Of a stretch of DNA of 64,000 nt, positions 1 to 64,000 are shown one piece after another. The position numbers and the translations under genes were made by a program. The notes beneath the pieces were generated by a model. That model saw only the letters and a program-made list of their open reading frames with translations. It had not been told where the DNA came from and ran no database searches. Each line of letters starts with the position of its first letter. The stretch's first letter is position 1. The DNA is from Nannobrachium achirus (Eukaryota > Chordata > Actinopteri > Myctophiformes > Myctophidae): the NCBI GenBank assembly GCA_963921795.1, contig OY997641.1, forward strand, positions 54,122,950 through 54,186,949. Direction: 5' to 3'.

Positions 1-274
1 TAAAGTCGTTTTTTACCTGAATTTCAGCTAAATCAGTAAAAACGCCTAGCTCTTTCAATGTTTAATGTGATATAGCAAAGCAGAAATGCAAACATTTACC
101 ATATATATCATATGAATTGTTTGGTATTGAGTCAAAGTCAATGTGTCATGATGATTTGTTAAGTTAAAATTTACATTAGTGTTGTTTTTTTTTAAACCAA
201 ATATCCCCCGGGTCAAAATGACCCGAACAGAACGAAGGTGTAGTGAATCTGAACAGAACTTAAGGGTTAAGACA

Positions 275-3213
275 AATTGCCGCTTCACCTCTCCCAATGG
301 CACATGTTTGTCATGAAATGGCAAGAGAATTTTTATTTTGCAGTCAGACTTACCTTTGGGTGCAGCAGTAGTCCTAATATATTTAATATGCTTTCAGAAG
401 CGCTGTGCTGGATTCTTCTGAACACATACAAGCTGCCATTTCACCATTTATTCAATTATTTTTTAGTGATTGATTTCCCCAAAGCTGAGCCCGATCACAA
501 CATCAAAACAGTAAAGGGGGTGATCGCTAAATTAGGAGTTCTCCTCTGTTGAAAAAAAAAAAAAACTGGGGCCAGTTAAGGGAGGTGATGCAACATTTTA
601 ACGATGCAGTATCAATATCAAAGCGGGAATTGCTGTCACTTAGGGCATCTTAATTTCGCTATGTGAATTATTCCCCAGGGGCGATCTTTTATTGTGAGAC
701 TTCTCGACCTCTCCAAGTTTGTGGATAAATTAAATGAGCAAGTTTATTTAGATGAATGTAGCAAGTTGCACAATGGATAACGCTATTACTGATATAAATG
801 AGATATGACTGCATAAGACCAGAAAGAACCAGGTTCGGCTGCTGAGAGCTCAGTTTGTAGTGTGAATACCAAAGAATAAAATGGAGACAGAGTCAGAGTT
901 GTAAGTTAAACTGAAATATATATTGAAACGTTTCAGACAGGCAAGGAATCAACAGTATGCAACAAAAAATAATAAATGGGGGGCCCTTTAAAGATTGTGT
1001 TCATGGGGAGAGAGCTCAGTTCAGTTCATTGGGATTGGGGCATGGGATTGGGGCTCAGTGTCTCAGTGAGAGAGAACACAAGGGGAACACAACTTCCTAC
1101 CAAACACCTTGGGAGGAGGGGTTCAAGGTCCAGCAGGTTCAATGGGAGGCTCGCCAGAGCTCGTCAGCTCGTCACTCAAAAAAACTGACCTGAAAAGGCC
1201 AGGTGAAATGCAATCAGTCTATTGTACAATATAATTAAATTCTAAATTCAACATGAATGTTTACTTTTCATTTCATGGTTTCCGTTAAATTCAAAATATC
1301 AAGCTCATTAGCATGCATTAATAAAATAAATACATTTCCTCAAATAAATCATTACTTTATAAGGAAACAAAAGTCATTACTTCAAAACTCAAAATATTTC
1401 AAACTCAAAATCAAATACTTTAAAACTCAAATCAAAATACATTCACTTTAGTGAAATCAGAATTCAAGCAGTTTGAGCTTGTGCATTTGTTTGGTCTGCT
1501 ATCAGTTTAGCACAGTCAATGCTAACCCCATGTTACAATTAGCATTGTGCCAAACCACTAGCAACCATTTAAACACTTTAACAAAACCAATCAACCAACC
1601 AAGCCATTGACAATAAACCACCGCTCACCGCTGAGTAGGTATAGAAAAGCACAGAAAGTATACAGCATGAGGGCAGCTGCAGCAGCATAGTATGGACCAT
1701 GCTGCTTCCTATTCACTCTGGGTTGGGAGGGAGTGGCAATCTAGGAAGTGACATCACCTCAACCTTTATTTATACTCCTTGCTTGACAAGGTTGCCATGT
1801 CTGGTTGGGTTGCCATGTTTGGTTGCAATAAGTAACCAGGGTTACATGAAGGTTCCAGATCAGATTAAGATTTTGGTCCATGTTGTGCAAACAGTAGAAT
1901 AGCATTTCTTTCTTTTATAACGACAAAGTTTGGTTGCTTTAGAGTTTTTCACTGACGCAGCCCCCTCCACCGGATTTGGAGGTTATTTTAATAAAGTCTG
2001 CGCTGCCCATATACCTGGGTTAGACAATAAAATCGCTGACATTTTATCCTGTTTCAAATTTCTGGAGTTCAGGGATCTGTGCCCTGCCCCTGGCGTGCCC
2101 AACATATGACCAAATCAGATTAGATTAGATGGAAGATTACAGTCATATCTGAATAAGGCGTCTCAATATGAGACTGGGCCTCTCTTCAAATACATTAAAA
2201 GCTTATGACGCTGCCAATGCTGCGCACACTGTATTTTTTTTTTGTGCAGCCTTTTCAGTCTCCGTATTCCCTAGCTGTCAATATTCCCATGATTTGTGCC
2301 TTCATTGTTCATTGTGCAGAATCAAAAAGACTCCAGCATTCTTCAATCAAAGCTTTGGTAGCCAGTATTCAATTTCATTTCAACCCATCTGCCGGTAGTC
2401 TGCTCGGACGGAGATCCATCAATTAAGCTCCTCTTCAACACGCACACCCTCAAGGCAATGAAAAACGTCTTCCCCTTACTCGTTCTATGGTGCATAAATT
2501 AGTCTCCCACCTAAGAGCAGAGTGTTTTTGGTCCATTAGTAGACATTCTTTTGGAGGCAGTTTTTCTATTGGCTTTTTATGGGTTTCTTAGATGTGGGGA
2601 ATTCACTACTCACACTGAAATCTATACCCTTTGCATGACCTGTCAATTTCCGATTTATCTATTCAGAATTTCAGCCTCATGCCTTTTCTATTAACCTTAA
2701 GCATCTAAATCAGATAAGCATTCTATTTCTTTAATTTTTATCCCACGATTTTGCAACCCATTTTTCACCCAGTGCCAATTGCCTATGTAATCCTGGGCTC
2801 TGCTCTCCCTCTGCCGCGCCTGGGGAGACAACGGACTGACCTCATGCTTCCTTCAATGCATGAGTAGTCCAAGTTGTTTCTTTTCACCTGACAGGGGGGA
2901 TTTCCCCGGGATGGACGTAGCGCGTGGAAGGAACACGTTATTCCAACCAGTTCCTTTCCCCTCCATCAAGCGCCCCGGCTGGCCAGGGGGAGGCATTATA
3001 CAGATAAGCATTCTAAGGGAATTGCATACTGATACTGCTTTTTGTCCCTATTCCTCTATGTCCCGTTACCTGCAATGGAGGCCAAATGCCGGTGGGAATG
3101 AACCCCTGTTCGTCACGGATGCTGGGAGAGCAATGTCAAGACCATGGTTTGCTGCCAGACTGCGCACAGTGTGCCAAAGATGTGGACTTTGGCCCAAGTT
3201 GTACACCCCTCTT
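275..3213 (+). mobile_element. Degenerate DIRS/Ngaro-type YR retrotransposon remnant (RT, RNase H, tyrosine recombinase)
   Basis: Three broken coding blocks lie in the order expected for a tyrosine-recombinase retroelement. At about 275-540 the plus strand reads an RT palm (HLSQWHMFVMKW, RLTFGCSSSPNIFN, then FNYFLVIDFP where an active RT would have a YxDD-type box). At about 610-780 the RT connection follows (SKRELLSLRA, IIPQGRSFIVRLLDLSKF). At about 1948-2090 an RNase H start is seen (FTDAAPSTGFGGYF). From about 2250 to 3213 there are recombinase blocks (FYGFLRCGEFTT near 2575; RPNAGGNEPLFVTDAGRAMS near 3085). The frame changes many times and stops interrupt it, so it is a fossil. No gag and no terminal repeats are visible; the 5' part may lie left of the window. 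It is a different lineage from the GC-rich DIRS element at 48-56 kb. Family assignment between Ngaro and DIRS is inference. Confidence 0.6.
790..1895. other. Insertion of unknown type splitting the YR retroelement
   Basis: The RT connection stops making sense after about 785 and coding similarity resumes at about 1895 (NSISFFYNDKV, then the RNase H start). The intervening 1.1 kb has no convincing ORF. It is partly AT-rich and repetitive (runs of CAAAACTCAAA near 1380-1440). I could not find terminal repeats or a target duplication, so the boundaries are approximate. Confidence 0.35.
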
Positions 3214-3224
3214 CTGATCTTATA

Positions 3225-3510
3225 TCTTATTCTAAAGTAAACAGAACTTTTTCCCCAAGAACATTTATGTTCTGACCGATTAATGGAGAACATTATGATA
3301 ATGAAGAACATACAAATTCTGACAGGGTAATAAAGATTCACCCTGAATCATTCTGAGTATAATGTTAACTAAACTTTAAGGTTTGAAACCAACATTAGCA
3401 CAAAAATGTCAATTATAAACCCAACTATCATATAAGATTAAATGGACCATAGTATGGTCCAAGTCAGCATTTCTTTTTCTCATGTTGTGGTGGATGAGGT
3501 ACTCAGATAT
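3225..3510. repeat. Left remnant of the tandem-duplication unit (3' flank of copy A)
   Basis: This stretch matches the 3' flanks of copies B (about 26118-26400) and C (about 58095-58320). Shared words include CCCCAAGAACAT, AATTCTGACAGGG (B) and ATGTCAATTA. In copy A it is separated from the gene's last exon by about 6 kb of inserted DNA. The match shows that the duplicated unit reaches beyond the gene's 3' end and that copy A's downstream region was later expanded. Confidence 0.65.
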
Positions 3511-3519
3511 TTAACTTAA

Positions 3520-4368
3520 AGGGGAAGACCACCCATTTTCAATATTGAACTATGTCATTAATATACCTTAGAGAAGTTGTGTGGAAATAGAAAAAAAGTT
3601 CCCCCATTCTGTGTTGCCTAGAACTGGAGGATTGATTTTGGGGTTTGTATTGTAAATTACAACTTGATGACATCACACATTGTACTTTACAATACAAACC
3701 CCAAAATCAATCCTCCAGGTCTAGGCAACACAGAAGGGGGGGAACTTTTTTGGAGCTGTGTGGAACACAGGCTCCCTATACGTGGCTGTGTGGGTCTGTC
3801 TGTGTGTCTGTGTGTATGTAGCCTGAACTTCCTAAACTTCGGCACGCTACTAGTCCCACAGTTTTGCCACCACACACTCGCGCCATATGTCAAATCGACC
3901 GGCTTACTCGGGAATCGTGGGCTAGTAACTTGCTAAGAGAAAGGTTCAATAGTTTAATTGATATTAATTTATTAGTGAATTAATTTTCCCCATTGACTTA
4001 TAATGGGAATCGCAAAAACTCACATTCAATTATTTGTCTCTCGCAAACCATAGGGGCTAGAGTTTCAAGACTTGGAGAGGAGGTTCATAATGATTTCAAG
4101 GATTAAATAAAAAATTATTGTGTCATTTGGCATGGTGGCGCCATAACACCCCACTTTACGTTTTGGCCTGTAACTCTTGAACCGTAGGTCGGAAAATTAA
4201 AAATATTTTTTCCCTGGATTCCTTGGGTCATGACGCATCTCCCCATATAGGCCACGCCCATTTGCGCCATGATAGATTTTCCGCCATCTTGAATTTTCTC
4301 CAAAACACACTTTTTGCTCCTTTTCCTACATATTTTCTTCAAATGTCACAAAAATCGGTACACATGAT

Positions 4369-4418
<50 letters not shown>

Positions 4419-4515
4419 CTCCACTTCACACGGGTGTGATTTTTCTATTTCCACACAACTCCTCTAAGGTATATTAATGACATATTTCAATATTGAAAAT
4501 GGGTGGTCTTCCCCT
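3520..4515. mobile_element. TTAA-target DNA transposon (non-autonomous, 996 bp)
   Basis: The ends are inverted: AGGGGAAGACCACCC at the left and its complement at the right, with the inverted repeat continuing about 75 bp. Both sides carry TTAA (3516-3519 and 4516-4519). TTAA duplications are typical of the piggyBac and Kolobok superfamilies; the AGG start fits Kolobok better, but that is inference. The interior holds a second inverted repeat (about 3600-3750), a segment resembling 43120-43830, and a (CA)n tract. There is no transposase ORF. Confidence 0.7.
4371..4417. repeat. (CA)n microsatellite
   Basis: Uninterrupted CA dinucleotides inside the TTAA element. The histidine/threonine ORF read through it is an artefact. 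Confidence 0.95.
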
Positions 4516-6321
4516 TTAAATATAGCAATATGTTGCAGCTAAAAGTCCTCTATTAAAATATTTACTTATCCTGTTAATGATAGTTACCTACTGTTAACAG
4601 GTGTGGGCAGTATTTTGACAATCACGTGTACACAAGCCTCTGTGTTACTTGCATTGCCAAGCTGTATATCATTTTAAAGCTAAGATTCTTGTGATTCCGT
4701 ACCATTCCACCATAGCACCGGAACTCACGCCGCAAACAACGCATAAGTCCGACATAAACAAACAAACAAACACATTTCATAAAGCTGCTGCTACTCACGT
4801 TTAAAGTTGGATTGTACTCCAACAACATCATATATTTCCACAACAATGATGTTCTTGTGTAGAGGAAGGGTAAGCATGATAAAATCCATTGATTGTACAA
4901 AGTCCAAACCACATTTTCTGTCAAGAAACCACTGTACAACTATAGTCACGGATACAAGCGTGATGTGAGACTATGACAATCCTTCACGTTTTTATGCTTC
5001 TAACTCCAGTTCAGGTTTTCAGTATTTCAGTACAATTGAGTACATTCAAAATGGCCTCCAAGCGATGCCACGATGATTGACACTTTATTTCACCCAATTG
5101 GAGCTTCTAGTCCTATCCCAGTCATCTCCCAGTCCCCCAATAGCAACCAATTGTCTGTGCTCAGAGGCGGTGCATGCCCCTGTTTCCGGGGCCATATATT
5201 CAGCCAATGGCAGCAGGTTGTTCTGATGACTGGCACATCTTATCCACCTCTTTCCGCGGGAATTTACTGGAGAATTGTTTGCACCACACTTCCGGTTAAC
5301 AGCAGACATACAAGCTCACGTCGCGTCGCAGATGCAGCCGTTGTGAGCTTATAGATCACACTCGGCTGCTGCGCCGGAAGCTCCGTACAACTTCTGCGCA
5401 ATGCACGATGGGATGTTGGAAAGTTGTGGATAGCCAATCAAATTCTCTAGAAATGGTGTCTAGTTTGTTTTGAGAAAGTCTACTACATTAACCTAAACCC
5501 CTGTGCGCAACAACAACAGGGCACATGCCATGCGTCAAATGCAACTTTACAATAGGGTCAACTATTGTTGTTGATTTATTTATTGACAATATTAGTCTGG
5601 TGGGACTCACGAAAAAGGCCTTCTATAAGGAGGTTAGAGACATTTTGAGGTAAAAGTGGTACCAGGCCATTTGACATACCGTAATTCAAGGGTGTTGAAT
5701 CTGAAATACATGGTAGGCTACTGAAACAAAATCTTTGCACCATTTCTTCAATAACTTTATAACAAAGCAAGCTAAACTGACAAATGAAGTCTGTTTTGGG
5801 GGTCAAACAATGTGTGTAAGGTATTTCTAATGTAATTAATGGTAAGCTTAGGCCTACTCCTAAATATGCAAATTAGAGGCCACCATTACATAAAAATTGG
5901 TTTAGTTACAAATGCATCCCCTTTATTTTATTTTATTTTATACTTATCAGTATTTTGCAATCCTTAGGACATTGAAAATACAGATTTAGATAATCCAATG
6001 TACAAATCCTGGGAAAAGTATACATTTTGATGACCAAAAATATATTGAAGTCAATGGATTGAAATTCCATGAATAGACTTTCATGGGGATTTCTGCCTCT
6101 TATAACTCACCCCAGAAATGAGTTACACCCACAGAACTGCTAGGCCTGCTGACACCTGGGTCTGGTGCTCTTGAACTCGGGGATGTGAAAACCATGACAG
6201 TGTGTGGTTCCTGGGCCGGGTTATAGTCCCCCAAAATATGATGCTCCATTCTGGGATTATTTTCACGTTCATTAGAAGGACAATATCAGTCACCAGAAGC
6301 AAGCTGTGTTATCAATGAGTC
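4516..6321. other. Unassigned intergenic stretch
   Basis: No exon-like or transposase-like ORF was recognised. Around 5310-5350 there is a partial copy of the hairpin motif (AAGCTCAC..GTGAGCTT) that recurs in hAT elements elsewhere in the window. The 105-codon minus-strand ORF at 4622-4939 shows no family resemblance that I can see. Confidence 0.3.
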
Positions 6322-6518
6322 TAATGCCTCATTCACATACAGAAAAGCCAAGCTAATGGTTTGCTTGGTAATTCAATGTATTCTCTATGCAAACCAGCTT
6401 TTAAAATTCCCAAGCTGGAAAAAAAGCTTGAACACTTTTAAAGCTGGTTTGCATAGAGAATACATTGAATTACCAAGCAAACCATTAGCTTGGTTTCTCT
6501 TAGTGTGAATGCAGCTTA
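6322..6518. mobile_element. Palindromic foldback MITE
   Basis: The two halves are near-perfect inverted copies: AAGCTAATGGTTTGCTTGG and CTATGCAAACCAGCTTTTAAA on the left reappear as complements on the right, around an AAGCTGGAAAAAAAGCTT centre. A relative lies at 19042-19215. The whole unit could fold into one long hairpin. It has no coding capacity. Confidence 0.75.
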
Positions 6519-8198
6519 ACACAGTTAACATGAAGCTGGAAGTTGAATGGCCTTATAGGGAGAACAACAGCTTTCACCTATCATTTGAAATTAGGAGAAA
6601 GCATCTATGAAAAAGGGCCATAAAAATATGACTTATAAAATAAGTGGTCATGTGACTCAAATTTCCCCAGGTTAGGGGTAAGTTGATCCAAGTCAAGGGG
6701 TAAATTGATCCACACATGATATTCTAAACTTTAAAATTAAAATTCCAACAGATTACGTTGATAAAGAAAACTACCAAAATGTGTCAGGCCTTTATTATTG
6801 TTAATATCAATAATAAAGGCAAGATACATTAAGAAAACATTGTTTTGCAGCCAACAATATTATGCAACAATGATTCACATAACTTTTAAAATGCTGATGA
6901 CAGCACTTGATGAAGTTTCATTATGCCGTCCGGCACGCATTTCAGTTCCTTTTTTTCCTTTTCTCAGTTCACTTTTTTGCTGGAAATGTCTGGTCAGATG
7001 ATGTGTGGTTTGTCTGGACGTGTATTTGCAAGTTCCTTGTCTTTCCCTAAAATGTGCTGTTTTTGCAAAAGGGAAAGATACATAGTTCAAATATTGCTGA
7101 CAGCACTTGATCCAGTGTGTGCAGTACACACATGCAGAGATTTCTCTTCTTTCTTTGTCTCTGCAGGAGAAATTCTTCCTTGTAGCCTACAAAAACAAAT
7201 TTCACCCATTGTTTTACACCTGTAAACCTGCAATGTGACAATGAAGTTGATTCTGAATAATTTTAAAGGAAAAACATTTTTTTTGGAAGTGTGTTCTAAT
7301 ATTAGTCTATTATAGCCAGATGACATCATTATCCATTGTCTTCATTATATGAAATGTAATGAGTGAATGTTTAGATTTTATTAATTGACAATTTATTGAT
7401 TGTCACGTCACGTCACGTCACACTTTTGCCCTACTCTTATCTCTGGCACACTATTGATGCCAAACTTTGCACACACACACACACTACTTGGATGGCAAAT
7501 CACAACCTCCACCATTTCTCACATGGCCCTCTTCTAGCGCCACCATCAGGCCGATCTTTGCAAAACACATTTTTGGACACTGCTCCTACAGTTTTTGGCC
7601 TAAAATCACGCAAAGCGGTACACGGTATCTCGTCATGTCATCAACATGTATCTGTCCCATTTCCCATATTCCCTTCTGATTGGCTATGATTGACTTCTAG
7701 AGTTTGTGTATGCGACCTGACGTTGCTTATATCCCGATTAGGGAGTCTTACTGGTGTGTTTAGTTTGAAGTGTTTCGATTACGTTTGTCTTGTCATAGCT
7801 GAATTTACATACTACTATACTGTACTACGACCCTGTTCAGTGCTATATAGTTTGGTTTACTGCACAGTCAAATATTAAAGGTTTATTAGATGATTTATTT
7901 AATTGTGTTATCTTGATTTTCAAGTTGATGTGCTGGTACAGTTATATTCAGACTCAGAGGCCAAGCCTTCTACTTGTCCTGGCGTGGTAGTATTTAAAAT
8001 GTAGTGATAGAGATTAAATATTATGCTCACAGTTTTGTCTCTAAATAATCTACAGAGCTACATAATTATATGTACAGAACACCCAAGATTAAATTATACA
8101 AACCTAATCGTATATTATATGAATGAATGAACCATTGTAAATCGCTTCTTAGAAAAGCGTTATAAAAATGCTTCATTATTATGTGGTGATATAGAGAG
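6519..8198. other. Unassigned stretch with short repeats
   Basis: AT-rich. Near 6896 and 7097 the word GACAGCACTTGAT occurs twice, suggesting a short internal duplication. Near 7404-7422 CACGT-type pentamers (GTCACGTCACGTCACGTCAC) are repeated. About 7420-7690 resembles the gene-poor repeat class seen at 38.2-39.3 kb. No supported gene. Confidence 0.3.
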
Positions 8199-8647
8199 CA
8201 GTGTTTCTCAATCTTTTTTGGCTTGAGTACCCCCTTTCCCTGATGTTTGAATCCAAGTACCCCCTTTACCCGACAACAACGTTTTCCTTATAAAAATGCA
8301 ATTAAAACCATAACTAGTGGTATATGATGCTATGATAACCTCCCCTTTTCAAGAATATAACATCACAAATAAGAAAGGGAGTGAGAGTTTAAAACGGTGC
8401 CTCCTGAACAGATTTATTTTCAGCACTTTTCATATCAATAACTTACATTCAATCATTCAAACACATCCCAGTTGCCTTTTCTCCATCTAATTTAGGCTAA
8501 TTTTAGTTCATTGTTTAACTATGAATAATATTATCATGATTTATGGGCCTACTTCTATTTTTCTTTTTGGGAGGCATTTTCTGAGTACCCCCTGCAGTAC
8601 CTTCGCGTACCCCTAGGGGTACACGTACCCCCATTTGAGAAACACTG
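8199..8647. mobile_element. hAT-type MITE (449 bp)
   Basis: Terminal inverted repeats CAGTGTTTCTCAA and TTGAGAAACACTG bound the element, and the interior contains repeated GTACCCC tracts. ATATAGAG occurs on both sides, directly after the right end and two bases before the left end. That is close to the 8-bp duplication expected for hAT. No ORF. Confidence 0.75.
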
Positions 8648-9690
8648 ATATAGAGTTTCCTCTTGATGTTTATGTGTTACAGACTACTTGGCGTACGTGG
8701 GTCACGTTGCAGAGATGCAGGAGCTGGGACACAAACCACAGGATCTGGGAAATTATTGTGATGTGGAATTGTGTCTCATAATGCAGTCTTATGATAGATG
8801 GGTCGACAATCATGACTGAACATAATTATACTAATGATGTGCCCATTTTAAAACGATAGGTTCTGGAAAATAAAGATTTATCACACTTTTTGGTGTTTTG
8901 GTTTCTTGTAATAATAAATACATTAAAATAATAAAAATGTTAAATAAATAAAAAATAATTTTTTTACCTTTTTATATAATGTATGCAAATGTCTCCAAAT
9001 GAAAACGCATAGACATACACTTAATAAAACATGTGTAAAATATTCATATTCTGTAGTTTTATCATGTCCTTTGAAATTGGGCTAGGTAAGGCTTCGAAAT
9101 GTGGCCACATTGTGTTTTTCAGCTCCTATATGATAATAACAGTGTTATGCAGGCATCTATTTATTGAAAATATTTAGGCGAGGATTAAAAACCTGCTATT
9201 CCAGTAAGTTAAAACTTGCATTACTCAATGTCAGTTGCACACAGAGTGATTATTTATTTCTGGGGAAAACGTCAAAATGTTTCCTTCAAAATGAGACCAT
9301 GCCCAATGCATTACTCCAAATGGTTTAAAAACAACAATCAATTTACTTTGGGTACCTGATAAGCGTTTTTTGCAAATTATACAGGAACAGGATTGTTAAC
9401 AGGTTAAAAGTATTGGTATTGGTATAAGTATACAGGTTGTGAGTTTGTACTGTAGATCAGCTTGAAAAGTATAAAACAGGGCTTGCGTGATTAATGTATA
9501 TTTTGTAATGTTTTGTTTGCAGATGTAAGAAATACGTTTTCAAAAGTAAAAAAAAGTATTTGCCTCTGCAGTGGAGTAGATATAAAGGGCTGAAGCAAAA
9601 GTACCTCAAATTTTTTATTTAAGTTGTTATAAAAAAAGTAATTAACATAAAGTAACATTAAAGTATACTGCAAGTATTCCACGTTTCACT
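8648..9690. other. 3' flank of copy A, AT-rich
   Basis: From about 9480 the sequence aligns by eye with 26520-26780 and 58420-58690 (AATGTTTTGTTTGCAGATGTAAG). This is the common 3' flank and 3' UTR of the three phospholipase copies. A TTTATT near 9615 gives AATAAA on the minus strand about 75 nt after the copy A stop codon and is a candidate polyadenylation signal. Confidence 0.4.
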
Positions 9691-10908
9691 TTAGTTGCCT
9701 TGCTTTTTTGGGACCTTCTTGGCCTTCTTAATCTCCTCCAGCAGTGTAGCCTTGGTGAGCTTCACATTCATGGCCGCCTTTCCCATCAGGTCAGAGATCA
9801 TTTCTGGGCTGTACGGGAATTGGAAGGTGGCATATTTCTTCTCATTCTCCTCAATACCCTTGCGGTCTGAAAAGTATGAAGAGTTAGTGAGCAACCTTTG
9901 TAAATGAACCCATTAAGCCCTGAGGCCGATTCTAAAAATGTATTCTAAATGCTATAGGTTTTCAGAAGAAAAAAAACATGTTGCTATATATCAGTGGTGC
10001 TTTTTCATGTTAAGGGGATCCCCAAAGTTTTTGTAGGCCTATTTGGCTGCTGACCCCATCTCAAAATGTTTTGTTCCAGGGACCTCCCAGAAGCAAAGAT
10101 TTCAGTTAAAAAAGGTTTGCTTTAAAAGGCCTTCTACATACAGTAAAAGCCAACATGTTTCGACCCACTCGTGTTAATCAGGACATATCTCTTAGCACAA
10201 AAATGAACACAAAGAAAGCAGATTCTGGCAATATACAGTATAAGATCCTGTGTGATGTTACTTATATTGGCATAGTCTGCTTTGTGTTTATATGCTAAGA
10301 CAGTGACTTGGACCTTCACAACGCTGCAACGGCGCATATTGAAGCAAACCCCTCCAATATTTGGAGATTTTTGGTGCTTTAACCACTTAAATCCCACACG
10401 GTTGAGCAGAACAGAGTCCCTCAGGGCTCCTCCATATTTGTGTATTTTCTGTTTTCTAATATTGTGGAGAAAGCTTTCAATGAAAATAGCTGATCGGAAA
10501 GCTTAGGGGTTTAATTGGTTAAGGTCTACTAAATTAGATTCATTAGCATGAACAAACATGGGTAACAAAATGCATGATCCTTCAAGATCCCATGTGTTTA
10601 CTGAATATCATTTGGAATCAACAGTACAATTAGTATGTCATCATAGAAAAGTATTACAGTTACCTCCACAGTTTTTCATGTTGAATAGGGGCATGTGGAT
10701 CACAGTTGGGATGTTGCCGTCTCCTGGACACAAATAGTAGGGTTGAGGTGTGCCATCAGAGTTGCCGGGTAGGGCAACACGTGGGAAAGGTATGCCCATC
10801 GACTTGGACATGTGTGAAGCTTGTTCCAGTGTCTGTATAATTAAGCAACAAAAGCAAAACCACTATAAGTCATAATTCTTAAAAGAATATTTAAAATTGT
10901 TTATTAAA

Positions 10909-11526
10909 GGAGAATTCCGTGGTACAGTAAGTCGCTTTTTACCTTGTTTTCTTGTTATTTAGCCTCCAAAAAATAGGTCCAGGTGTTTTTTTTATTCCAA
11001 AAGGGCATTATTTCTATACACATTTCTGCCAAGCCGTGGCAACCTTATATACAGCCCACAACGGCAGCAGTGGGCATTATTGGGGGCATATTGCCCCTTA
11101 ATACACACACTAGAGCAAACATTGTACTTACGTCATTGTTGATGTCCAGGCTTAGAGTACATCATTGTTGTGAATTGGCCGTAAAACAATTCAGTCACGT
11201 TCTAAATCTAGACGTTTCTGCGTATTCTGCGTTTTATGGCAGAATGGGTGGAAAGAAGTAACCATTGTGATATTTATGTATGTTAGCTTGTCTATGTGTC
11301 TATATTAACAGCAGAGAAGTAGTGAAAAAGTGGATTTTAAAGCGATGGAAATGAGCGGTTTCACGTAATGCCCACTGCTGCCGTTGTGCCGGTATGCTGT
11401 ATATTGCCGCAGCTCAGCCAAAATGGACAATAATGCTTTTTTTGATAAAAAAAAAAACACCTGGATTTTTTTTAGGCCAAACAACTAGAAAACAAGGTAA
11501 AAAGCGATTTTACCACAGAATTCTCC
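10909..11526. mobile_element. Intronic inverted-repeat element shared by all three copies
   Basis: Ends GGAGAATTCCGTGGTA and TACCACAGAATTCTCC are inverted, and the inverted repeat extends over 100 bp (TTTTTACCTTGTTTTCTTGTT and its complement near 11490). Truncated homologues occupy the same intron in copy B (about 28331-28885) and copy C (about 60241-60800). The insertion therefore predates the gene duplications. Confidence 0.65.
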
Positions 11527-14500
11527 AAGCTGTATTAAAAATAGCTAGGCCTATTTGATATAAATCTTCACCACTAAAAATTAGATATTAGATAGACAAA
11601 CACAATTATACAAAGGGGAGGCATTATGATTAGATTTCAGGTGTGTGATTTAAAGCTGCACAATGCACATTTCCTGTGTCCTATCCTAGATCTGACCTCC
11701 TGCTGAACCCTGTAAAAGCCAAGTGTTATATTTAGCCACATGGTGCTGGATCAACTGAGGGCCTGATTTAAATGACATCCTTACCAACAGATAGTCCTTC
11801 TCCATGCCTTCCCAATGTGTGGAGGAGTTTGGAAAGACATTTTGCAAGATACGTTTTTGAGCATATTGCTATCAATTTGGATTTCTTTATTTATTATGTA
11901 TAACTGCATTTTTATGTAAGAAACTGTGATGTGGCTTAGCATTAATAAAAGTATATGGTATGGTATCAACAAGTATTTTGATTTCAGTGCAATTACCCAA
12001 CAATCTATGTATTCAGATTTTATTCAAAAGTTCAAAGACCTTCTGTATAGTGTGTGCACGTGCGCTACCTTTACAGGGTTCCCACTGCTGAAGTCGAGGG
12101 AGATGATGAGGTCGATGTCTCTCTCTTTTCTGAGGGCGGAGAAGTAGGGAGAGTTCAGCAAAATCCCGGCATCTTCATAGTCCCTCGTTTCTGTGTCCAG
12201 GATTTCGTCAGCTTCTTTAGCGATATACAAAAATACATTACAAAATACTTCTTTACATAGCCAGAACACTTTGTCTGTGGGAATTCAGAATGGGGCCAAA
12301 TAGGTCAGACTTAGGTGCTCTATTGGAATGCTGCCCTTTTGGAATTATGGGAAACCTTGAATACTCAGATTAATCAATAATTATGAACTGTGATTTGTGT
12401 CAGAGCTCTGATCCTACCTGGCAAGGCTGGCATGTTGTACAGGAAGTTGTATGAGGTTCCCCACGTCCAATGCATTGCACATTTTATGGTGCTGCAGATT
12501 ATCTCCAACCATACTGAAATTAGAAGTACACTGTAGTAGATTTGTATGAAACAAGTAATACTGACAACTATATTCAGACAATACAGACTTTATTACTATT
12601 ATTGTGGTCATCTTTAAAATGTTTATTTTGAAATGCATCTGGTGCTTCTTAAAATGGATGCATGGATTACAGTGCCAAACACAGAATACTGTGGTATTAT
12701 GGAATAATACATCATTATGTTATTTTCTGATCACTGTGGATTGTGCCAAAGGAAAAGGTGCCTGAAAAGGCACAGAGACTTTTTACAAGCAGGGGCGATC
12801 GATCATCTGGGATAAACTGAAAATGGAGATTTGTATTGGATTATTGGATTAGTATTAGTTTTGGATTAGCATTGGATTAGTATCTAATCTAAAAGTTTAT
12901 AGTTGATTTGTTATTACACTGTTAACTCAACTGGAAACATTTAAATTACTCAACAAATTACTTATTATATAAATGGAAATTCCCATCCCAAAACAATAGT
13001 CTAAATGTAGAATGAGGGAACAGCACCACTCACTGGTAGCAGAGACACAGTCTTTGGTCAAGTCGTGGAACCAGTCCAGGAAACATTCAGAGACAGTCAG
13101 TGTATGATCCTTGAGCTTGTCCTTAATCATTTCCAAAGGCATCTCATCGTTTGTGTCTAAAAACACTTTCTTGCCTGTCTTGTCCACCTTGCCTATAGGG
13201 AGTTAAACAGAGATGGATTTTTTTTTTGCTTCACAAAGTCTGCAGACTTATTTGAACAGCAAGGAATGTTTGGATTTGATATCAGAAGATCAATATAATC
13301 AATATAAATGAGTGCATTGTGTACACCGGCAGCGCCTATATAGGCATACTGTATAGTGTTTTAATGTGGGTTGATACTAATAACTGAACTATGTGTGAAA
13401 TGTGGTGATAACTGTTTTGGCACCTGTCCTTGTGTCTGTGTCTGTGCACATTTAATTTAGCACGTGTGCAGCCGCACACACTGTAGCCAAAGCGGCAATA
13501 TTTATTTCAGGACGCAGAAGAAGGCAGTTTGTTGCCGAAAAGTTGTACATCAGTGAAGTCCTATGCCAAATTTCCCAAAATTGTGGGCACTAAAATAACC
13601 ACCTGAGATATGAAGCTTTTGGGGGACTTGTAAATCAATGAGGAATCTTAACTGACTTTATGAACATCTTAGCGCTATGAACATCACAGCATTCAGTGAT
13701 CCACCCATGGGATGATTTGAGTCGACACACATATTATAGTACTTTGGTCCATGCAAAGTGCAAATGACTACTTGGAAATAGATGACGAATACTGGCAGAA
13801 CGCAATTGCTATATTTAAGTGTACCTTCAAGCAGCGTGTTCAATTTTTGGGCAAGATCTGCATGTTTCTTATGTTCTAAGACTCGAATGTGCATCTCAAC
13901 ATGGGTATGGAGCACGTCACATCGCTGGCAGTGGCACTTCAAATCTAGAAGAAAAGTACATGTGTGTATTTTAGTAAATGCTCGGATGAACAAATGAACC
14001 AACAGAGAAATGAATAAAAGAATAGTTTCATACGTTGTAAGAATTTCTTTATGTGGTCCAGTATTAGCTGCATGTCAGCTAGGGCACTGCCACACATGCC
14101 TGCCCCAATGATAGATCAACACAGAGTCAGGGTTAATAATTATTATAGTTAACTAAAACTAACAAAATATCGGACTTGAATTGAAAATGAAAAACTAATT
14201 TAAACATTTTAGTGAACTGAAATAAACATAACAACAGTGATGTCTGGATCACAATGCGTTGTGATGCAATGCTTTCTGCTTTGATTTTTATTTTATCTTG
14301 CTTCTGACTATCCTGTACATATTATAATAAAAAAAAAGAAAAACTAAAACTAACACTAAAACCAATAAACACTAAACCAAACTAGCAAACCTGCTTTATA
14401 CATGTATTACAACTAATTGAAACTGAAAACATGAAGTAAAGAAAAAAGTTACAAATATATTTAAAAACTATAATAACGTTAGGCCACAGACCCCCGTTTG

Positions 14501-14901
14501 ATTAAATGTTCCATCTCTGGGACGGCAATCTACACTATAAAATCGTAACTCTGAGAGTGTACTCCGAGTTAGTCCCATAACTCCTCAAGGACTGCTGTAT
14601 GCAGTTACAATGCATTATTATTCATTGGGCAGTGCTTGGTTCTCCCGTATCCAACATGGTGTCCCAGTAGTAAACAATCTCACTTTACAACTAAACAAAC
14701 AGTACAATAAAGAATGTTCATGAAAACATATTAGACTCTTGTCCAAAATGTTTTCATAGGCAATGCAGAAACATAATCTTGATTTGTGTGTGTCTATAAT
14801 ACAGTGTGTCTGTAGCATTATAGCATGTCTGTTATAGCATTAGAAAAAGAAAATCAACAGAACAACGGAACTGACCAAGGTAGTCTCTAACTAGAAGTCA
14901 C

Positions 14902-15041
14902 CTTTTATGTAGCTCATGTCCATCTCTGGCTGCTGCTTTATCTGGTTCCCTTTGTTGAACTGACTCCCGTGTGGGCCTGGTCCACGAAGGCCCCAGTGAG
15001 AGAGTACCCGGCCTCATTGGGGGTCATCTCAAACCACACGT
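14902..15041 (-). pseudogene. pla2g4c: Copy A exon 6 carrying a 1-bp frameshift
   Basis: The exon encodes the conserved cPLA2 segment [18 protein letters not shown]. Copy B then reads [20 protein letters not shown], but copy A has lost one base in the His-Phe-Gly codons, so the downstream frame runs into a TAA within about ten codons. Both splice sites are kept. Confidence 0.85.
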
Positions 15042-15191
15042 CTGCCAAGGAAAACTCAGTCAAACTTTGAAACTACCAGTATAAAATTCAATGGTCACAA
15101 TATATAACTAACTGTACATGTTCGATCATCTTTATTTATTAGGTCGATGATGAAACAATGACTCCATGGTTATGCATTACTGCACGCACAC

Positions 15192-16566
15192 CAGGGCTCG
15201 AGACTAAGGGAATCCCGACGTCCCAGGGACTTAAAATTATATATTTGGGACGCAAATTAATCTCCCCTGGGACGCATGCGGGACGTAGAGGATTGTTTTG
15301 AGCCAACGGCGCATATCAATGTCACTGCTCAAACCACGGTGTGCAAACTCGCAGCATGAGACTCACAGAAAATGAATATGATGTCAACAGAATGTTTAAG
15401 AAGTTACCACAGGCAGTGTTGATCATCCTTTTCAGTTAGAACTTATTTTAGTTGCTAAAATGCTGCGCTATTTGAAGAGATTATAACCAGCAGAATGAGG
15501 CAGAGAACAGACTGTCAATCTGGGTTACAACTAGTGGAAAATAGCCGATCTACAAGCTGTGGCTGAGAGATAAATCTTAGCATCCCCGCCCCCTGCTTCG
15601 CTACATAAAGAGTAACGTTATATGATTTGGATTGTGATTATTAATGAAAATGTAAAACGGAACGCGATGTCAACGCACCAAGCACAGACACGTAGCCTAC
15701 GTTTAGTGAGCAGCACGAGCAGTTGTTTGAATATAGAAGTAGGACACGTTGTAATTAAATCAACGGTTTGTTTAACTTTTGTCATCTCTATAAACCTATA
15801 GCCTATATTCCCAAATACAAGACGTTATGTTCGTCTAATCAACTTCATCACAACCAGCCGTGCAAGCTGGCATTCATTTCACAGAGTTCCCGTGCTGTGG
15901 TGGCTTATTTTCTCCAGTAATAGTCTCTTATTTAACTCTCAAAAGCAACCGGTCCGCTCATAATAAATAACTCCATTTTGGCTACAGTTCATCTGAACCG
16001 CTTGCTGTGAAACACAACGGACCCAAAAAGCAGACTGCACTGCACACGTCTCCACTCGATGAAGCGTGTATGGCACTGGTTATACTTCTTTCAGTACGAC
16101 GGTGTTGAGCGGTGCGGTGAGCATATAGACGATATAAAAGCCCTCAAAGCCCAGAGGATGCGACCAATTGTAGGCTTGTAGACGCGCAACACGTTCGTAC
16201 GGACAAAGTACAAACCCAGTTTTACCGTAATTCCTCCAACAATCGTGCATGATTGGTTCTTTAGTTTACCGTATATGACAATCACACCAGCAAACTGGCT
16301 GAGGTAAGATTTTTAGAAGCCACAAATGACAGTATAAAAATAGAAAGGATTGTCAAGCCAATTTCACCAGCAACAACAACAACAATATAATAACAACAAT
16401 AACAATAATAATAAATCTTATTATAATAGTCATACTAATAGACCTGCAATAATTTATTATTTTTTTATTATTTTTTGGGGACGGATTACATTCATTTGGG
16501 GACGGTTCAATTTGTATTTTGGGACGGTCCTGGGACGTAGGTGAAAAAAGTTAGTCTGGAGCCCTG
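15192..16566. mobile_element. hAT element, 1375 bp, with 8-bp target duplication
   Basis: Ends are CAGGGCTCGAGACTAA and TTAGTCTGGAGCCCTG. The target duplication ACGCACAC flanks it exactly (15184-15191 and 16567-16574). It lies in the intron between exons 5 and 6 of copy A. Copy B has only a short CACA-rich stretch there (about 35868-35890), so it is a copy-A-specific insertion. No transposase ORF of useful length, hence non-autonomous. A (CAA/AAT)n run lies near 16363-16412. Confidence 0.8.
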
Positions 16567-17149
16567 ACGCACACACGCACAAGAGTAATGTGAAAAGAGT
16601 AATGACACGTTACTGTCTGAAACTTTTTTGCCGTCTTGTTGGTTGATCTTCTTGTCAATCATAGTAAAGATGGGATAGGGATCCAGGCTGTCTCTTCCTC
16701 TCTGGGCTGAGAGCACATGCTCATCTATCTGAAGAGACAACACAACTGACTGATTACTCATTACTCATGTTACTGTATATCATTTTTATTGTATGTTTTG
16801 CAAGCTTCATGGCGGACTATATAATAATATGTTGCTGTTGGGCAGTGACAAACTACAGTCAGTAACTCAAAGTAACAAGAAATCTTGTGAAATAAAATGT
16901 CGCCAACCAATCATCAAGGACGATGATACACGAAGAGGAAGAAACGTTCTGCTTTTCTTTTCATAAATGAACGCTATTGAACACCCTGTATGTGAGTGGG
17001 TTAAACACATTTGAACCAAGTAAAAGGTTCGTTACAAAACCAGCTAACTCCATTGGTTGGTCAAACTGTTGGCTAAACCAGCTTCACCCCCTCTCCACTG
17101 TGTGGTCACAATACCAACTTTAAGAAGGCAGTATTGCTTTGTTTTAATA

Positions 17150-17614
17150 CAGGGGTCTTCAACGTTTTCAGGGCAAAGACCCCTTTAGCTGAGAGAGAGA
17201 TGAAGCAGGGACCCCCAGATTCCAAATAGTTTTATCGTTTGACAGCACAATCATCAGTGTATTTGGGATTCATGTCAATGTGTGTTATCAGATGTAACCA
17301 CTTGAACCGTCAATACTTATAAATAAACTTGACCTTTCACTCTGTACTTAGTGTGCTCTTTTTTCCCCTCAACACCAAACCTCTTTGCCGGAAATAGCCG
17401 ATCTACAAGCTCACAACGCCTCGCACTGCAAGGCGTTGTGAGCTTGTAGATCTGCTATTTTTGGCTAAAATTCTCAGAATATGGACGTTAGGGTTCAAGT
17501 GGTTAATATAAAGAAAAGAGAAAAAAGGTTTCTATCGAACAAAGATTTGAAGGACCCCCTGTAGTAACTCTGAGGACCCCCTAGGGGTCCCGGACCCCCT
17601 GTTGAAGACCCCTG
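17150..17614. mobile_element. hAT MITE, 465 bp, with internal hairpin
   Basis: Ends CAGGGGTCTTCAACG and GTTGAAGACCCCTG are inverted. TTTTAATA is duplicated at 17142-17149 and 17615-17622. The interior has an almost perfect hairpin at about 17393-17464 built on GATCTACAAGCTCACAACG, which recurs in other elements of the window. Confidence 0.85.
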
Positions 17615-18015
17615 TTTTAATATAAGGTTTTCTTCATTTCCTGATAGATTAATATTTTGTTTATTCATGTCCTGAGTTTAGCTGGGGTCTGCCAGACAAC
17701 AGAGATATACTGTAACAAGGAGACCGTTGTTGAATACTACCGGTATGTAACCTAAAGAGCATTTACTGTGTAGTTGATTGGCTGACCTCTTTCACGACAG
17801 TGGGGACAACCATTGCAGACCAGAAATGTGTCAAAGAGTAGTTGTCATATTGGCTGTAGTACTTTTTCAGTTGTTCTTTCATCTCCTCCCAGGGCACACT
17901 CTCAGAACCTAGCCTTTTTACTATGGCGTCTGTCACTGATGGTTTGGAGGACCAGTTGAGCTCTTGGTACAAGGGGGCCATGCACCTGGGGATGATAAAA
18001 GAGAGAAAAATACAT

Positions 18016-18870
18016 CTAAAACGTCTAGTTCCATTCTTTGATTCTGGTTGGCTGGTTTCCCTTTAATTGCTGTGGTATATGAGACTTTATTACACGGCGT
18101 GTTTGAATGCTTGATTCTGATTGGTCAATCGCTGAAATCAGAGGTCTGATATTCCCCGATAACATACCGCTCCAGTCTATAACAGACCGCTGCCTAATCA
18201 AAGACTCAGAACACCTGCTGCAGTCAGGCTGCACTGCATGAATCTTGTGCTGTAACCAACATGTCAGCCATGTAAACAAACACACAGCAACATTTAGAAC
18301 CACACGTTGCTCTCAAGAATGTTTTTAAAAATATTTTAAGCGAGAAATAGACGATGTAGTATCAGAAAATGGATTCTATTTAATCAGCGCTTCCTTGTTT
18401 TCCAAGGCGACGTGTCGCGCTGGGGAGGACGTCGCCCAGCGCAACACACGGCTGAATACTTTCAGCCGTCTGTAAACAAGGAAATGCCTTGTTTTGTTTT
18501 TAGTTTTGAGTCAAATTATTAATGTATTAATTCATTATCAGGTTGCCGGTCTGTTATGTATGGACAATCCCCGCGGAGCCATTCATTATCCCTTACATAA
18601 TCCACACCTTGAATCAGTTTGTATCAAACCCATGCGTTATTTCTTTCCACAGCGTTTCACAGTGCACCAATTATCTGCACCTGTGTTGTTGGGTAAAAAG
18701 CTGGGAACTACTTTCTTGTAGCTGGGAACTACATTCTTGCAGACCTTGTAGTGAATTATTAGTGTTTTAGAAGGCATGTGGTTGACTGTATTTTATCTCA
18801 CCGCGCCTCTCAGCCGTTGTAAAATACCAGGTAACCACATGCCTCTTGCATGTGGCTTATTGCTTCAATT
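18016..18870. mobile_element. Non-autonomous repeat, first copy (intron of copy A)
   Basis: Contains GATTCTGGTTGGCTGGTTTC near the left end and TAAAATACCAGGTAACCACA near the right. An inverted-orientation relative lies at 35110-35565 in a different intron of copy B, so these are independent insertions of one family. The left part has an extra 400-bp segment not present in the other copy. Superfamily not determined. Confidence 0.5.
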
Positions 18871-19041
18871 GAATCAATGCATTAAGACCTGAGGCAGATT
18901 CTACAAGTGCCTTCTAAATCCTAACAAAAGTTTTTTGAAAACCTCATGTTGCTATATCAGTGGTGCTCAAACCTTTTCAGGACCCAAAAATGTGTCACTT
19001 CATTGTCCTCACTAAACCAGCACACAGGTAGAGAGTACCAC

Positions 19042-19215
19042 TAATGCTGCATTCACACTTAGAGCCAAGCCAATGGTTGGCTTGGTAATTCTATATAATC
19101 TCTATGCAAACCAGCTTTTAAAATTTCCATGCTCGAAAAAAAGCTTGGAAATGTTTAAAGCTGGTTTGCATAGCCAACCATTAGCTTGGCTTTTCTGTAT
19201 GTTAATGAGGCATTA
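19042..19215. mobile_element. Palindromic foldback MITE, second copy
   Basis: Same family as 6322-6518: CTATGCAAACCAGCTTTTAAA and its complement face each other around an AAAAAAAGCTT centre, with TAATGC and GCATTA at the ends. It sits in the intron between exons 3 and 4 of copy A. Confidence 0.7.
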
Positions 19216-19684
19216 GACGTAGTGGGCAAGTTACATGTGTATAAAGGCAGCGGGCGAGGTGTGAACCCGCGCATCTGAACCCTCCGGTGTGGATATGTTA
19301 ACTGAAAATAATGGGAGCAGCTGTTCTTTTGACGTGCTCCGTCTGCAGCCGGTGTGTGTTCCTTAAATGTCTACCAGGTAGATCCTGAGACTCCGGCCAG
19401 GTACAGCATGCAGTCCAGCAGTCCTTCTTCCCTCAGTTGTTCCAGAGATCCCAGCAGGCCCACCATGGCTCTCTCTCCTCCCCCAGAGGCGATCAAAGCG
19501 ATGTTGGGAACCTCTTCCTATTAAATAGAAAGAGTATGATAGATAGTAGTTGTTTCCAACACTTTTCTGGATATTAAATATAGATATAAGTTATATTGGT
19601 ATAGCCTAGGCATTTTTACATCACACCACTGGAAGTGTCCATTAGGCCTATGTGAGTTGCCGTTTCACAACAATGAAATCATTG

Positions 19685-20020
19685 TGACCGAAGGTCGCAG
19701 TATACCATGAGAAATGTCGCAGCTTGTCTCTGTCTGTGTCTGTCTGTCAGTCAGTCAGTCAGTCAGTACACATTTTTACAGTCTATGGTTCTATGGGTTT
19801 GTGTATGGTTCTATGGGTTTGTCGCTCTGACATCATCCTCTGGCTTGATGTCCCTTTTATGCCCATATATTTTATGCCCATTTATAGTCGACAATGTGAT
19901 CACACTTGCAAATTAATTAACGTCCTTGTCCGTTTTATTCCTATATATGGAGATCCCTGCTTTTTGGAACAAATAGCAGCATTTCTTTTTTTCTAAATAT
20001 GATTTCAACAGTATACAATA
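19685..20020. repeat. Repeat bounded by GCGACC..GGTCGC palindrome
   Basis: Begins with GACCGAAGGTCGCAGTATAC and continues with GTCA tetramers and TTTTATGCCCATATA words. The reverse complement of its start is found at 40473-40510, and further ends of the same type lie at 32811 and 63779. Probably one family of AT-rich repeats containing GGAGATCCCT words. Confidence 0.5.
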
Positions 20021-20539
20021 AAAGAAAAGAAAAAAGTCTCAGATTGTCTCAAATTTAAAATGTGTTTAAATGTAGCAGCTCTGTTTATACTCTATGTGCA
20101 GTAGGTCTAGATGCCACTCAATGATTTGTAGTGCTTGGGGTGGTTGTATTCCATTCTCTAGCCTTCTTTTATTGCAACACTTCACACATCTTGCTGCTGT
20201 GTTCGCACATTGTTATATTTATCCCAGTAGGTATGTGAGTTTTTTGTCGTTGTCGCACTCACCTTTGCAGCTAAGTGACCCTTTTTCTTAAATGGATAGT
20301 TCACCCCCAAAATTACTATTTCTCTCACCCCATAGAGACTGAATTCATCATGGATATGTTTTGTTTTTGTCACATTCCTAAGCCGATAATTTGAGGAGAC
20401 TATTTGTGTCTCCATAGGGAACAAATAGAGTCTCTTTTTGTGTCCATAGGGAACCACTGCTGGTTAACAAATTACTGGCTATGGAATGAGACAAAGACAA
20501 ATAAATATCCATGAATTCCATGGGGTGAGTAATCAATGG

Positions 20540-20541
<2 letters not shown>

Positions 20542-20590
<49 letters not shown>
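20542..20590. repeat. (AT)n microsatellite
   Basis: Nearly pure AT dinucleotides in the intron between exons 2 and 3 of copy A. Confidence 0.9.
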
Positions 20591-20593
<3 letters not shown>

Positions 20594-20663
20594 AATATAT
20601 ATACAAATATATATACAAAAATATATACAATGGATTTCAAGTGTTATAAGACATGCTGTAGGG

Positions 20664-20706
20664 TGAGTCAGTCAGTCAGTCAGTCAGTCAGTCAGTCAGT
20701 CAGTCA
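20664..20706. repeat. (GTCA)n microsatellite
   Basis: Tetranucleotide run. An equivalent expanded run lies at the same intron position in copy B (42052-42103), so the repeat predates the duplication. Confidence 0.9.
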
Positions 20707-20952
20707 ATATTGGCCTTACAAATATCTACAGTTCCCACAATGTACTGCATGCTAATTGCATATCACAGACCTTTCTATAAAATAGCTGAAGGGCTCCTAC
20801 CAGAGTGCAGGGGATGTTGTTGTTCTTCAGGCATTGTTGAACCCTGGCTCTTCGACTGGTGACATACTGTTTCTCTGCCTCATTCAGAGAATGACCAATT
20901 CTGACCTTGATATTAAAACACATTATAAAACATATATGTTTACCTTTTTGGG

Positions 20953-20955
<3 letters not shown>

Positions 20956-21041
<86 letters not shown>
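20956..21041. repeat. (GT)n microsatellite
   Basis: About 43 GT units in intron 1 of copy A. Copy B has a (GCGT)n plus (CA)n tract in the same place (42316-42392). Confidence 0.95.
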
Positions 21042-21044
<3 letters not shown>

Positions 21045-21502
21045 TTGTCAATGTTTGTCCGTATCATGTGCTCTATAGAGCGTTATATCTTCGACTGGTC
21101 TGGACCGATTTGTGGGCCATGGACCGATTTTCAGGGGTTGTGTTGTTTTTTTCAAAAAAGAAAATCAAATACAAAATACAAAAACATTTTTCAAAACAAT
21201 TTCAAAAAAAGAAAATGCATACATTTTTCGTCTATTTTTGAAATTAAGTTATTATAATTGCTCATATTAAGTTTTTGTAAGTTTGGGTCCCGAGGAGACA
21301 CCAAATGTATCTGTTGGGTCTTGAGCTGAAAAGGTTTGGGAAACATTGATTTAGCGACAAATGATTAATGTATGTTCTATAAATATTATTGCTGTGTAAT
21401 TTATAATATTTCCCCATATCCACGAATGGGCAGACAATTAACAATATACTGTATAGTTGATTAGCTTACCCATTCAGCTATGTTCTCTGTGTGAGCTGTC
21501 AG

Positions 21503-21664
21503 CGGGGACTGGCACTGCCCCATTGGTCGAACTCCTGTTGGGTGGACTGAGGTTAGGGTTGGGTTTAGGTTTAGGCATAGTTTTACTGAGGTTAGGGAGG
21601 GTTAGGGTTAAGGTTAGGTTTAGGTGGTCAGACCAAAGGGAGTTCGACCTAAGGACATGTTACC
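21503..21664. mobile_element. 162-bp insertion in the 5' leader of copy A
   Basis: CTGTCAG is duplicated on both sides (21496-21502 and 21665-21671). Copy B reads straight through this site (GAGCTGTCAGCCAAATGAGC). The insert has facing GGTCGAACTCC and GGAGTTCGACC near its ends and GGGTTAGGGTT-like words inside. A relative with TTGGTTCGACCTCCCGTTGG lies at about 39883-40058. It pushes the TATA-like box about 160 bp further from the first exon. Confidence 0.75.
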
Positions 21665-21718
21665 CTGTCAGCCAAAATGAGCAAATTGAGCTTGAATCCT
21701 GTGCTGTGCTGTGCCGCC

Positions 21719-21726
21719 TTATATAC
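21719..21726 (-). promoter_or_regulatory. TATA-like box of copy A
   Basis: On the minus strand GGTATATAAGG precedes the leader, matching the copy B promoter. The inserted element between it and exon 1 would lengthen the leader. Position by similarity to copy B; no transcription start can be read from sequence. Confidence 0.5.
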
Positions 21727-21837
21727 CACAAGATAAGACTAGTCAAACAGGAAATGATGGGATGATTATTATAACACCAAACAAAAAGCATGAATACCAA
21801 ACAAAAATCAGACACATTTTTAAAAAGCTCAGTTGTC

Positions 21838-22036
21838 TTAAAGGACAACTTAGTTTTTTATTTATTTTTTATTTGTTCTCCTGCTATCTATCTGTCTCAT
21901 CTTCCAACGGGTATAGAAACCTTATGTGGAGCAAATACATCCTCATACTTCTATTCACCTAATTTTGCTGTTAAATTATTTGTATCCATCATAAATATAC
22001 ACTCCTCCATGGGCTGCTCCTTACATTATGATGCTC
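21838..22036. repeat. TTAA-type element end
   Basis: TTAAAGGACAACTTAG matches the left end of the TTAA elements at 25695 and 56278. Only the left end is recognisable here. Confidence 0.4.
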
Positions 22037-22254
22037 CCACATATTCTCACGCACGCACCATGCAGTTACAGTTACTTTCCCCAAAACCCACACTCTGCAC
22101 ATATTTTGCAGCACATATATTCGAACGGGTAAGGTCTAGTACTACTAAAATGTGGAACGCCCTCCTGCAAGCCCTAAAGGAGAATAAATCCCTAACCTCC
22201 TTCAAAATCGGTCTGAAAAGTCACTTACAGACGGCTGCTACTCAAAACCTGTAA
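22037..22254 (+). mobile_element. LINE ORF2 C-terminal fragment
   Basis: The plus-strand frame ends with RSSTTKMWNALLQALKENKS and TSFKIGLKSHLQ before a stop, the kind of tail found at the C-terminus of CR1/L2-clade non-LTR ORF2 proteins. The rest of the element is missing. A 3' region with TTCTAATA..ATTCTTCAATCAA occurs twice (about 22526 and 22686) and runs into the (CAAT)n tract, as expected for a LINE 3' microsatellite tail. Clade is inference. Confidence 0.5.
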
Positions 22255-22698
22255 ATAGACTCTTCTTTTCCACTGTAAATATATGCTATGTTTGTTTTTA
22301 TTTTCCTTTTATTTTTCTGCTTTTATAATTGATGTTGCAAAGTAGGCCTTCTAGTGTCTTCTATCCGTCCGGCTTTCAATGTTATATGAGATAGGCCTAC
22401 AGTACATAAAGTGTTTCCTGTGTAAATAAGCCGACAAGCTTACTAGGATCTCCTTTTAGTTGACCTTATATATATACCAGCGATTTGTACTGTCATGAAA
22501 CTGAACCTTTTCCTATTGCAAAACTTCTAATAAATTCTTCAATCAAACAATCATACTCACCTTCCCTTTTCCACTGTAAATATCTGCTTCTGTTTGTTTT
22601 TATGTTCCTTTTATTGTTTTTGCTTTTATAATTGATGTTATCCTATGCAAAGTATTGTGTTCTAATACCTTTTCCTATTGCAATCTTCTAATACATTC

Positions 22699-22699
<1 letters not shown>

Positions 22700-22764
<65 letters not shown>
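22700..22764. repeat. (CAAT)n microsatellite, probable LINE tail
   Basis: About 16 CAAT units directly after the second LINE-like 3' end. Confidence 0.9.
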
Positions 22765-23709
22765 TCTGATGTCTTTAATACTTGCCTACTTACTTGCCTT
22801 TAAGCCTGACAGAGATGGAATGAGGCTGTATCAGTCAGCGCACTTCAGTTCTGCGTTCACTCACAGACTACAGAACTCCTATCTCCTCTTCACCATCATC
22901 ATAGCAGACAATATTCTTCAGAAGATGATATTACTGACAATTTACCTGACTGTCGTCCTTATTTCTTCTTCTTGCCACTGTTGCCAGACAGATGCAGCCA
23001 GTACTAACTTGAATTGTTCTGCTAGCAGCTAGTCCAATAAATGAATACATCTCTAATGACTTGCAAATCGCCCTTATTTGCAAAGATCGTTGAGATCCCA
23101 TCAATCCTGCCACTCTGTTTCACACCTTATATCAGCTTGAATGCAAATAGCATACAAACAGAGTCACAAGACACTCCTTGCACATTCCAAAGGATCATTA
23201 TAGGCCTACATGTGTCTTCTTTGTCGAAATGAACACTGTAAACTCCAATGTCTCTAGCCCTCAGTTCTTCTGTTGATTTCTGGAAATGGAGATCCCTGCA
23301 ATAAAATATTTTTGAGATTCTGGGGGTCCTTGTCCTTGACATGAAAATGTTTGAGAACCACTGTCCTAGGCTGTATGTTCCCACGGTCGTATTGTGTGTT
23401 CCCACAGGGTTTCCCCTATTACCATGTACCTCAGGCCTAGGCCTACATGTGTGCTTTCCAAGATTCCTGCAGAGTGTTCCCAGGGTCCTACACAGGTCCC
23501 TGGTCCATGTGATCCACAGTGCCACAAGGTCTAATACTTTGAAAATAATTCTACACAGAATCTGATCTCCATACTAAAACCACCTGCATTGTCCTCCTCC
23601 TCACTGTCACTCGGATCAGCTAACAAAGGGAAGCTGTCTGAGCCTTTGCCCTAAACCCAAACTGTGGAACAAACATGCAGAAAGAAATGTGTAAAAATAG
23701 CTCTATTGC

Positions 23710-23713
<4 letters not shown>

Positions 23714-23806
<93 letters not shown>

Positions 23807-23830
23807 TGTGTGTGTGTGTGTGCATGTGTG
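23714..23830. repeat. (GT)n microsatellite
   Basis: Long GT tract with one GG interruption near 23800 and ending in GTGCATGTGT words. The cysteine/valine ORFs through it are artefacts. Confidence 0.95.
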
Positions 23831-24526
23831 CATGTGTGTTGTGTAGGAGTTGATAGAGCCTGCCTGCCTAGGGCTTGGCCTAGATATTTCCACTTTATCT
23901 CTGAATGAGTAGGCTATATATTTATACATAATGAATATATCTATCAATTAATGTAATAGAAACCTGCTTTTTGTGTGTGCACTTACCGGTAAATAAGCTG
24001 GCAATTGAAATGTATCCTTTTTTTAAATCATGCACAGAAATGTGGTTTTATTTAGGCTACTCAATTAACAATGTTTAACAAAGACACACGTTTATGTATT
24101 CAATACTTGACAATGAAAAGATATGCCTATACCAAAAACTAAATGATTTAATGCACTCAAACCTTTGACCAAATTAAAAAAAAACATCTTGCCTCCTGAG
24201 TAAGACGTGCAACGTATTACTTTCTGTTGTGAAATGTATTTAACATAACTGTAAAGGTCCCCACAAAAAAGGTGTGTGGGACCCCCAAAAATGTACGGCG
24301 TATGTGCGCTGCGCACGCCCCCAACATTTTCATGATGGTACTCAACTGAAATTCACAAGGCTGGTCTGCTTAAATATTATATCACACAAAGAGGCAAGAC
24401 AGATAAAGCATAACAGAGCTAAAAATGTATACTTGAAACTATACAAATATTGTGATTTAAATGGCAAATATGTTTGGAGTAGATTATATCCTGCCTTAGT
24501 TGATGTATGTCCATTCTCTATTTGCA

Positions 24527-24690
24527 ACACTGGACTAAGTACATTTACTCAAGTAGTGTACTTTTACTTAACTTAAGTACTTAAAATATTTGACACTTCA
24601 ACTCCACTACATCCTAGAGGCAAATAGTGTACTTTCTATTCCACTAAAGTAATTTTAGAACTTTAGTTAACTTTGGTTACAACAAATTAC
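24527..24690. mobile_element. hAT-like MITE end (AAGTACATTTACTCAAGTA type)
   Basis: Contains TAAGTACATTTACTCAAGTA followed by TTTGACACTTCAACTCCACT, a word pattern common at ends of fish hAT-derived repeats. I could not define both ends or a target duplication. Confidence 0.4.
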
Positions 24691-25326
24691 TTTATAGATT
24701 TTGAGAAATACATGAATGACTTTAATAATTTTATATTGAACTGTGTGCTGTTTGAACAGATATACAAGCTCACAATGTGTCGCAATATTTTTCAAAAGTT
24801 AGTTTCTGTTGTGAAAAGAGAAAAAAGTCAATTAGTAGAAACACAGCACTTTGATGTCATTGGATGTAGAATGTATAGCTTTGTATCGCCTTGTCAAATA
24901 AATCAAATAATTTAAGTTCATGTTTGTTGTAAGTAAGCAACATACACCAACTGGACGTGAATAAAATCTTGACTTGCTGAAACTGTAATAGTAAAACAAT
25001 AGTATGTCACACTGCTGTTGAGTGCAATCCAGTTCATTTGAAAACAAGGAATGAAAACAAGGAAGTTGTGATGTTATAGGTGACTGAGAATGAGGAAAAA
25101 CTAGACCAACTAGATCTAACCCTGGCATCAACAATGGGCAAAACATTATTCTGTTGGCAGCATCACAATAACCTGTAGCTTCCTCCTTTTCAAAGCGTTG
25201 CTTTGTACCAGTGTACGAGAGCTTGATATGGCAGAGAAATATACTGTAGGTTGGGGGGGGATGAATACGTCATCGACTTGAGCTAGGTTTTGCTCTGTAT
25301 CTAATAACAGATTAATGAAAAAAAAA

Positions 25327-25352
25327 ACACACACGCACGCACGCACACACAC

Positions 25353-25401
<49 letters not shown>

Positions 25402-25411
25402 CACACACACT
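25327..25411. repeat. (CACG)n/(CA)n microsatellite
   Basis: CACG tetramers flanked by short CA runs. Just to its right begins the segment shared with 47915 onward, which is the visible edge of the tandem unit. Confidence 0.9.
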
Positions 25412-25427
25412 TTAGTTTTACTTGGTT

Positions 25428-25694
25428 CAGACATATCGTGAAAATAGCTCACGGTAAATGTCTCAATATCTCAAAATGTTTGCCTCTTTCTTAGGTGGCA
25501 ATTGACAATTTTGCCAATGTTTGAGCCTTTTTTTATGGTATAGTTTGTTGATTACCCTTGGAGCAATGACAAATTCAATTCAGAGTTATTGAAAAGGTCT
25601 TAAATTGACACTTTAGAATGCACATATACCCTGTTTAAACATACATACTGTATGTTGGTTTGTTTACTGTTGAGTGAGAAAACAATGTTGCACA
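25428..25694. repeat. Paralogous flank containing the empty DIRS target site
   Basis: Matches 47915-48159 followed directly by 56245-56281 (shared: CTCAAAATGTTTGCCTCTTT, GGCAATTGACAATTTTGCCA). At 25658-25669 the sequence GTTTGTTTACTG is uninterrupted. In the other unit the DIRS element lies between the first GTTT and GTTTACTG. Confidence 0.85.
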
Positions 25695-25698
25695 TTAA

Positions 25699-26035
25699 AG
25701 GACAACTTTGTTTTTTACAACAAGGGTTCATATTCTAGATTGTAATTAGAGAAAAGAAAAGATGAGTGTTAAAATGTTTTCAAATACTGCTTTCTATAGT
25801 TTTAGCTATTTTAACGATGTTGACTTCAGTTGTTGGGGGCATGCGTACAAGTGCCTAATTTGTATTTTTAGACACAATAAGCCCATTCCCAAGATGCTGT
25901 GCAATCTTTCATGGGCCAATGTGACATATGGAGGCTAGTAGTGTTACTGTAAATAGTAATAAAGAAATCACCGGCTTATTGTGTCTAAATAGAAATGCGT
26001 AGTGACTAAATATATAGCCACTACGCATTTATCTA
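25699..26035. mobile_element. TTAA-target element, left part
   Basis: TTAA at 25695-25698 precedes AGGACAACTTTG. The same element is found at 56282-57194, where both TTAA-flanked ends can be seen. Here the right end is not recognisable. Confidence 0.5.
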
Positions 26036-26788
26036 AGTTACAGTCACCAAAAGAGCAAAACTAAGCATGTCTTGGACCCAGCTCCAGAATACGATAATGA
26101 TACTAATATTATTTTATTCAAAACAGAACATTTCCCCCAAGAACATACACGTTATGACAGAATAATGGATAATATTATGATAATTAAGAATATACTAATT
26201 CTGACAGGGTAATAAAGACTAATGATGAATCATTCTGACTATAACGTTCACTAAACTTTAAGAAGGTTTCACCAAATTCTCACAAAGATGTCAATTACAC
26301 TACAACCCCAATTATCATTCAAGATTATATGGACATAGTGATTATGGTCCTAGTCAGCATTTCTTATTCTGATTCTGTGGTGGATGAATTACTCAAAAAA
26401 TTTACAAAATCTACAAAACTGCAATAAAAATATGAATAAAAAGGTTTAAAGAATATAGGTAGTGAGCTTGTTTTTTTTTTGTTTTTTTTATAGCTTAAGT
26501 ATAACATAGGGCTAATAAAAGATTAATGTGTATGTTTTGTAATGTTTTGTTTGCAGATGTAAGCAATCTGCTAAGTAATTTGACATTTTGAAAGTTTTTC
26601 AAATACATTTTTTTTTCTCAGAGATATAATGGAGTAGAAGTATAAAGGGCTGAAAAATGAACATACTTAAGTTAAGTAAAAGTACCTCACATTTGTATTT
26701 AAGTAGGCTACATTTTGAGGAAAGGCATAAAAAAAGTAATAACGTATTGGTAACATTAAAGTATACTGCAAGTATTCCACGTTTCACT

Positions 26789-28894
26789 TTAGTTGCCTTG
26801 CTTTTTTGGGACCTTCTTGGCCTTCTTAATCTCCTCCAGCAGTGTGGCCTTGGTGAGCTTCACATTCATGGCAGCTTTTCCCATCAGGTCAGAGATCATT
26901 TCTGGGCTGTACGGTCGTTGGAAGGTGGCATATTTCGTCTCATTCTCCTCAATACCCTTGCGGTCTGAAAAGTTTGAAGAGTTAGTGAGCAGTTGTAAGT
27001 CAACCCATCAAGAGGCCGATTCTAAAAATGTATTCTAAAGGCTATAGGTTTTCAGAAAAACCTATGTTGCTATGAGTGAATTGAATTGAATTAGCCTTTA
27101 TTGTCTCCAAAGATACATTTTTCTTGGCAATGGAGGTAACAGCGTACCAAAATACAAAAATACAAAACCACAAAAGACAAATACATACATGTACACCTAA
27201 AATTTCCCGCACCTATCATGACACCCCAGTGTGCAATATATCAAGAGCCTCTAGTCCAGTATCACAGCGTTGCACTCTCCCAGCATACAGGTTCCCGTCC
27301 CCCCAGCAATTCATCGTCTTTTATTGATGTGCTTATTGAGTGCTTGGATTGGCAGCGGAATAAAGGAAAACTTATATCTGTTACGCTTTGCATCTGATGA
27401 TCTGTACCATCAACCGGATGGCAGCAACTCATATTCTTTATGTAAGATGTGACTTGGGTCGGATGATTTTAAGGGCCTGCTTTAACGCTGTCCTATCAAA
27501 GATTTCTTTGAGAGAACATGGGGGCTGCATGCTAATGATTTTACCAGCCCTCTTGACTAGATTTTGCAGTTGGGATTTGAGTTTGACGGACAGATTTCCA
27601 AACCAGGTGGTGATACCATATCGGATGATAGATTCCATGCTTGCCCTATAGAACAGCAACATGATGTGTTTTGCCACCCCATGGACCCTGAACCCTCTCA
27701 GGAAGTGCATGCGCTGATTAAGGTGGGAACAAACAGACTTCGTTGGTAGCCTGATTTCAGACTCTGCGCTGGAACCAGTCCGCTCAGAGAGTGGGCGGGT
27801 CTATAGGCTGGAGCCAGGCAACTTGTTTGGCCCAGTTTAACTGAGAATCGAAACAAATACCTAAGAACAAGAAGTCACCTGCTCCACTCTCTAATTTAAA
27901 CAATTACAGCTCGTCCCTATTGGTGGAAAAAAGGCCCAAGTCGTGTGAGCGTTTTAAAGTTGAAATCACGTTGCTAGGCAAAAGTATGTCAGAGGTACGT
28001 GTGAGAGCAAAGTGTCACAGCGTGTGACGCACGTTTCTATACTAATACTAATTAGTATTTCTTCATAAAAAAGTATTACAGTTACCTCCACAGTTTTTCA
28101 TGTTGAACAGGGGCATGTGGATCACAGTTGGGATGTTGCCATCTCCTGGACACACATAGTATGGTTGAGGTGTGCCATCAGTGTTGCTGGGTATGGCAAC
28201 ACGTGGGAAAGGTATGCCCATCGACTTGGACATGTGTGAAGCTTGTTCCAGTGTCTGTATAATTAAGCAACAAAAGCAAAACCACCTAAGTCTTAATTCT
28301 TAAAAGAATATTTAAAATTGTTTATAATAGGCACCTTTTTACCTTGTTTTCTTGTTATTTAGCCTAAAAAAAATAGGTCCAGGTGTAGGGTTAGGGTTAG
28401 GGTTTTTTTATTCCAAAAAAGCATTATCATCCTTTTCGGCCAAGCCGTGGCAACCTTATACAGCCCACAACTGCAGCAGTGGGCATTATGCTAAACTGCT
28501 TATTTCCATCGCTTTAAAATCCACATTTTTGACTCATATCACGCCTTAATACACACACTAGAGCAATAACATTGTACTTACGTCATTGATGTTGTCCAGG
28601 CTTACATCATTGTTGTGAATTGGTCATAAAACAATTCAGTCACGTTCTACAAGCGAGTGAAGCGTTTTACGGTGGAATGGTATAGAAAGAAGTAACCATG
28701 GTGATATTTTTGTATGTTAGCTTGTCTATGTGTTTATTAACAGCAGAGAAGTAGAAAAAAAGTGGATTTTAAAGTGATGGAAATGAGCGGTTTTGCGTAA
28801 TGTCCACTGCTGCCGTTGTAGGCTGTATAAGGTTGAGGCCGAAATGGACAATAATGCTTTTGTAGATAAAAAGAATCACCTGGATATATTTTTT

Positions 28895-28958
<64 letters not shown>

Positions 28959-31900
28959 ACTCTCCAGTGATATGTGATGTGGCTTAGCATTAATAAAAGT
29001 ATATGGTATGGTATCAACAAGTATTTTGATTTCAGTGCGATTATGTTAACCAATTACCCAAAAATATATGTATTCAGAATTTATTCAAAAGTTCAAACAA
29101 CCTACTGTATAAAGTACAGTAAGTGCGCTACCTTTACAGGGTTCCCACTGCTGAAGTCGAGGGAGATGATGAGGTCGATGTCTCTCGCTTTTCTGAGGGA
29201 GGAGAAGTAGGGAGAGTTCAGCAAAATCCCAGCATCTTCATAGTCCCTCGTTTGTGTGTCCAGGATTTCGTCAGCTTCTTCAGCGATGTACAAAAATACA
29301 TTACAAAATACATTAACACTTCTTTACATAGCCAGAACATTTTGTTTGTGAGGATTCAGAATGGGGGTGTGGGTCAGACTTAGGTGCTCTATTGGAATGC
29401 TGCCCTTTTGGAATTATGGGAAACCTTGAATACACAAATTAATAAATGATTATGAACTGTGTTTGTCTCTGAGCTCTGATCCTACCTGGCAAGGCTGGTA
29501 TGTTGTACAAGAAGTTGTATGAGGTTCCCCACGTCCAATGCATTGCACATTTTATGGTGCTGCAGATTATCTCCAACCATACTGAAATTAGAAGTACACT
29601 GTACATTGGTACGAAACAAGTAATACTTATAACCATATTCAGACTACAGTAGGCTATACTACCATAGGTCAATGCCATTAATGAAATACTATATGACCAG
29701 AGCACTTTCATAATACACAGACTTTATTACTATTATTGCAGTAATCTTTCAAAGGTTTATTTTGAGATGCATGGATTACAGTGCAAAACACAGAATACTG
29801 TGGTATTATGGAATAATACATCATTGTGTTATTTTCTGATCACTGTGGATTGTGCTAAAGGAAAGGTGCCAGAAAAGGCACCCAGACTTTTTTACAAGCA
29901 GGGGCGATCAATCTGTCAGAGAGATATTGATTCGCATTGGATTAGTATCTAATCTAAAAGTTGGGGATGGAAATTCCCATCCCCAAAAAGTTTAAATGTA
30001 GAATCAGGGAACAGCACCACTCACTGGTAGCAGTGACACAGTCTTTGGTCAAGTCGTGGAACCAGTCCAGGAAACATTCAGAGACATTCAGCGTGTGATC
30101 CTTGAGCTTGTCCATAATCATTTCCAAGGGCATCTCATCGTTTGTGTCTAAAAACACTTTCTTGCCTGTCCTGTCCACCTTGCCTATAGAAGAGATGGGA
30201 GCACAGTACCTTCCAGATTTATTGGAACAGCAAGGAATGTTTGGATTTGATATCAGAGGACCAATATAATCAATATCAATGAGTGCATTGTGTACACCGC
30301 CGGCACCTATATAGGCATACTGTAGGCTATAGTGTTTTAATGTGGGTTGAGACAGTTTGTGTCACCCGATACACACGTTATCATTGTGAGCACAAATATG
30401 TAATTATTTTATAGTACAAGTTGAACTGAACTGAACTAAATGTGAGACAGTGGCGATAACTGTTTTTTGCACCTGTCCGTGTGTCTGTGTCTGTGCACAT
30501 TTAATTTTGCACATGGAATGATCAACAGCATCATTGCTTGCGCACTTACAGTCGGCCAATGAAGACAACGTATCTCTTTTCATTTCAAAACGGCTTTATG
30601 TTTTTCCCAGAGTGACTTGAGAGAGAGAGTGGTGTCACCGAGGGGTCAGAAAATGAACTGCGTCACGTGACCCATGTTTCAGCTCTAAAGTGACAACCGG
30701 GAGATTAAATAACATTGGTTTCAAAAGAAGCGTCGCGAATATCGGCATTTTTAGGTAAATACACAACATGCCAACCATTTTAAAGTATTGTACAGGGATA
30801 ACTAAAGTCTCTTTAATATTTACTTTAAACTATTGCCAAAAAACTATGTAAAATAACATTAGACGCTGAGCTAGGACCACACATATGGGGTCCTCGGTAT
30901 CATTGGGGGGGATTAATTCTCATAGTGATTTTTGGGTAGGTATACACCTCTAGTGATAGGAAAAATGTGATAGCATTGCATCTGTGGTAGCTTTCTCTGT
31001 GCTATCTATCCTTTTATAACAACATGCCAAAAAACTGTTTTCAAACTCCGAATGGAATATTCTACTTCAAACTGATGATTCTCCCTTAGTATTGACCCTC
31101 TGTCTTTGAAAAATGGCAAGGATAAAGCTCAGACTACATGTTTTTCATTGTACGTTGACATGCACGTCCTCAGTCATTGTAGTTCATTGTCAGACTGCAT
31201 CTGTTCTACAGCTTGTTGGAAAACTTAAAGTGGCAAAAGAGGAAGATGAACGATGAATACTTTGAAAGAATAGTGAACTAGTCTAATGCTTTAACGTCCC
31301 ATTTGATGAATGCCAAGCAGCCTAACCTTAATTGATGTAACGTCAACAAATGTAAGAGGAAACTCAATACAATGACACTGGTGAATTTGCATCCATCAAT
31401 GGGAAGGTCTGTTAATCATGAATAATGACTTCTTCATTTCTTACAGGTTGTTTAGGACATTATAGCCTCAATGTAAAGGTCAGGCCACACAAATAATGTT
31501 CCCCTGGAGACTGTTGTGTTGCTGCCCATGAGCAAACACAGACTGAGACAGATATGGGGTCATCAGTATCATTTGGGGGGAATGATTCTCATAGTGACTT
31601 TTGGGAAGGTACTGTATATACATACCTAGTACTAGGAAATATGTGATAGCCTTGCATCTGGGGTAGCTTTCTGTGTTATCACTTCATTTATAACCACATG
31701 CCAAAACACAGTTTTCAAAATCCAAATGGAACATTCTACTTCAAACTGATGATTCTCCCTTTAGTATTGAAAAATGGCAAGGATAAAGCTTAGACTACAT
31801 GTTTTTCAAAAAGTTGTTAAAAGTATCATCTCTAGAAATGGTACATATTACAGGCAGTGACAACATACTGTAGTGACTAGATTACATTACATAAGATGTA

Positions 31901-34900
31901 CTTTTGTTTTCATGAAAGGTGTAACACAAAGGGTTCCTTTATAAACAACCAAAAGATTTTAAACCATGTTTACATACATAGATTCTAAAGAAATGTATTG
32001 AGAAATTCATTAAACTAAATATATTGCAAGTGTGTTAAAAGTAGAACTTATCCAAAATGCCCACTATTTGATCCGCCTTTCCTAGTATAGACAACCTCTG
32101 TGTAATCTAATTTTTGGGTTTTCATACGTGTAGAATCCATTATTTTTAAATGGTCAGTCTCACATGTTAAGGTCAGGTCAAGGTTACTTTTGACCTCTGG
32201 GAGAATAACAAATGGAAACAACTTGATGAATATTCATCTTTCACTTAATTAAAACTCATTTGTAGCCGATCCAGAGTATACTCGCGAAATATACTCGAGT
32301 ATTCATAGTGCCAATCCCGAGTATACGCGCGATATTTACTGATACAGTAAAGTATTAACATGGAAGCCAACGGTCTTTCTCATCTTTGATGTCCATTTTC
32401 TCCAAAAAACACCTTTGATGCCAAGGATGGCATTGGATTCTCGACATCTGACATCATACATACAATCCCTTTATGGAGATCCCTGTCTGTAGAACCAGCC
32501 ACACAGATATGGGCTGTCTTGGCCATATATGGATTCTGTTGGTGTGGTATGTGGCCGATGTGGCCTCCATACATGGGCATTCCCATATGAAGTCCTGTTA
32601 GATATGGGCTTAATATTGATGACATTAGGGATCTCCATATGGGCATGAAAAGGATTATGTTAGTGGTTCCCCTGACATCACAGTGATGTCAGAGCATGAT
32701 GTCAGAGCGACACACCCATAGACCTGTGACACACAGTGATGTGTCAGGGGAACCACAGTGTTAGGCGTGACAGAGATACGGAAGATGTCCTGGTTTTCAT
32801 AGTTAACTGCGACCTACGGTCGCAATAACTGATGGTAATTTCACTGATTCAGCCACATTCCTTGAACCCTAAAACCTTGAGTTAGATAACCAATACCACC
32901 TTTCTATATTTGAACAGTATCATAACGCTAAGCTCCAGTCAGCTATCTTGGACGCATCTTGAAAATGATGAATTCCTACATTTTTAGTATGTTCTTAAGC
33001 ATAGAGGTCTCAGAAGTAGTTGAAAAACTTTTGTATAGGGGGGTTAAGTAGTATGTTTTCATATAATGACCCATGTCATTTTCGCCTAGTGTTATAAAAT
33101 AAAATGCATGATAGCACCCATAAAGCTACCACTGGTGCAAGGCTATCACATATTTTCTAACTCTAGACATGTATACCATGACAAAAATCACTATGAGCAT
33201 TAATCCCCTCAGTTGATACCGAACAACCCCAGTGGCTCACCGTCTAATGGTTTAGGATGATTTAAGTCGGGATGTTGCCTTGTCACCGACGCTAATCACT
33301 GCATCGTCATAATGTTGTTAACATGCACAATAGCACCTCCAAGTGGCAGGTTAAAGTAAGGCAATGAAAGGCATGTACTCTTGTTATCGTCAGACATCAA
33401 TATAATTATATCGTTTGCAAATCAGAAAATAAGATATCAGGAAATAACCTGTTATATGTTTTCTTTCATTTGTCTGAATCGATTATTTTTATAAAGGTCA
33501 CAGTCGTTAGAAAATGATGTTTTGAGCAGCTGCTCTCATTCATTTAGCAGACTTCCGGTTCTGAGATTGTCACTATAGAAGCACCTCCCGAGCCGCCATT
33601 GGACTCGCCCCATGAAGTGAATGTAGGTGGCCTAACTCTCCATTCTACGGCTCTGGTTTTGCCCTAGAACTTTTGATCTTCAGGTCACAGCACCTTGCTG
33701 GCTCTAGCCCATAGACCCACCCACTCTGTCACCCACAGAGTGGACTGTTTCAGCTGAGTCTGAAATCAGGCTAGGTCACACCATCAATCATACACTAGAG
33801 GAGGATACTACCCACACAAGATCCTTGTAGTGGTGCCGGCTCACGGCAGAATAGTGATAGTCTTTAAAAGACAAAGATGCGGCCGCACACACTGTAGCCA
33901 AAGTGGCAATATTTATTTCAGGACGCAGAGTAGGCCTATATGGAAACCAACATTTCGGCATACCCTGAAGAAGGCAGTTTGTTGCCGAAACATTGTACTT
34001 CAGTGAAGTCCTATGCAAAATTTCCCAAAATTGTGCGCTCTTAACTAACCACCTGAGCTACGACTATTACTTTGGTCAGTGCAAAGTGTAAATCACTATG
34101 GGAATAGATGACTAATACTGTCAGAACACAATTGTTACATTTAAGTGTACCTTCAAGCAGCGTGTTCAATTTTTGGGCAAGATCTGAATGTTTCTTATGT
34201 TCTAAGACCCGAATGTGCATCTCCACAAGGGTCTGGAGCACATCACATCGCTGGCAGTGGCAGTTCAAATCTAGAAGAAAAGTACATGAGTGTATTTTAG
34301 TAAATGCTTGGATGAACAAATTAACCAATGAAGAAATTAATAAAATAATAGTTTCGTACGTTGTAAGAAGGCCTTTATGGTTTCCAGTATTAGCTGCATG
34401 TCAGCTAGGGCGCTGCCACATACTCCTGCCAATGATAGATCAACACAGAGCCAGGGTTATTATAGTTAACTAAAGCTAACAAAATATCAAAGACAAAAAC
34501 AACAACATTTTAGTGAACTGAAATAAACATAAAAACAGTGTCTGGCTCACAATGCGTTGTGATGCAATGCTTTGTGCTTTGATTTTTTTAATCTTGCCTC
34601 TATCCTGTATATATTATAATAAACTACTAACACTACAACCAATAAACACTAAACCAAATAAGCACACCTGCTTTATAAATGTATTAAAACTAATTGAAAA
34701 AAAATAAATAAATGTATATTTCAAAACTATCACTTTACACAGCTCACGTCAGACCACGGACCCCTGTTTGATTAAATGATCCATCTCTTTGACATTAATC
34801 TACACTATAAAATCATAACTCTGAGAGGGTACTCCGAGTTAGTCCCATATCATTCGGCAGTGCTTGATTCTCCCGTATCCAACAGGGTGTCCCAGTAGTA

Positions 34901-37171
34901 AACAATCTTACTTTACAACTAAACAGTACAATAAAGAATGTTCATGAAAACATATTAGATGTTTTAATTGGCAATGCAGAAACATAATCTTGATTTGTGT
35001 GTGTCTATAATACAGTGTGTATGTAGCATTATAGTGTGTCTGTAATAGCATTAGAAAAGGAAAATCAACAGAACAACGGGACTGACCAGTGGCCACGTTG
35101 GTGTCTCTAACTAGAATGAAGCAATAAGCCACAAGAGGCGAGTGGTTACCTGGTATTTTACACCGGCTGAGAGGCGTAGGGAGACACGAGGCGCAGCCGA
35201 GTGTCTCCAACCTACTCAGCCGGTGTAAAATACAGGTAACCACAATCCTCGCGAAAAACAACATGAAAAATCATAGACATGTACCAATTAAAACTGTTCT
35301 ATTTCACTAATAATTCACTATAAGGTCTGCTCTGCAAGAAAGTAGTCCACAGCTACGAGAAAGTAGTTCCCGGCCAGGCTGCAGAAACAACACACCTTAC
35401 TTGCAATCAAGTTCTCTAGTCTAGCTTCACAACACTGTGGAAAGAAATAACAAACCTGGGTTTGATATAAACTGATTAAAGGTGTGGGTTATAGTCTCAC
35501 ATACCACAGCAATTAAAGGGAAACCAGCCAATCAGAATCAAGGAATGGAACTAGCCGTTTTAGAAGTCACCTTTTATGTAGCTCATGTCCATCTCTGGCT
35601 GCTGCTTTATCTGGTTCCCTTTGTTGAACTGACTCCCGAAGTGGGCCTGGTCCACGAAGGCCCCAGTGAGAGAGTACCCGGCCTCATTGGGGGTCATCTC
35701 AAACCACACATCTGCCAAGAAAAACTCAGTCAAACTTTGAATCTACCAGTATAAAATTCAATGGTCACAATATATAACTAACTGTACATGTTCGATCATC
35801 TTTATTTATTTTCTCACAATAAGTCGATGATGAAACAATGACTCATTGGTTATGCATTACTGCACACAAGCACACACTGACACACATGAATAATGTGAAA
35901 AGAGTAATGACACTTTACTGTCTGAAACTTTTTTGCTGTCTTGTTGGTTGATCTTCTTGTCAATCATAGTAAAGATGGGATAGGGATCCAGGCTGTCTCT
36001 TCCTCTCTGGGCTGAGAGCACATGCTCATCTATCTGAAGAGACAACAAACTGACTGATTACTCATTACTCATGTTACTGAATATCATTTTTATTGTATGT
36101 TTTGCAAGCTTCATGACGGAATATATAATAATAAGTCGCTGTTTGGCAGAGACAAACTACAGTAACTCAAATGTTCTGCTTTTCTTTTCATAAATCAATG
36201 CTATTGAACACCCCGTACATATGTGAGTGGGTTAAACACATTTGAACCAAGTAAAAGGTTCCTGACAAAACCAGCTAACTCCATTGGTTCATCAAACTGT
36301 TGGCTAAACCAGCTCCACCCCCTCTCCACTGCTTGGCATAAAAAGCATTTGAACCCCTCTTATTGCAATATTCCTGCTTATTATTGTTTAAGCCGATATA
36401 AGCATTGTCATGAAGCATCAGGGCATTAAGTCACACGTTGTGATGCATTTGAGGTTGGAGATCCATTGTCAGCTGTTCTATCAATGATAGATAAAAACCT
36501 TATAACTCCAATTGAGCCGGATTTGGGTAAAGAGGTGATAATATAAATTTGTATTACAACTATTACACTATAATGGATTATAACTGTGATTATAATACAC
36601 AATAAACTATTGATGTATTACTGTGATAAATATAATACACTATAACAGTGGTTAACACAATATAATCTATTGTCATGTATTACAATCCTGGTGGTCTAAA
36701 TGAAAAGTCAGTGAGTGATCAGTCATTATGAAGTGTTTGGCACTGTATGGCCTAGCTCAGACCTTCTCTGGATTGGATACTTTTTAGTACCACTGTCACA
36801 TTTAGTACCACTTCCACAGCACTCTACCCAGGTTCTTGTAGTGGAAAACCTGTCACAAGTGGGCGGTGTGGAGTGGTGTGGTGTTGGGCCATATGTTAGT
36901 GGAAAAGGGGCTCATACTGTATTATAACCTAAAGAGCATTTACTGTGTAGTTGATTGGCTGACCTCTTTCACGACAGTGGGGACAACCATTGCAGACCAG
37001 AAATGAGTCAAAGAGTAGTTGTCATATTGGCTGTAGTACTTTTTCAGTTGTTCTTTCATCTCCTCCCATAAGGGCACACTCTCAGAACCTAGCCTTTTTA
37101 CTATGGTGTCTGTCACAGATGGTTTGGAGGACCAGTTGAGCTCTTGGTACAAGGGGGCCATGCACCTGGGG

Positions 37172-37248
<77 letters not shown>

Positions 37249-40200
37249 CATGATTGAATCATCTGGTGCCTCAACAAGTGCCTTCTAAATCCTAACAAAA
37301 GTTTTTTGAAAACCCAGTACCGGTATATCATTGGTGATCAAACCAATTTCAGGACCCCAAAATGTGTCACTTCATTGTCATCTGACAACATCAAATTGTC
37401 ATTTGACGTGTGCCGTCCGCAGCCGGTGTGTGTTCCTTAAAGCCTCTATCATGTCCAGGGTGAAGAGCTATCACCTCACAGCGGTGTAGTTTTCTAGCTA
37501 TCAACTAAAAATGTATAACAAGGCCTAGGAGATAGCTGGAAAACTACATTGCGGTGAGGTGATATCTCTTCACCTTGAACTATGATAGAGGCTTTAGCGT
37601 CTACCAGGTTGATCCTGAGACTCCGGCCAGGTACAGCATGCAGTCCAGCAGTCCTTCTTCCCTCAGTTGTTTCAGAGATCCAAGCAGGCCCACCATGGCT
37701 CTCTCTCCTCCCCCGGAGGCGATCAAAGCGATGTTGGGAACCTCTTCCTATTAAAGAGCAAAATATTAGTTGTTCCACAAAACTTTCATTATTTAAGGCT
37801 ATGTTTCCAACAATTTTCTGGATATTAAATATATATCTAAGTTTTATTAGTATAGCCTATGCAATTTTTACATCACACCACTGAAAGTGTCCATTATGTG
37901 AGTTGCCGTTTCACTACAATGAAATCATACCGGTAGGAACAAAAAACTGGGTTTTCAAAGAAGTGCTGCTTAACTCCCTAAAGGTGTGTGTTGCAGACGT
38001 ACAAAGAAAAAAATCCAAGGTAGGCCTACTCCATCTTTTGATCCTTGGAAAAAATCTAAAGGCAACAAATATGACCAAATGTATCGACCTAGGGTCTGAC
38101 AAGTCTGCAGCCCACACCTTTAGGGAGTTAAGCAGCATTTCTTTGAAAACCCTTTTTAGTGGCCAAGGCCACGAAGTGGCAAATGGCCACTCATTGATAT
38201 TGGACTTTCTCATTATGATTATTATTATTCTTACGCCACTTTTTCTCTAGCGGCTAGACCGTGCAGTCGCTTTTTACGAAACTCGGCAGTATGGCAGAGG
38301 ACTATGCCAAACGGCTAAAACGCGAAGCTCGCAACAATCGGCCAAAGGGTGGCGCTGTAGGAAGCCTTTGAAAAATGCCAACTTTGAACAGATAAAGCTC
38401 ATGCTCTGTTTCAGATCCAGCCATGAAACCTGTATACACTTATGCGTCTCCTCATGCCGAACAACTTTTACGCTCTGACCTTTACTTCTCCCACAATTTT
38501 GAATTATATGAAAAACAGTCAAAATCTATCTCCTCCTGGGATTTTTGCATCATGTGCGCGAAACTTTTTTTACATGAACTTTGGACCAATACGGTCAGAT
38601 CTGTCTCTGCGGATTTTTTTTAAAGTGAAACATTATTTTTTAATAATTCACTGTATATTGCAGTTTCATGCAAATTATTCTTCTGCCTCTAAATCATACA
38701 TGCAAAGTGACACGTTCATGGCATTTGGCAAATATGTAGAGGGTTAGTCCAAATATCACTGAAAGCAATCTTACTCCAATTGGCCAAAGGGGGGTGCTAT
38801 ACGAAGTGTTTGAAAACTCAAACTTTAAAGGGGCATAACTCATGCCTCATTTCGTTTGAAGACATGCAACTTGCTTACACGCGTGCCTTGACTCAAGCAG
38901 AAGACATCTGTGTCTTTGTTAAGTAAGCTCCGCCCTTTGATTTTCCGCCATTTTGAGCAGTTTGTAAAACGCTTAAACCCACTTTTATTCTTAATTTTCG
39001 CATCAAGTGCATGGAACTTTTTTTACATTAACTTTGGACCAATATTTAAAGATCTGTCAGATCGGATTTTTTAAAAATTGAAACATGCTTTTTTAATAAT
39101 TCAATCAATATTGCAAGTTTTATGAAAATTATTCTTCTGCCTCTAAAACATACATGCAAAGTAAAATTTTCATGATGAACTACTGTAGAGGGTTAGTCCA
39201 AACATCACTGAAACCAATCTTATCCCAATTGGCCAAAGGAGGGCGCTATATAATTTTGAAAGAAGGCGTCAAGTACATTACATGAAACTTTTTTTTTAAT
39301 ATATAACAGGTCCATTATGTGTGACTGCCGTAGTGTAGTGGTCAGTGCCTGTGCCTGATATACGGACAGTTGTGAGTTCAAACCCCACGTCGGGTTGAGT
39401 TGATGTTAACATCCTGGATGCCCATGGCATGTGCGTATGTCAAACTCTTTAATGTTGACACGTCTGATCTAACTTAACGTTCATGTTTAAAATGAGCCCT
39501 TCTCTACCGGCCGTTATTTTTCTGTTCTGAGTGAAAGAAAATATGATCACTCGAAAATGTCAGAAATACTCAGATTACATTTACTCAGATTGATTTCACC
39601 CCAAGCCTCCAAAAAATAAATCAATAAAATCAAGGCACTCAGCCTACATAGAACTTTTTTTTTAAACAAACATGGTTAACAGATCCTGTGGCTCCCTAGT
39701 GCAGTGGTCAGGGCATATGCCTTTCATGCAGAAGGTCGTTGGATCGAATTCCACCTGGGGTTTATATAAGCATAAAACCATGACATTTGGTAGACTTTAC
39801 AGTTTGGTTCCTTGAACAATGTCTGATATGGAGCCTTCCTAAAAATGTCCCACAACCCCCCTTGAAGCGTGTGCCAGTGATTGGTAACGTGGCATTGGTT
39901 CGACCTCCCGTTGGTCCGACCACCTCGTGCCGACGTTGGTGAATGCTAAGCTAGTGAAATGCTAACCTGCCGACACAGGTGAATGCTAACTAGGTGAATG
40001 CTAACCTGGTCAAACCAACGGGAGGTTGTACCAATGCTCAGTCCTCCAGTGATCACCCTCCCCTGTGCCAATGTTGGCACCCGTGCCTAAGGTTGCCTCC
40101 CCTCATTCTAATCTAACTAGTAAGACGCCTCAGGGTGACATTTGGCCAGTGATGTATATCGGACCAGTTACCCATATAAATGGAGATCCATGTACTGTAT

Positions 40201-42317
40201 ATAGTGCATTTCTTTTATGCCCATACATGGAGATCCCTATCTGAACCAGCCACACAGATATGGGCCATGCCTTGGCCATCTGGACAGTGATGTACTGTAT
40301 ATCGATGATCATCAGGGATCTTCATATATGGGCATAAAAGGGATTCTACGATATATGGACTTTTACATAGTCACCTGTCACCTGTGATATCACCTGTGAT
40401 GTCACAGTGATGTGTCAAGGGAACCAACCCATAGACAAAAAATGTGTACACACACAGCTTCACAGAGACAAGCTGTGACATTTCTCATGGTAAACTGCGA
40501 CCTTCGGTCGCAATAATAAGGTACAAAGCCCAGCGTGTTATGACGGTAAACCTCCACAGAAGAAGGCAAGGTGCCCTGGGGAGCTCTGAAGAGAGCAGGA
40601 GGATGAAATGACCTGAACAGGGAAGCAGCTCAACTTGTGGTTCCCTTTCAGCTAATTTCTACCTTCCACTTCCAACTCTGCTGACATCCTAGAAAAGCTG
40701 TTATGGTACATGAAAGAATATATTCTCAATGGTGCTCAGAGTGGGGTCCGGGGACCCCCAGGGGTCCTTGAGGGGGTTCAAGGGGGGGCGGGGGGGAATC
40801 AGTGTAACCACTCTAAAGGTCATTTAAAAAATAGCAGATTTACTACCGAGTAGAGTGCCGCGCTATGAGCTTGTAGGTCTACTATCTTCGAATAGCAAAG
40901 TATATAAAACAATGGTTAAAGTGGTTCAAATCTAAAGTGACAAACATGCTTTCCAGCTCTTAAAGGAGTAGTTGACCATATGTTTAATGTCCATGTATTT
41001 GCTAGAGAATGACAGTGTTTACTCATTTATATCCATAATAATAGATCTTTCCCTTAAAAACATGCACTATTGACAAGTTCGAATCGTATCGTATCACCAT
41101 GAATGAACCAATATCTTCCATGTATCGTATCGTCAACCATGTATCGTGATGCGTATCGTATCATTGTTAAAATGTATCGTTACACCCCTACTTACAACCT
41201 ATGTCCTACGCAATCAGCATCAGCATCAGCCTCTGTCTAATGCTAATGGCCAATGAAAAATGTGAAAATTGGGATCAGTTGCTGAAGAGATAAAGGTGGA
41301 AATGCATTTGTGACTGAGTGACTGACTGACTGACCGATCTGTAAAATTATATAATGGATGTGCAGTAGGTATAGATGCCACACAATGGTTTCTCTAGCCT
41401 TATTTTATCGCAACAGTTCACACATCTTGCTGCTGTGTTCGCATATTGTTGTATTTTACAGCATGGGAGTTTTTTTGTCATTGTCGCCTACACCTTTGCA
41501 GCTAAGTGGCCCTGCCTTTTTCTTAAAGGGATAGTTCACGGTCTGGGGACCTTTCACCCCCAAAATGACAAGTGATCTATCGATTACTCACACCATGGAG
41601 ACTTGAATTCATGGATATATTTCTTTGTTTTTGTCACATTCCTAAGCAAATACTTTGAGGAGACTCTTTGTGTCTCCATTTAGGAAACAAAGGAGGCTTG
41701 TTGTGTCTCCATAGGGAACCACTCACTGGCACTGCTGGTTACTACTGGTTATAAAATGATTGGCCATGAAATGTGACAAAAACAAATAAATATCCATGAA
41801 TTGGGGCAAACTTGGATGCAAAGTGTGGTGGAAGCAACGTCTAAGTAAACACCCTTATTCCAAACACAGAATAGATTTGGACCTTGCCAATATTATTGAC
41901 CTCTTATTTTGTATGTGGCAAACATGGAATAGGCCTACTGATGAAAATGTTAATCACAAGCTGGCATGGTGATGACCCCTGCCCCTAAATGCTAGCCTAG
42001 AAATGGTAATTGTTGTTGGACAATGGATTTCAAGTGTTATAAGCCTTGGGTTAGTCAGTCAGTCAGTCAGTCAGTCAGTCAGTCAGTCAGTCAGTCAGTC
42101 AGTCCTTGGCCTTACAAATATCTCACAATGCATGCTATAAAAAGTCTGAAGGGCTCCTACCAGAGTGCAGGGGATGTTGTTCTTCTTCAGGCATTGTTGA
42201 ACCCTGGCTCTTCGACTGGTGACATACTGTTTCTCTGCCTCATTCAGAGAATGACCGATTCTGACCTTAATATTTAAAAAAAACATAACATTTAATTTAT
42301 ACCTTTCAGGTACTATG

Positions 42318-42357
<40 letters not shown>

Positions 42358-42746
42358 TGTGTCACACACACACACACACACACTCACACACACATACTGC
42401 ACCAGCAAGTTTGAGAGTGTAGATCATCTATTTTTTATTGAAATTAAGTTATTAATTGATAATATATTTTTGTACGTTTGGGTCTCGAGGAGACACCAAC
42501 TTTATCTTTTGGGTCTTGAGCTGAAAAGGTTTGGGAAACGTCGATTTAGACAAATGACTAATGTATGTTATATAAACATTATTGCTGTATCATTTTATCA
42601 TTATTTACCCATATTCATCCACAAATGAGCAGACCATTAACAATATACTGTAGTTAATTAGCCTGTTGAAAATGCAAAGTGTTGGCGCACTTTATTTTAA
42701 CACTATAATTGTGGCAATAAATAAGATAACTTACACATTCAGCCAT
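26789..42746 (-). CDS. pla2g4c: Cytosolic phospholipase A2 gamma-like, copy B (intact, 13 coding exons)
   Basis: Exons on the minus strand: 42735-42746 (ATG), 42161-42265, 37605-37747, 36964-37165, 35919-36033, 35571-35711, 34360-34425, 34151-34270, 30025-30183, 29486-29581, 29132-29277, 28086-28254 and 26789-26964 (TAA). All borders are GT..AG and phases agree. The total of 1650 nt gives 549 residues, close to human cPLA2 gamma (541). There is no C2 domain; after a short N-terminus the catalytic domain starts at about residue 40. SGGGERAM holds the Arg at about residue 55, GVSGSTW the Ser at about 83 and EDAG the Asp at about 401, matching the family's Arg/Ser/Asp set (Arg54, Ser82, Asp385 in human gamma). 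Other family blocks are [31 protein letters not shown] and DLIISLDFS. The C-terminus is lysine-rich ([13 protein letters not shown]) and has no CAAX box, unlike human gamma. Known role: a membrane-acting (lyso)phospholipase. Expression is not shown by sequence. Confidence 0.9.
27072..27748 (-). mobile_element. 5'-truncated L2/CR1-like LINE fragment in copy B
   Basis: The minus strand encodes an RT C-terminal segment: [40 protein letters not shown] and [20 protein letters not shown]. The 3' end lies at about 27072 with ATTCAATTCAATTCA repeats, as in CR1/L2 elements with microsatellite tails. It lies in the intron between exons 12 and 13. Copy C carries the same fragment at the same place, and copy A does not. 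In copy B, two bases missing near 27460 break the frame after KIIR. Confidence 0.75.
27749..28060. repeat. Repeat segment beside the LINE (shared by copies B and C)
   Basis: GCCTGATTTCAGACTCTGCG and following words occur here and at 59655-59960. A related inverted stretch lies at about 33697-33775. No ends could be defined. Confidence 0.4.
28897..28954. repeat. (GA)n microsatellite
   Basis: About 29 GA units in the intron between exons 11 and 12. Copy C has a shorter tract at the same point (60804-60849); copy A lacks it. Confidence 0.95.
29132..29277 (-). CDS. pla2g4c: Copy B exon 11: catalytic Asp
   Basis: Reads [20 protein letters not shown] followed by NSPYFS and [15 protein letters not shown]. 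The Asp of EDAG occupies the position of Asp549 in cPLA2 alpha (DSG..N.PYP). The first codon is completed across the intron (G|AA). Confidence 0.85.
30855..33258. mobile_element. 2.4-kb inverted-repeat DNA element in intron of copy B
   Basis: The left region (CATTAGACGCTGAGC, then GGTATCATTGGGGG, AATTCTCATAGTGATTTTTG, ATGTGATAGCATTGCATCTG) reappears inverted at 33110-33258 (CTATCACATATT, ATCACTATGAGCATTAATCC, CTCACCGTCTAATG). Part of the left arm is also repeated in direct orientation at 31553-31810. No transposase ORF. The element contains other repeats at 32265-32830. Superfamily unknown; the target duplication is unclear. Confidence 0.55.
32370..32830. repeat. Nested repeat with TATGGAGATCCCT words and GCGACC..GGTCGC end
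   Basis: Includes TTTATGGAGATCCCTGTCTG, GCCACACAGATATGGGC and the end TGCGACCTACGGTCGCAATA. A close relative lies at 40135-40515. Confidence 0.5.
35110..35565. mobile_element. Non-autonomous repeat, second copy (intron of copy B)
   Basis: Inverted relative of 18016-18870 (AATTAAAGGGAAACCAGCCA; GTAAAATACAGGTAACCACA). It contains its own inverted pair: GGTTACCTGGTATTTTACAC near 35147 and its complement near 35225. Confidence 0.5.
37177..37243. repeat. (GA)n microsatellite abutting the exon 4 acceptor
   Basis: On the minus strand this is a CT tract ending about 12 bp before the CCCAG acceptor of copy B exon 4. Copy A has only a few GA units here. Confidence 0.95.
37605..37747 (-). CDS. pla2g4c: Copy B exon 3: oxyanion hole and nucleophile elbow
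   Basis: Encodes [20 protein letters not shown] and ends in [15 protein letters not shown](E)R gives the glycine-rich oxyanion loop and the essential Arg. The first Ser of GVSGSTW corresponds to Ser228 of cPLA2 alpha. The intron splits the Trp codon (TG|G). Confidence 0.9.
38150..39300. repeat. Repetitive stretch in intron 2 of copy B
   Basis: Internal similarities: GAACTTTTTTTACATGAACT.. near 38570 and GAACTTTTTTTACATTAACT near 39015, then GCAAGTTTTATG and CCAATTGGCCAAAGG words at matching spacing. This suggests a diverged tandem of about 430-450 bp. No coding sequence recognised. Confidence 0.45.
39326..39412 (+). repeat. tRNA-derived SINE head (first)
   Basis: TAGTGTAGTGGTCAGTG fits a pol III A box and GAGTTCAAACCCC a B box, about 40 bp apart. 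No CCA end or clean cloverleaf can be made, so it is a SINE head rather than a tRNA gene. Confidence 0.45.
39689..39760 (+). repeat. tRNA-derived SINE head (second)
   Basis: TAGTGCAGTGGTCAGGGC (A box) and GTTGGATCGAATTCC (B box) at tRNA-like spacing. Close to but different from the head at 39326. Probably another copy or subfamily. Confidence 0.45.
39883..40058. mobile_element. Relative of the copy A leader insertion
   Basis: GGTAACGTGGCATTGGTTCG and CCCGTTGGTCCGACCACCT match the complement of the right half of 21503-21664. The other end carries CAAACCAACGGGAGGTTGTA. The interior holds repeats of GTGAATGCTAAC. Confidence 0.55.
40135..40515. repeat. Repeat with GGAGATCC words and GCGACC..GGTCGC end
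   Basis: Close relative of 32370-32830. The right end TAAACTGCGACCTTCGGTCG is the complement of the start of the repeat at 19685. Confidence 0.5.
42052..42103. repeat. (GTCA)n microsatellite
   Basis: About 13 tetramers, at the place homologous to 20664-20706 in copy A. Confidence 0.9.
42316..42392. repeat. (GCGT)n and (CA)n compound microsatellite
   Basis: GCGT units switch to GTCACACACA. Homologous in position to the (GT)n tract of copy A intron 1. Confidence 0.9.
42735..42746 (-). CDS. pla2g4c: Copy B coding exon 1 (start codon, 4 codons)
   Basis: ATGGCTGAATGT followed by the donor GTAAGT, 80 bp downstream of the TATA box and in phase 0 with exon 2 ([15 protein letters not shown]). Such a short first coding exon would be missed by ORF scanning. 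The homologous codon in copy A is ATA. Confidence 0.75.
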
Positions 42747-42824
42747 GTTCTCTGCGTGAGCTGTCAGCCAAATGAGCAAGGTGAGCTTGAATCCTGAGAT
42801 CTTGAGCTTGAGGGCTGTGCCACC

Positions 42825-42831
42825 TTATATA
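42825..42831 (-). promoter_or_regulatory. TATA box of copy B
   Basis: Minus strand GGTATATAAGG. It lies about 80 bp upstream of the ATG, leaving room for a leader of about 50 nt. Confidence 0.6.
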
Positions 42832-43114
42832 CCACAAGACAAAACTAGTCTAACAAGAAATGATTGTAACTCAAGTCGGTTTGTGGTGTTGAAACATAAT
42901 GCGGAGGGTTCTGTATTACATTCACAGTAACTACACAGCAACTACGAAGACAGGTTGCGGCCGCTACGGTCCTGTACAAAATGCACAACCCCCACTGCCC
43001 AAGGACTGCCCAGGATTCCCCATACGTCAGACGGCGAACCACCCAACTATGCAGCCATGCCAGAACATGCTCTCAGCCCCCCAGGCTCCAATACACGCAC
43101 ACTGGACAGAACCT

Positions 43115-43751
43115 CTCTTTTTTGGAGCTGTGTGCAGCTCCCTATACGTGGCTGTGTGGGTCTGTCTGTCTGTCTGTCTGTGTGTGTGTGTGTGTATGTA
43201 GCCTGACACAGCCTGACTTCGGCGCGTAACTAGTGCCGCACCATTTACGCCACTCGCGCAATATATACATCAAAATGTGCGGCTCGGCCGGGAATGGTGT
43301 TCTATTACCTTTCGTTCCGATCCGCCTTACCATGCCGACGTAATCGGCAAAAAACGACGCTTAATTGTCCCCATTGACTTATAATGGGACAATGCAAGAA
43401 ATCACTTTCAAGTATTTTTCTCTCGTAAACCATAGGAGCTACAGTTTCAAACCTCGGAGAGGAGATTCATAATGATTTTAAGAATGAATCGAAAAATTAT
43501 TACATCACTCGGCCTCATGGTGGCGCTATAACGGCCCACTTTACGTTTTGCCCCGTAACTCTTGAACCGTGGATCGGAAAATTAAAATTCTTTTTTCCCT
43601 GGATTCCTTGGGTCAAGACGCATCTCCCCATATAGGCCACGCCCATTTGCGCCAGGATAGATTTTCCGCCATCTTGAATCTTCTCCAAAACACACTTTTT
43701 GCTCCTTTTCCTACATATTTTCTTCAAATGTCACAAAAATCGGTACACATG

Positions 43752-43811
<60 letters not shown>

Positions 43812-43835
43812 CTCCACTTCACACGGGTGTGATTT
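43115..43835. mobile_element. Repeat with GGAGCTGTGTG ends and internal (CA)n
   Basis: TTTTTTGGAGCTGTGTG at the left faces CACACAGCTCC at the right. It matches 3752-4440 nested in the TTAA element (TATACGTGGCTGTGTGGGTC; GGCCACGCCCATTTGCGCCA). No protein coding. Confidence 0.55.
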
Positions 43836-44336
43836 TTTGCTTTTTAAATAGACTTTATTGAAAAATTTGCAGGTTTACAATCATTTTAAGCAGTCAAAGC
43901 AGTCATATGAATACAGTCATACATTAAAGTAATTACACAATTATAATATACTATGTAAGGGCATTACTTTCTTTTTTGTTTAACCCTCACCTTTTTCCTT
44001 CTTTTTTTCTTTTTTTTTTTACATCGAAGCATAAAAAGCATACAAAACAAGAAAATAGAAATATAATAAATATAGAAAAATAGAAATTGTTTTTTTTTCT
44101 TCTTTTTTACAAGTTCAAAAGGTGCCATGGTTTCAGTTTGTTATGTTTAGAGTCCAGTGTTCGTTGCCTTCTGAGCTCAGTTTTTACTTGTTTGAAGACC
44201 ACCTCCCCAGAAATGGTCTCCTGGTGGATGACCATGGCACTCCTAGTGTTCCACAATTTATTCACAACAGTGCAAATGATAGACCAAAATAATTCTTGGT
44301 CCATGGCGGACATGAACCTTTCTCCAGTCTCCACAC
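43836..44336 (-). mobile_element. L1/Tx1-like LINE 3' fragment
   Basis: The minus-strand frame 44107-44334 reads FWSIICTVVNKLWNTRSAMV and TELRRQRTLDSKHNKLKPWH, a C-terminal tail typical of Tx1/L1-group ORF2. An AATAAA-like 3' end (CAATAAAGTCTATTTAAAAA) lies near 43845-43864. Only the last part of the element is present. Confidence 0.5.
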
Positions 44337-44351
44337 TGCTGTCCGGGTGTG

Positions 44352-44953
44352 CAGGGGCGTCAATTGGGTATGACAGGGGTATGCAGCTGCCATACCCTGG
44401 GTCCAGGGGGGAAAATAAAAGTTACTTTTAAATATAAGTCCATGAATGTCTCTTTGTCTATCTATTATTTTATTGTTAAATAAATTATTGTGTTGTTAAA
44501 TTACAAAATAACTACAAATGCAAAATGTAACAAAATGGTCACTTTAACAAGGTATTATAATTATATTCTCCACTCTTTTATTCTCCCCATCTTGACAAAA
44601 TGGTATATTCCAGGTTCCGCGAGTCAGCTGCACAGGTGCAATTCATTATTGTTAATTGTGGCACGTTTACTAACATGCAAGTTTAGCTGCACTTGAACAA
44701 CCGTTCCAGGCTGCCTATCCAGCCCAAGAAACCGTAGAAACCTGTGTAAAAAACGGACAAAACTCGTTTTTTTTTTCAGACATTGTGAAAATAGCCGATC
44801 TACATGCTCACAACGCCTCACAGCGTGAGGCGTTGTGAGCATGTAGATCTGCTATTTTCACAATAGAACCGTGTTATACAACATGTAATGCCTCTTTTCC
44901 ATGAGGACTCCCATCTTTGCCATACCCCAGCTTTTGTTGAACTGACGCCACTG
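44352..44953. mobile_element. hAT element, 602 bp, with 8-bp target duplication
   Basis: Ends CAGGGGCGTCAATTG and GAACTGACGCCACTG; target duplication CGGGTGTG at 44344-44351 and 44954-44961. It contains the GATCTACATGCTCACAACGC hairpin at about 44787-44866. It interrupts a coding fragment whose flanks join in frame. A shorter relative sits at 52538-52867. Confidence 0.85.
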
Positions 44954-45067
44954 CGGGTGTGGAACAGCCTACCAGAGCATGTGGTCGACTCCATCACAGA
45001 CAATGGCCTTCAAGCCTTTAAACACAGAGTTCATAGACATCTCCTGACCACCCATCACACTTACTGA
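44954..45067 (+). mobile_element. LINE-like C-terminal coding tail split by the hAT
   Basis: Across the target duplication the plus strand reads VWNSLPEHVVDSITDNGLQ then FKHRVHRHLLTTHHTY and a stop, similar in style to ORF2 tails of non-LTR elements. The upstream half (SLHTAVR) lies just left of 44344. Family not determined. Confidence 0.4.
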
Positions 45068-45982
45068 CTGTTGAGCTGCAGTGAACCATATGATTGGCCA
45101 ATGGATGGTGTATACATTATCTTATATGGCTATTGTTCACAATTGCATCTAAAAAAAAAAGGAAAAAAAAACTACACAGCAACATAAGCCTACATGTGCA
45201 TGCAAAATCATTAATTAGATCCATATGAAATAAACCTGTAATGAGATAATGTGGCACTTCTAGCTTTCTCATTGACCTGAAACATCCTGTAATATCTGGA
45301 TGGATCGACTGGTTGGAGACCGCCATACTCCGGAACGATGTAAATAGGGAATGAATGCCCCTGGGTGAAGTAATCTGGAAATGTGCCCATTTTAATTGGC
45401 TAGTCAGTGTATTACACAGAAGAGGGAGTGTCGCCTGGGTGAAGTCACCCAGACTTGTTCGCATTTAATTGCGCGTATCTGCTCACATATACATGAGATA
45501 TCAGCATATCAGTTAACATAACTTTAACTTGGAGTCTGTGTATTCCACAGAAAAAGTGAGTGTAGTGTAAGTAATTAGTAGAGTGCAGTGTTTCCCAACC
45601 TTTTTTTCTACCAAGGCACATTTTTCATAGCCAAAACATCCCAGGGCAACAGACATACGGTGTTTGTGGCTACTGGCTATTTTCAAAATGTTTGCCTCTT
45701 CCTTATTATTTTACAATTTGGTTAACGTTTTACCTTTTTTATTATTATTTTTAACAGTTGATTACTTTTGATGCAATAATGGTATTTTTTTTTCTTTCTT
45801 GAGGTATTAAAGTTTTTAAAACTTTAAAACACAAAAATTTTGACTTCACTGTCAAATTTCAAGGGGCACACCAAAGGTCCGCGGCATAGTGGTTGAGAAA
45901 CCGTGGTATATGTTCCACAGAAAAAGGAGTTTAGCGTTGGTAGTATAGTGTATATTCCACATAAAAGGGAGTGTTGCCTGGT
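45068..45982. other. Unassigned stretch with a hAT-like MITE (about 45588-45903)
   Basis: CAGTGTTTCCCAACCTTTTT near 45588 and GTGGTTGAGAAACCGTG near 45888 resemble the ends of the hAT MITE at 8199. The rest shows no gene. Confidence 0.45.
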
Positions 45983-46520
45983 TGAGTCACCAGGTCCAAG
46001 TGTCCACATGTCCCGAGTGCCCAGTTGTCCAGGTGCCCACCTCTCCAAGTGCCCACATGTCCCTAGGGCCCAGATGGTTTTGGTGGCCATGTTGTCCAGG
46101 TGGCCACTTCCCCAAGTGCCTACATGTCCCTACTGCCCACTTATTGTCCCTAGTGGCCAGGTGGCCACATGTCCCTATAGTTGTCCAGGTGCCCACATGT
46201 CCCTAGTGTCCACACGTCCCTAGTTCCCAGTTGTCCCTTGTGCCTACCTCTCCAAGTGCACACATGTCCCTAGTGCCCAGTTGTCCAGGTATCTACCTCT
46301 CCAAGTGCCCACATTTAACATATCTCTATTAAAACTAAAAAAAAAAAACAGGTGCCCACACGTCCCTGTAGCCACATCTCTATCTCTATTAAAAAAATAA
46401 AAGGTGCCCACATGTCCCCAGTGCCCAGTTGTCCAGGTGCCCACCTCTCCAAGTGCCCACATGTCCCAGTGCCCAGTTGTCCAGGTGCCCATCTCTCCAA
46501 GTGACCACATGTCCCTATCC
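45983..46520. repeat. Minisatellite with period of about 49 bp
   Basis: The unit GTGCCCAGTTGTCCAGGTGC plus CCACCTCTCCAAGTGCC and CACATGTCCCTA is repeated about ten times with drift. Two AT-rich inserts (near 46316 and 46377) begin with ATCTCTATTAAAA. Reading frames stay open on both strands because of the period, but no known protein results. Confidence 0.85.
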
Positions 46521-46826
46521 ACATCTCTATTACATTCTTAGTATTCTACTTCTTAGTAGTAGTACTGTATACCAAAGGTGAGCTGACAAAATCATCTGAA
46601 GTTGTCGGTAGATAACATGGAACATAAGCCGTGCCGTGTGAAGACACAAGAATGCATGACAACAACATTAAAAAGTTTACAAGATATTTCCATATTATGT
46701 AACAACAAATAATAAACAATCAGTTCGAGCTGGAGCCTGACGTGACTGGTATTGAGCAGGGGCCTGGTGAGGCTGGGTTGAGCTGTAACCTACTGCTGAT
46801 TGACTGGGTTTGAGCTGGGGCCTGGC

Positions 46827-46958
<132 letters not shown>

Positions 46959-47443
46959 TTAAGGCAATCAATGAGACAAGTGGCTATCAAAGCAGCATAA
47001 AAAAGATTTAAGATTAAAATGCTGGAAGAAGAAAAAAAGGGGACATACTTTATAAGGTATATCAACAAGTATTTTTATTTCGTTTAAAGATGTATGTTTT
47101 GGGGCTTTCATGCCTATATTTGATAGGACAGTAGGACTGACAGGAAACAAGGGGAGAGATGGGGAGTGACATGCGGCAAAAGTCGTCCGGATCGGGAATC
47201 AAACCAGCGACGCCGTCAGGGATCAATGCCTATGTGGTATGTGCCTGGACGATAGCACCCAAAAGGACGAGAGCTACCGGTAAATGTTTGTAGTATCTCA
47301 AGATACTGGCTGAGGGTAACCCTTGCTGTACAAGTGGTAGTTTAGTTAACTCATGTGTGTTTATGTGTGTGTGTTAATAAATAACCCAAAGAGGCAGTGT
47401 TGGTGTAGCTGGGTTTGATGTGTTGTAGTAGTGTGATTGGTAC

Positions 47444-47451
<8 letters not shown>

Positions 47452-47527
<76 letters not shown>

Positions 47528-47570
47528 TGCACACGCACGTGCACGCACGCGCACACACGCACATACACAT
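47452..47570. repeat. (CA)n microsatellite with CACG end
   Basis: About 35 CA units followed by mixed CACG and CATG words. Confidence 0.95.
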
Positions 47571-48178
47571 TTGACCGCAACAAATTCCTTAGGTCTCCAT
47601 GCTATGAGGGCTACTGGGGTCTGCTGGCGAACCTGGGCATTCCAGCCTAATAGATCCCATGGACATACTGTAAGCAGGAAAGTTACCCTCTATTATTTGG
47701 CGCAGAGTTGTCCTTCAAGAGGGGAGCAGTGGTGTAATCTTATCTCACAGTGAAATGGTTTAGACTGCATGCTCCAGCAGAAGTTATTTCCCACTAGAAA
47801 AGTGGTTCTCAACCTTTTCAGACCGTGACCCCCCAAAATAATCATATTTGAACTGGGGACCGGCGGACCCCCAACCTTGACAAGCAATTGGAATTTAGGA
47901 GTTGAGGCATTCACTTTTGTTTGACTTGGTTCAGGCATATTGTGAAAATAGCTCACTGTAAATTGTTCAAGATCTCAAAATGTTTGCCTCTTTCTTAGGT
48001 GGCAATTGACAATTTTGCCAATGTTTGAGCCTTTTTTTTAATAGTATAGTTTGTTGATTACCCTTGTAGCAATGACAAATTAATTTCAGAGGCATTAAAA
48101 AGGTCTTAAATTGTCACTTTAGAAATGTACAGATACCCTGTTTAAACGTACATATGTTGGTTTATTGTCATACCTCCA

Positions 48179-48357
48179 GACAAGGTCCCCCTATGGGAAA
48201 CAGCGCCATCTGGCGGTGCAACAGAGTAAAACTCATGTACTCCCGTACGAGAAATATTATTTGTCGGCAGGGCTGTCAATCACAAAACGAGGGCACCGCC
48301 CCCGAGTGTATATAAGCCCTGTGGGCTCACATAACTTCCTCTTCCGCACCTCTGCGC
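48179..48357. repeat. DIRS left inverted terminal repeat
   Basis: GACAAGGTCCCCCTATGGGA through CGCACCTCTGCGC is almost identical to the complement of 56018-56199, apart from small differences near the inner end. It carries the TATA motif noted separately. Confidence 0.92.
48308..48315 (+). promoter_or_regulatory. TATA motif in DIRS left terminal repeat
   Basis: GTATATAAG lies about 290 bp before the gag start codon and is a candidate core promoter for the genomic RNA. The same motif in the right repeat points inward on the minus strand. Confidence 0.5.
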
Positions 48358-48603
48358 TACAGCAACTAGAGTGTCGAACTCAGCCAAAAAGTTTTAATTC
48401 TGTAAAGTATAGCCTAAAGCGACGGCTAGGAAGTCGGCCACTGGCCTTTATAGATTATCTCCCGTACGTTAGAATCTACTTCTATTTTCTTCCTACAGTT
48501 CGGTGTTCTTCGCCTCGCTTTGAGTCTTTTGCTTCTTCTCTGTACCTTCTGCCACGTGTTTCCCTGCCTTAGCTTAGCTTCGCCTAGCTTCGGTTAGCTC
48601 ACG

Positions 48604-49797
48604 ATGGCGGATCGTCGGCCCACGGTTAGCAACCTGCAAGCCAGGGTACCGAAGAAGTGCGGCCTTCCCAGCTGCAGAGGCCTCATCGCCAATGAAGATA
48701 CACACTCGTTCTGCATTGTCTGCATGGGGGTAGGACACGCCTTGGCTTCTCTGTCCCCTCCGGCCCCGGCCACGGGGGTGAACTGTGCTCACTGCGTGCA
48801 GTACGACGTTCCAGCCCTCGAGGCCCGCCATGAGATCGCCAGCGCTGGTTACGGCCTTCGCTCCACGGTCTCCGCCGGATCCCTCCCAGACACCTCTCCT
48901 CGTGTGCCGGACAGCGCTGTACGCCACAGCGCTGCTTCTCGCCACGTGGTCAGGCCTCCAGCGGCCTCGCCCTCAGCTAGCTTCGGTAGCCCCGAGGCTA
49001 GCGGGTCTGTTGCCCCTGCTATCCCTGCTGTTTCTCCGACGGGCTCGACTGGTGCCGTGCCCAAGAAGAGAACATGCAAGACCGCCCACGTTGTTCCACC
49101 GCCAGCTACAACTTGGGCCGTCCCCCCCAAAGAATTCCACCCTCTTGTCGTCGGAGATATTCCGCTCTCCTTCTCCGTCCCCCAGCTCCGGGCTATGCGG
49201 CCACCTAGCCCCGTCTCCTGGCATGCTAGCGACGGAGACGAACCGGAGCAAGAGGACTACGACATGGACGAGGTGGATACGGAGGGTGAGTACTCGGAGG
49301 AAGACGAGGCCACGCTCCCCTCCGGCCAGGGCGGAGGCGCGGCCAGGGTGGTTCCTCATGCCGAGGCTTCCACCTCCGCCGTGTCCTCCCCAACCCCTTC
49401 TGCCTCTCTCCCCCCTTCCATGCCGGCTGGGGCGAGAGGGGCAGCGGCACAAGACCCAGACTCCATCCCCATGGACGAGCTCTCGGTGCTGGAACGTGCT
49501 ACCATCCGTTGCGGCCTGGAGCTGCCGCTCGGAGACGCGCCACTCGGACCACGGGCTAGAGTTCCCCTCCTAGGCCAGGATGTGGAAGCTTCCCCCCCGC
49601 CACGAATGGAAAAGCTCCCAATGGTCCCAGGCTTTGCAGAGGCCCTGCATTCAACCTGGGCCACACACAAGGACCCCCCCCAAGCTCCCCTTCTTGGTCG
49701 ATTGCCGCGACGCAGAGAAGGAGGGAATCCCCTTGTGCCCTCCGATGGACAAACTGATGGCTCAGTCCCTCGTCGGGAGCATCAAGCCAGGCCATGA
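48604..49797 (+). pseudogene. DIRS ORF1 (gag-like), N-terminal part up to a frameshift
   Basis: Starts MADRRPTVSNLQ. A Cys/His cluster lies at residues 19-45 (C19, C24, H34, C37, C40, H45), as in vertebrate DIRS gag N-termini. A Pro/Ala/Ser-rich linker and an acidic block follow (about residues 209-237, EDYDMDEVDTEGEYSEEDEA). The block VPGFAEALHSTWATHKDPP is typical, but after the C8 run at 49674-49681 this frame is no longer gag-like and ends at 49797. The continuation is in the +1 frame. Confidence 0.8.
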
Positions 49798-50530
49798 GCG
49801 GACCGGTCCTGGAGGCCGCGGTCCCTTCAACTTGTCCGTGGGGAAGAAGCCTCCTGGGTTTGCCATCCCTTACGATGACAAGCAGTCGTCCAGGGTCAGG
49901 AACTCGTACAGATCCTCCGCGCTGGCAGCGCGCACGATGAACGCCACCCAGCTGCTGCTCTCCTCCACCAGGCACCTCCTTAGCGAGATGCGGGAGGTGC
50001 CTGACGAGACGGTGGAGGAGATGGACAAGTCACTTCGCATGCTGATGGACCTGAATGTCCACGCCATCGAGTGGCTTGGACACGGTATGGATTATTGCAT
50101 CCAGGCGGAACGTGCCAGGTGGCTTGATAAGGTGAAGTGTCCTGGCACATCCGGAGAGGAGACCGAGAAGGTCCTGCAGGACCTCCCCGGCCACCCTACC
50201 TCCCTCATGGGCGGCGGACTGGATCTTCTCCGCCAGGAGGTGGCGGATAAAAAGATCACTCTGGAACTCCTGGAGGCCACAACGGACCCCCAGGCGTTCA
50301 AGAAGGATAAGAGACAGGGACGGAGCAAGGCCCCTGGTCAGGCTGACAGGGGGCGCTCTTCTTCCAAGCAGGGGAAACAAAACAATCCCCCTAGGACCCC
50401 CTCTTCTTCCTCCGCGGGACCCCCTCGCACTGCAGCGGGGGCTCAGGCCCGCTCTCAATCCCGCCACCCTCCCAAGCACGGGATACCGGCCAGCTCCCAC
50501 AAAGCCCGTGGGAAGCCGCCGCGAAAGTGA
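49682..50530 (+). pseudogene. DIRS ORF1, C-terminal part in the +1 frame
   Basis: After the C8 tract the +1 frame reads KLPFLVDCRDAEKEGIPLCP and MDKLMAQSLVG, then a helical segment (about 49980-50100, VEEMDKSLRMLMDLNVHAIE). It ends in a basic tail (KKDKRQGRSKAPGQADRGRS) before TGA at 50528. This is the second half of gag. One extra C in the run is the simplest cause. A programmed +1 shift is possible but unproven. Confidence 0.75.
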
Positions 50531-51716
50531 CACTGGACTCGGGCGGGGTCCCCCTGAAAATTCAGGGGACCCCCCCCTGGCAAGCGCAGACGTTTGGACA
50601 TATATACATACATATAGACAAAAATTCTTATGCCAAGAAAGTATTGTTTCTGTCTCCTCTGTGCTCTCCTCCAGTGCCTGTATTAAAAAGTGTGTTGATA
50701 AAACAATGCCTGTTTATTTCAAACCCATCTGCCTTAGTACAGACGACCCCATTTTGCATGAATCTAGCCAGCGTAGAGAAGTCCAGGCTGGATTTTCTTT
50801 CTACTCAGAAAATATCGCTTTCTCCAGTCACGCAGACAGGGTACAAGCAGAATATTTCTCATTGCAAAATGTTCCCAGACAAGCTAATTCCTATTCACAG
50901 TGGTATAGTCTCACGAGTGTGCAATACCCCTCTGTCTCCACCGAGCGGCACTGTTATGCCGGCTCTAGCTCAGGACAGGAGTTTGGTCTTAGCGTCAGGG
51001 AAGAAGCCAGCACATATAAACAACACCCAGGGTCGGCCTCGTCTTCCCGTTCGGAAGCATATAAAGGCCTTAGATCAGGTTATAAGCGTAAACACAACTC
51101 CCCGAGCCGGGGATTATGTTACTTATGCGATAAACCCTGTCCCCCGGGCTCCACGCTATGTGCCGCCTGTATTATTAACAAGCGAGGCTTCTCGGAGGTC
51201 ACGTGTCCTTCTCCCACCGGATACGGAAATGAGCGCACCGGAAACGGAAGCGCTCCTTCCGTCGGTGTACCCGCGCCTTCCGGCCCGGCGTCTAGCGGAG
51301 ACGGATACGTGCCCGGATACGGAACCTCTCGGTCCCGTCCTTTCTCTCCCTCTCGGCCCAGTAGTCCCGCTCAGGCGGTACAACCCCAAGGCTTCTCCGT
51401 TGCTCAGCAACACGTTAGCACAGTGTGCAGAGCAATGGAAGCGTTGCAATCCGAATCACTGGGTGTTTCGGACAGTGACACGGGGCTACAGACTACAGTT
51501 CGCGGAAATACCCTCCCTATCCAGCAAGGTTATTTACACTCGAGCCCGCGGCTTGAAAGCAGATGCCTTGAGGGAGGAGATAAGCTCACTATTGCGCAAG
51601 GGCGCTATAGTGGAGTTATCACGCGACCAGAGCCGTTTAGGCTTCTGGAGCCGTTATTTTCTGGTTCAGAAAAAAGGGGGGGGGGCTGCGTCCGATTATG
51701 GACTTACGTGCTCTAA
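50508..51716 (+). CDS. Overlapping ORF in DIRS with CxxC..CxxC motif
   Basis: This frame is open for 402 codons while the frame that leads into RT is open over the same DNA. At about 51114-51170 it reads LCYLCDKPCPPGSTLCAACI, a zinc-knuckle-like pair of CxxC motifs that resembles the Cys cluster of gag. The other frame reads proline-rich sequence here. It may be a real accessory ORF, a displaced gag-like segment or chance. No function is claimed. Confidence 0.35.
   Translation: MGSRRESDTGLGRGPPENSGDPPLASADVWTYIHTYRQKFLCQESIVSVSSVLSSSACIKKCVDKTMPVYFKPICLSTDDPILHESSQRREVQAGFSFYSENIAFSSHADRVQAEYFSLQNVPRQANSYSQWYSLTSVQYPSVSTERHCYAGSSSGQEFGLSVREEASTYKQHPGSASSSRSEAYKGLRSGYKRKHNSPSRGLCYLCDKPCPPGSTLCAACIINKRGFSEVTCPSPTGYGNERTGNGSAPSVGVPAPSGPASSGDGYVPGYGTSRSRPFSPSRPSSPAQAVQPQGFSVAQQHVSTVCRAMEALQSESLGVSDSDTGLQTTVRGNTLPIQQGYLHSSPRLESRCLEGGDKLTIAQGRYSGVITRPEPFRLLEPLFSGSEKRGGGCVRLWTYVL
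50527..51690 (+). pseudogene. DIRS ORF2, N-terminal part up to RT (frame 1)
   Basis: Open from the end of ORF1. From about 51400 it carries the sequence that precedes the RT palm in DIRS elements (AQCAEQWKRCNPNHWVFRTV; ALREEISSLLRKGAIVELS; GFWSRYFLVQKKGG). At the G10 run (51676-51685) the coding frame moves to +1, where LRPIMDLRALN follows. No ATG clearly marks the start. The first 280 codons have no recognisable domain. Confidence 0.7.
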
Positions 51717-52212
51717 ACAAGCACTTGAAAAAGTTCAAATTCAGGATGTTGACGTCAGAGTCACTGATGAAATCAGTGAGACAGGGGGATTTCCACTGCT
51801 CAGTGGATCTGAGGGACGCTTATCAGCACATCCTCATTTATCCCCCACACAGGAAGTTCCTGCGGTTCGCCTTCGAGGGGCGCCTGTACGAGTACACGGT
51901 CCTCCCTTTCGGTCTTTCACTGAGCCCTCGGGTTTTCGTGAAAGTGACCGAGGCAGCCATTGCTCCACTGAGGCATCAGGGAGTCAGACTGGCGAACTAC
52001 ATAGACGATTGGATGATTTCCGCCGCCTCCTGCTCAGAAGCGGCGCGCCATACCAATCTGGTGTTATCACACCTGAAGGCCTTGGGTTTCAACGTCAATT
52101 TTGGCAAAAGCATGTTGTCACCCTCCCAGCAGATTTCCTTTATAGGAATATCTCTGGACACGGCCACAATGACCGCCCGCCTCTCCCCGGAGAGGGTGGA
52201 CAGGTTTCTGAC
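51686..52212 (+). pseudogene. DIRS reverse transcriptase palm, interrupted by hAT
   Basis: The frame reads LRPIMDLRALNKHLKKFKF, FHCSVDLRDAYQHILIYPP, LPFGLSLSPRVFVKV and YIDDWM (catalytic Asp pair at 52004-52009). The thumb-side block FNVNFGKSMLSPSQQISFIG follows. The frame is cut at 52212 by the hAT element and resumes at 53501 in another frame, as expected from a 1288-bp insertion. Confidence 0.9.
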
Positions 52213-53492
52213 TAGGCCTGGGGCGGTATCGACATTTTGTTACCGCGATTACCGTCTTCCCATTTACCGCCGGTACTGCGGTAATTACCGCACCCCCGTA
52301 TCTATTAATTAAGGTTCGGCGATAAGCCAAAATATTGCAATCATCTTCCCAAAAGTCGCCTCCCCACAGCCTGACTGCCCGAGTTATACTTCTCCGTACA
52401 GCACAGCGGGTCTGGCTTTAAAAGGAGCAGATCTACAAGCTCAGAACGCGTCGCGGATGCGACGTGTTTTAGATCTGTGCCCTGTCGGGTTACCATAGTA
52501 ACATAGGCTCCGTACTTTTCACACAGCTGCGTGTGAACAGGGGCGTCAATTGGGTATGGCAGGGATATGCAGCTGCCTTACACTGGGTCCAGGGGGGAAG
52601 ATAAAAGTTAGTTCTAAATGTAAATCCATAAATGTCTCTTTGTCTATCTGTACTGGTTATTATGTTGGTAAATTACAGTAAAATAACTACAAATGCAAAA
52701 TGTAACAAAATGGTCACTTTAACAAGGTATTATAATTATATTATAGGTATATATATAATTATATATTATATGTACTTCTTAAAATAAATATATCATGCCT
52801 GTTAAAGGTATGGCAACACCAGTCATGTTCTTGCCATACCTTAGCTTTTTCTGAACTGACGCTACTGTGTGTGAACAAACCAGAAGAGAGAGACGGGTAG
52901 TCAGGATCGTGTAGGCTACAGTGATTCTGTAAACTCCATAACTCTATGGTAAACTCACGTCTCAAAACGCAGTGATTGAGTGCTGATACAGGTTTTAGTT
53001 ACAAGACTTGACAGAAAAGGTTATAAAATCGCCGACGGGGCTCATCGCGCGTCGCGGTTGAAAAAGTAAAATAGTTTCATTTTCGGCTTTAGTCCACGCG
53101 GCCCGCGCTCCGCTCGTAATCCGTATGAATAAAAAAAGAAACAGCCACAACACAAGGTATGTATTAACATACTTGTGTCGTGGATTACAGAGAAAGTTTA
53201 CTCTGTTCCGTACTCCCCTACGACGCTGCTGCTGCAGGGCAGCAGCCAGTGGCCACTCGGACAGTCACGAGTGACGTACACTGTATGTGGCTTCCAAACT
53301 GTGGTACACGGCCCAGAGCAGAGCGGCATGGAGCGCATGCGGTCCTCGCTTCTCCCCTGTTTTAAAACTCGCTTGTTTTCAATAAAAAAATATACTATTT
53401 TTGTCTTTTTTGACCGCGGTAAGGACCATGACACCGCGGTAGGCCTCGGTTTACCGTGGTACGGCGGTACGGCGGTTACCGCCCCAACCCTA
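52213..53492. mobile_element. hAT element, 1280 bp, inside the DIRS RT gene
   Basis: TTTCTGAC is duplicated at 52205-52212 and 53493-53500. Ends are TAGGCCTGGGGCGGTA and, inverted, TAGGGTTGGGGCGGTA. Both terminal regions are rich in CGGTA/TACCG words. No transposase ORF. It carries a second hAT at 52538-52867. Confidence 0.9.
52538..52867. mobile_element. hAT element, 330 bp, nested in the 1280-bp hAT
   Basis: Ends CAGGGGCGTCAATTG and GAACTGACGCTACTG match the family at 44352-44953. Flanks CGTGTGAA and TGTGTGAA form an 8-bp target duplication with one mismatch. It is an internally deleted relative of the 602-bp copy. Confidence 0.8.
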
Positions 53493-53500
53493 TTTCTGAC

Positions 53501-54590
53501 TTGTCTCAGCTCCTTCCAACTGAACCAGGTGGTCAGGTACAAGGAGTGCATGAAGTTGGCTGGGCTGATGGCGTCAGCAGTACAACTTCTGCGTCTGGGC
53601 AGGTTTCATATGAGACCTTTCCAGCGGTGGTCACTGGCGCTCAGGATTCCTCCCCTGCAAGGGTACAGGAAGGTGAAAGTCAGCCAGGTCTGCATGAACG
53701 CTCTGGTCCCATGGAGGGACCAGGCGTTGTTGACGTGTGGGGTCTCCATGGGCGAAGTGGTGTCACGCAAGGTGATCACCACGGACGCCAGCCGTTCGGG
53801 GTGGGGTGCCACCCACGAGGGGCGTTCGGCCAGGGGTCTGTGGACCCCGGCCATGTTGGAGCACCACATCAACTATCTGGAGTTAATGGCGATCTACTTG
53901 GCGCTCAAGCATTTCGAGCCATTTCTCCAAGGTTGTCATGTTCTGGTCAGGACGGACAACACGGCGGCCCTGTATTACATCAACAAACAGGGCGGCCTCG
54001 CCTCGCGCGTGCTGGATCAGCTGGCGCGCGAGATAACCCTCTGGTGCTTGCCTCGTCTGAGGTCCATCAGAGCCTCCCATGTCCCGGGCCTTCAGAACGG
54101 CGGCGCCGATCTGTTGTCCAGGGGGGAGCCTCGTTACGAGGATTGGTCTCTCCACCCTGCGGTGGTGAGACAGATCTTCTCCAGGTTCGGTCAACCTCGA
54201 GTGGATCTCTTTGCTTCCCAGGAGAACGCGAAGTGCCCCCTTTACTTCTCAGTGAGGGGGCCTTCTCCTCTGGGGTTGGACGCGTTTGCTTACGAATGGC
54301 CACGAGGTCTTCTCTACGCGTTTCCACCCCTGGAACTGATCCTTCCCACGCTGGAGAGGATCAGATGTTCCAACCAGGAGGTTCTTCTGGTGACACCATC
54401 CAGGGGAGTGTGGAGGTCTCTGATCACCCCACTGCTCTCTCAACCCCCTTGGCGGCTCCCCGTGCACAGGGATCTGCTGCGTCAGGCAGGGGACGAGATA
54501 TTCCATCCAGACCCACGGGGCCTAGACCTGTGGGTTTGGCCCGTGAGAGGGAGAACCTGCTCGCAGCAGGCTTCTCACCGACGGTTGTAG
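53501..54590 (+). pseudogene. DIRS RT end, RNase H and methylase-like region
   Basis: After the hAT the RT connection resumes (LNQVVRYKECMKLAGLMASA). RNase H follows: TTDASRSGWGATHEG (Asp at 53784-53786), INYLELMAIYLALKHF (Glu), VRTDNTAALYYINKQGG (Asp) and SHVPGLQNGGADLLSRG (Asp). The next block (RVDLFASQENAKCPLYFS; FAYEWPRGLLYAFPPLELI) is the region usually called DAM-methylase-like in DIRS elements. It ends at TAG 54588-54590, overlapping the recombinase frame. No stop interrupts it in this copy. Confidence 0.85.
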
Positions 54591-55591
54591 CCACTATTCA
54601 GAGTGCTAGAGCCCCCTCTACTAGGGCTGTGTATGATGGAAGGTGGAGTGCCTTTCTGGACTGGTGTGAGCTACAGGAGCCACCTGTGGTGGCTCATTTA
54701 GCTTCGGCCCAGAGGGTGTTAGATTTCCTGCAGGACCGCCTGGACCTTGGTCTGGCGTTCTCTACGCTGAGGGGATATTTAGCGGCTATTGATGCCTGCC
54801 ACCTGGGGGTGGCAGGTATAAGCCTTTCTAAAATCCCTGAGGTGGTCCAGTTCATGCATGGTGTTGACCATTTAAGACCTGTGACCAGAGCCTTGTTTCC
54901 TGTTTGGGATCTACAAGTGGTTCTCGTGGGCCTTTGCAAGGCACCCTTTGAACCGATTGGGAGGACCTCTTTGAAACATTTAAGTTTCAAAACAGCTCTT
55001 TTGCTTGCCCTGTCTACGGCTAAGCGTGTGAGCGATCTTCATGCGCTCTCTGTGAGCCCTGATTGTATGAGGTTTCTCAATAATGACTCTAGGGTTCTTC
55101 TCAAACCTCATTTGAGTTTTGTTCCTAAGAACCGAATGGTCCCGAAGGAACCTGTTGAGTTGACGGCTTTCCATCCTCCTCCGTTTGCATCGGAGGAGGA
55201 TAGGCGTCTTCATTGTCTTTGTCCAGTTAGAGCCCTGAAGGCCTACTGTGACAGGACGGTGGACAGCAGGTCTACTTCTCAGCTTTTCGTGGTCTTGAAT
55301 GCCCGTCAGCGAAAAGCGGTGTCCAAACCCACTCTGTCGAGATGGCTTGTGGATGCAATTAGGTTGGCTTACACCCGGTCTGGGTCTGAAGTGCCGGTGG
55401 CACTTAAGGCCCACAGTACTAGGGGTGTGTCTACCTCTTGGGCTTTGTCCAAAGGGGTCTCCATTGAGGAGATTTGTGCAGCGGCGAATTGGTCTTCGCC
55501 GTCCACCTTTGCGACCTACTATCACCTGGACGTTGCGCCTTCTGCTATGGCGCATACGGTTCTGGGTGCTGCTGCCCTTCCTACTATGTAG
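54416..55591 (+). CDS. DIRS tyrosine recombinase ORF
   Basis: The open frame covers the whole recombinase. The N-terminal SAM-like core domain begins near 54540 (ENLLAAGFSPTVVATIQSAR; AVYDGRWSAFLDWCELQEPP). The catalytic part has LSTAKRVSDL (Arg at 55024-55026), HSTRG (His at 55412-55414, Arg at 55421-55423) and TFATYYHLDV (Tyr near 55517-55522), giving the R..HxxR..Y set of the lambda-integrase superfamily. Known role in DIRS elements: joining the circular DNA intermediate to the target without cut staggering. The start is uncertain because no good ATG precedes the domain. Expression probably depends on overlap with the RT ORF. It is the only DIRS gene here that appears undamaged. Confidence 0.85.
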   Translation, partial: VSDHPTALSTPLAAPRAQGSAASGRGRDIPSRPTGPRPVGLARERENLLAAGFSPTVVATIQSARAPSTRAVYDGRWSAFLDWCELQEPPVVAHLASAQRVLDFLQDRLDLGLAFSTLRGYLAAIDACHLGVAGISLSKIPEVVQFMHGVDHLRPVTRALFPVWDLQVVLVGLCKAPFEPIGRTSLKHLSFKTALLLALSTAKRVSDLHALSVSPDCMRFLNNDSRVLLKPHLSFVPKNRMVPKEPVELTAFHPPPFASEEDRRLHCLCPVRALKAYCDRTVDSRSTSQLFVVLNARQRKAVSKPTLSRWLVDAIRLAYTRSGSEVPVALKAHSTRGVSTSWALSKGVSIEEICAAANWSSPSTFATYYHLDVAPSAMAHTVLGAAALPTM

Positions 55592-55894
55592 TGGGGCGGC
55601 GCTCTCCCCTTCCTGAAGCAGTATGCTACTGTCTCCAGGATACATGGGGGGGGACCCTGAATTTTCCCTTATATTACTGCAGTTTTTTAAGGCAGACCTG
55701 TGTCTGCCCTGGCTTAGTGCATAAGGCAGGCCTCGGTCTGTCAGGGTCTTTTTCTGTCTGTACACGCCCAGGCCCTGTGGGTCTGGGTCGGATCAGTCCT
55801 AAAGGGGTCACGTCGGTTGACGGGACCTCCTCCCGGATACGGTCGGTGTGCACGACAGTCTTGTCGGTTCATGGCTTCTCGGGGAGTGTATGAG

Positions 55895-55987
55895 TCCCAT
55901 AGGGGGACCTTGTCTGGAGGTATGACAATAAACGATTAGGTTTCGAACGAAACCATGTTTATTTAATACCGGAGGACAAGGTCCCCC
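55895..55987. repeat. DIRS internal complementary region (circle-junction copy)
   Basis: The left part (TCCCATAGGGGGACCTTGTC, TGGAGGTATGACAAT) is the complement of the element's left end. The right part (GATTAGGTTTCGAACGAAAC, GGAGGACAAGGTCCCCC) is the complement of its right end. They are joined through AAAC at 55930-55933. The region is thus the complement of the two ends fused through one GTTT, the template used to complete DIRS ends in the accepted replication model. Confidence 0.93.
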
Positions 55988-56017
55988 GAATAAAGCCCCT
56001 CGGTTCGCTAGTTGCGG

Positions 56018-56199
56018 GCGCAGAGGTGCGGCTTTAGAGGAAGTTATGTGAGCCCACAGGGCTTATATACACTCGGGGGCGGTGCCCTCGTTTTGTGATT
56101 GACAGCCCTGCCGACAAATAATATTTCTCGTACGGGAGTACATGAGTTTTACTCTGTTGCACCGCCAGATGGCGCTGTTTCCCATAGGGGGACCTTGTC
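56018..56199. repeat. DIRS right inverted terminal repeat
   Basis: Complement of 48179-48357, including GGCTTATATACACTCG, which places a TATA motif on the minus strand pointing into the element. Confidence 0.92.
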
Positions 56200-56281
56200 C
56201 TCCGGTATTAAATAAACATGGTTTCGTTCGAAACCTAATCGTTTGTTTACTGTTGAGTGAGAAAACAATGTTGCACATTAA

Positions 56282-56909
56282 AAGACAACTTTTTCTTTTT
56301 TTTACAACAAGGGTTCATATTCTAGATTGTAATTAGAGAAAGGAAAAGATGAGTGTTAAAATGTTTTCATTTACTGCTTTTTATAGTTTTAGCTATTTTA
56401 ACGATGTTATTTCAGTGGTTGGGGCATGCGTACAAGTGCCTAATATGTATTTTTAGATACAATAAGCCCATTCCCAAGATTGAAGATGCTGTGCAATCTT
56501 TCATGGGCCAATGATGGGGGCTAGTAGTGTTACTGTAAATAGTAATAAAGAAATCACCTGATTATTGTGTCTAAAAAGACATTTAGCCATTGTACGCATG
56601 CCCCCACCCACTGAAATCAAAATCGCTAAAATGGTTAAAACGAAAGAAAGCAGTAAATGAAAACATTTTAATACTCATCTTTTCTTTTCTCTGATTACAA
56701 TAAACTAAAATATGAACCCTTGTTGTAAAAAATCACACCCGTGTGAACTGAGCGGTGGTCGTGGAGGCTGCGCAACAGCAAAACAAATATATATATACCT
56801 GTATATATATATATAATAAAAAATATTAAAACAATATTAAACAAAATATTAATAATAAAATGCATGTCACTCAGGCCGCCACTGGTATCCATCCATCATC
56901 CATCCGTGT

Positions 56910-57004
<95 letters not shown>

Positions 57005-57072
57005 TGGTCTGGCCTGAACAACAGCGCCCCTCCCTTAACATGTGTTGTCAAAAAAGGTACTGTAGGCTACAT

Positions 57073-57111
<39 letters not shown>

Positions 57112-57194
57112 CAGACGCAGACAGACAGACATACCCACACACACGGCCACGTATAGGAGCGTTGTGACCACCGCTCAAAAAACAAACTTGTCCT
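56282..57194. mobile_element. TTAA-target element with nested GT-rich insert
   Basis: TTAA at 56278-56281 and 57195-57198. Ends AAAGACAACTTTTTC and AAACAAACTTGTCCT are inverted relatives, and GGGTTCATATTCTAG is answered by ATATGAACCCTTGTTG near 56710. The right arm is interrupted at about 56737-57177 by an insert bounded by TGAGCGGTGGTC and GACCACCGCTCA that contains (GT)n and (CAGA)n. Confidence 0.6.
56907..57004. repeat. (GT)n microsatellite
   Basis: About 48 GT units inside the nested insert; followed by (CAGA)n at 57073-57128. Confidence 0.95.
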
Positions 57195-57693
57195 TTAAAC
57201 AAATCATCTGGGGAACCCCAAAATTATTTGGGGACCCCCCTGGGGATCCCTACCTACATGTTGAGAACCACTGCCCTAGACGATGCAGGATATTAGGAAA
57301 TAACATTCTATTCTATGTAATGTGTTCTATGAAGCAGTATGTCAACTTGTACCACCTGAAATAAATTGGGATTTTATGAACAAAATGAAGATTAAAATGC
57401 TGGAAAAAGAAAAAAAAGAGGACATTCTTTGATCACTATGTTGTTATGGGGTCTGTTTTTTAATTACGCTTTTATTTAAGAAAATCTCCAGTGATATATG
57501 ATGTGGCTTTAGCCACATAGAAAGGTATATCAACAAGTATTTTTATTTCTGTGCAATTATCAATGCTACACAATTAACCAATTATCTACGTATTCAGATT
57601 TTATTCAAAAGTTCAAATGACCTTGAAAATATGAATGAGAAAGGACAAATATCACCATATATCACATGCAGAAAAATTGTTTTATCTGAGTTA

Positions 57694-58007
57694 AGCCCGG
57701 ATCATAGTCGGGTCCGCGGTGGAAGGCTTACACCGCAGTGTAGTCTTTTCGAGTTTTTTTGAGTCATGAAACTACAACGTTACATCATTCCTCACGGTGG
57801 AGAGCTTTCCACCGTGAGTCCCAACACATCTCTCTGTTTTTACTATCAGACAGACAAGCTCTACACCCCGTTCACTGATTGGTCGACCTGAACCGGTCTA
57901 GACGGGGTAAAGGACTTCACCGTGGGCCGTGACTATGATGGCCTGCACTTATTTTCTGACTCAAATTTGCGGTGGATAGGTCTCCACCATAGACTCTGAT
58001 CCGGGCT
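57694..58007. mobile_element. PIF/Harbinger-like MITE, 314 bp
   Basis: Ends AGCCCGGATCATAGTC and GACTCTGATCCGGGCT are inverted. TTA is duplicated at 57691-57693 and 58008-58010. The homologous site near copy B (26028-26042) reads CTAAGTTACAGTCACC with no insert. A 3-bp TTA duplication suggests PIF/Harbinger. Confidence 0.75.
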
Positions 58008-58699
58008 TTACAGTCCCCAAAAGAGCAAAACTAAGCATGTCTTGGAATCACCCAGCTCCGGAATACGATAATGATACTAATCTTATTTTATTCAAAACAG
58101 AACATTTCCCCCAAGAACATACATGTTATGACAAAATGATGAATCATTCTGACTATAATGATCACTAAACTTTAAGAAGGTTTCACCAATTCTCACAAAG
58201 ATGTCAATTACACTACAACCCCAATTATCATTCAAGATTATATGGACATAGTGATTATGGTCCTAGTCTGCATTTCTTATTCTGATTCTTTGGTGGATGA
58301 ATTACTCAAAACATGTTCAAAATCTACAAAGCTAGCAATAAAAATATGAATAAAAAGGTTTAAAGAATATAGGTGTTTTTTTATAGCTTAAGTATAACAT
58401 AGCCAGGGCTAATGAAAGATTAATGTGTATGTTTTGTAATGTTTTGTTTGCAGATGTAAGCAATCTGCTAAGTAATTTGACATTTTGAAAGTTTTCAAAT
58501 ACATTTTTGAAAAGTACAATATTTACCTCAGAGATATAATGGAGTAGAAGCATAAAGGGCTGAAAAATGAATATACTTAAGTTAAGTAAAAGTACCTCAC
58601 ATTTGTATTTAAGTAGGCTACATTTTGAGGAAAGGCATAAAAAAAGTAATAAATGTATTGGTAACATTAAAGTATACTGCAAGTATTCCACGTTTCACT

Positions 58700-60801
58700 T
58701 TAGTTGCCTTGCTTTTTTGGGACCTTCTTGGCCTTCTTAATCTCCTCCAGCAGTGTGGCCTTGGTGAGCTTCACATTCATGGCGGCTTTTCCCATCAGGT
58801 CAGAGATCATTTCTGGGCTGTACGGTAGTTTGAAGGTGGCATATTTCTTCTCATTCTCCTCAATACCCTTGCGGTCTGAAAAGTTTGAAGAGTTAGTGAG
58901 CAGTTGTAAATGAACCCATCAAGAGGCCGATTCTAAAAATGTATTCTAAATGCTATAGGTTTTCAGAAATACCTGTTGCTATGAGTGAATTGAATTGAAT
59001 TAGCCTTTATTGTCTCCGAAGATAATTTTTTCTTGGCAATGGAGGTAACAGCGTACCAAAATACAAAAATACAAAACCACAAAAGACAAATACATACATA
59101 TACACCTAAAATTTCCCGCACCTATCATGACACCCCAGTGTGCAATAAGAGCCTCTAGTCCAGTATCACAGCGTTGCACTCTCCCAGCATACAGGTTAAC
59201 GTCCCCCCAGCAATTCATCGTCTTTTATTGATGCGCTTATTGAGTGCTTGGATTGACAACGGAACAAAGGAGAACTTATATCTGTTATGCTTTGCATCTG
59301 ATGATCTGTACCATCAACCGGATGGCAGCAACTCATATTCTTTATGTAAGATGTGACTTGGGTCGCGGATGATTTTAAGGGCCTGCTTTAACGCTGTCCT
59401 ATCAAAGATTTCTTTGAGAGAACATGGGGGCTGCATGCTAATGATTTTACCAGCCCTCTTGACTAGATTTTGCAGTTGGGATTTGAGTTTGACGGACAGA
59501 TTTCCAAACCAGGTGGTGATACCATATCGGATGATAGATTCCATGCTTGCCCTATAGAACAGCAACATGATGTTTTTTGCCACCCCATGGACCCTGAACC
59601 CTCTCAGGAAGTGCATGCGCTGATTAAGCTGGGAACAAACAGACTTCGTTGGTAGCCTGATTTCAGACTCTGCGCTGGAACCAGTCCGCTCAGAGAGTGG
59701 GCGGGTCTATGGGCTGGAGCCAGGCAACTTGTTTGGCCCAGTTTAACTGAGAATCGAAACAAATACCTAAGAACAAGAAGTCACCTGCTCCACTCTCTAA
59801 TTTAAACAATTACAGCTCGTCCCTATTGGTGGAAAAAAGGCCCAAGTCGTGTGAGCGTTTTAAAGTTGAAATCACGTTGCTAGGCAAAAGTATGTCAGAG
59901 GTAGGCTACGTGTGAGAGCAAAGTGTCACAGCGTGTGACGCACGTTTCTATACTAATACTAATTAGTATTTCTTCATAGAAAAGTATTACAGTTACCTCC
60001 ACAGTTTTTCATGTTGAACAGGGGCATGTGGATCACAGTTGGGATGTTGCCATCTCCTGGACACACATGGTAGGGTTGTGGTGTGCCATCAGCGTTGCCG
60101 GGTAGGGCAACACGTGGGAAAGGTATGCCCATCGACTTGGACATGTGTGAAGCTTGTTCCAGTGTCTGTATAATTAAGCAACAAAAGCAAAACCACCTAA
60201 GTCTTAATTCTTAAAAGAATATTTAAAATTGTTTATAATAGTCACCTTTTTACCTTGTTTTCTTGTTAGTTAGCCTCCAAAAAATAGGTCCAGGTGTTTT
60301 TTTATTCCAAAAAAGCATTATCATCCTTTTCGGCCAAGCCGTAGCAACCTTATACAGCCCACAACGGCAGCAGTGGGCATTATGCTAAACTGCTTATTTC
60401 CTTTGCTTTAAAATCCACATTTTTGACTCATATCGCCCCTAATACACACACTAGAGCAATAACATTGTACTTATGTCACTGATGTTGTCCAGGCTTACAT
60501 CATTGTTGTGAATTGGTCGTAAAACAATTCAGTCACGTTCTAAATGAGATTTCGAAAGCGTGTGTGCGTTTTACGGTGGAATGGGTAGAAATAAGTAACC
60601 ATGGTGATATTTTTGTATGTTAGCTTGTCTATGTGTTTATTACCAGCAGAGAAGTAGCGAAAATGTGGATTTTAAAGCGATGGAATTAAGCTGTTTTGCT
60701 TAATGCCCACTGCTGCCGTTGTAGGCTGTATAAGGTTGAGGCCAAAATGGACAATAATGCTTTTTTAGATAAAAAAAAAAACACCTGGATTTATTTATTT
60801 T

Positions 60802-60851
<50 letters not shown>

Positions 60852-62158
60852 ACTCTCCAATATGTGATGTGGCTTAGCATTAATAAAAGTATGGTATGGT
60901 ATCAACAAGTATTTTGATTTCAGTGTGATTATGCTAGTCAATTACCCAACGATCTAAGTATTCAGATTTTATTCAAAAGTTCAAACAACCTACTGTATAC
61001 AGTACAGTAAGTGCGCTACCTCTACAGGGTTCCCACTGCTGAAGTCGAGGGAGATAATGAGGTCGATGTCTCTCGCTTTTCGGAGGGCGGAGAAGTAGGG
61101 AGAGTTCAGCAAAATCCCAGCATCTTCATAGTCCCTCGTTTTTGCGTCCAGGTTTTCATCAGCTTCTTCAGCGATATACAAAAATACATTACAAAATACA
61201 TTAACACTTCTTTACATAGCCAGAACATTTTGTTTGTGAGGATTCAGAATGGGGGTGGGGGTCAGACTTTGGTGCTCTATTGGAATGCTGCCCTTTTGGA
61301 ATTATGGGAAACCTTGAATACACAGATTAATCAATAATTAAGAACTGTGATTTGTGTCAGAGCTCTGATCGTACCTTGCAAGCCTGGCATGTTGTACAGG
61401 AAGTTGTACTTGGTTCCCCACGTCCAATGCATTGCACATTTTATGGTGCTCCAGATTATCTCCAACCATACTGAAATTAGAAGTACACTGTACATTGGTA
61501 TGAAACAAGTAATACTTACAACCATAATTCAGAGCATACTACCATAGGTCAATGCCATTAATGAAATACTGCACTTTCATAATACGGTAAATACATCGAC
61601 GATACAGACTTTATTACTATTATTGCGGTCATCTTTCAAAGGTTTATTTTGAAATGCATCTGGTGCTTCTTAAAATGGATGCATGGATTACAGTGCCAAA
61701 CACAGAATACTGTGGTATTATGGAATAATACATCATTGTGTTATTTTCTGATCACTGTGGATTGTGCTAAATGGAAAAGGTGCCAGAAAAGGCACCCAGA
61801 CTTTTTACAAGCAGGGGCGATCCATCATCGGAGAGATTGATCTGCATTCGATTAGTATCTAATCTAAACGTTTAGAGTTGATTTGTTATTACACTGTTAA
61901 CTCAACTGAAAACATTTAAATGACTCAACAAATTACTTATTATAAAAATGAAAATTCCCATCTCCAAAAAGTCTAACTGTAGAATGAGGGAACAGCACCA
62001 CTCACTGTTAACCGTGACACAGTCTTTGTCATGGAACCAGTCCAGGAAATGTTCAGCAACATTCAGCATGTGATCCTTGAGCTTGTCCATAATCATTTCC
62101 AAAGGCATCTCATCGTTTGTGTCTAAAAACACTTTCTTGCCTGTCCTGTCCACCTTGC
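58700..62158 (-). CDS. pla2g4c: Cytosolic phospholipase A2 gamma-like, copy C (3' part; continues past window)
   Basis: Five minus-strand exons correspond to exons 9-13 of copy B: 62006-62158, 61375-61470, 61020-61165, 59997-60165 and 58700-58875 (TAA). All are open, phases agree and splice sites are GT..AG. The catalytic Asp block [13 protein letters not shown] and DLIISLDFS are kept. Differences from B: exon 9 is 6 bp shorter (WFHDKDC against WFHDLTKDC), exon 11 starts EADENLDAKTRDYE, and the last exon reads YATFKLPYS. Exons 1-8 would lie right of 64000. The intron sequence at 63800-64000 still matches copy B (30280-30590), so the gene continues. Whether the whole gene is intact cannot be seen. 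Confidence 0.85.
58984..59655 (-). mobile_element. L2/CR1-like LINE fragment in copy C
   Basis: Same fragment and intron position as 27072-27748. This version keeps the frame further ([20 protein letters not shown]) and is a better guide to the family. The 3' end has ATTCAATTCAATTCA on the minus strand. Confidence 0.75.
60804..60849. repeat. (GA)n microsatellite
   Basis: About 23 units; same site as 28897-28954 in copy B. Confidence 0.95.
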
Positions 62159-62235
62159 CTATAGAGAGTTAAACAGAGATGGGAATTTTTGAGCTTCACA
62201 AAGTCTGCAGATAAATATATATATGTAACGGAGGT

Positions 62236-62322
62236 GATCTGAATCTCCCCACCCGGCTTCATACCCAGGTCTCCCACGTGAAAGTCCAATATCTTAACCA
62301 CTAGACCAAAGAGACATCTGTT
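62236..62322 (-). repeat. tRNA-derived SINE head
   Basis: Minus strand TTGGTCTAGTGGTTAAGATA (A box) and CCTGGGTATGAAGCCGGG (degenerate B box) are at tRNA-like spacing, recalling Glu/Asp-type tRNAs. It lies in the intron upstream of copy C exon 9. Copy B lacks it. Confidence 0.5.
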
Positions 62323-62387
62323 TGGTCTGGGGGAGATACTAGACTTTTGAGGCTTCAAGGCTGGGGCTGCGACTCTCTCCGTCACAT

Positions 62388-62505
<118 letters not shown>

Positions 62506-62559
62506 ACTGTATCAGAAGACCAATACTAGTAAGACACCTGAGGGTGGAATGCAACCTCA

Positions 62560-63800
62560 GGGTGACATGCGAGGTCGCGCCAATTCTTGACTATCTGGCC
62601 AACCACAGCGTTTCTCTGACGATTCTAGTTGTTATCATTCTTGGGGGAGTTTGTTCATGTTTTTGTGAGGGTATCAACCCTAGGAGACACGGGGAGAACA
62701 TGCAAACTCCACACAGAAAGGCCCTATCGCCAACCCCACCTAGGGTGTGAGCGATAGGGCCTAAACATGGAGATGTGGAGAACACTATATATGAAGATAG
62801 TCCAGTCCATCATGTCATATGGGACTACCGTCATAGACAGTAGCCATTGTTAGGCCAGAGTCAATGGCTGTCTGTCTGACTGTCTGTACAGGAAGTGATG
62901 TCACATGACATGAGTCATTCTGTACCACATCTCCATGTTTAGGCCAAACAGGTTTGCTCCATTTCTCCATGTATAGGTCCAAATGACCTCGCCCTAAAGG
63001 GCGAGGTCGCGCCAATTCTTGACCATCTGGCCAACCACAGCGTTTCTCTGACGATTCTAGTTGTTGTCATTCTGGGGGGAGTTTGTTCATGTTTTTGTGA
63101 GGGTATCAACCCTAGGAGACACGGGGAGAACATGCAAACTCCACACAGAAAAGCCCTATCGCTCACACCCTAGGTTGGGTTGGCGATAGGGCCTTTCTGT
63201 GTGGAGTTTGCCTAAACATGGAGATGTGGTACAGAAGGACTCATATATGGGCATAAAAAGTATGTCATGTGACATCACTTCCTGTACAGACAGTCAGACA
63301 GACAGCCATTGACTCCGACCTAACAATAGCTACTGTCTATGACGGTAGTTCCATATGACATATTGGACTAGACTATCTCCATATATAGTGTTATCCACAT
63401 CTCCATGTTAGGACTCATATATGGGCATAAAAAGTATGTCATGTGACATCACTTCCTGTACAGACAGTCAGCCATTGACTCCGGATTAACAATGGCTACT
63501 GTCTATGACGGTAGTCCCATATGACATATTGGACTAGACTATCTCCATATATAGTGTTATCCACATCTCCATGTTTAGACAGCCAATGACTCCGGCCTAA
63601 CAATGGCTACTTTCTATGACGGTAGTCCCATATGACATGATGGACTGGACTATCTCCATATATAGTGTTATCCACATTTCGTGTAGCCGCCCTGTACAGG
63701 AGGTGACATCACAGAGGATACGGACGGTCACGAGGATACGGAAGGACACTCAAGCGACACGGTTCTTCAGAGTATATGCGACCTTCGGTCGCAATAATCA
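62560..63800. repeat. Complex inverted and direct repeat cluster
   Basis: A 160-bp segment (GAGGTCGCGCCAATTCTTGA through GGGAGAACATGCAAACTCC) occurs at about 62570-62730 and again at 63001-63160. Flanking it, ACAGGAAGTGATGTCACATG (62888) faces its complement at 63264-63284, as does ACCACATCTCCATGTTTAGG. Downstream, TACTGTCTATGACGGTAGT with GACTATCTCCATATATAGTG is repeated in tandem at about 63330, 63495 and 63610. The cluster ends with TGCGACCTTCGGTCGCAATA. Confidence 0.65.
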
Positions 63801-64000
63801 ATAACAATGAATGCATTGTGTACACCGCTGGCGCCTATAGGCATACTGTATAGTGTTTTAATGTGGGTTGAGATAGTTTGTGTTGAGCACAAATATGTAA
63901 TTGTTTTACAGTAAGTTGAACTGAACTGAACTAAATGTGAGACAGTGGCGATAACTGTTTTTGCACCTGTCCGTATCTCTTTTCATTTCAAAACGGCTTT

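Follow-up and report, generated by a model that had tools for sequence, protein, structure and literature searches.

The DNA between positions 48160 and 56243 of the window, as we call the whole 64,000-nucleotide stretch of the Nannobrachium achirus genome that was analysed, is an ordinary DIRS-type element, a copy of a DIRS1-like tyrosine-recombinase retrotransposon, which with very high probability reached its site by recombination between the GTT of its own circle junction and a GTT of the host, no host DNA being duplicated beyond these three bases. An uninterrupted copy of the target and the relatives of the element elsewhere in the genome together indicate that insertion takes place at GTT, usually followed by T, and that no other host letters are duplicated. 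The arrangement is textbook DIRS design and illustrates well, in a natural setting, a kind of element and a mechanism already known; direct evidence of the pre-insertion state helps in testing this mechanism. In this one genome there are several hundred near-identical copies (the internal complementary region has 379 exact matches, among which a few may represent right ends located at matching targets), some of them lying in repeats with empty sister copies, so that the core can be placed at GTT by an asymmetry at position 4 and a target preference can be measured.

The internal complementary region (ICR, 55895–55987) is the reverse complement of the right end, the core and the left end of the element. 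The left terminus (48160–48198) is identical at 39 of 39 positions to the reverse complement of 55895–55933 and the right terminus (56187–56243) at 57 of 57 positions to that of 55931–55987 (58 if the fourth T is included), the two parts overlapping on the AAC circle-junction trinucleotide at 55931–55933. The initial annotation had recognized in this region the complement of CCTAATC + GTTT + ATTGTC and had seen GTTT on both sides of the element; indeed, GACAATAAACGATTAGG is found at 55924–55940, CCTAATC + GTTT at 56234–56244 and GTTT + ATTGTCATACC at 48160–48174. The terminal repeats are inverted, not direct, the conserved left (48179–48342) and right (56036–56199) copies agreeing at 164 of 164 positions; membership of the Ngaro or PAT groups was rejected since it requires split direct repeats. 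On the strength of the left/right asymmetry among sibling copies, the left copy of the core is placed at 48160–48162, the T at 48163 being read as the element's own, and the right copy at 56241–56243, the T at 56244 being read as the target's own base. All these features are given on the forward strand, save the right inverted terminal repeat (reverse strand) and the ICR with its AAC, to which no strand is assigned.

The alignment of the inverted terminal repeats leaves a right extension of 26 bp (56218–56243, forward strand) with a palindrome of 7-bp arms, which could constitute a putative binding site. Its GGTTTCG..CGAAACC becomes GGTTCCG..CGGAACC in the main subfamily, the two arms changing in step; the seven arm pairs are kept in 29 of 29 right-end rows, chosen by similarity and by the search pattern, and one pair is broken in 3 of 11 ICR rows. 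The circle junction (reverse complement of 55926–55970) displays a further inverted pair, AATAAAC and GTTTATT, separated by about 23 bases once the ends are joined, which offers two possible GTT cores; the sibling searches were built on the outer one. Three matches to a junction 17-mer in viral contigs were dismissed as due to chance, their neighbours not continuing the element.

The coding part, all on the forward strand, begins with a candidate ORF1 in gag position (48604–50530), made up of two overlapping frames of the ORF list (48604–49797 and 49580–50530) that gave no Pfam match and are called gag by position only. A piece of reverse transcriptase follows at 51698–52312 (Pfam RVT_1, E 3e-20, profile positions 17–204 of 205), its frame continuing into an inserted transposon, and then RNase H (RT_RNaseH, E 7e-8), which shares the pol stretch 53175–54590 with a weakly methyltransferase-like segment (Dam, E 0.0092, 16.1 bits, below the curated cut-off of 28.1). 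The last frame, 53456–55591, overlaps pol and encodes the tyrosine recombinase that takes the place of a DDE integrase, as judged from matches to PHROG integrases (E 6e-6 and 2e-5), a Pfam Phage_integrase match below cut-off (E 7.6e-5) and, by eye, an HSTR motif and a C-terminal tyrosine in the translation; no DDE integrase domain was detected by Pfam in the six element frames scanned. An AlphaFold model of the recombinase alone was too poor for use (mean pLDDT 38), no relatives of the recombinase were confirmed in viral_contigs and genome_contigs, and neither the search of solved structures nor that of Rfam gave a match. The insertion that splits pol (52213–53492, no strand assigned), which we take to be hAT-like, is 1280 bp long and is flanked by an 8-bp duplication, TTTCTGAC, at 52205–52212 and 53493–53500, so that the whole occupies 52205–53500; a related sequence (84%) lies at 44332–44567. 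Without this secondary insertion the element measures 6796 bp.

An unoccupied copy of the target is present within the window at 25408–25996, and its sequence is the one expected before a GTT-GTT recombination. The left host flank (47912–48159) is homologous to 25408–25657 and the right one (56244–56582) to 25661–25996, all on the forward strand, and the joined flanks (47912–48159 plus 56241–56582) align to the empty copy with 89.7% identity and 27 gap positions in 603, but the alignment is continuous across the insertion point, GTT 25658–25660, the nearest gap being five bases long and located 7 bases before GTTT. The homology of the flanks supposed by the initial annotation is thereby borne out, as is the occurrence of GTTTGTTTACTG in its “paralogous unit” at 25658–25669, the same sequence being found at 56241–56252. 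Homology between the empty site and the circle junction deduced from the ICR is confined to the four bases GTTT and extends no further in either direction; at least four shared bases are encountered at 1.3%, and at least three at 3.7%, of the window positions outside the element. Both the empty site and the sibling counts given below thus show no target duplication beyond the junction trinucleotide. On the other hand, the co-occurrence of junction, filled site and empty site, presented initially as unusual, loses this character, because an ICR record is what defines DIRS1-like elements and because the paralogous unit, far from being special to the locus, belongs to a tandem duplication and consists of a repeat whose sequence is dispersed in the genome: of 1360 first-look candidates, 40 matches were scored, and these include the two copies present in the window.

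The tandem duplication is seen in the match between 26038–29962 and 58008–61872, with 4.3% substitutions. The duplicated flanks of the element differ from the empty copy by 7.7% on the left (18/233) and 4.3% on the right (14/325), whereas the comparisons of the inverted terminal repeats and of the ICR yield not a single difference over 260 aligned positions (33 bases enter into two comparisons); the element accordingly inserted after the duplication, on the assumption, made by the model, that these sequences were identical at the time of insertion. Related duplication units are found at 9467–13377, 26038–29962 and 58008–61872, with pieces 78–91% identical. The 20 frames scanned for host genes around the target gave one weak ALKBH8_N match, below cut-off, which is also the sole match in the ten frames of one duplication unit. 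A long imperfect palindrome occupies 56298–56732 in the right host flank, the copy at 25.4 kb matching the first arm only, in direct order.

The window cannot by itself separate a GTT from a GTTT core, because its target reads GTTTGTTT; the distinction is drawn from sibling copies counted in the 1.66-Gb genome that holds the window. The four bases GTTT, taken by the initial annotation as the exchanged core, are found at the right end in 12 of 12 copies of the subfamily to which the window element belongs (CCTAATC), that element being one of the 12 (identical flanks being collapsed and five further places not read), and the best 30 right ends of the DNA search comprise 27 with GTTT and one each with GTTG, GTTC and GTTA. 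Among the distinct right flanks of these best matches GTTT is present in 26 of 29 and GTT in 29 of 29, counts that are biased towards GTT, the last three bases of the query being GTT and scoring having been confined to the best 40 of 1316 candidates; three more diverged right ends read GTTT, GATT (L035) and GCTT (L038).

Genome-wide counts were made with exact patterns and concern the exact-match copies of the main subfamily (right end CCTATAC); for right ends they cover core base 1 and position 4. Here GTT is followed by A, C or G in 39 right ends (21 C, 16 A and 2 G), while GTTT followed by C, G or T occurs in 241 (GTTTA ends not being counted), which puts T at right position 4 at ~86% or somewhat more, the background after GTT in the window being 36% (710/1948). 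A first core base other than G is seen in three right ends, A in all of them, and one of 40 sampled GTTTB places is a mutated ICR (L130), which is inside the 69-flank set and excluded from the later set of 39. On the left the situation is different: left ends and ICRs together yield 0 exact matches genome-wide for GTT then A, C or G before ATT, as opposed to 223 exact GTTT left ends, and this asymmetry at position 4 is highly significant (Fisher P 4e-11). Furthermore, left flanks found without requiring the core read GTTT|ATT in 15 of 15 cases, the altered L089 apart, and both elements with a right GTTV and a readable left end (L083 and L085) have GTTT on the left. A left end was sought in 20 regions and obtained from 14; that of L089 is altered, without GTTTATT, and in the other five (L077, L080, L084, L086 and L090) the left end was not found.

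The asymmetry implies that the left T derives from the circle and the right fourth base from the target. Were the core four bases long, variation would be expected at both ends or at neither, and despite the uniform GTTT of the window's subfamily such a core is improbable; in the GTTC case (L085/L061), 3 of 12 listed repeat contexts read ACCACTGTTCT at the target, the rest differing, a result that is no more than compatible with a GTTC target, and in the GTTG case the joined-flank search gave no empty copy. The sequence comparisons are best accounted for by an exchanged core of GTT, with T favoured at the next position, the GATT, GCTT, A-first and L089 exceptions being likely due to mutation. 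This core agrees with the published 3-bp junction. Thus, of the proposal that a circle carrying GTTT recombined with a GTTT in the target, the circle and the absence of extra duplication (in the window pair as in the siblings) stand, while the core was one base too long; likewise, the expectation of a uniform core among sibling copies holds, these exceptions apart, for GTT and for the left GTTT but not for the fourth base on the right.

Since the filled site exceeds the empty one by a single extra GTT(T), as a short duplication would also give, the element might instead have entered by a cut-and-fill insertion with a 3–4-bp target-site duplication produced by a DDE integrase or an endonuclease. 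To this we attach hardly any credence: duplications vary with the target, whereas the same letters are present at the ICR junction (29 of 29 ICR rows among the matches listed) and in the siblings, whose left flanks carry GTTT in 15 of 15 cases, and it is the recombinase frame, not a DDE integrase domain, that the scanned frames contain. It is, on the other hand, very improbable that the 25.4-kb copy was formerly occupied and lost its element when the two GTTs recombined in reverse. Such an excision, carried out by the same recombinase, would leave identical letters behind; nevertheless, the inverted terminal repeats and ICR are too alike for an insertion predating the duplication, and past occupation is not needed to explain the further copies of the repeat, both arguments being indirect.

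By analogy with published models, the missing ends of the reverse-transcribed DNA would be rebuilt on the ICR as template and the rebuilt DNA closed into a circle with the junction CCTAATC-GTT-TATTGTC. The element's recombinase would then join the GTT of this junction to a GTT in host DNA, the junction T going to the left side and the target's fourth base staying on the right, with no host duplication beyond GTT. In the present case the target was the GTTTGTTTACTG stretch of the dispersed repeat within the tandem duplication, the sister copy at 25.4 kb having kept the pre-insertion sequence, and the hAT-like element inserted in pol at a later time.

DIRS-1 of Dictyostelium discoideum was reportedly the subject of a study by Cappello et al. 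in 1985. As far as can be judged from passages of PMC5633606, this element has, like the one described here, inverted terminal repeats, an internal circle-junction sequence and a recombinase in the place of an integrase, whereas DIRS1-2 of the same organism, as tabulated in PMC3266345, has TTA termini and a conserved inverted terminal repeat of 304 bp, compared to GTT and 164 bp here. The latter paper (Piednoel et al. 2011) describes ICRs, a 3-bp circular junction, a right extension and integration without target duplication, and in its Table 3 three fish elements, GaDIRS1 and GaDIRS2 of stickleback and TnDIRS1a of Tetraodon, begin with GTT and have AAC as circular junction, as found here, although the 3′ end of TnDIRS1a is given as GAT. 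GaDIRS2 combines its GTT ends and AAC junction with ICRs of 38–57 and a 26-bp right extension. More generally, the fish DIRS1-like elements of that source share with the window element an extension on the right only (26–27 versus 26 here), ICRs of 36–46 on the left and 56–57 on the right (39 and 57 here), inverted terminal repeats of which a short part is divergent and the long part after it conserved, a recombinase frame that overlaps pol, and a stated model of integration at the 3-bp junction without target duplication; they differ in the conserved inverted terminal repeat (144–148 versus 164 bp) and in length (5322–5931 versus 6796 bp, secondary insertion excluded). Passages of PMC5941688, PMC5633606 and PMC9210276 fit the model, and PMC6387122 yielded nothing on target letters.

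The only part that may be new, and a modest point, is an extended target preference. A is found at position −7 before GTT in 25 of 35 distinct left flanks against a background of 30% (P 4e-7), that is in 9 of the first 15 and in 16 of the further 20 (P 5e-6), with the qualification that the pattern used for the latter asked for GTTT and that the 35 flanks include two pairs with a common host repeat. T at +5 occurs in 30 of 39 cases, the background among C/G/T being 48% (P 2e-4). A preference for T at right +12, seen in 17 of the first 29 flanks, was dropped after only 14 were obtained, by subtraction, in the next 40. These preferences are drawn from 35 left and 68 right flanks picked by similarity and list position and not at random, and we consider it somewhat more probable than the contrary that the target is asymmetric and extends over ~12 bases, A(−7)...GTT-T-T, and that dispersed repeats fitting it are hit again at the same nucleotide. 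If so, a rule of DIRS target selection would exist beyond the published trinucleotide. Among the open-licence papers listed by the literature searches, none deals, in its title or the start of its abstract, with a longer target consensus for DIRS elements or with their empty sites, and the A(−7) preference appears to be unreported in the open-licence papers searched.

As to repeated insertion, at least two further DIRS copies have inserted in the host repeat of the window element. A right end (L047) and a left end (L078) together reveal a base-exact insertion in this repeat, the empty sequence being found in the window at 25672–25690 and 56255–56273, and L047 and L124, the latter placed from its 41-base right flank alone, occupy one identical place of the repeat, 23 bases away from the window element and in opposite orientation to it. 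Three further copies belonging to two subfamilies (L048, L098 and L113) share, as judged by their right flanks, one insertion point, exact to the nucleotide, in a different host repeat (GTTTTCACTAGTTTAA); in the case of L098 and L113, element and flank may have been copied together.
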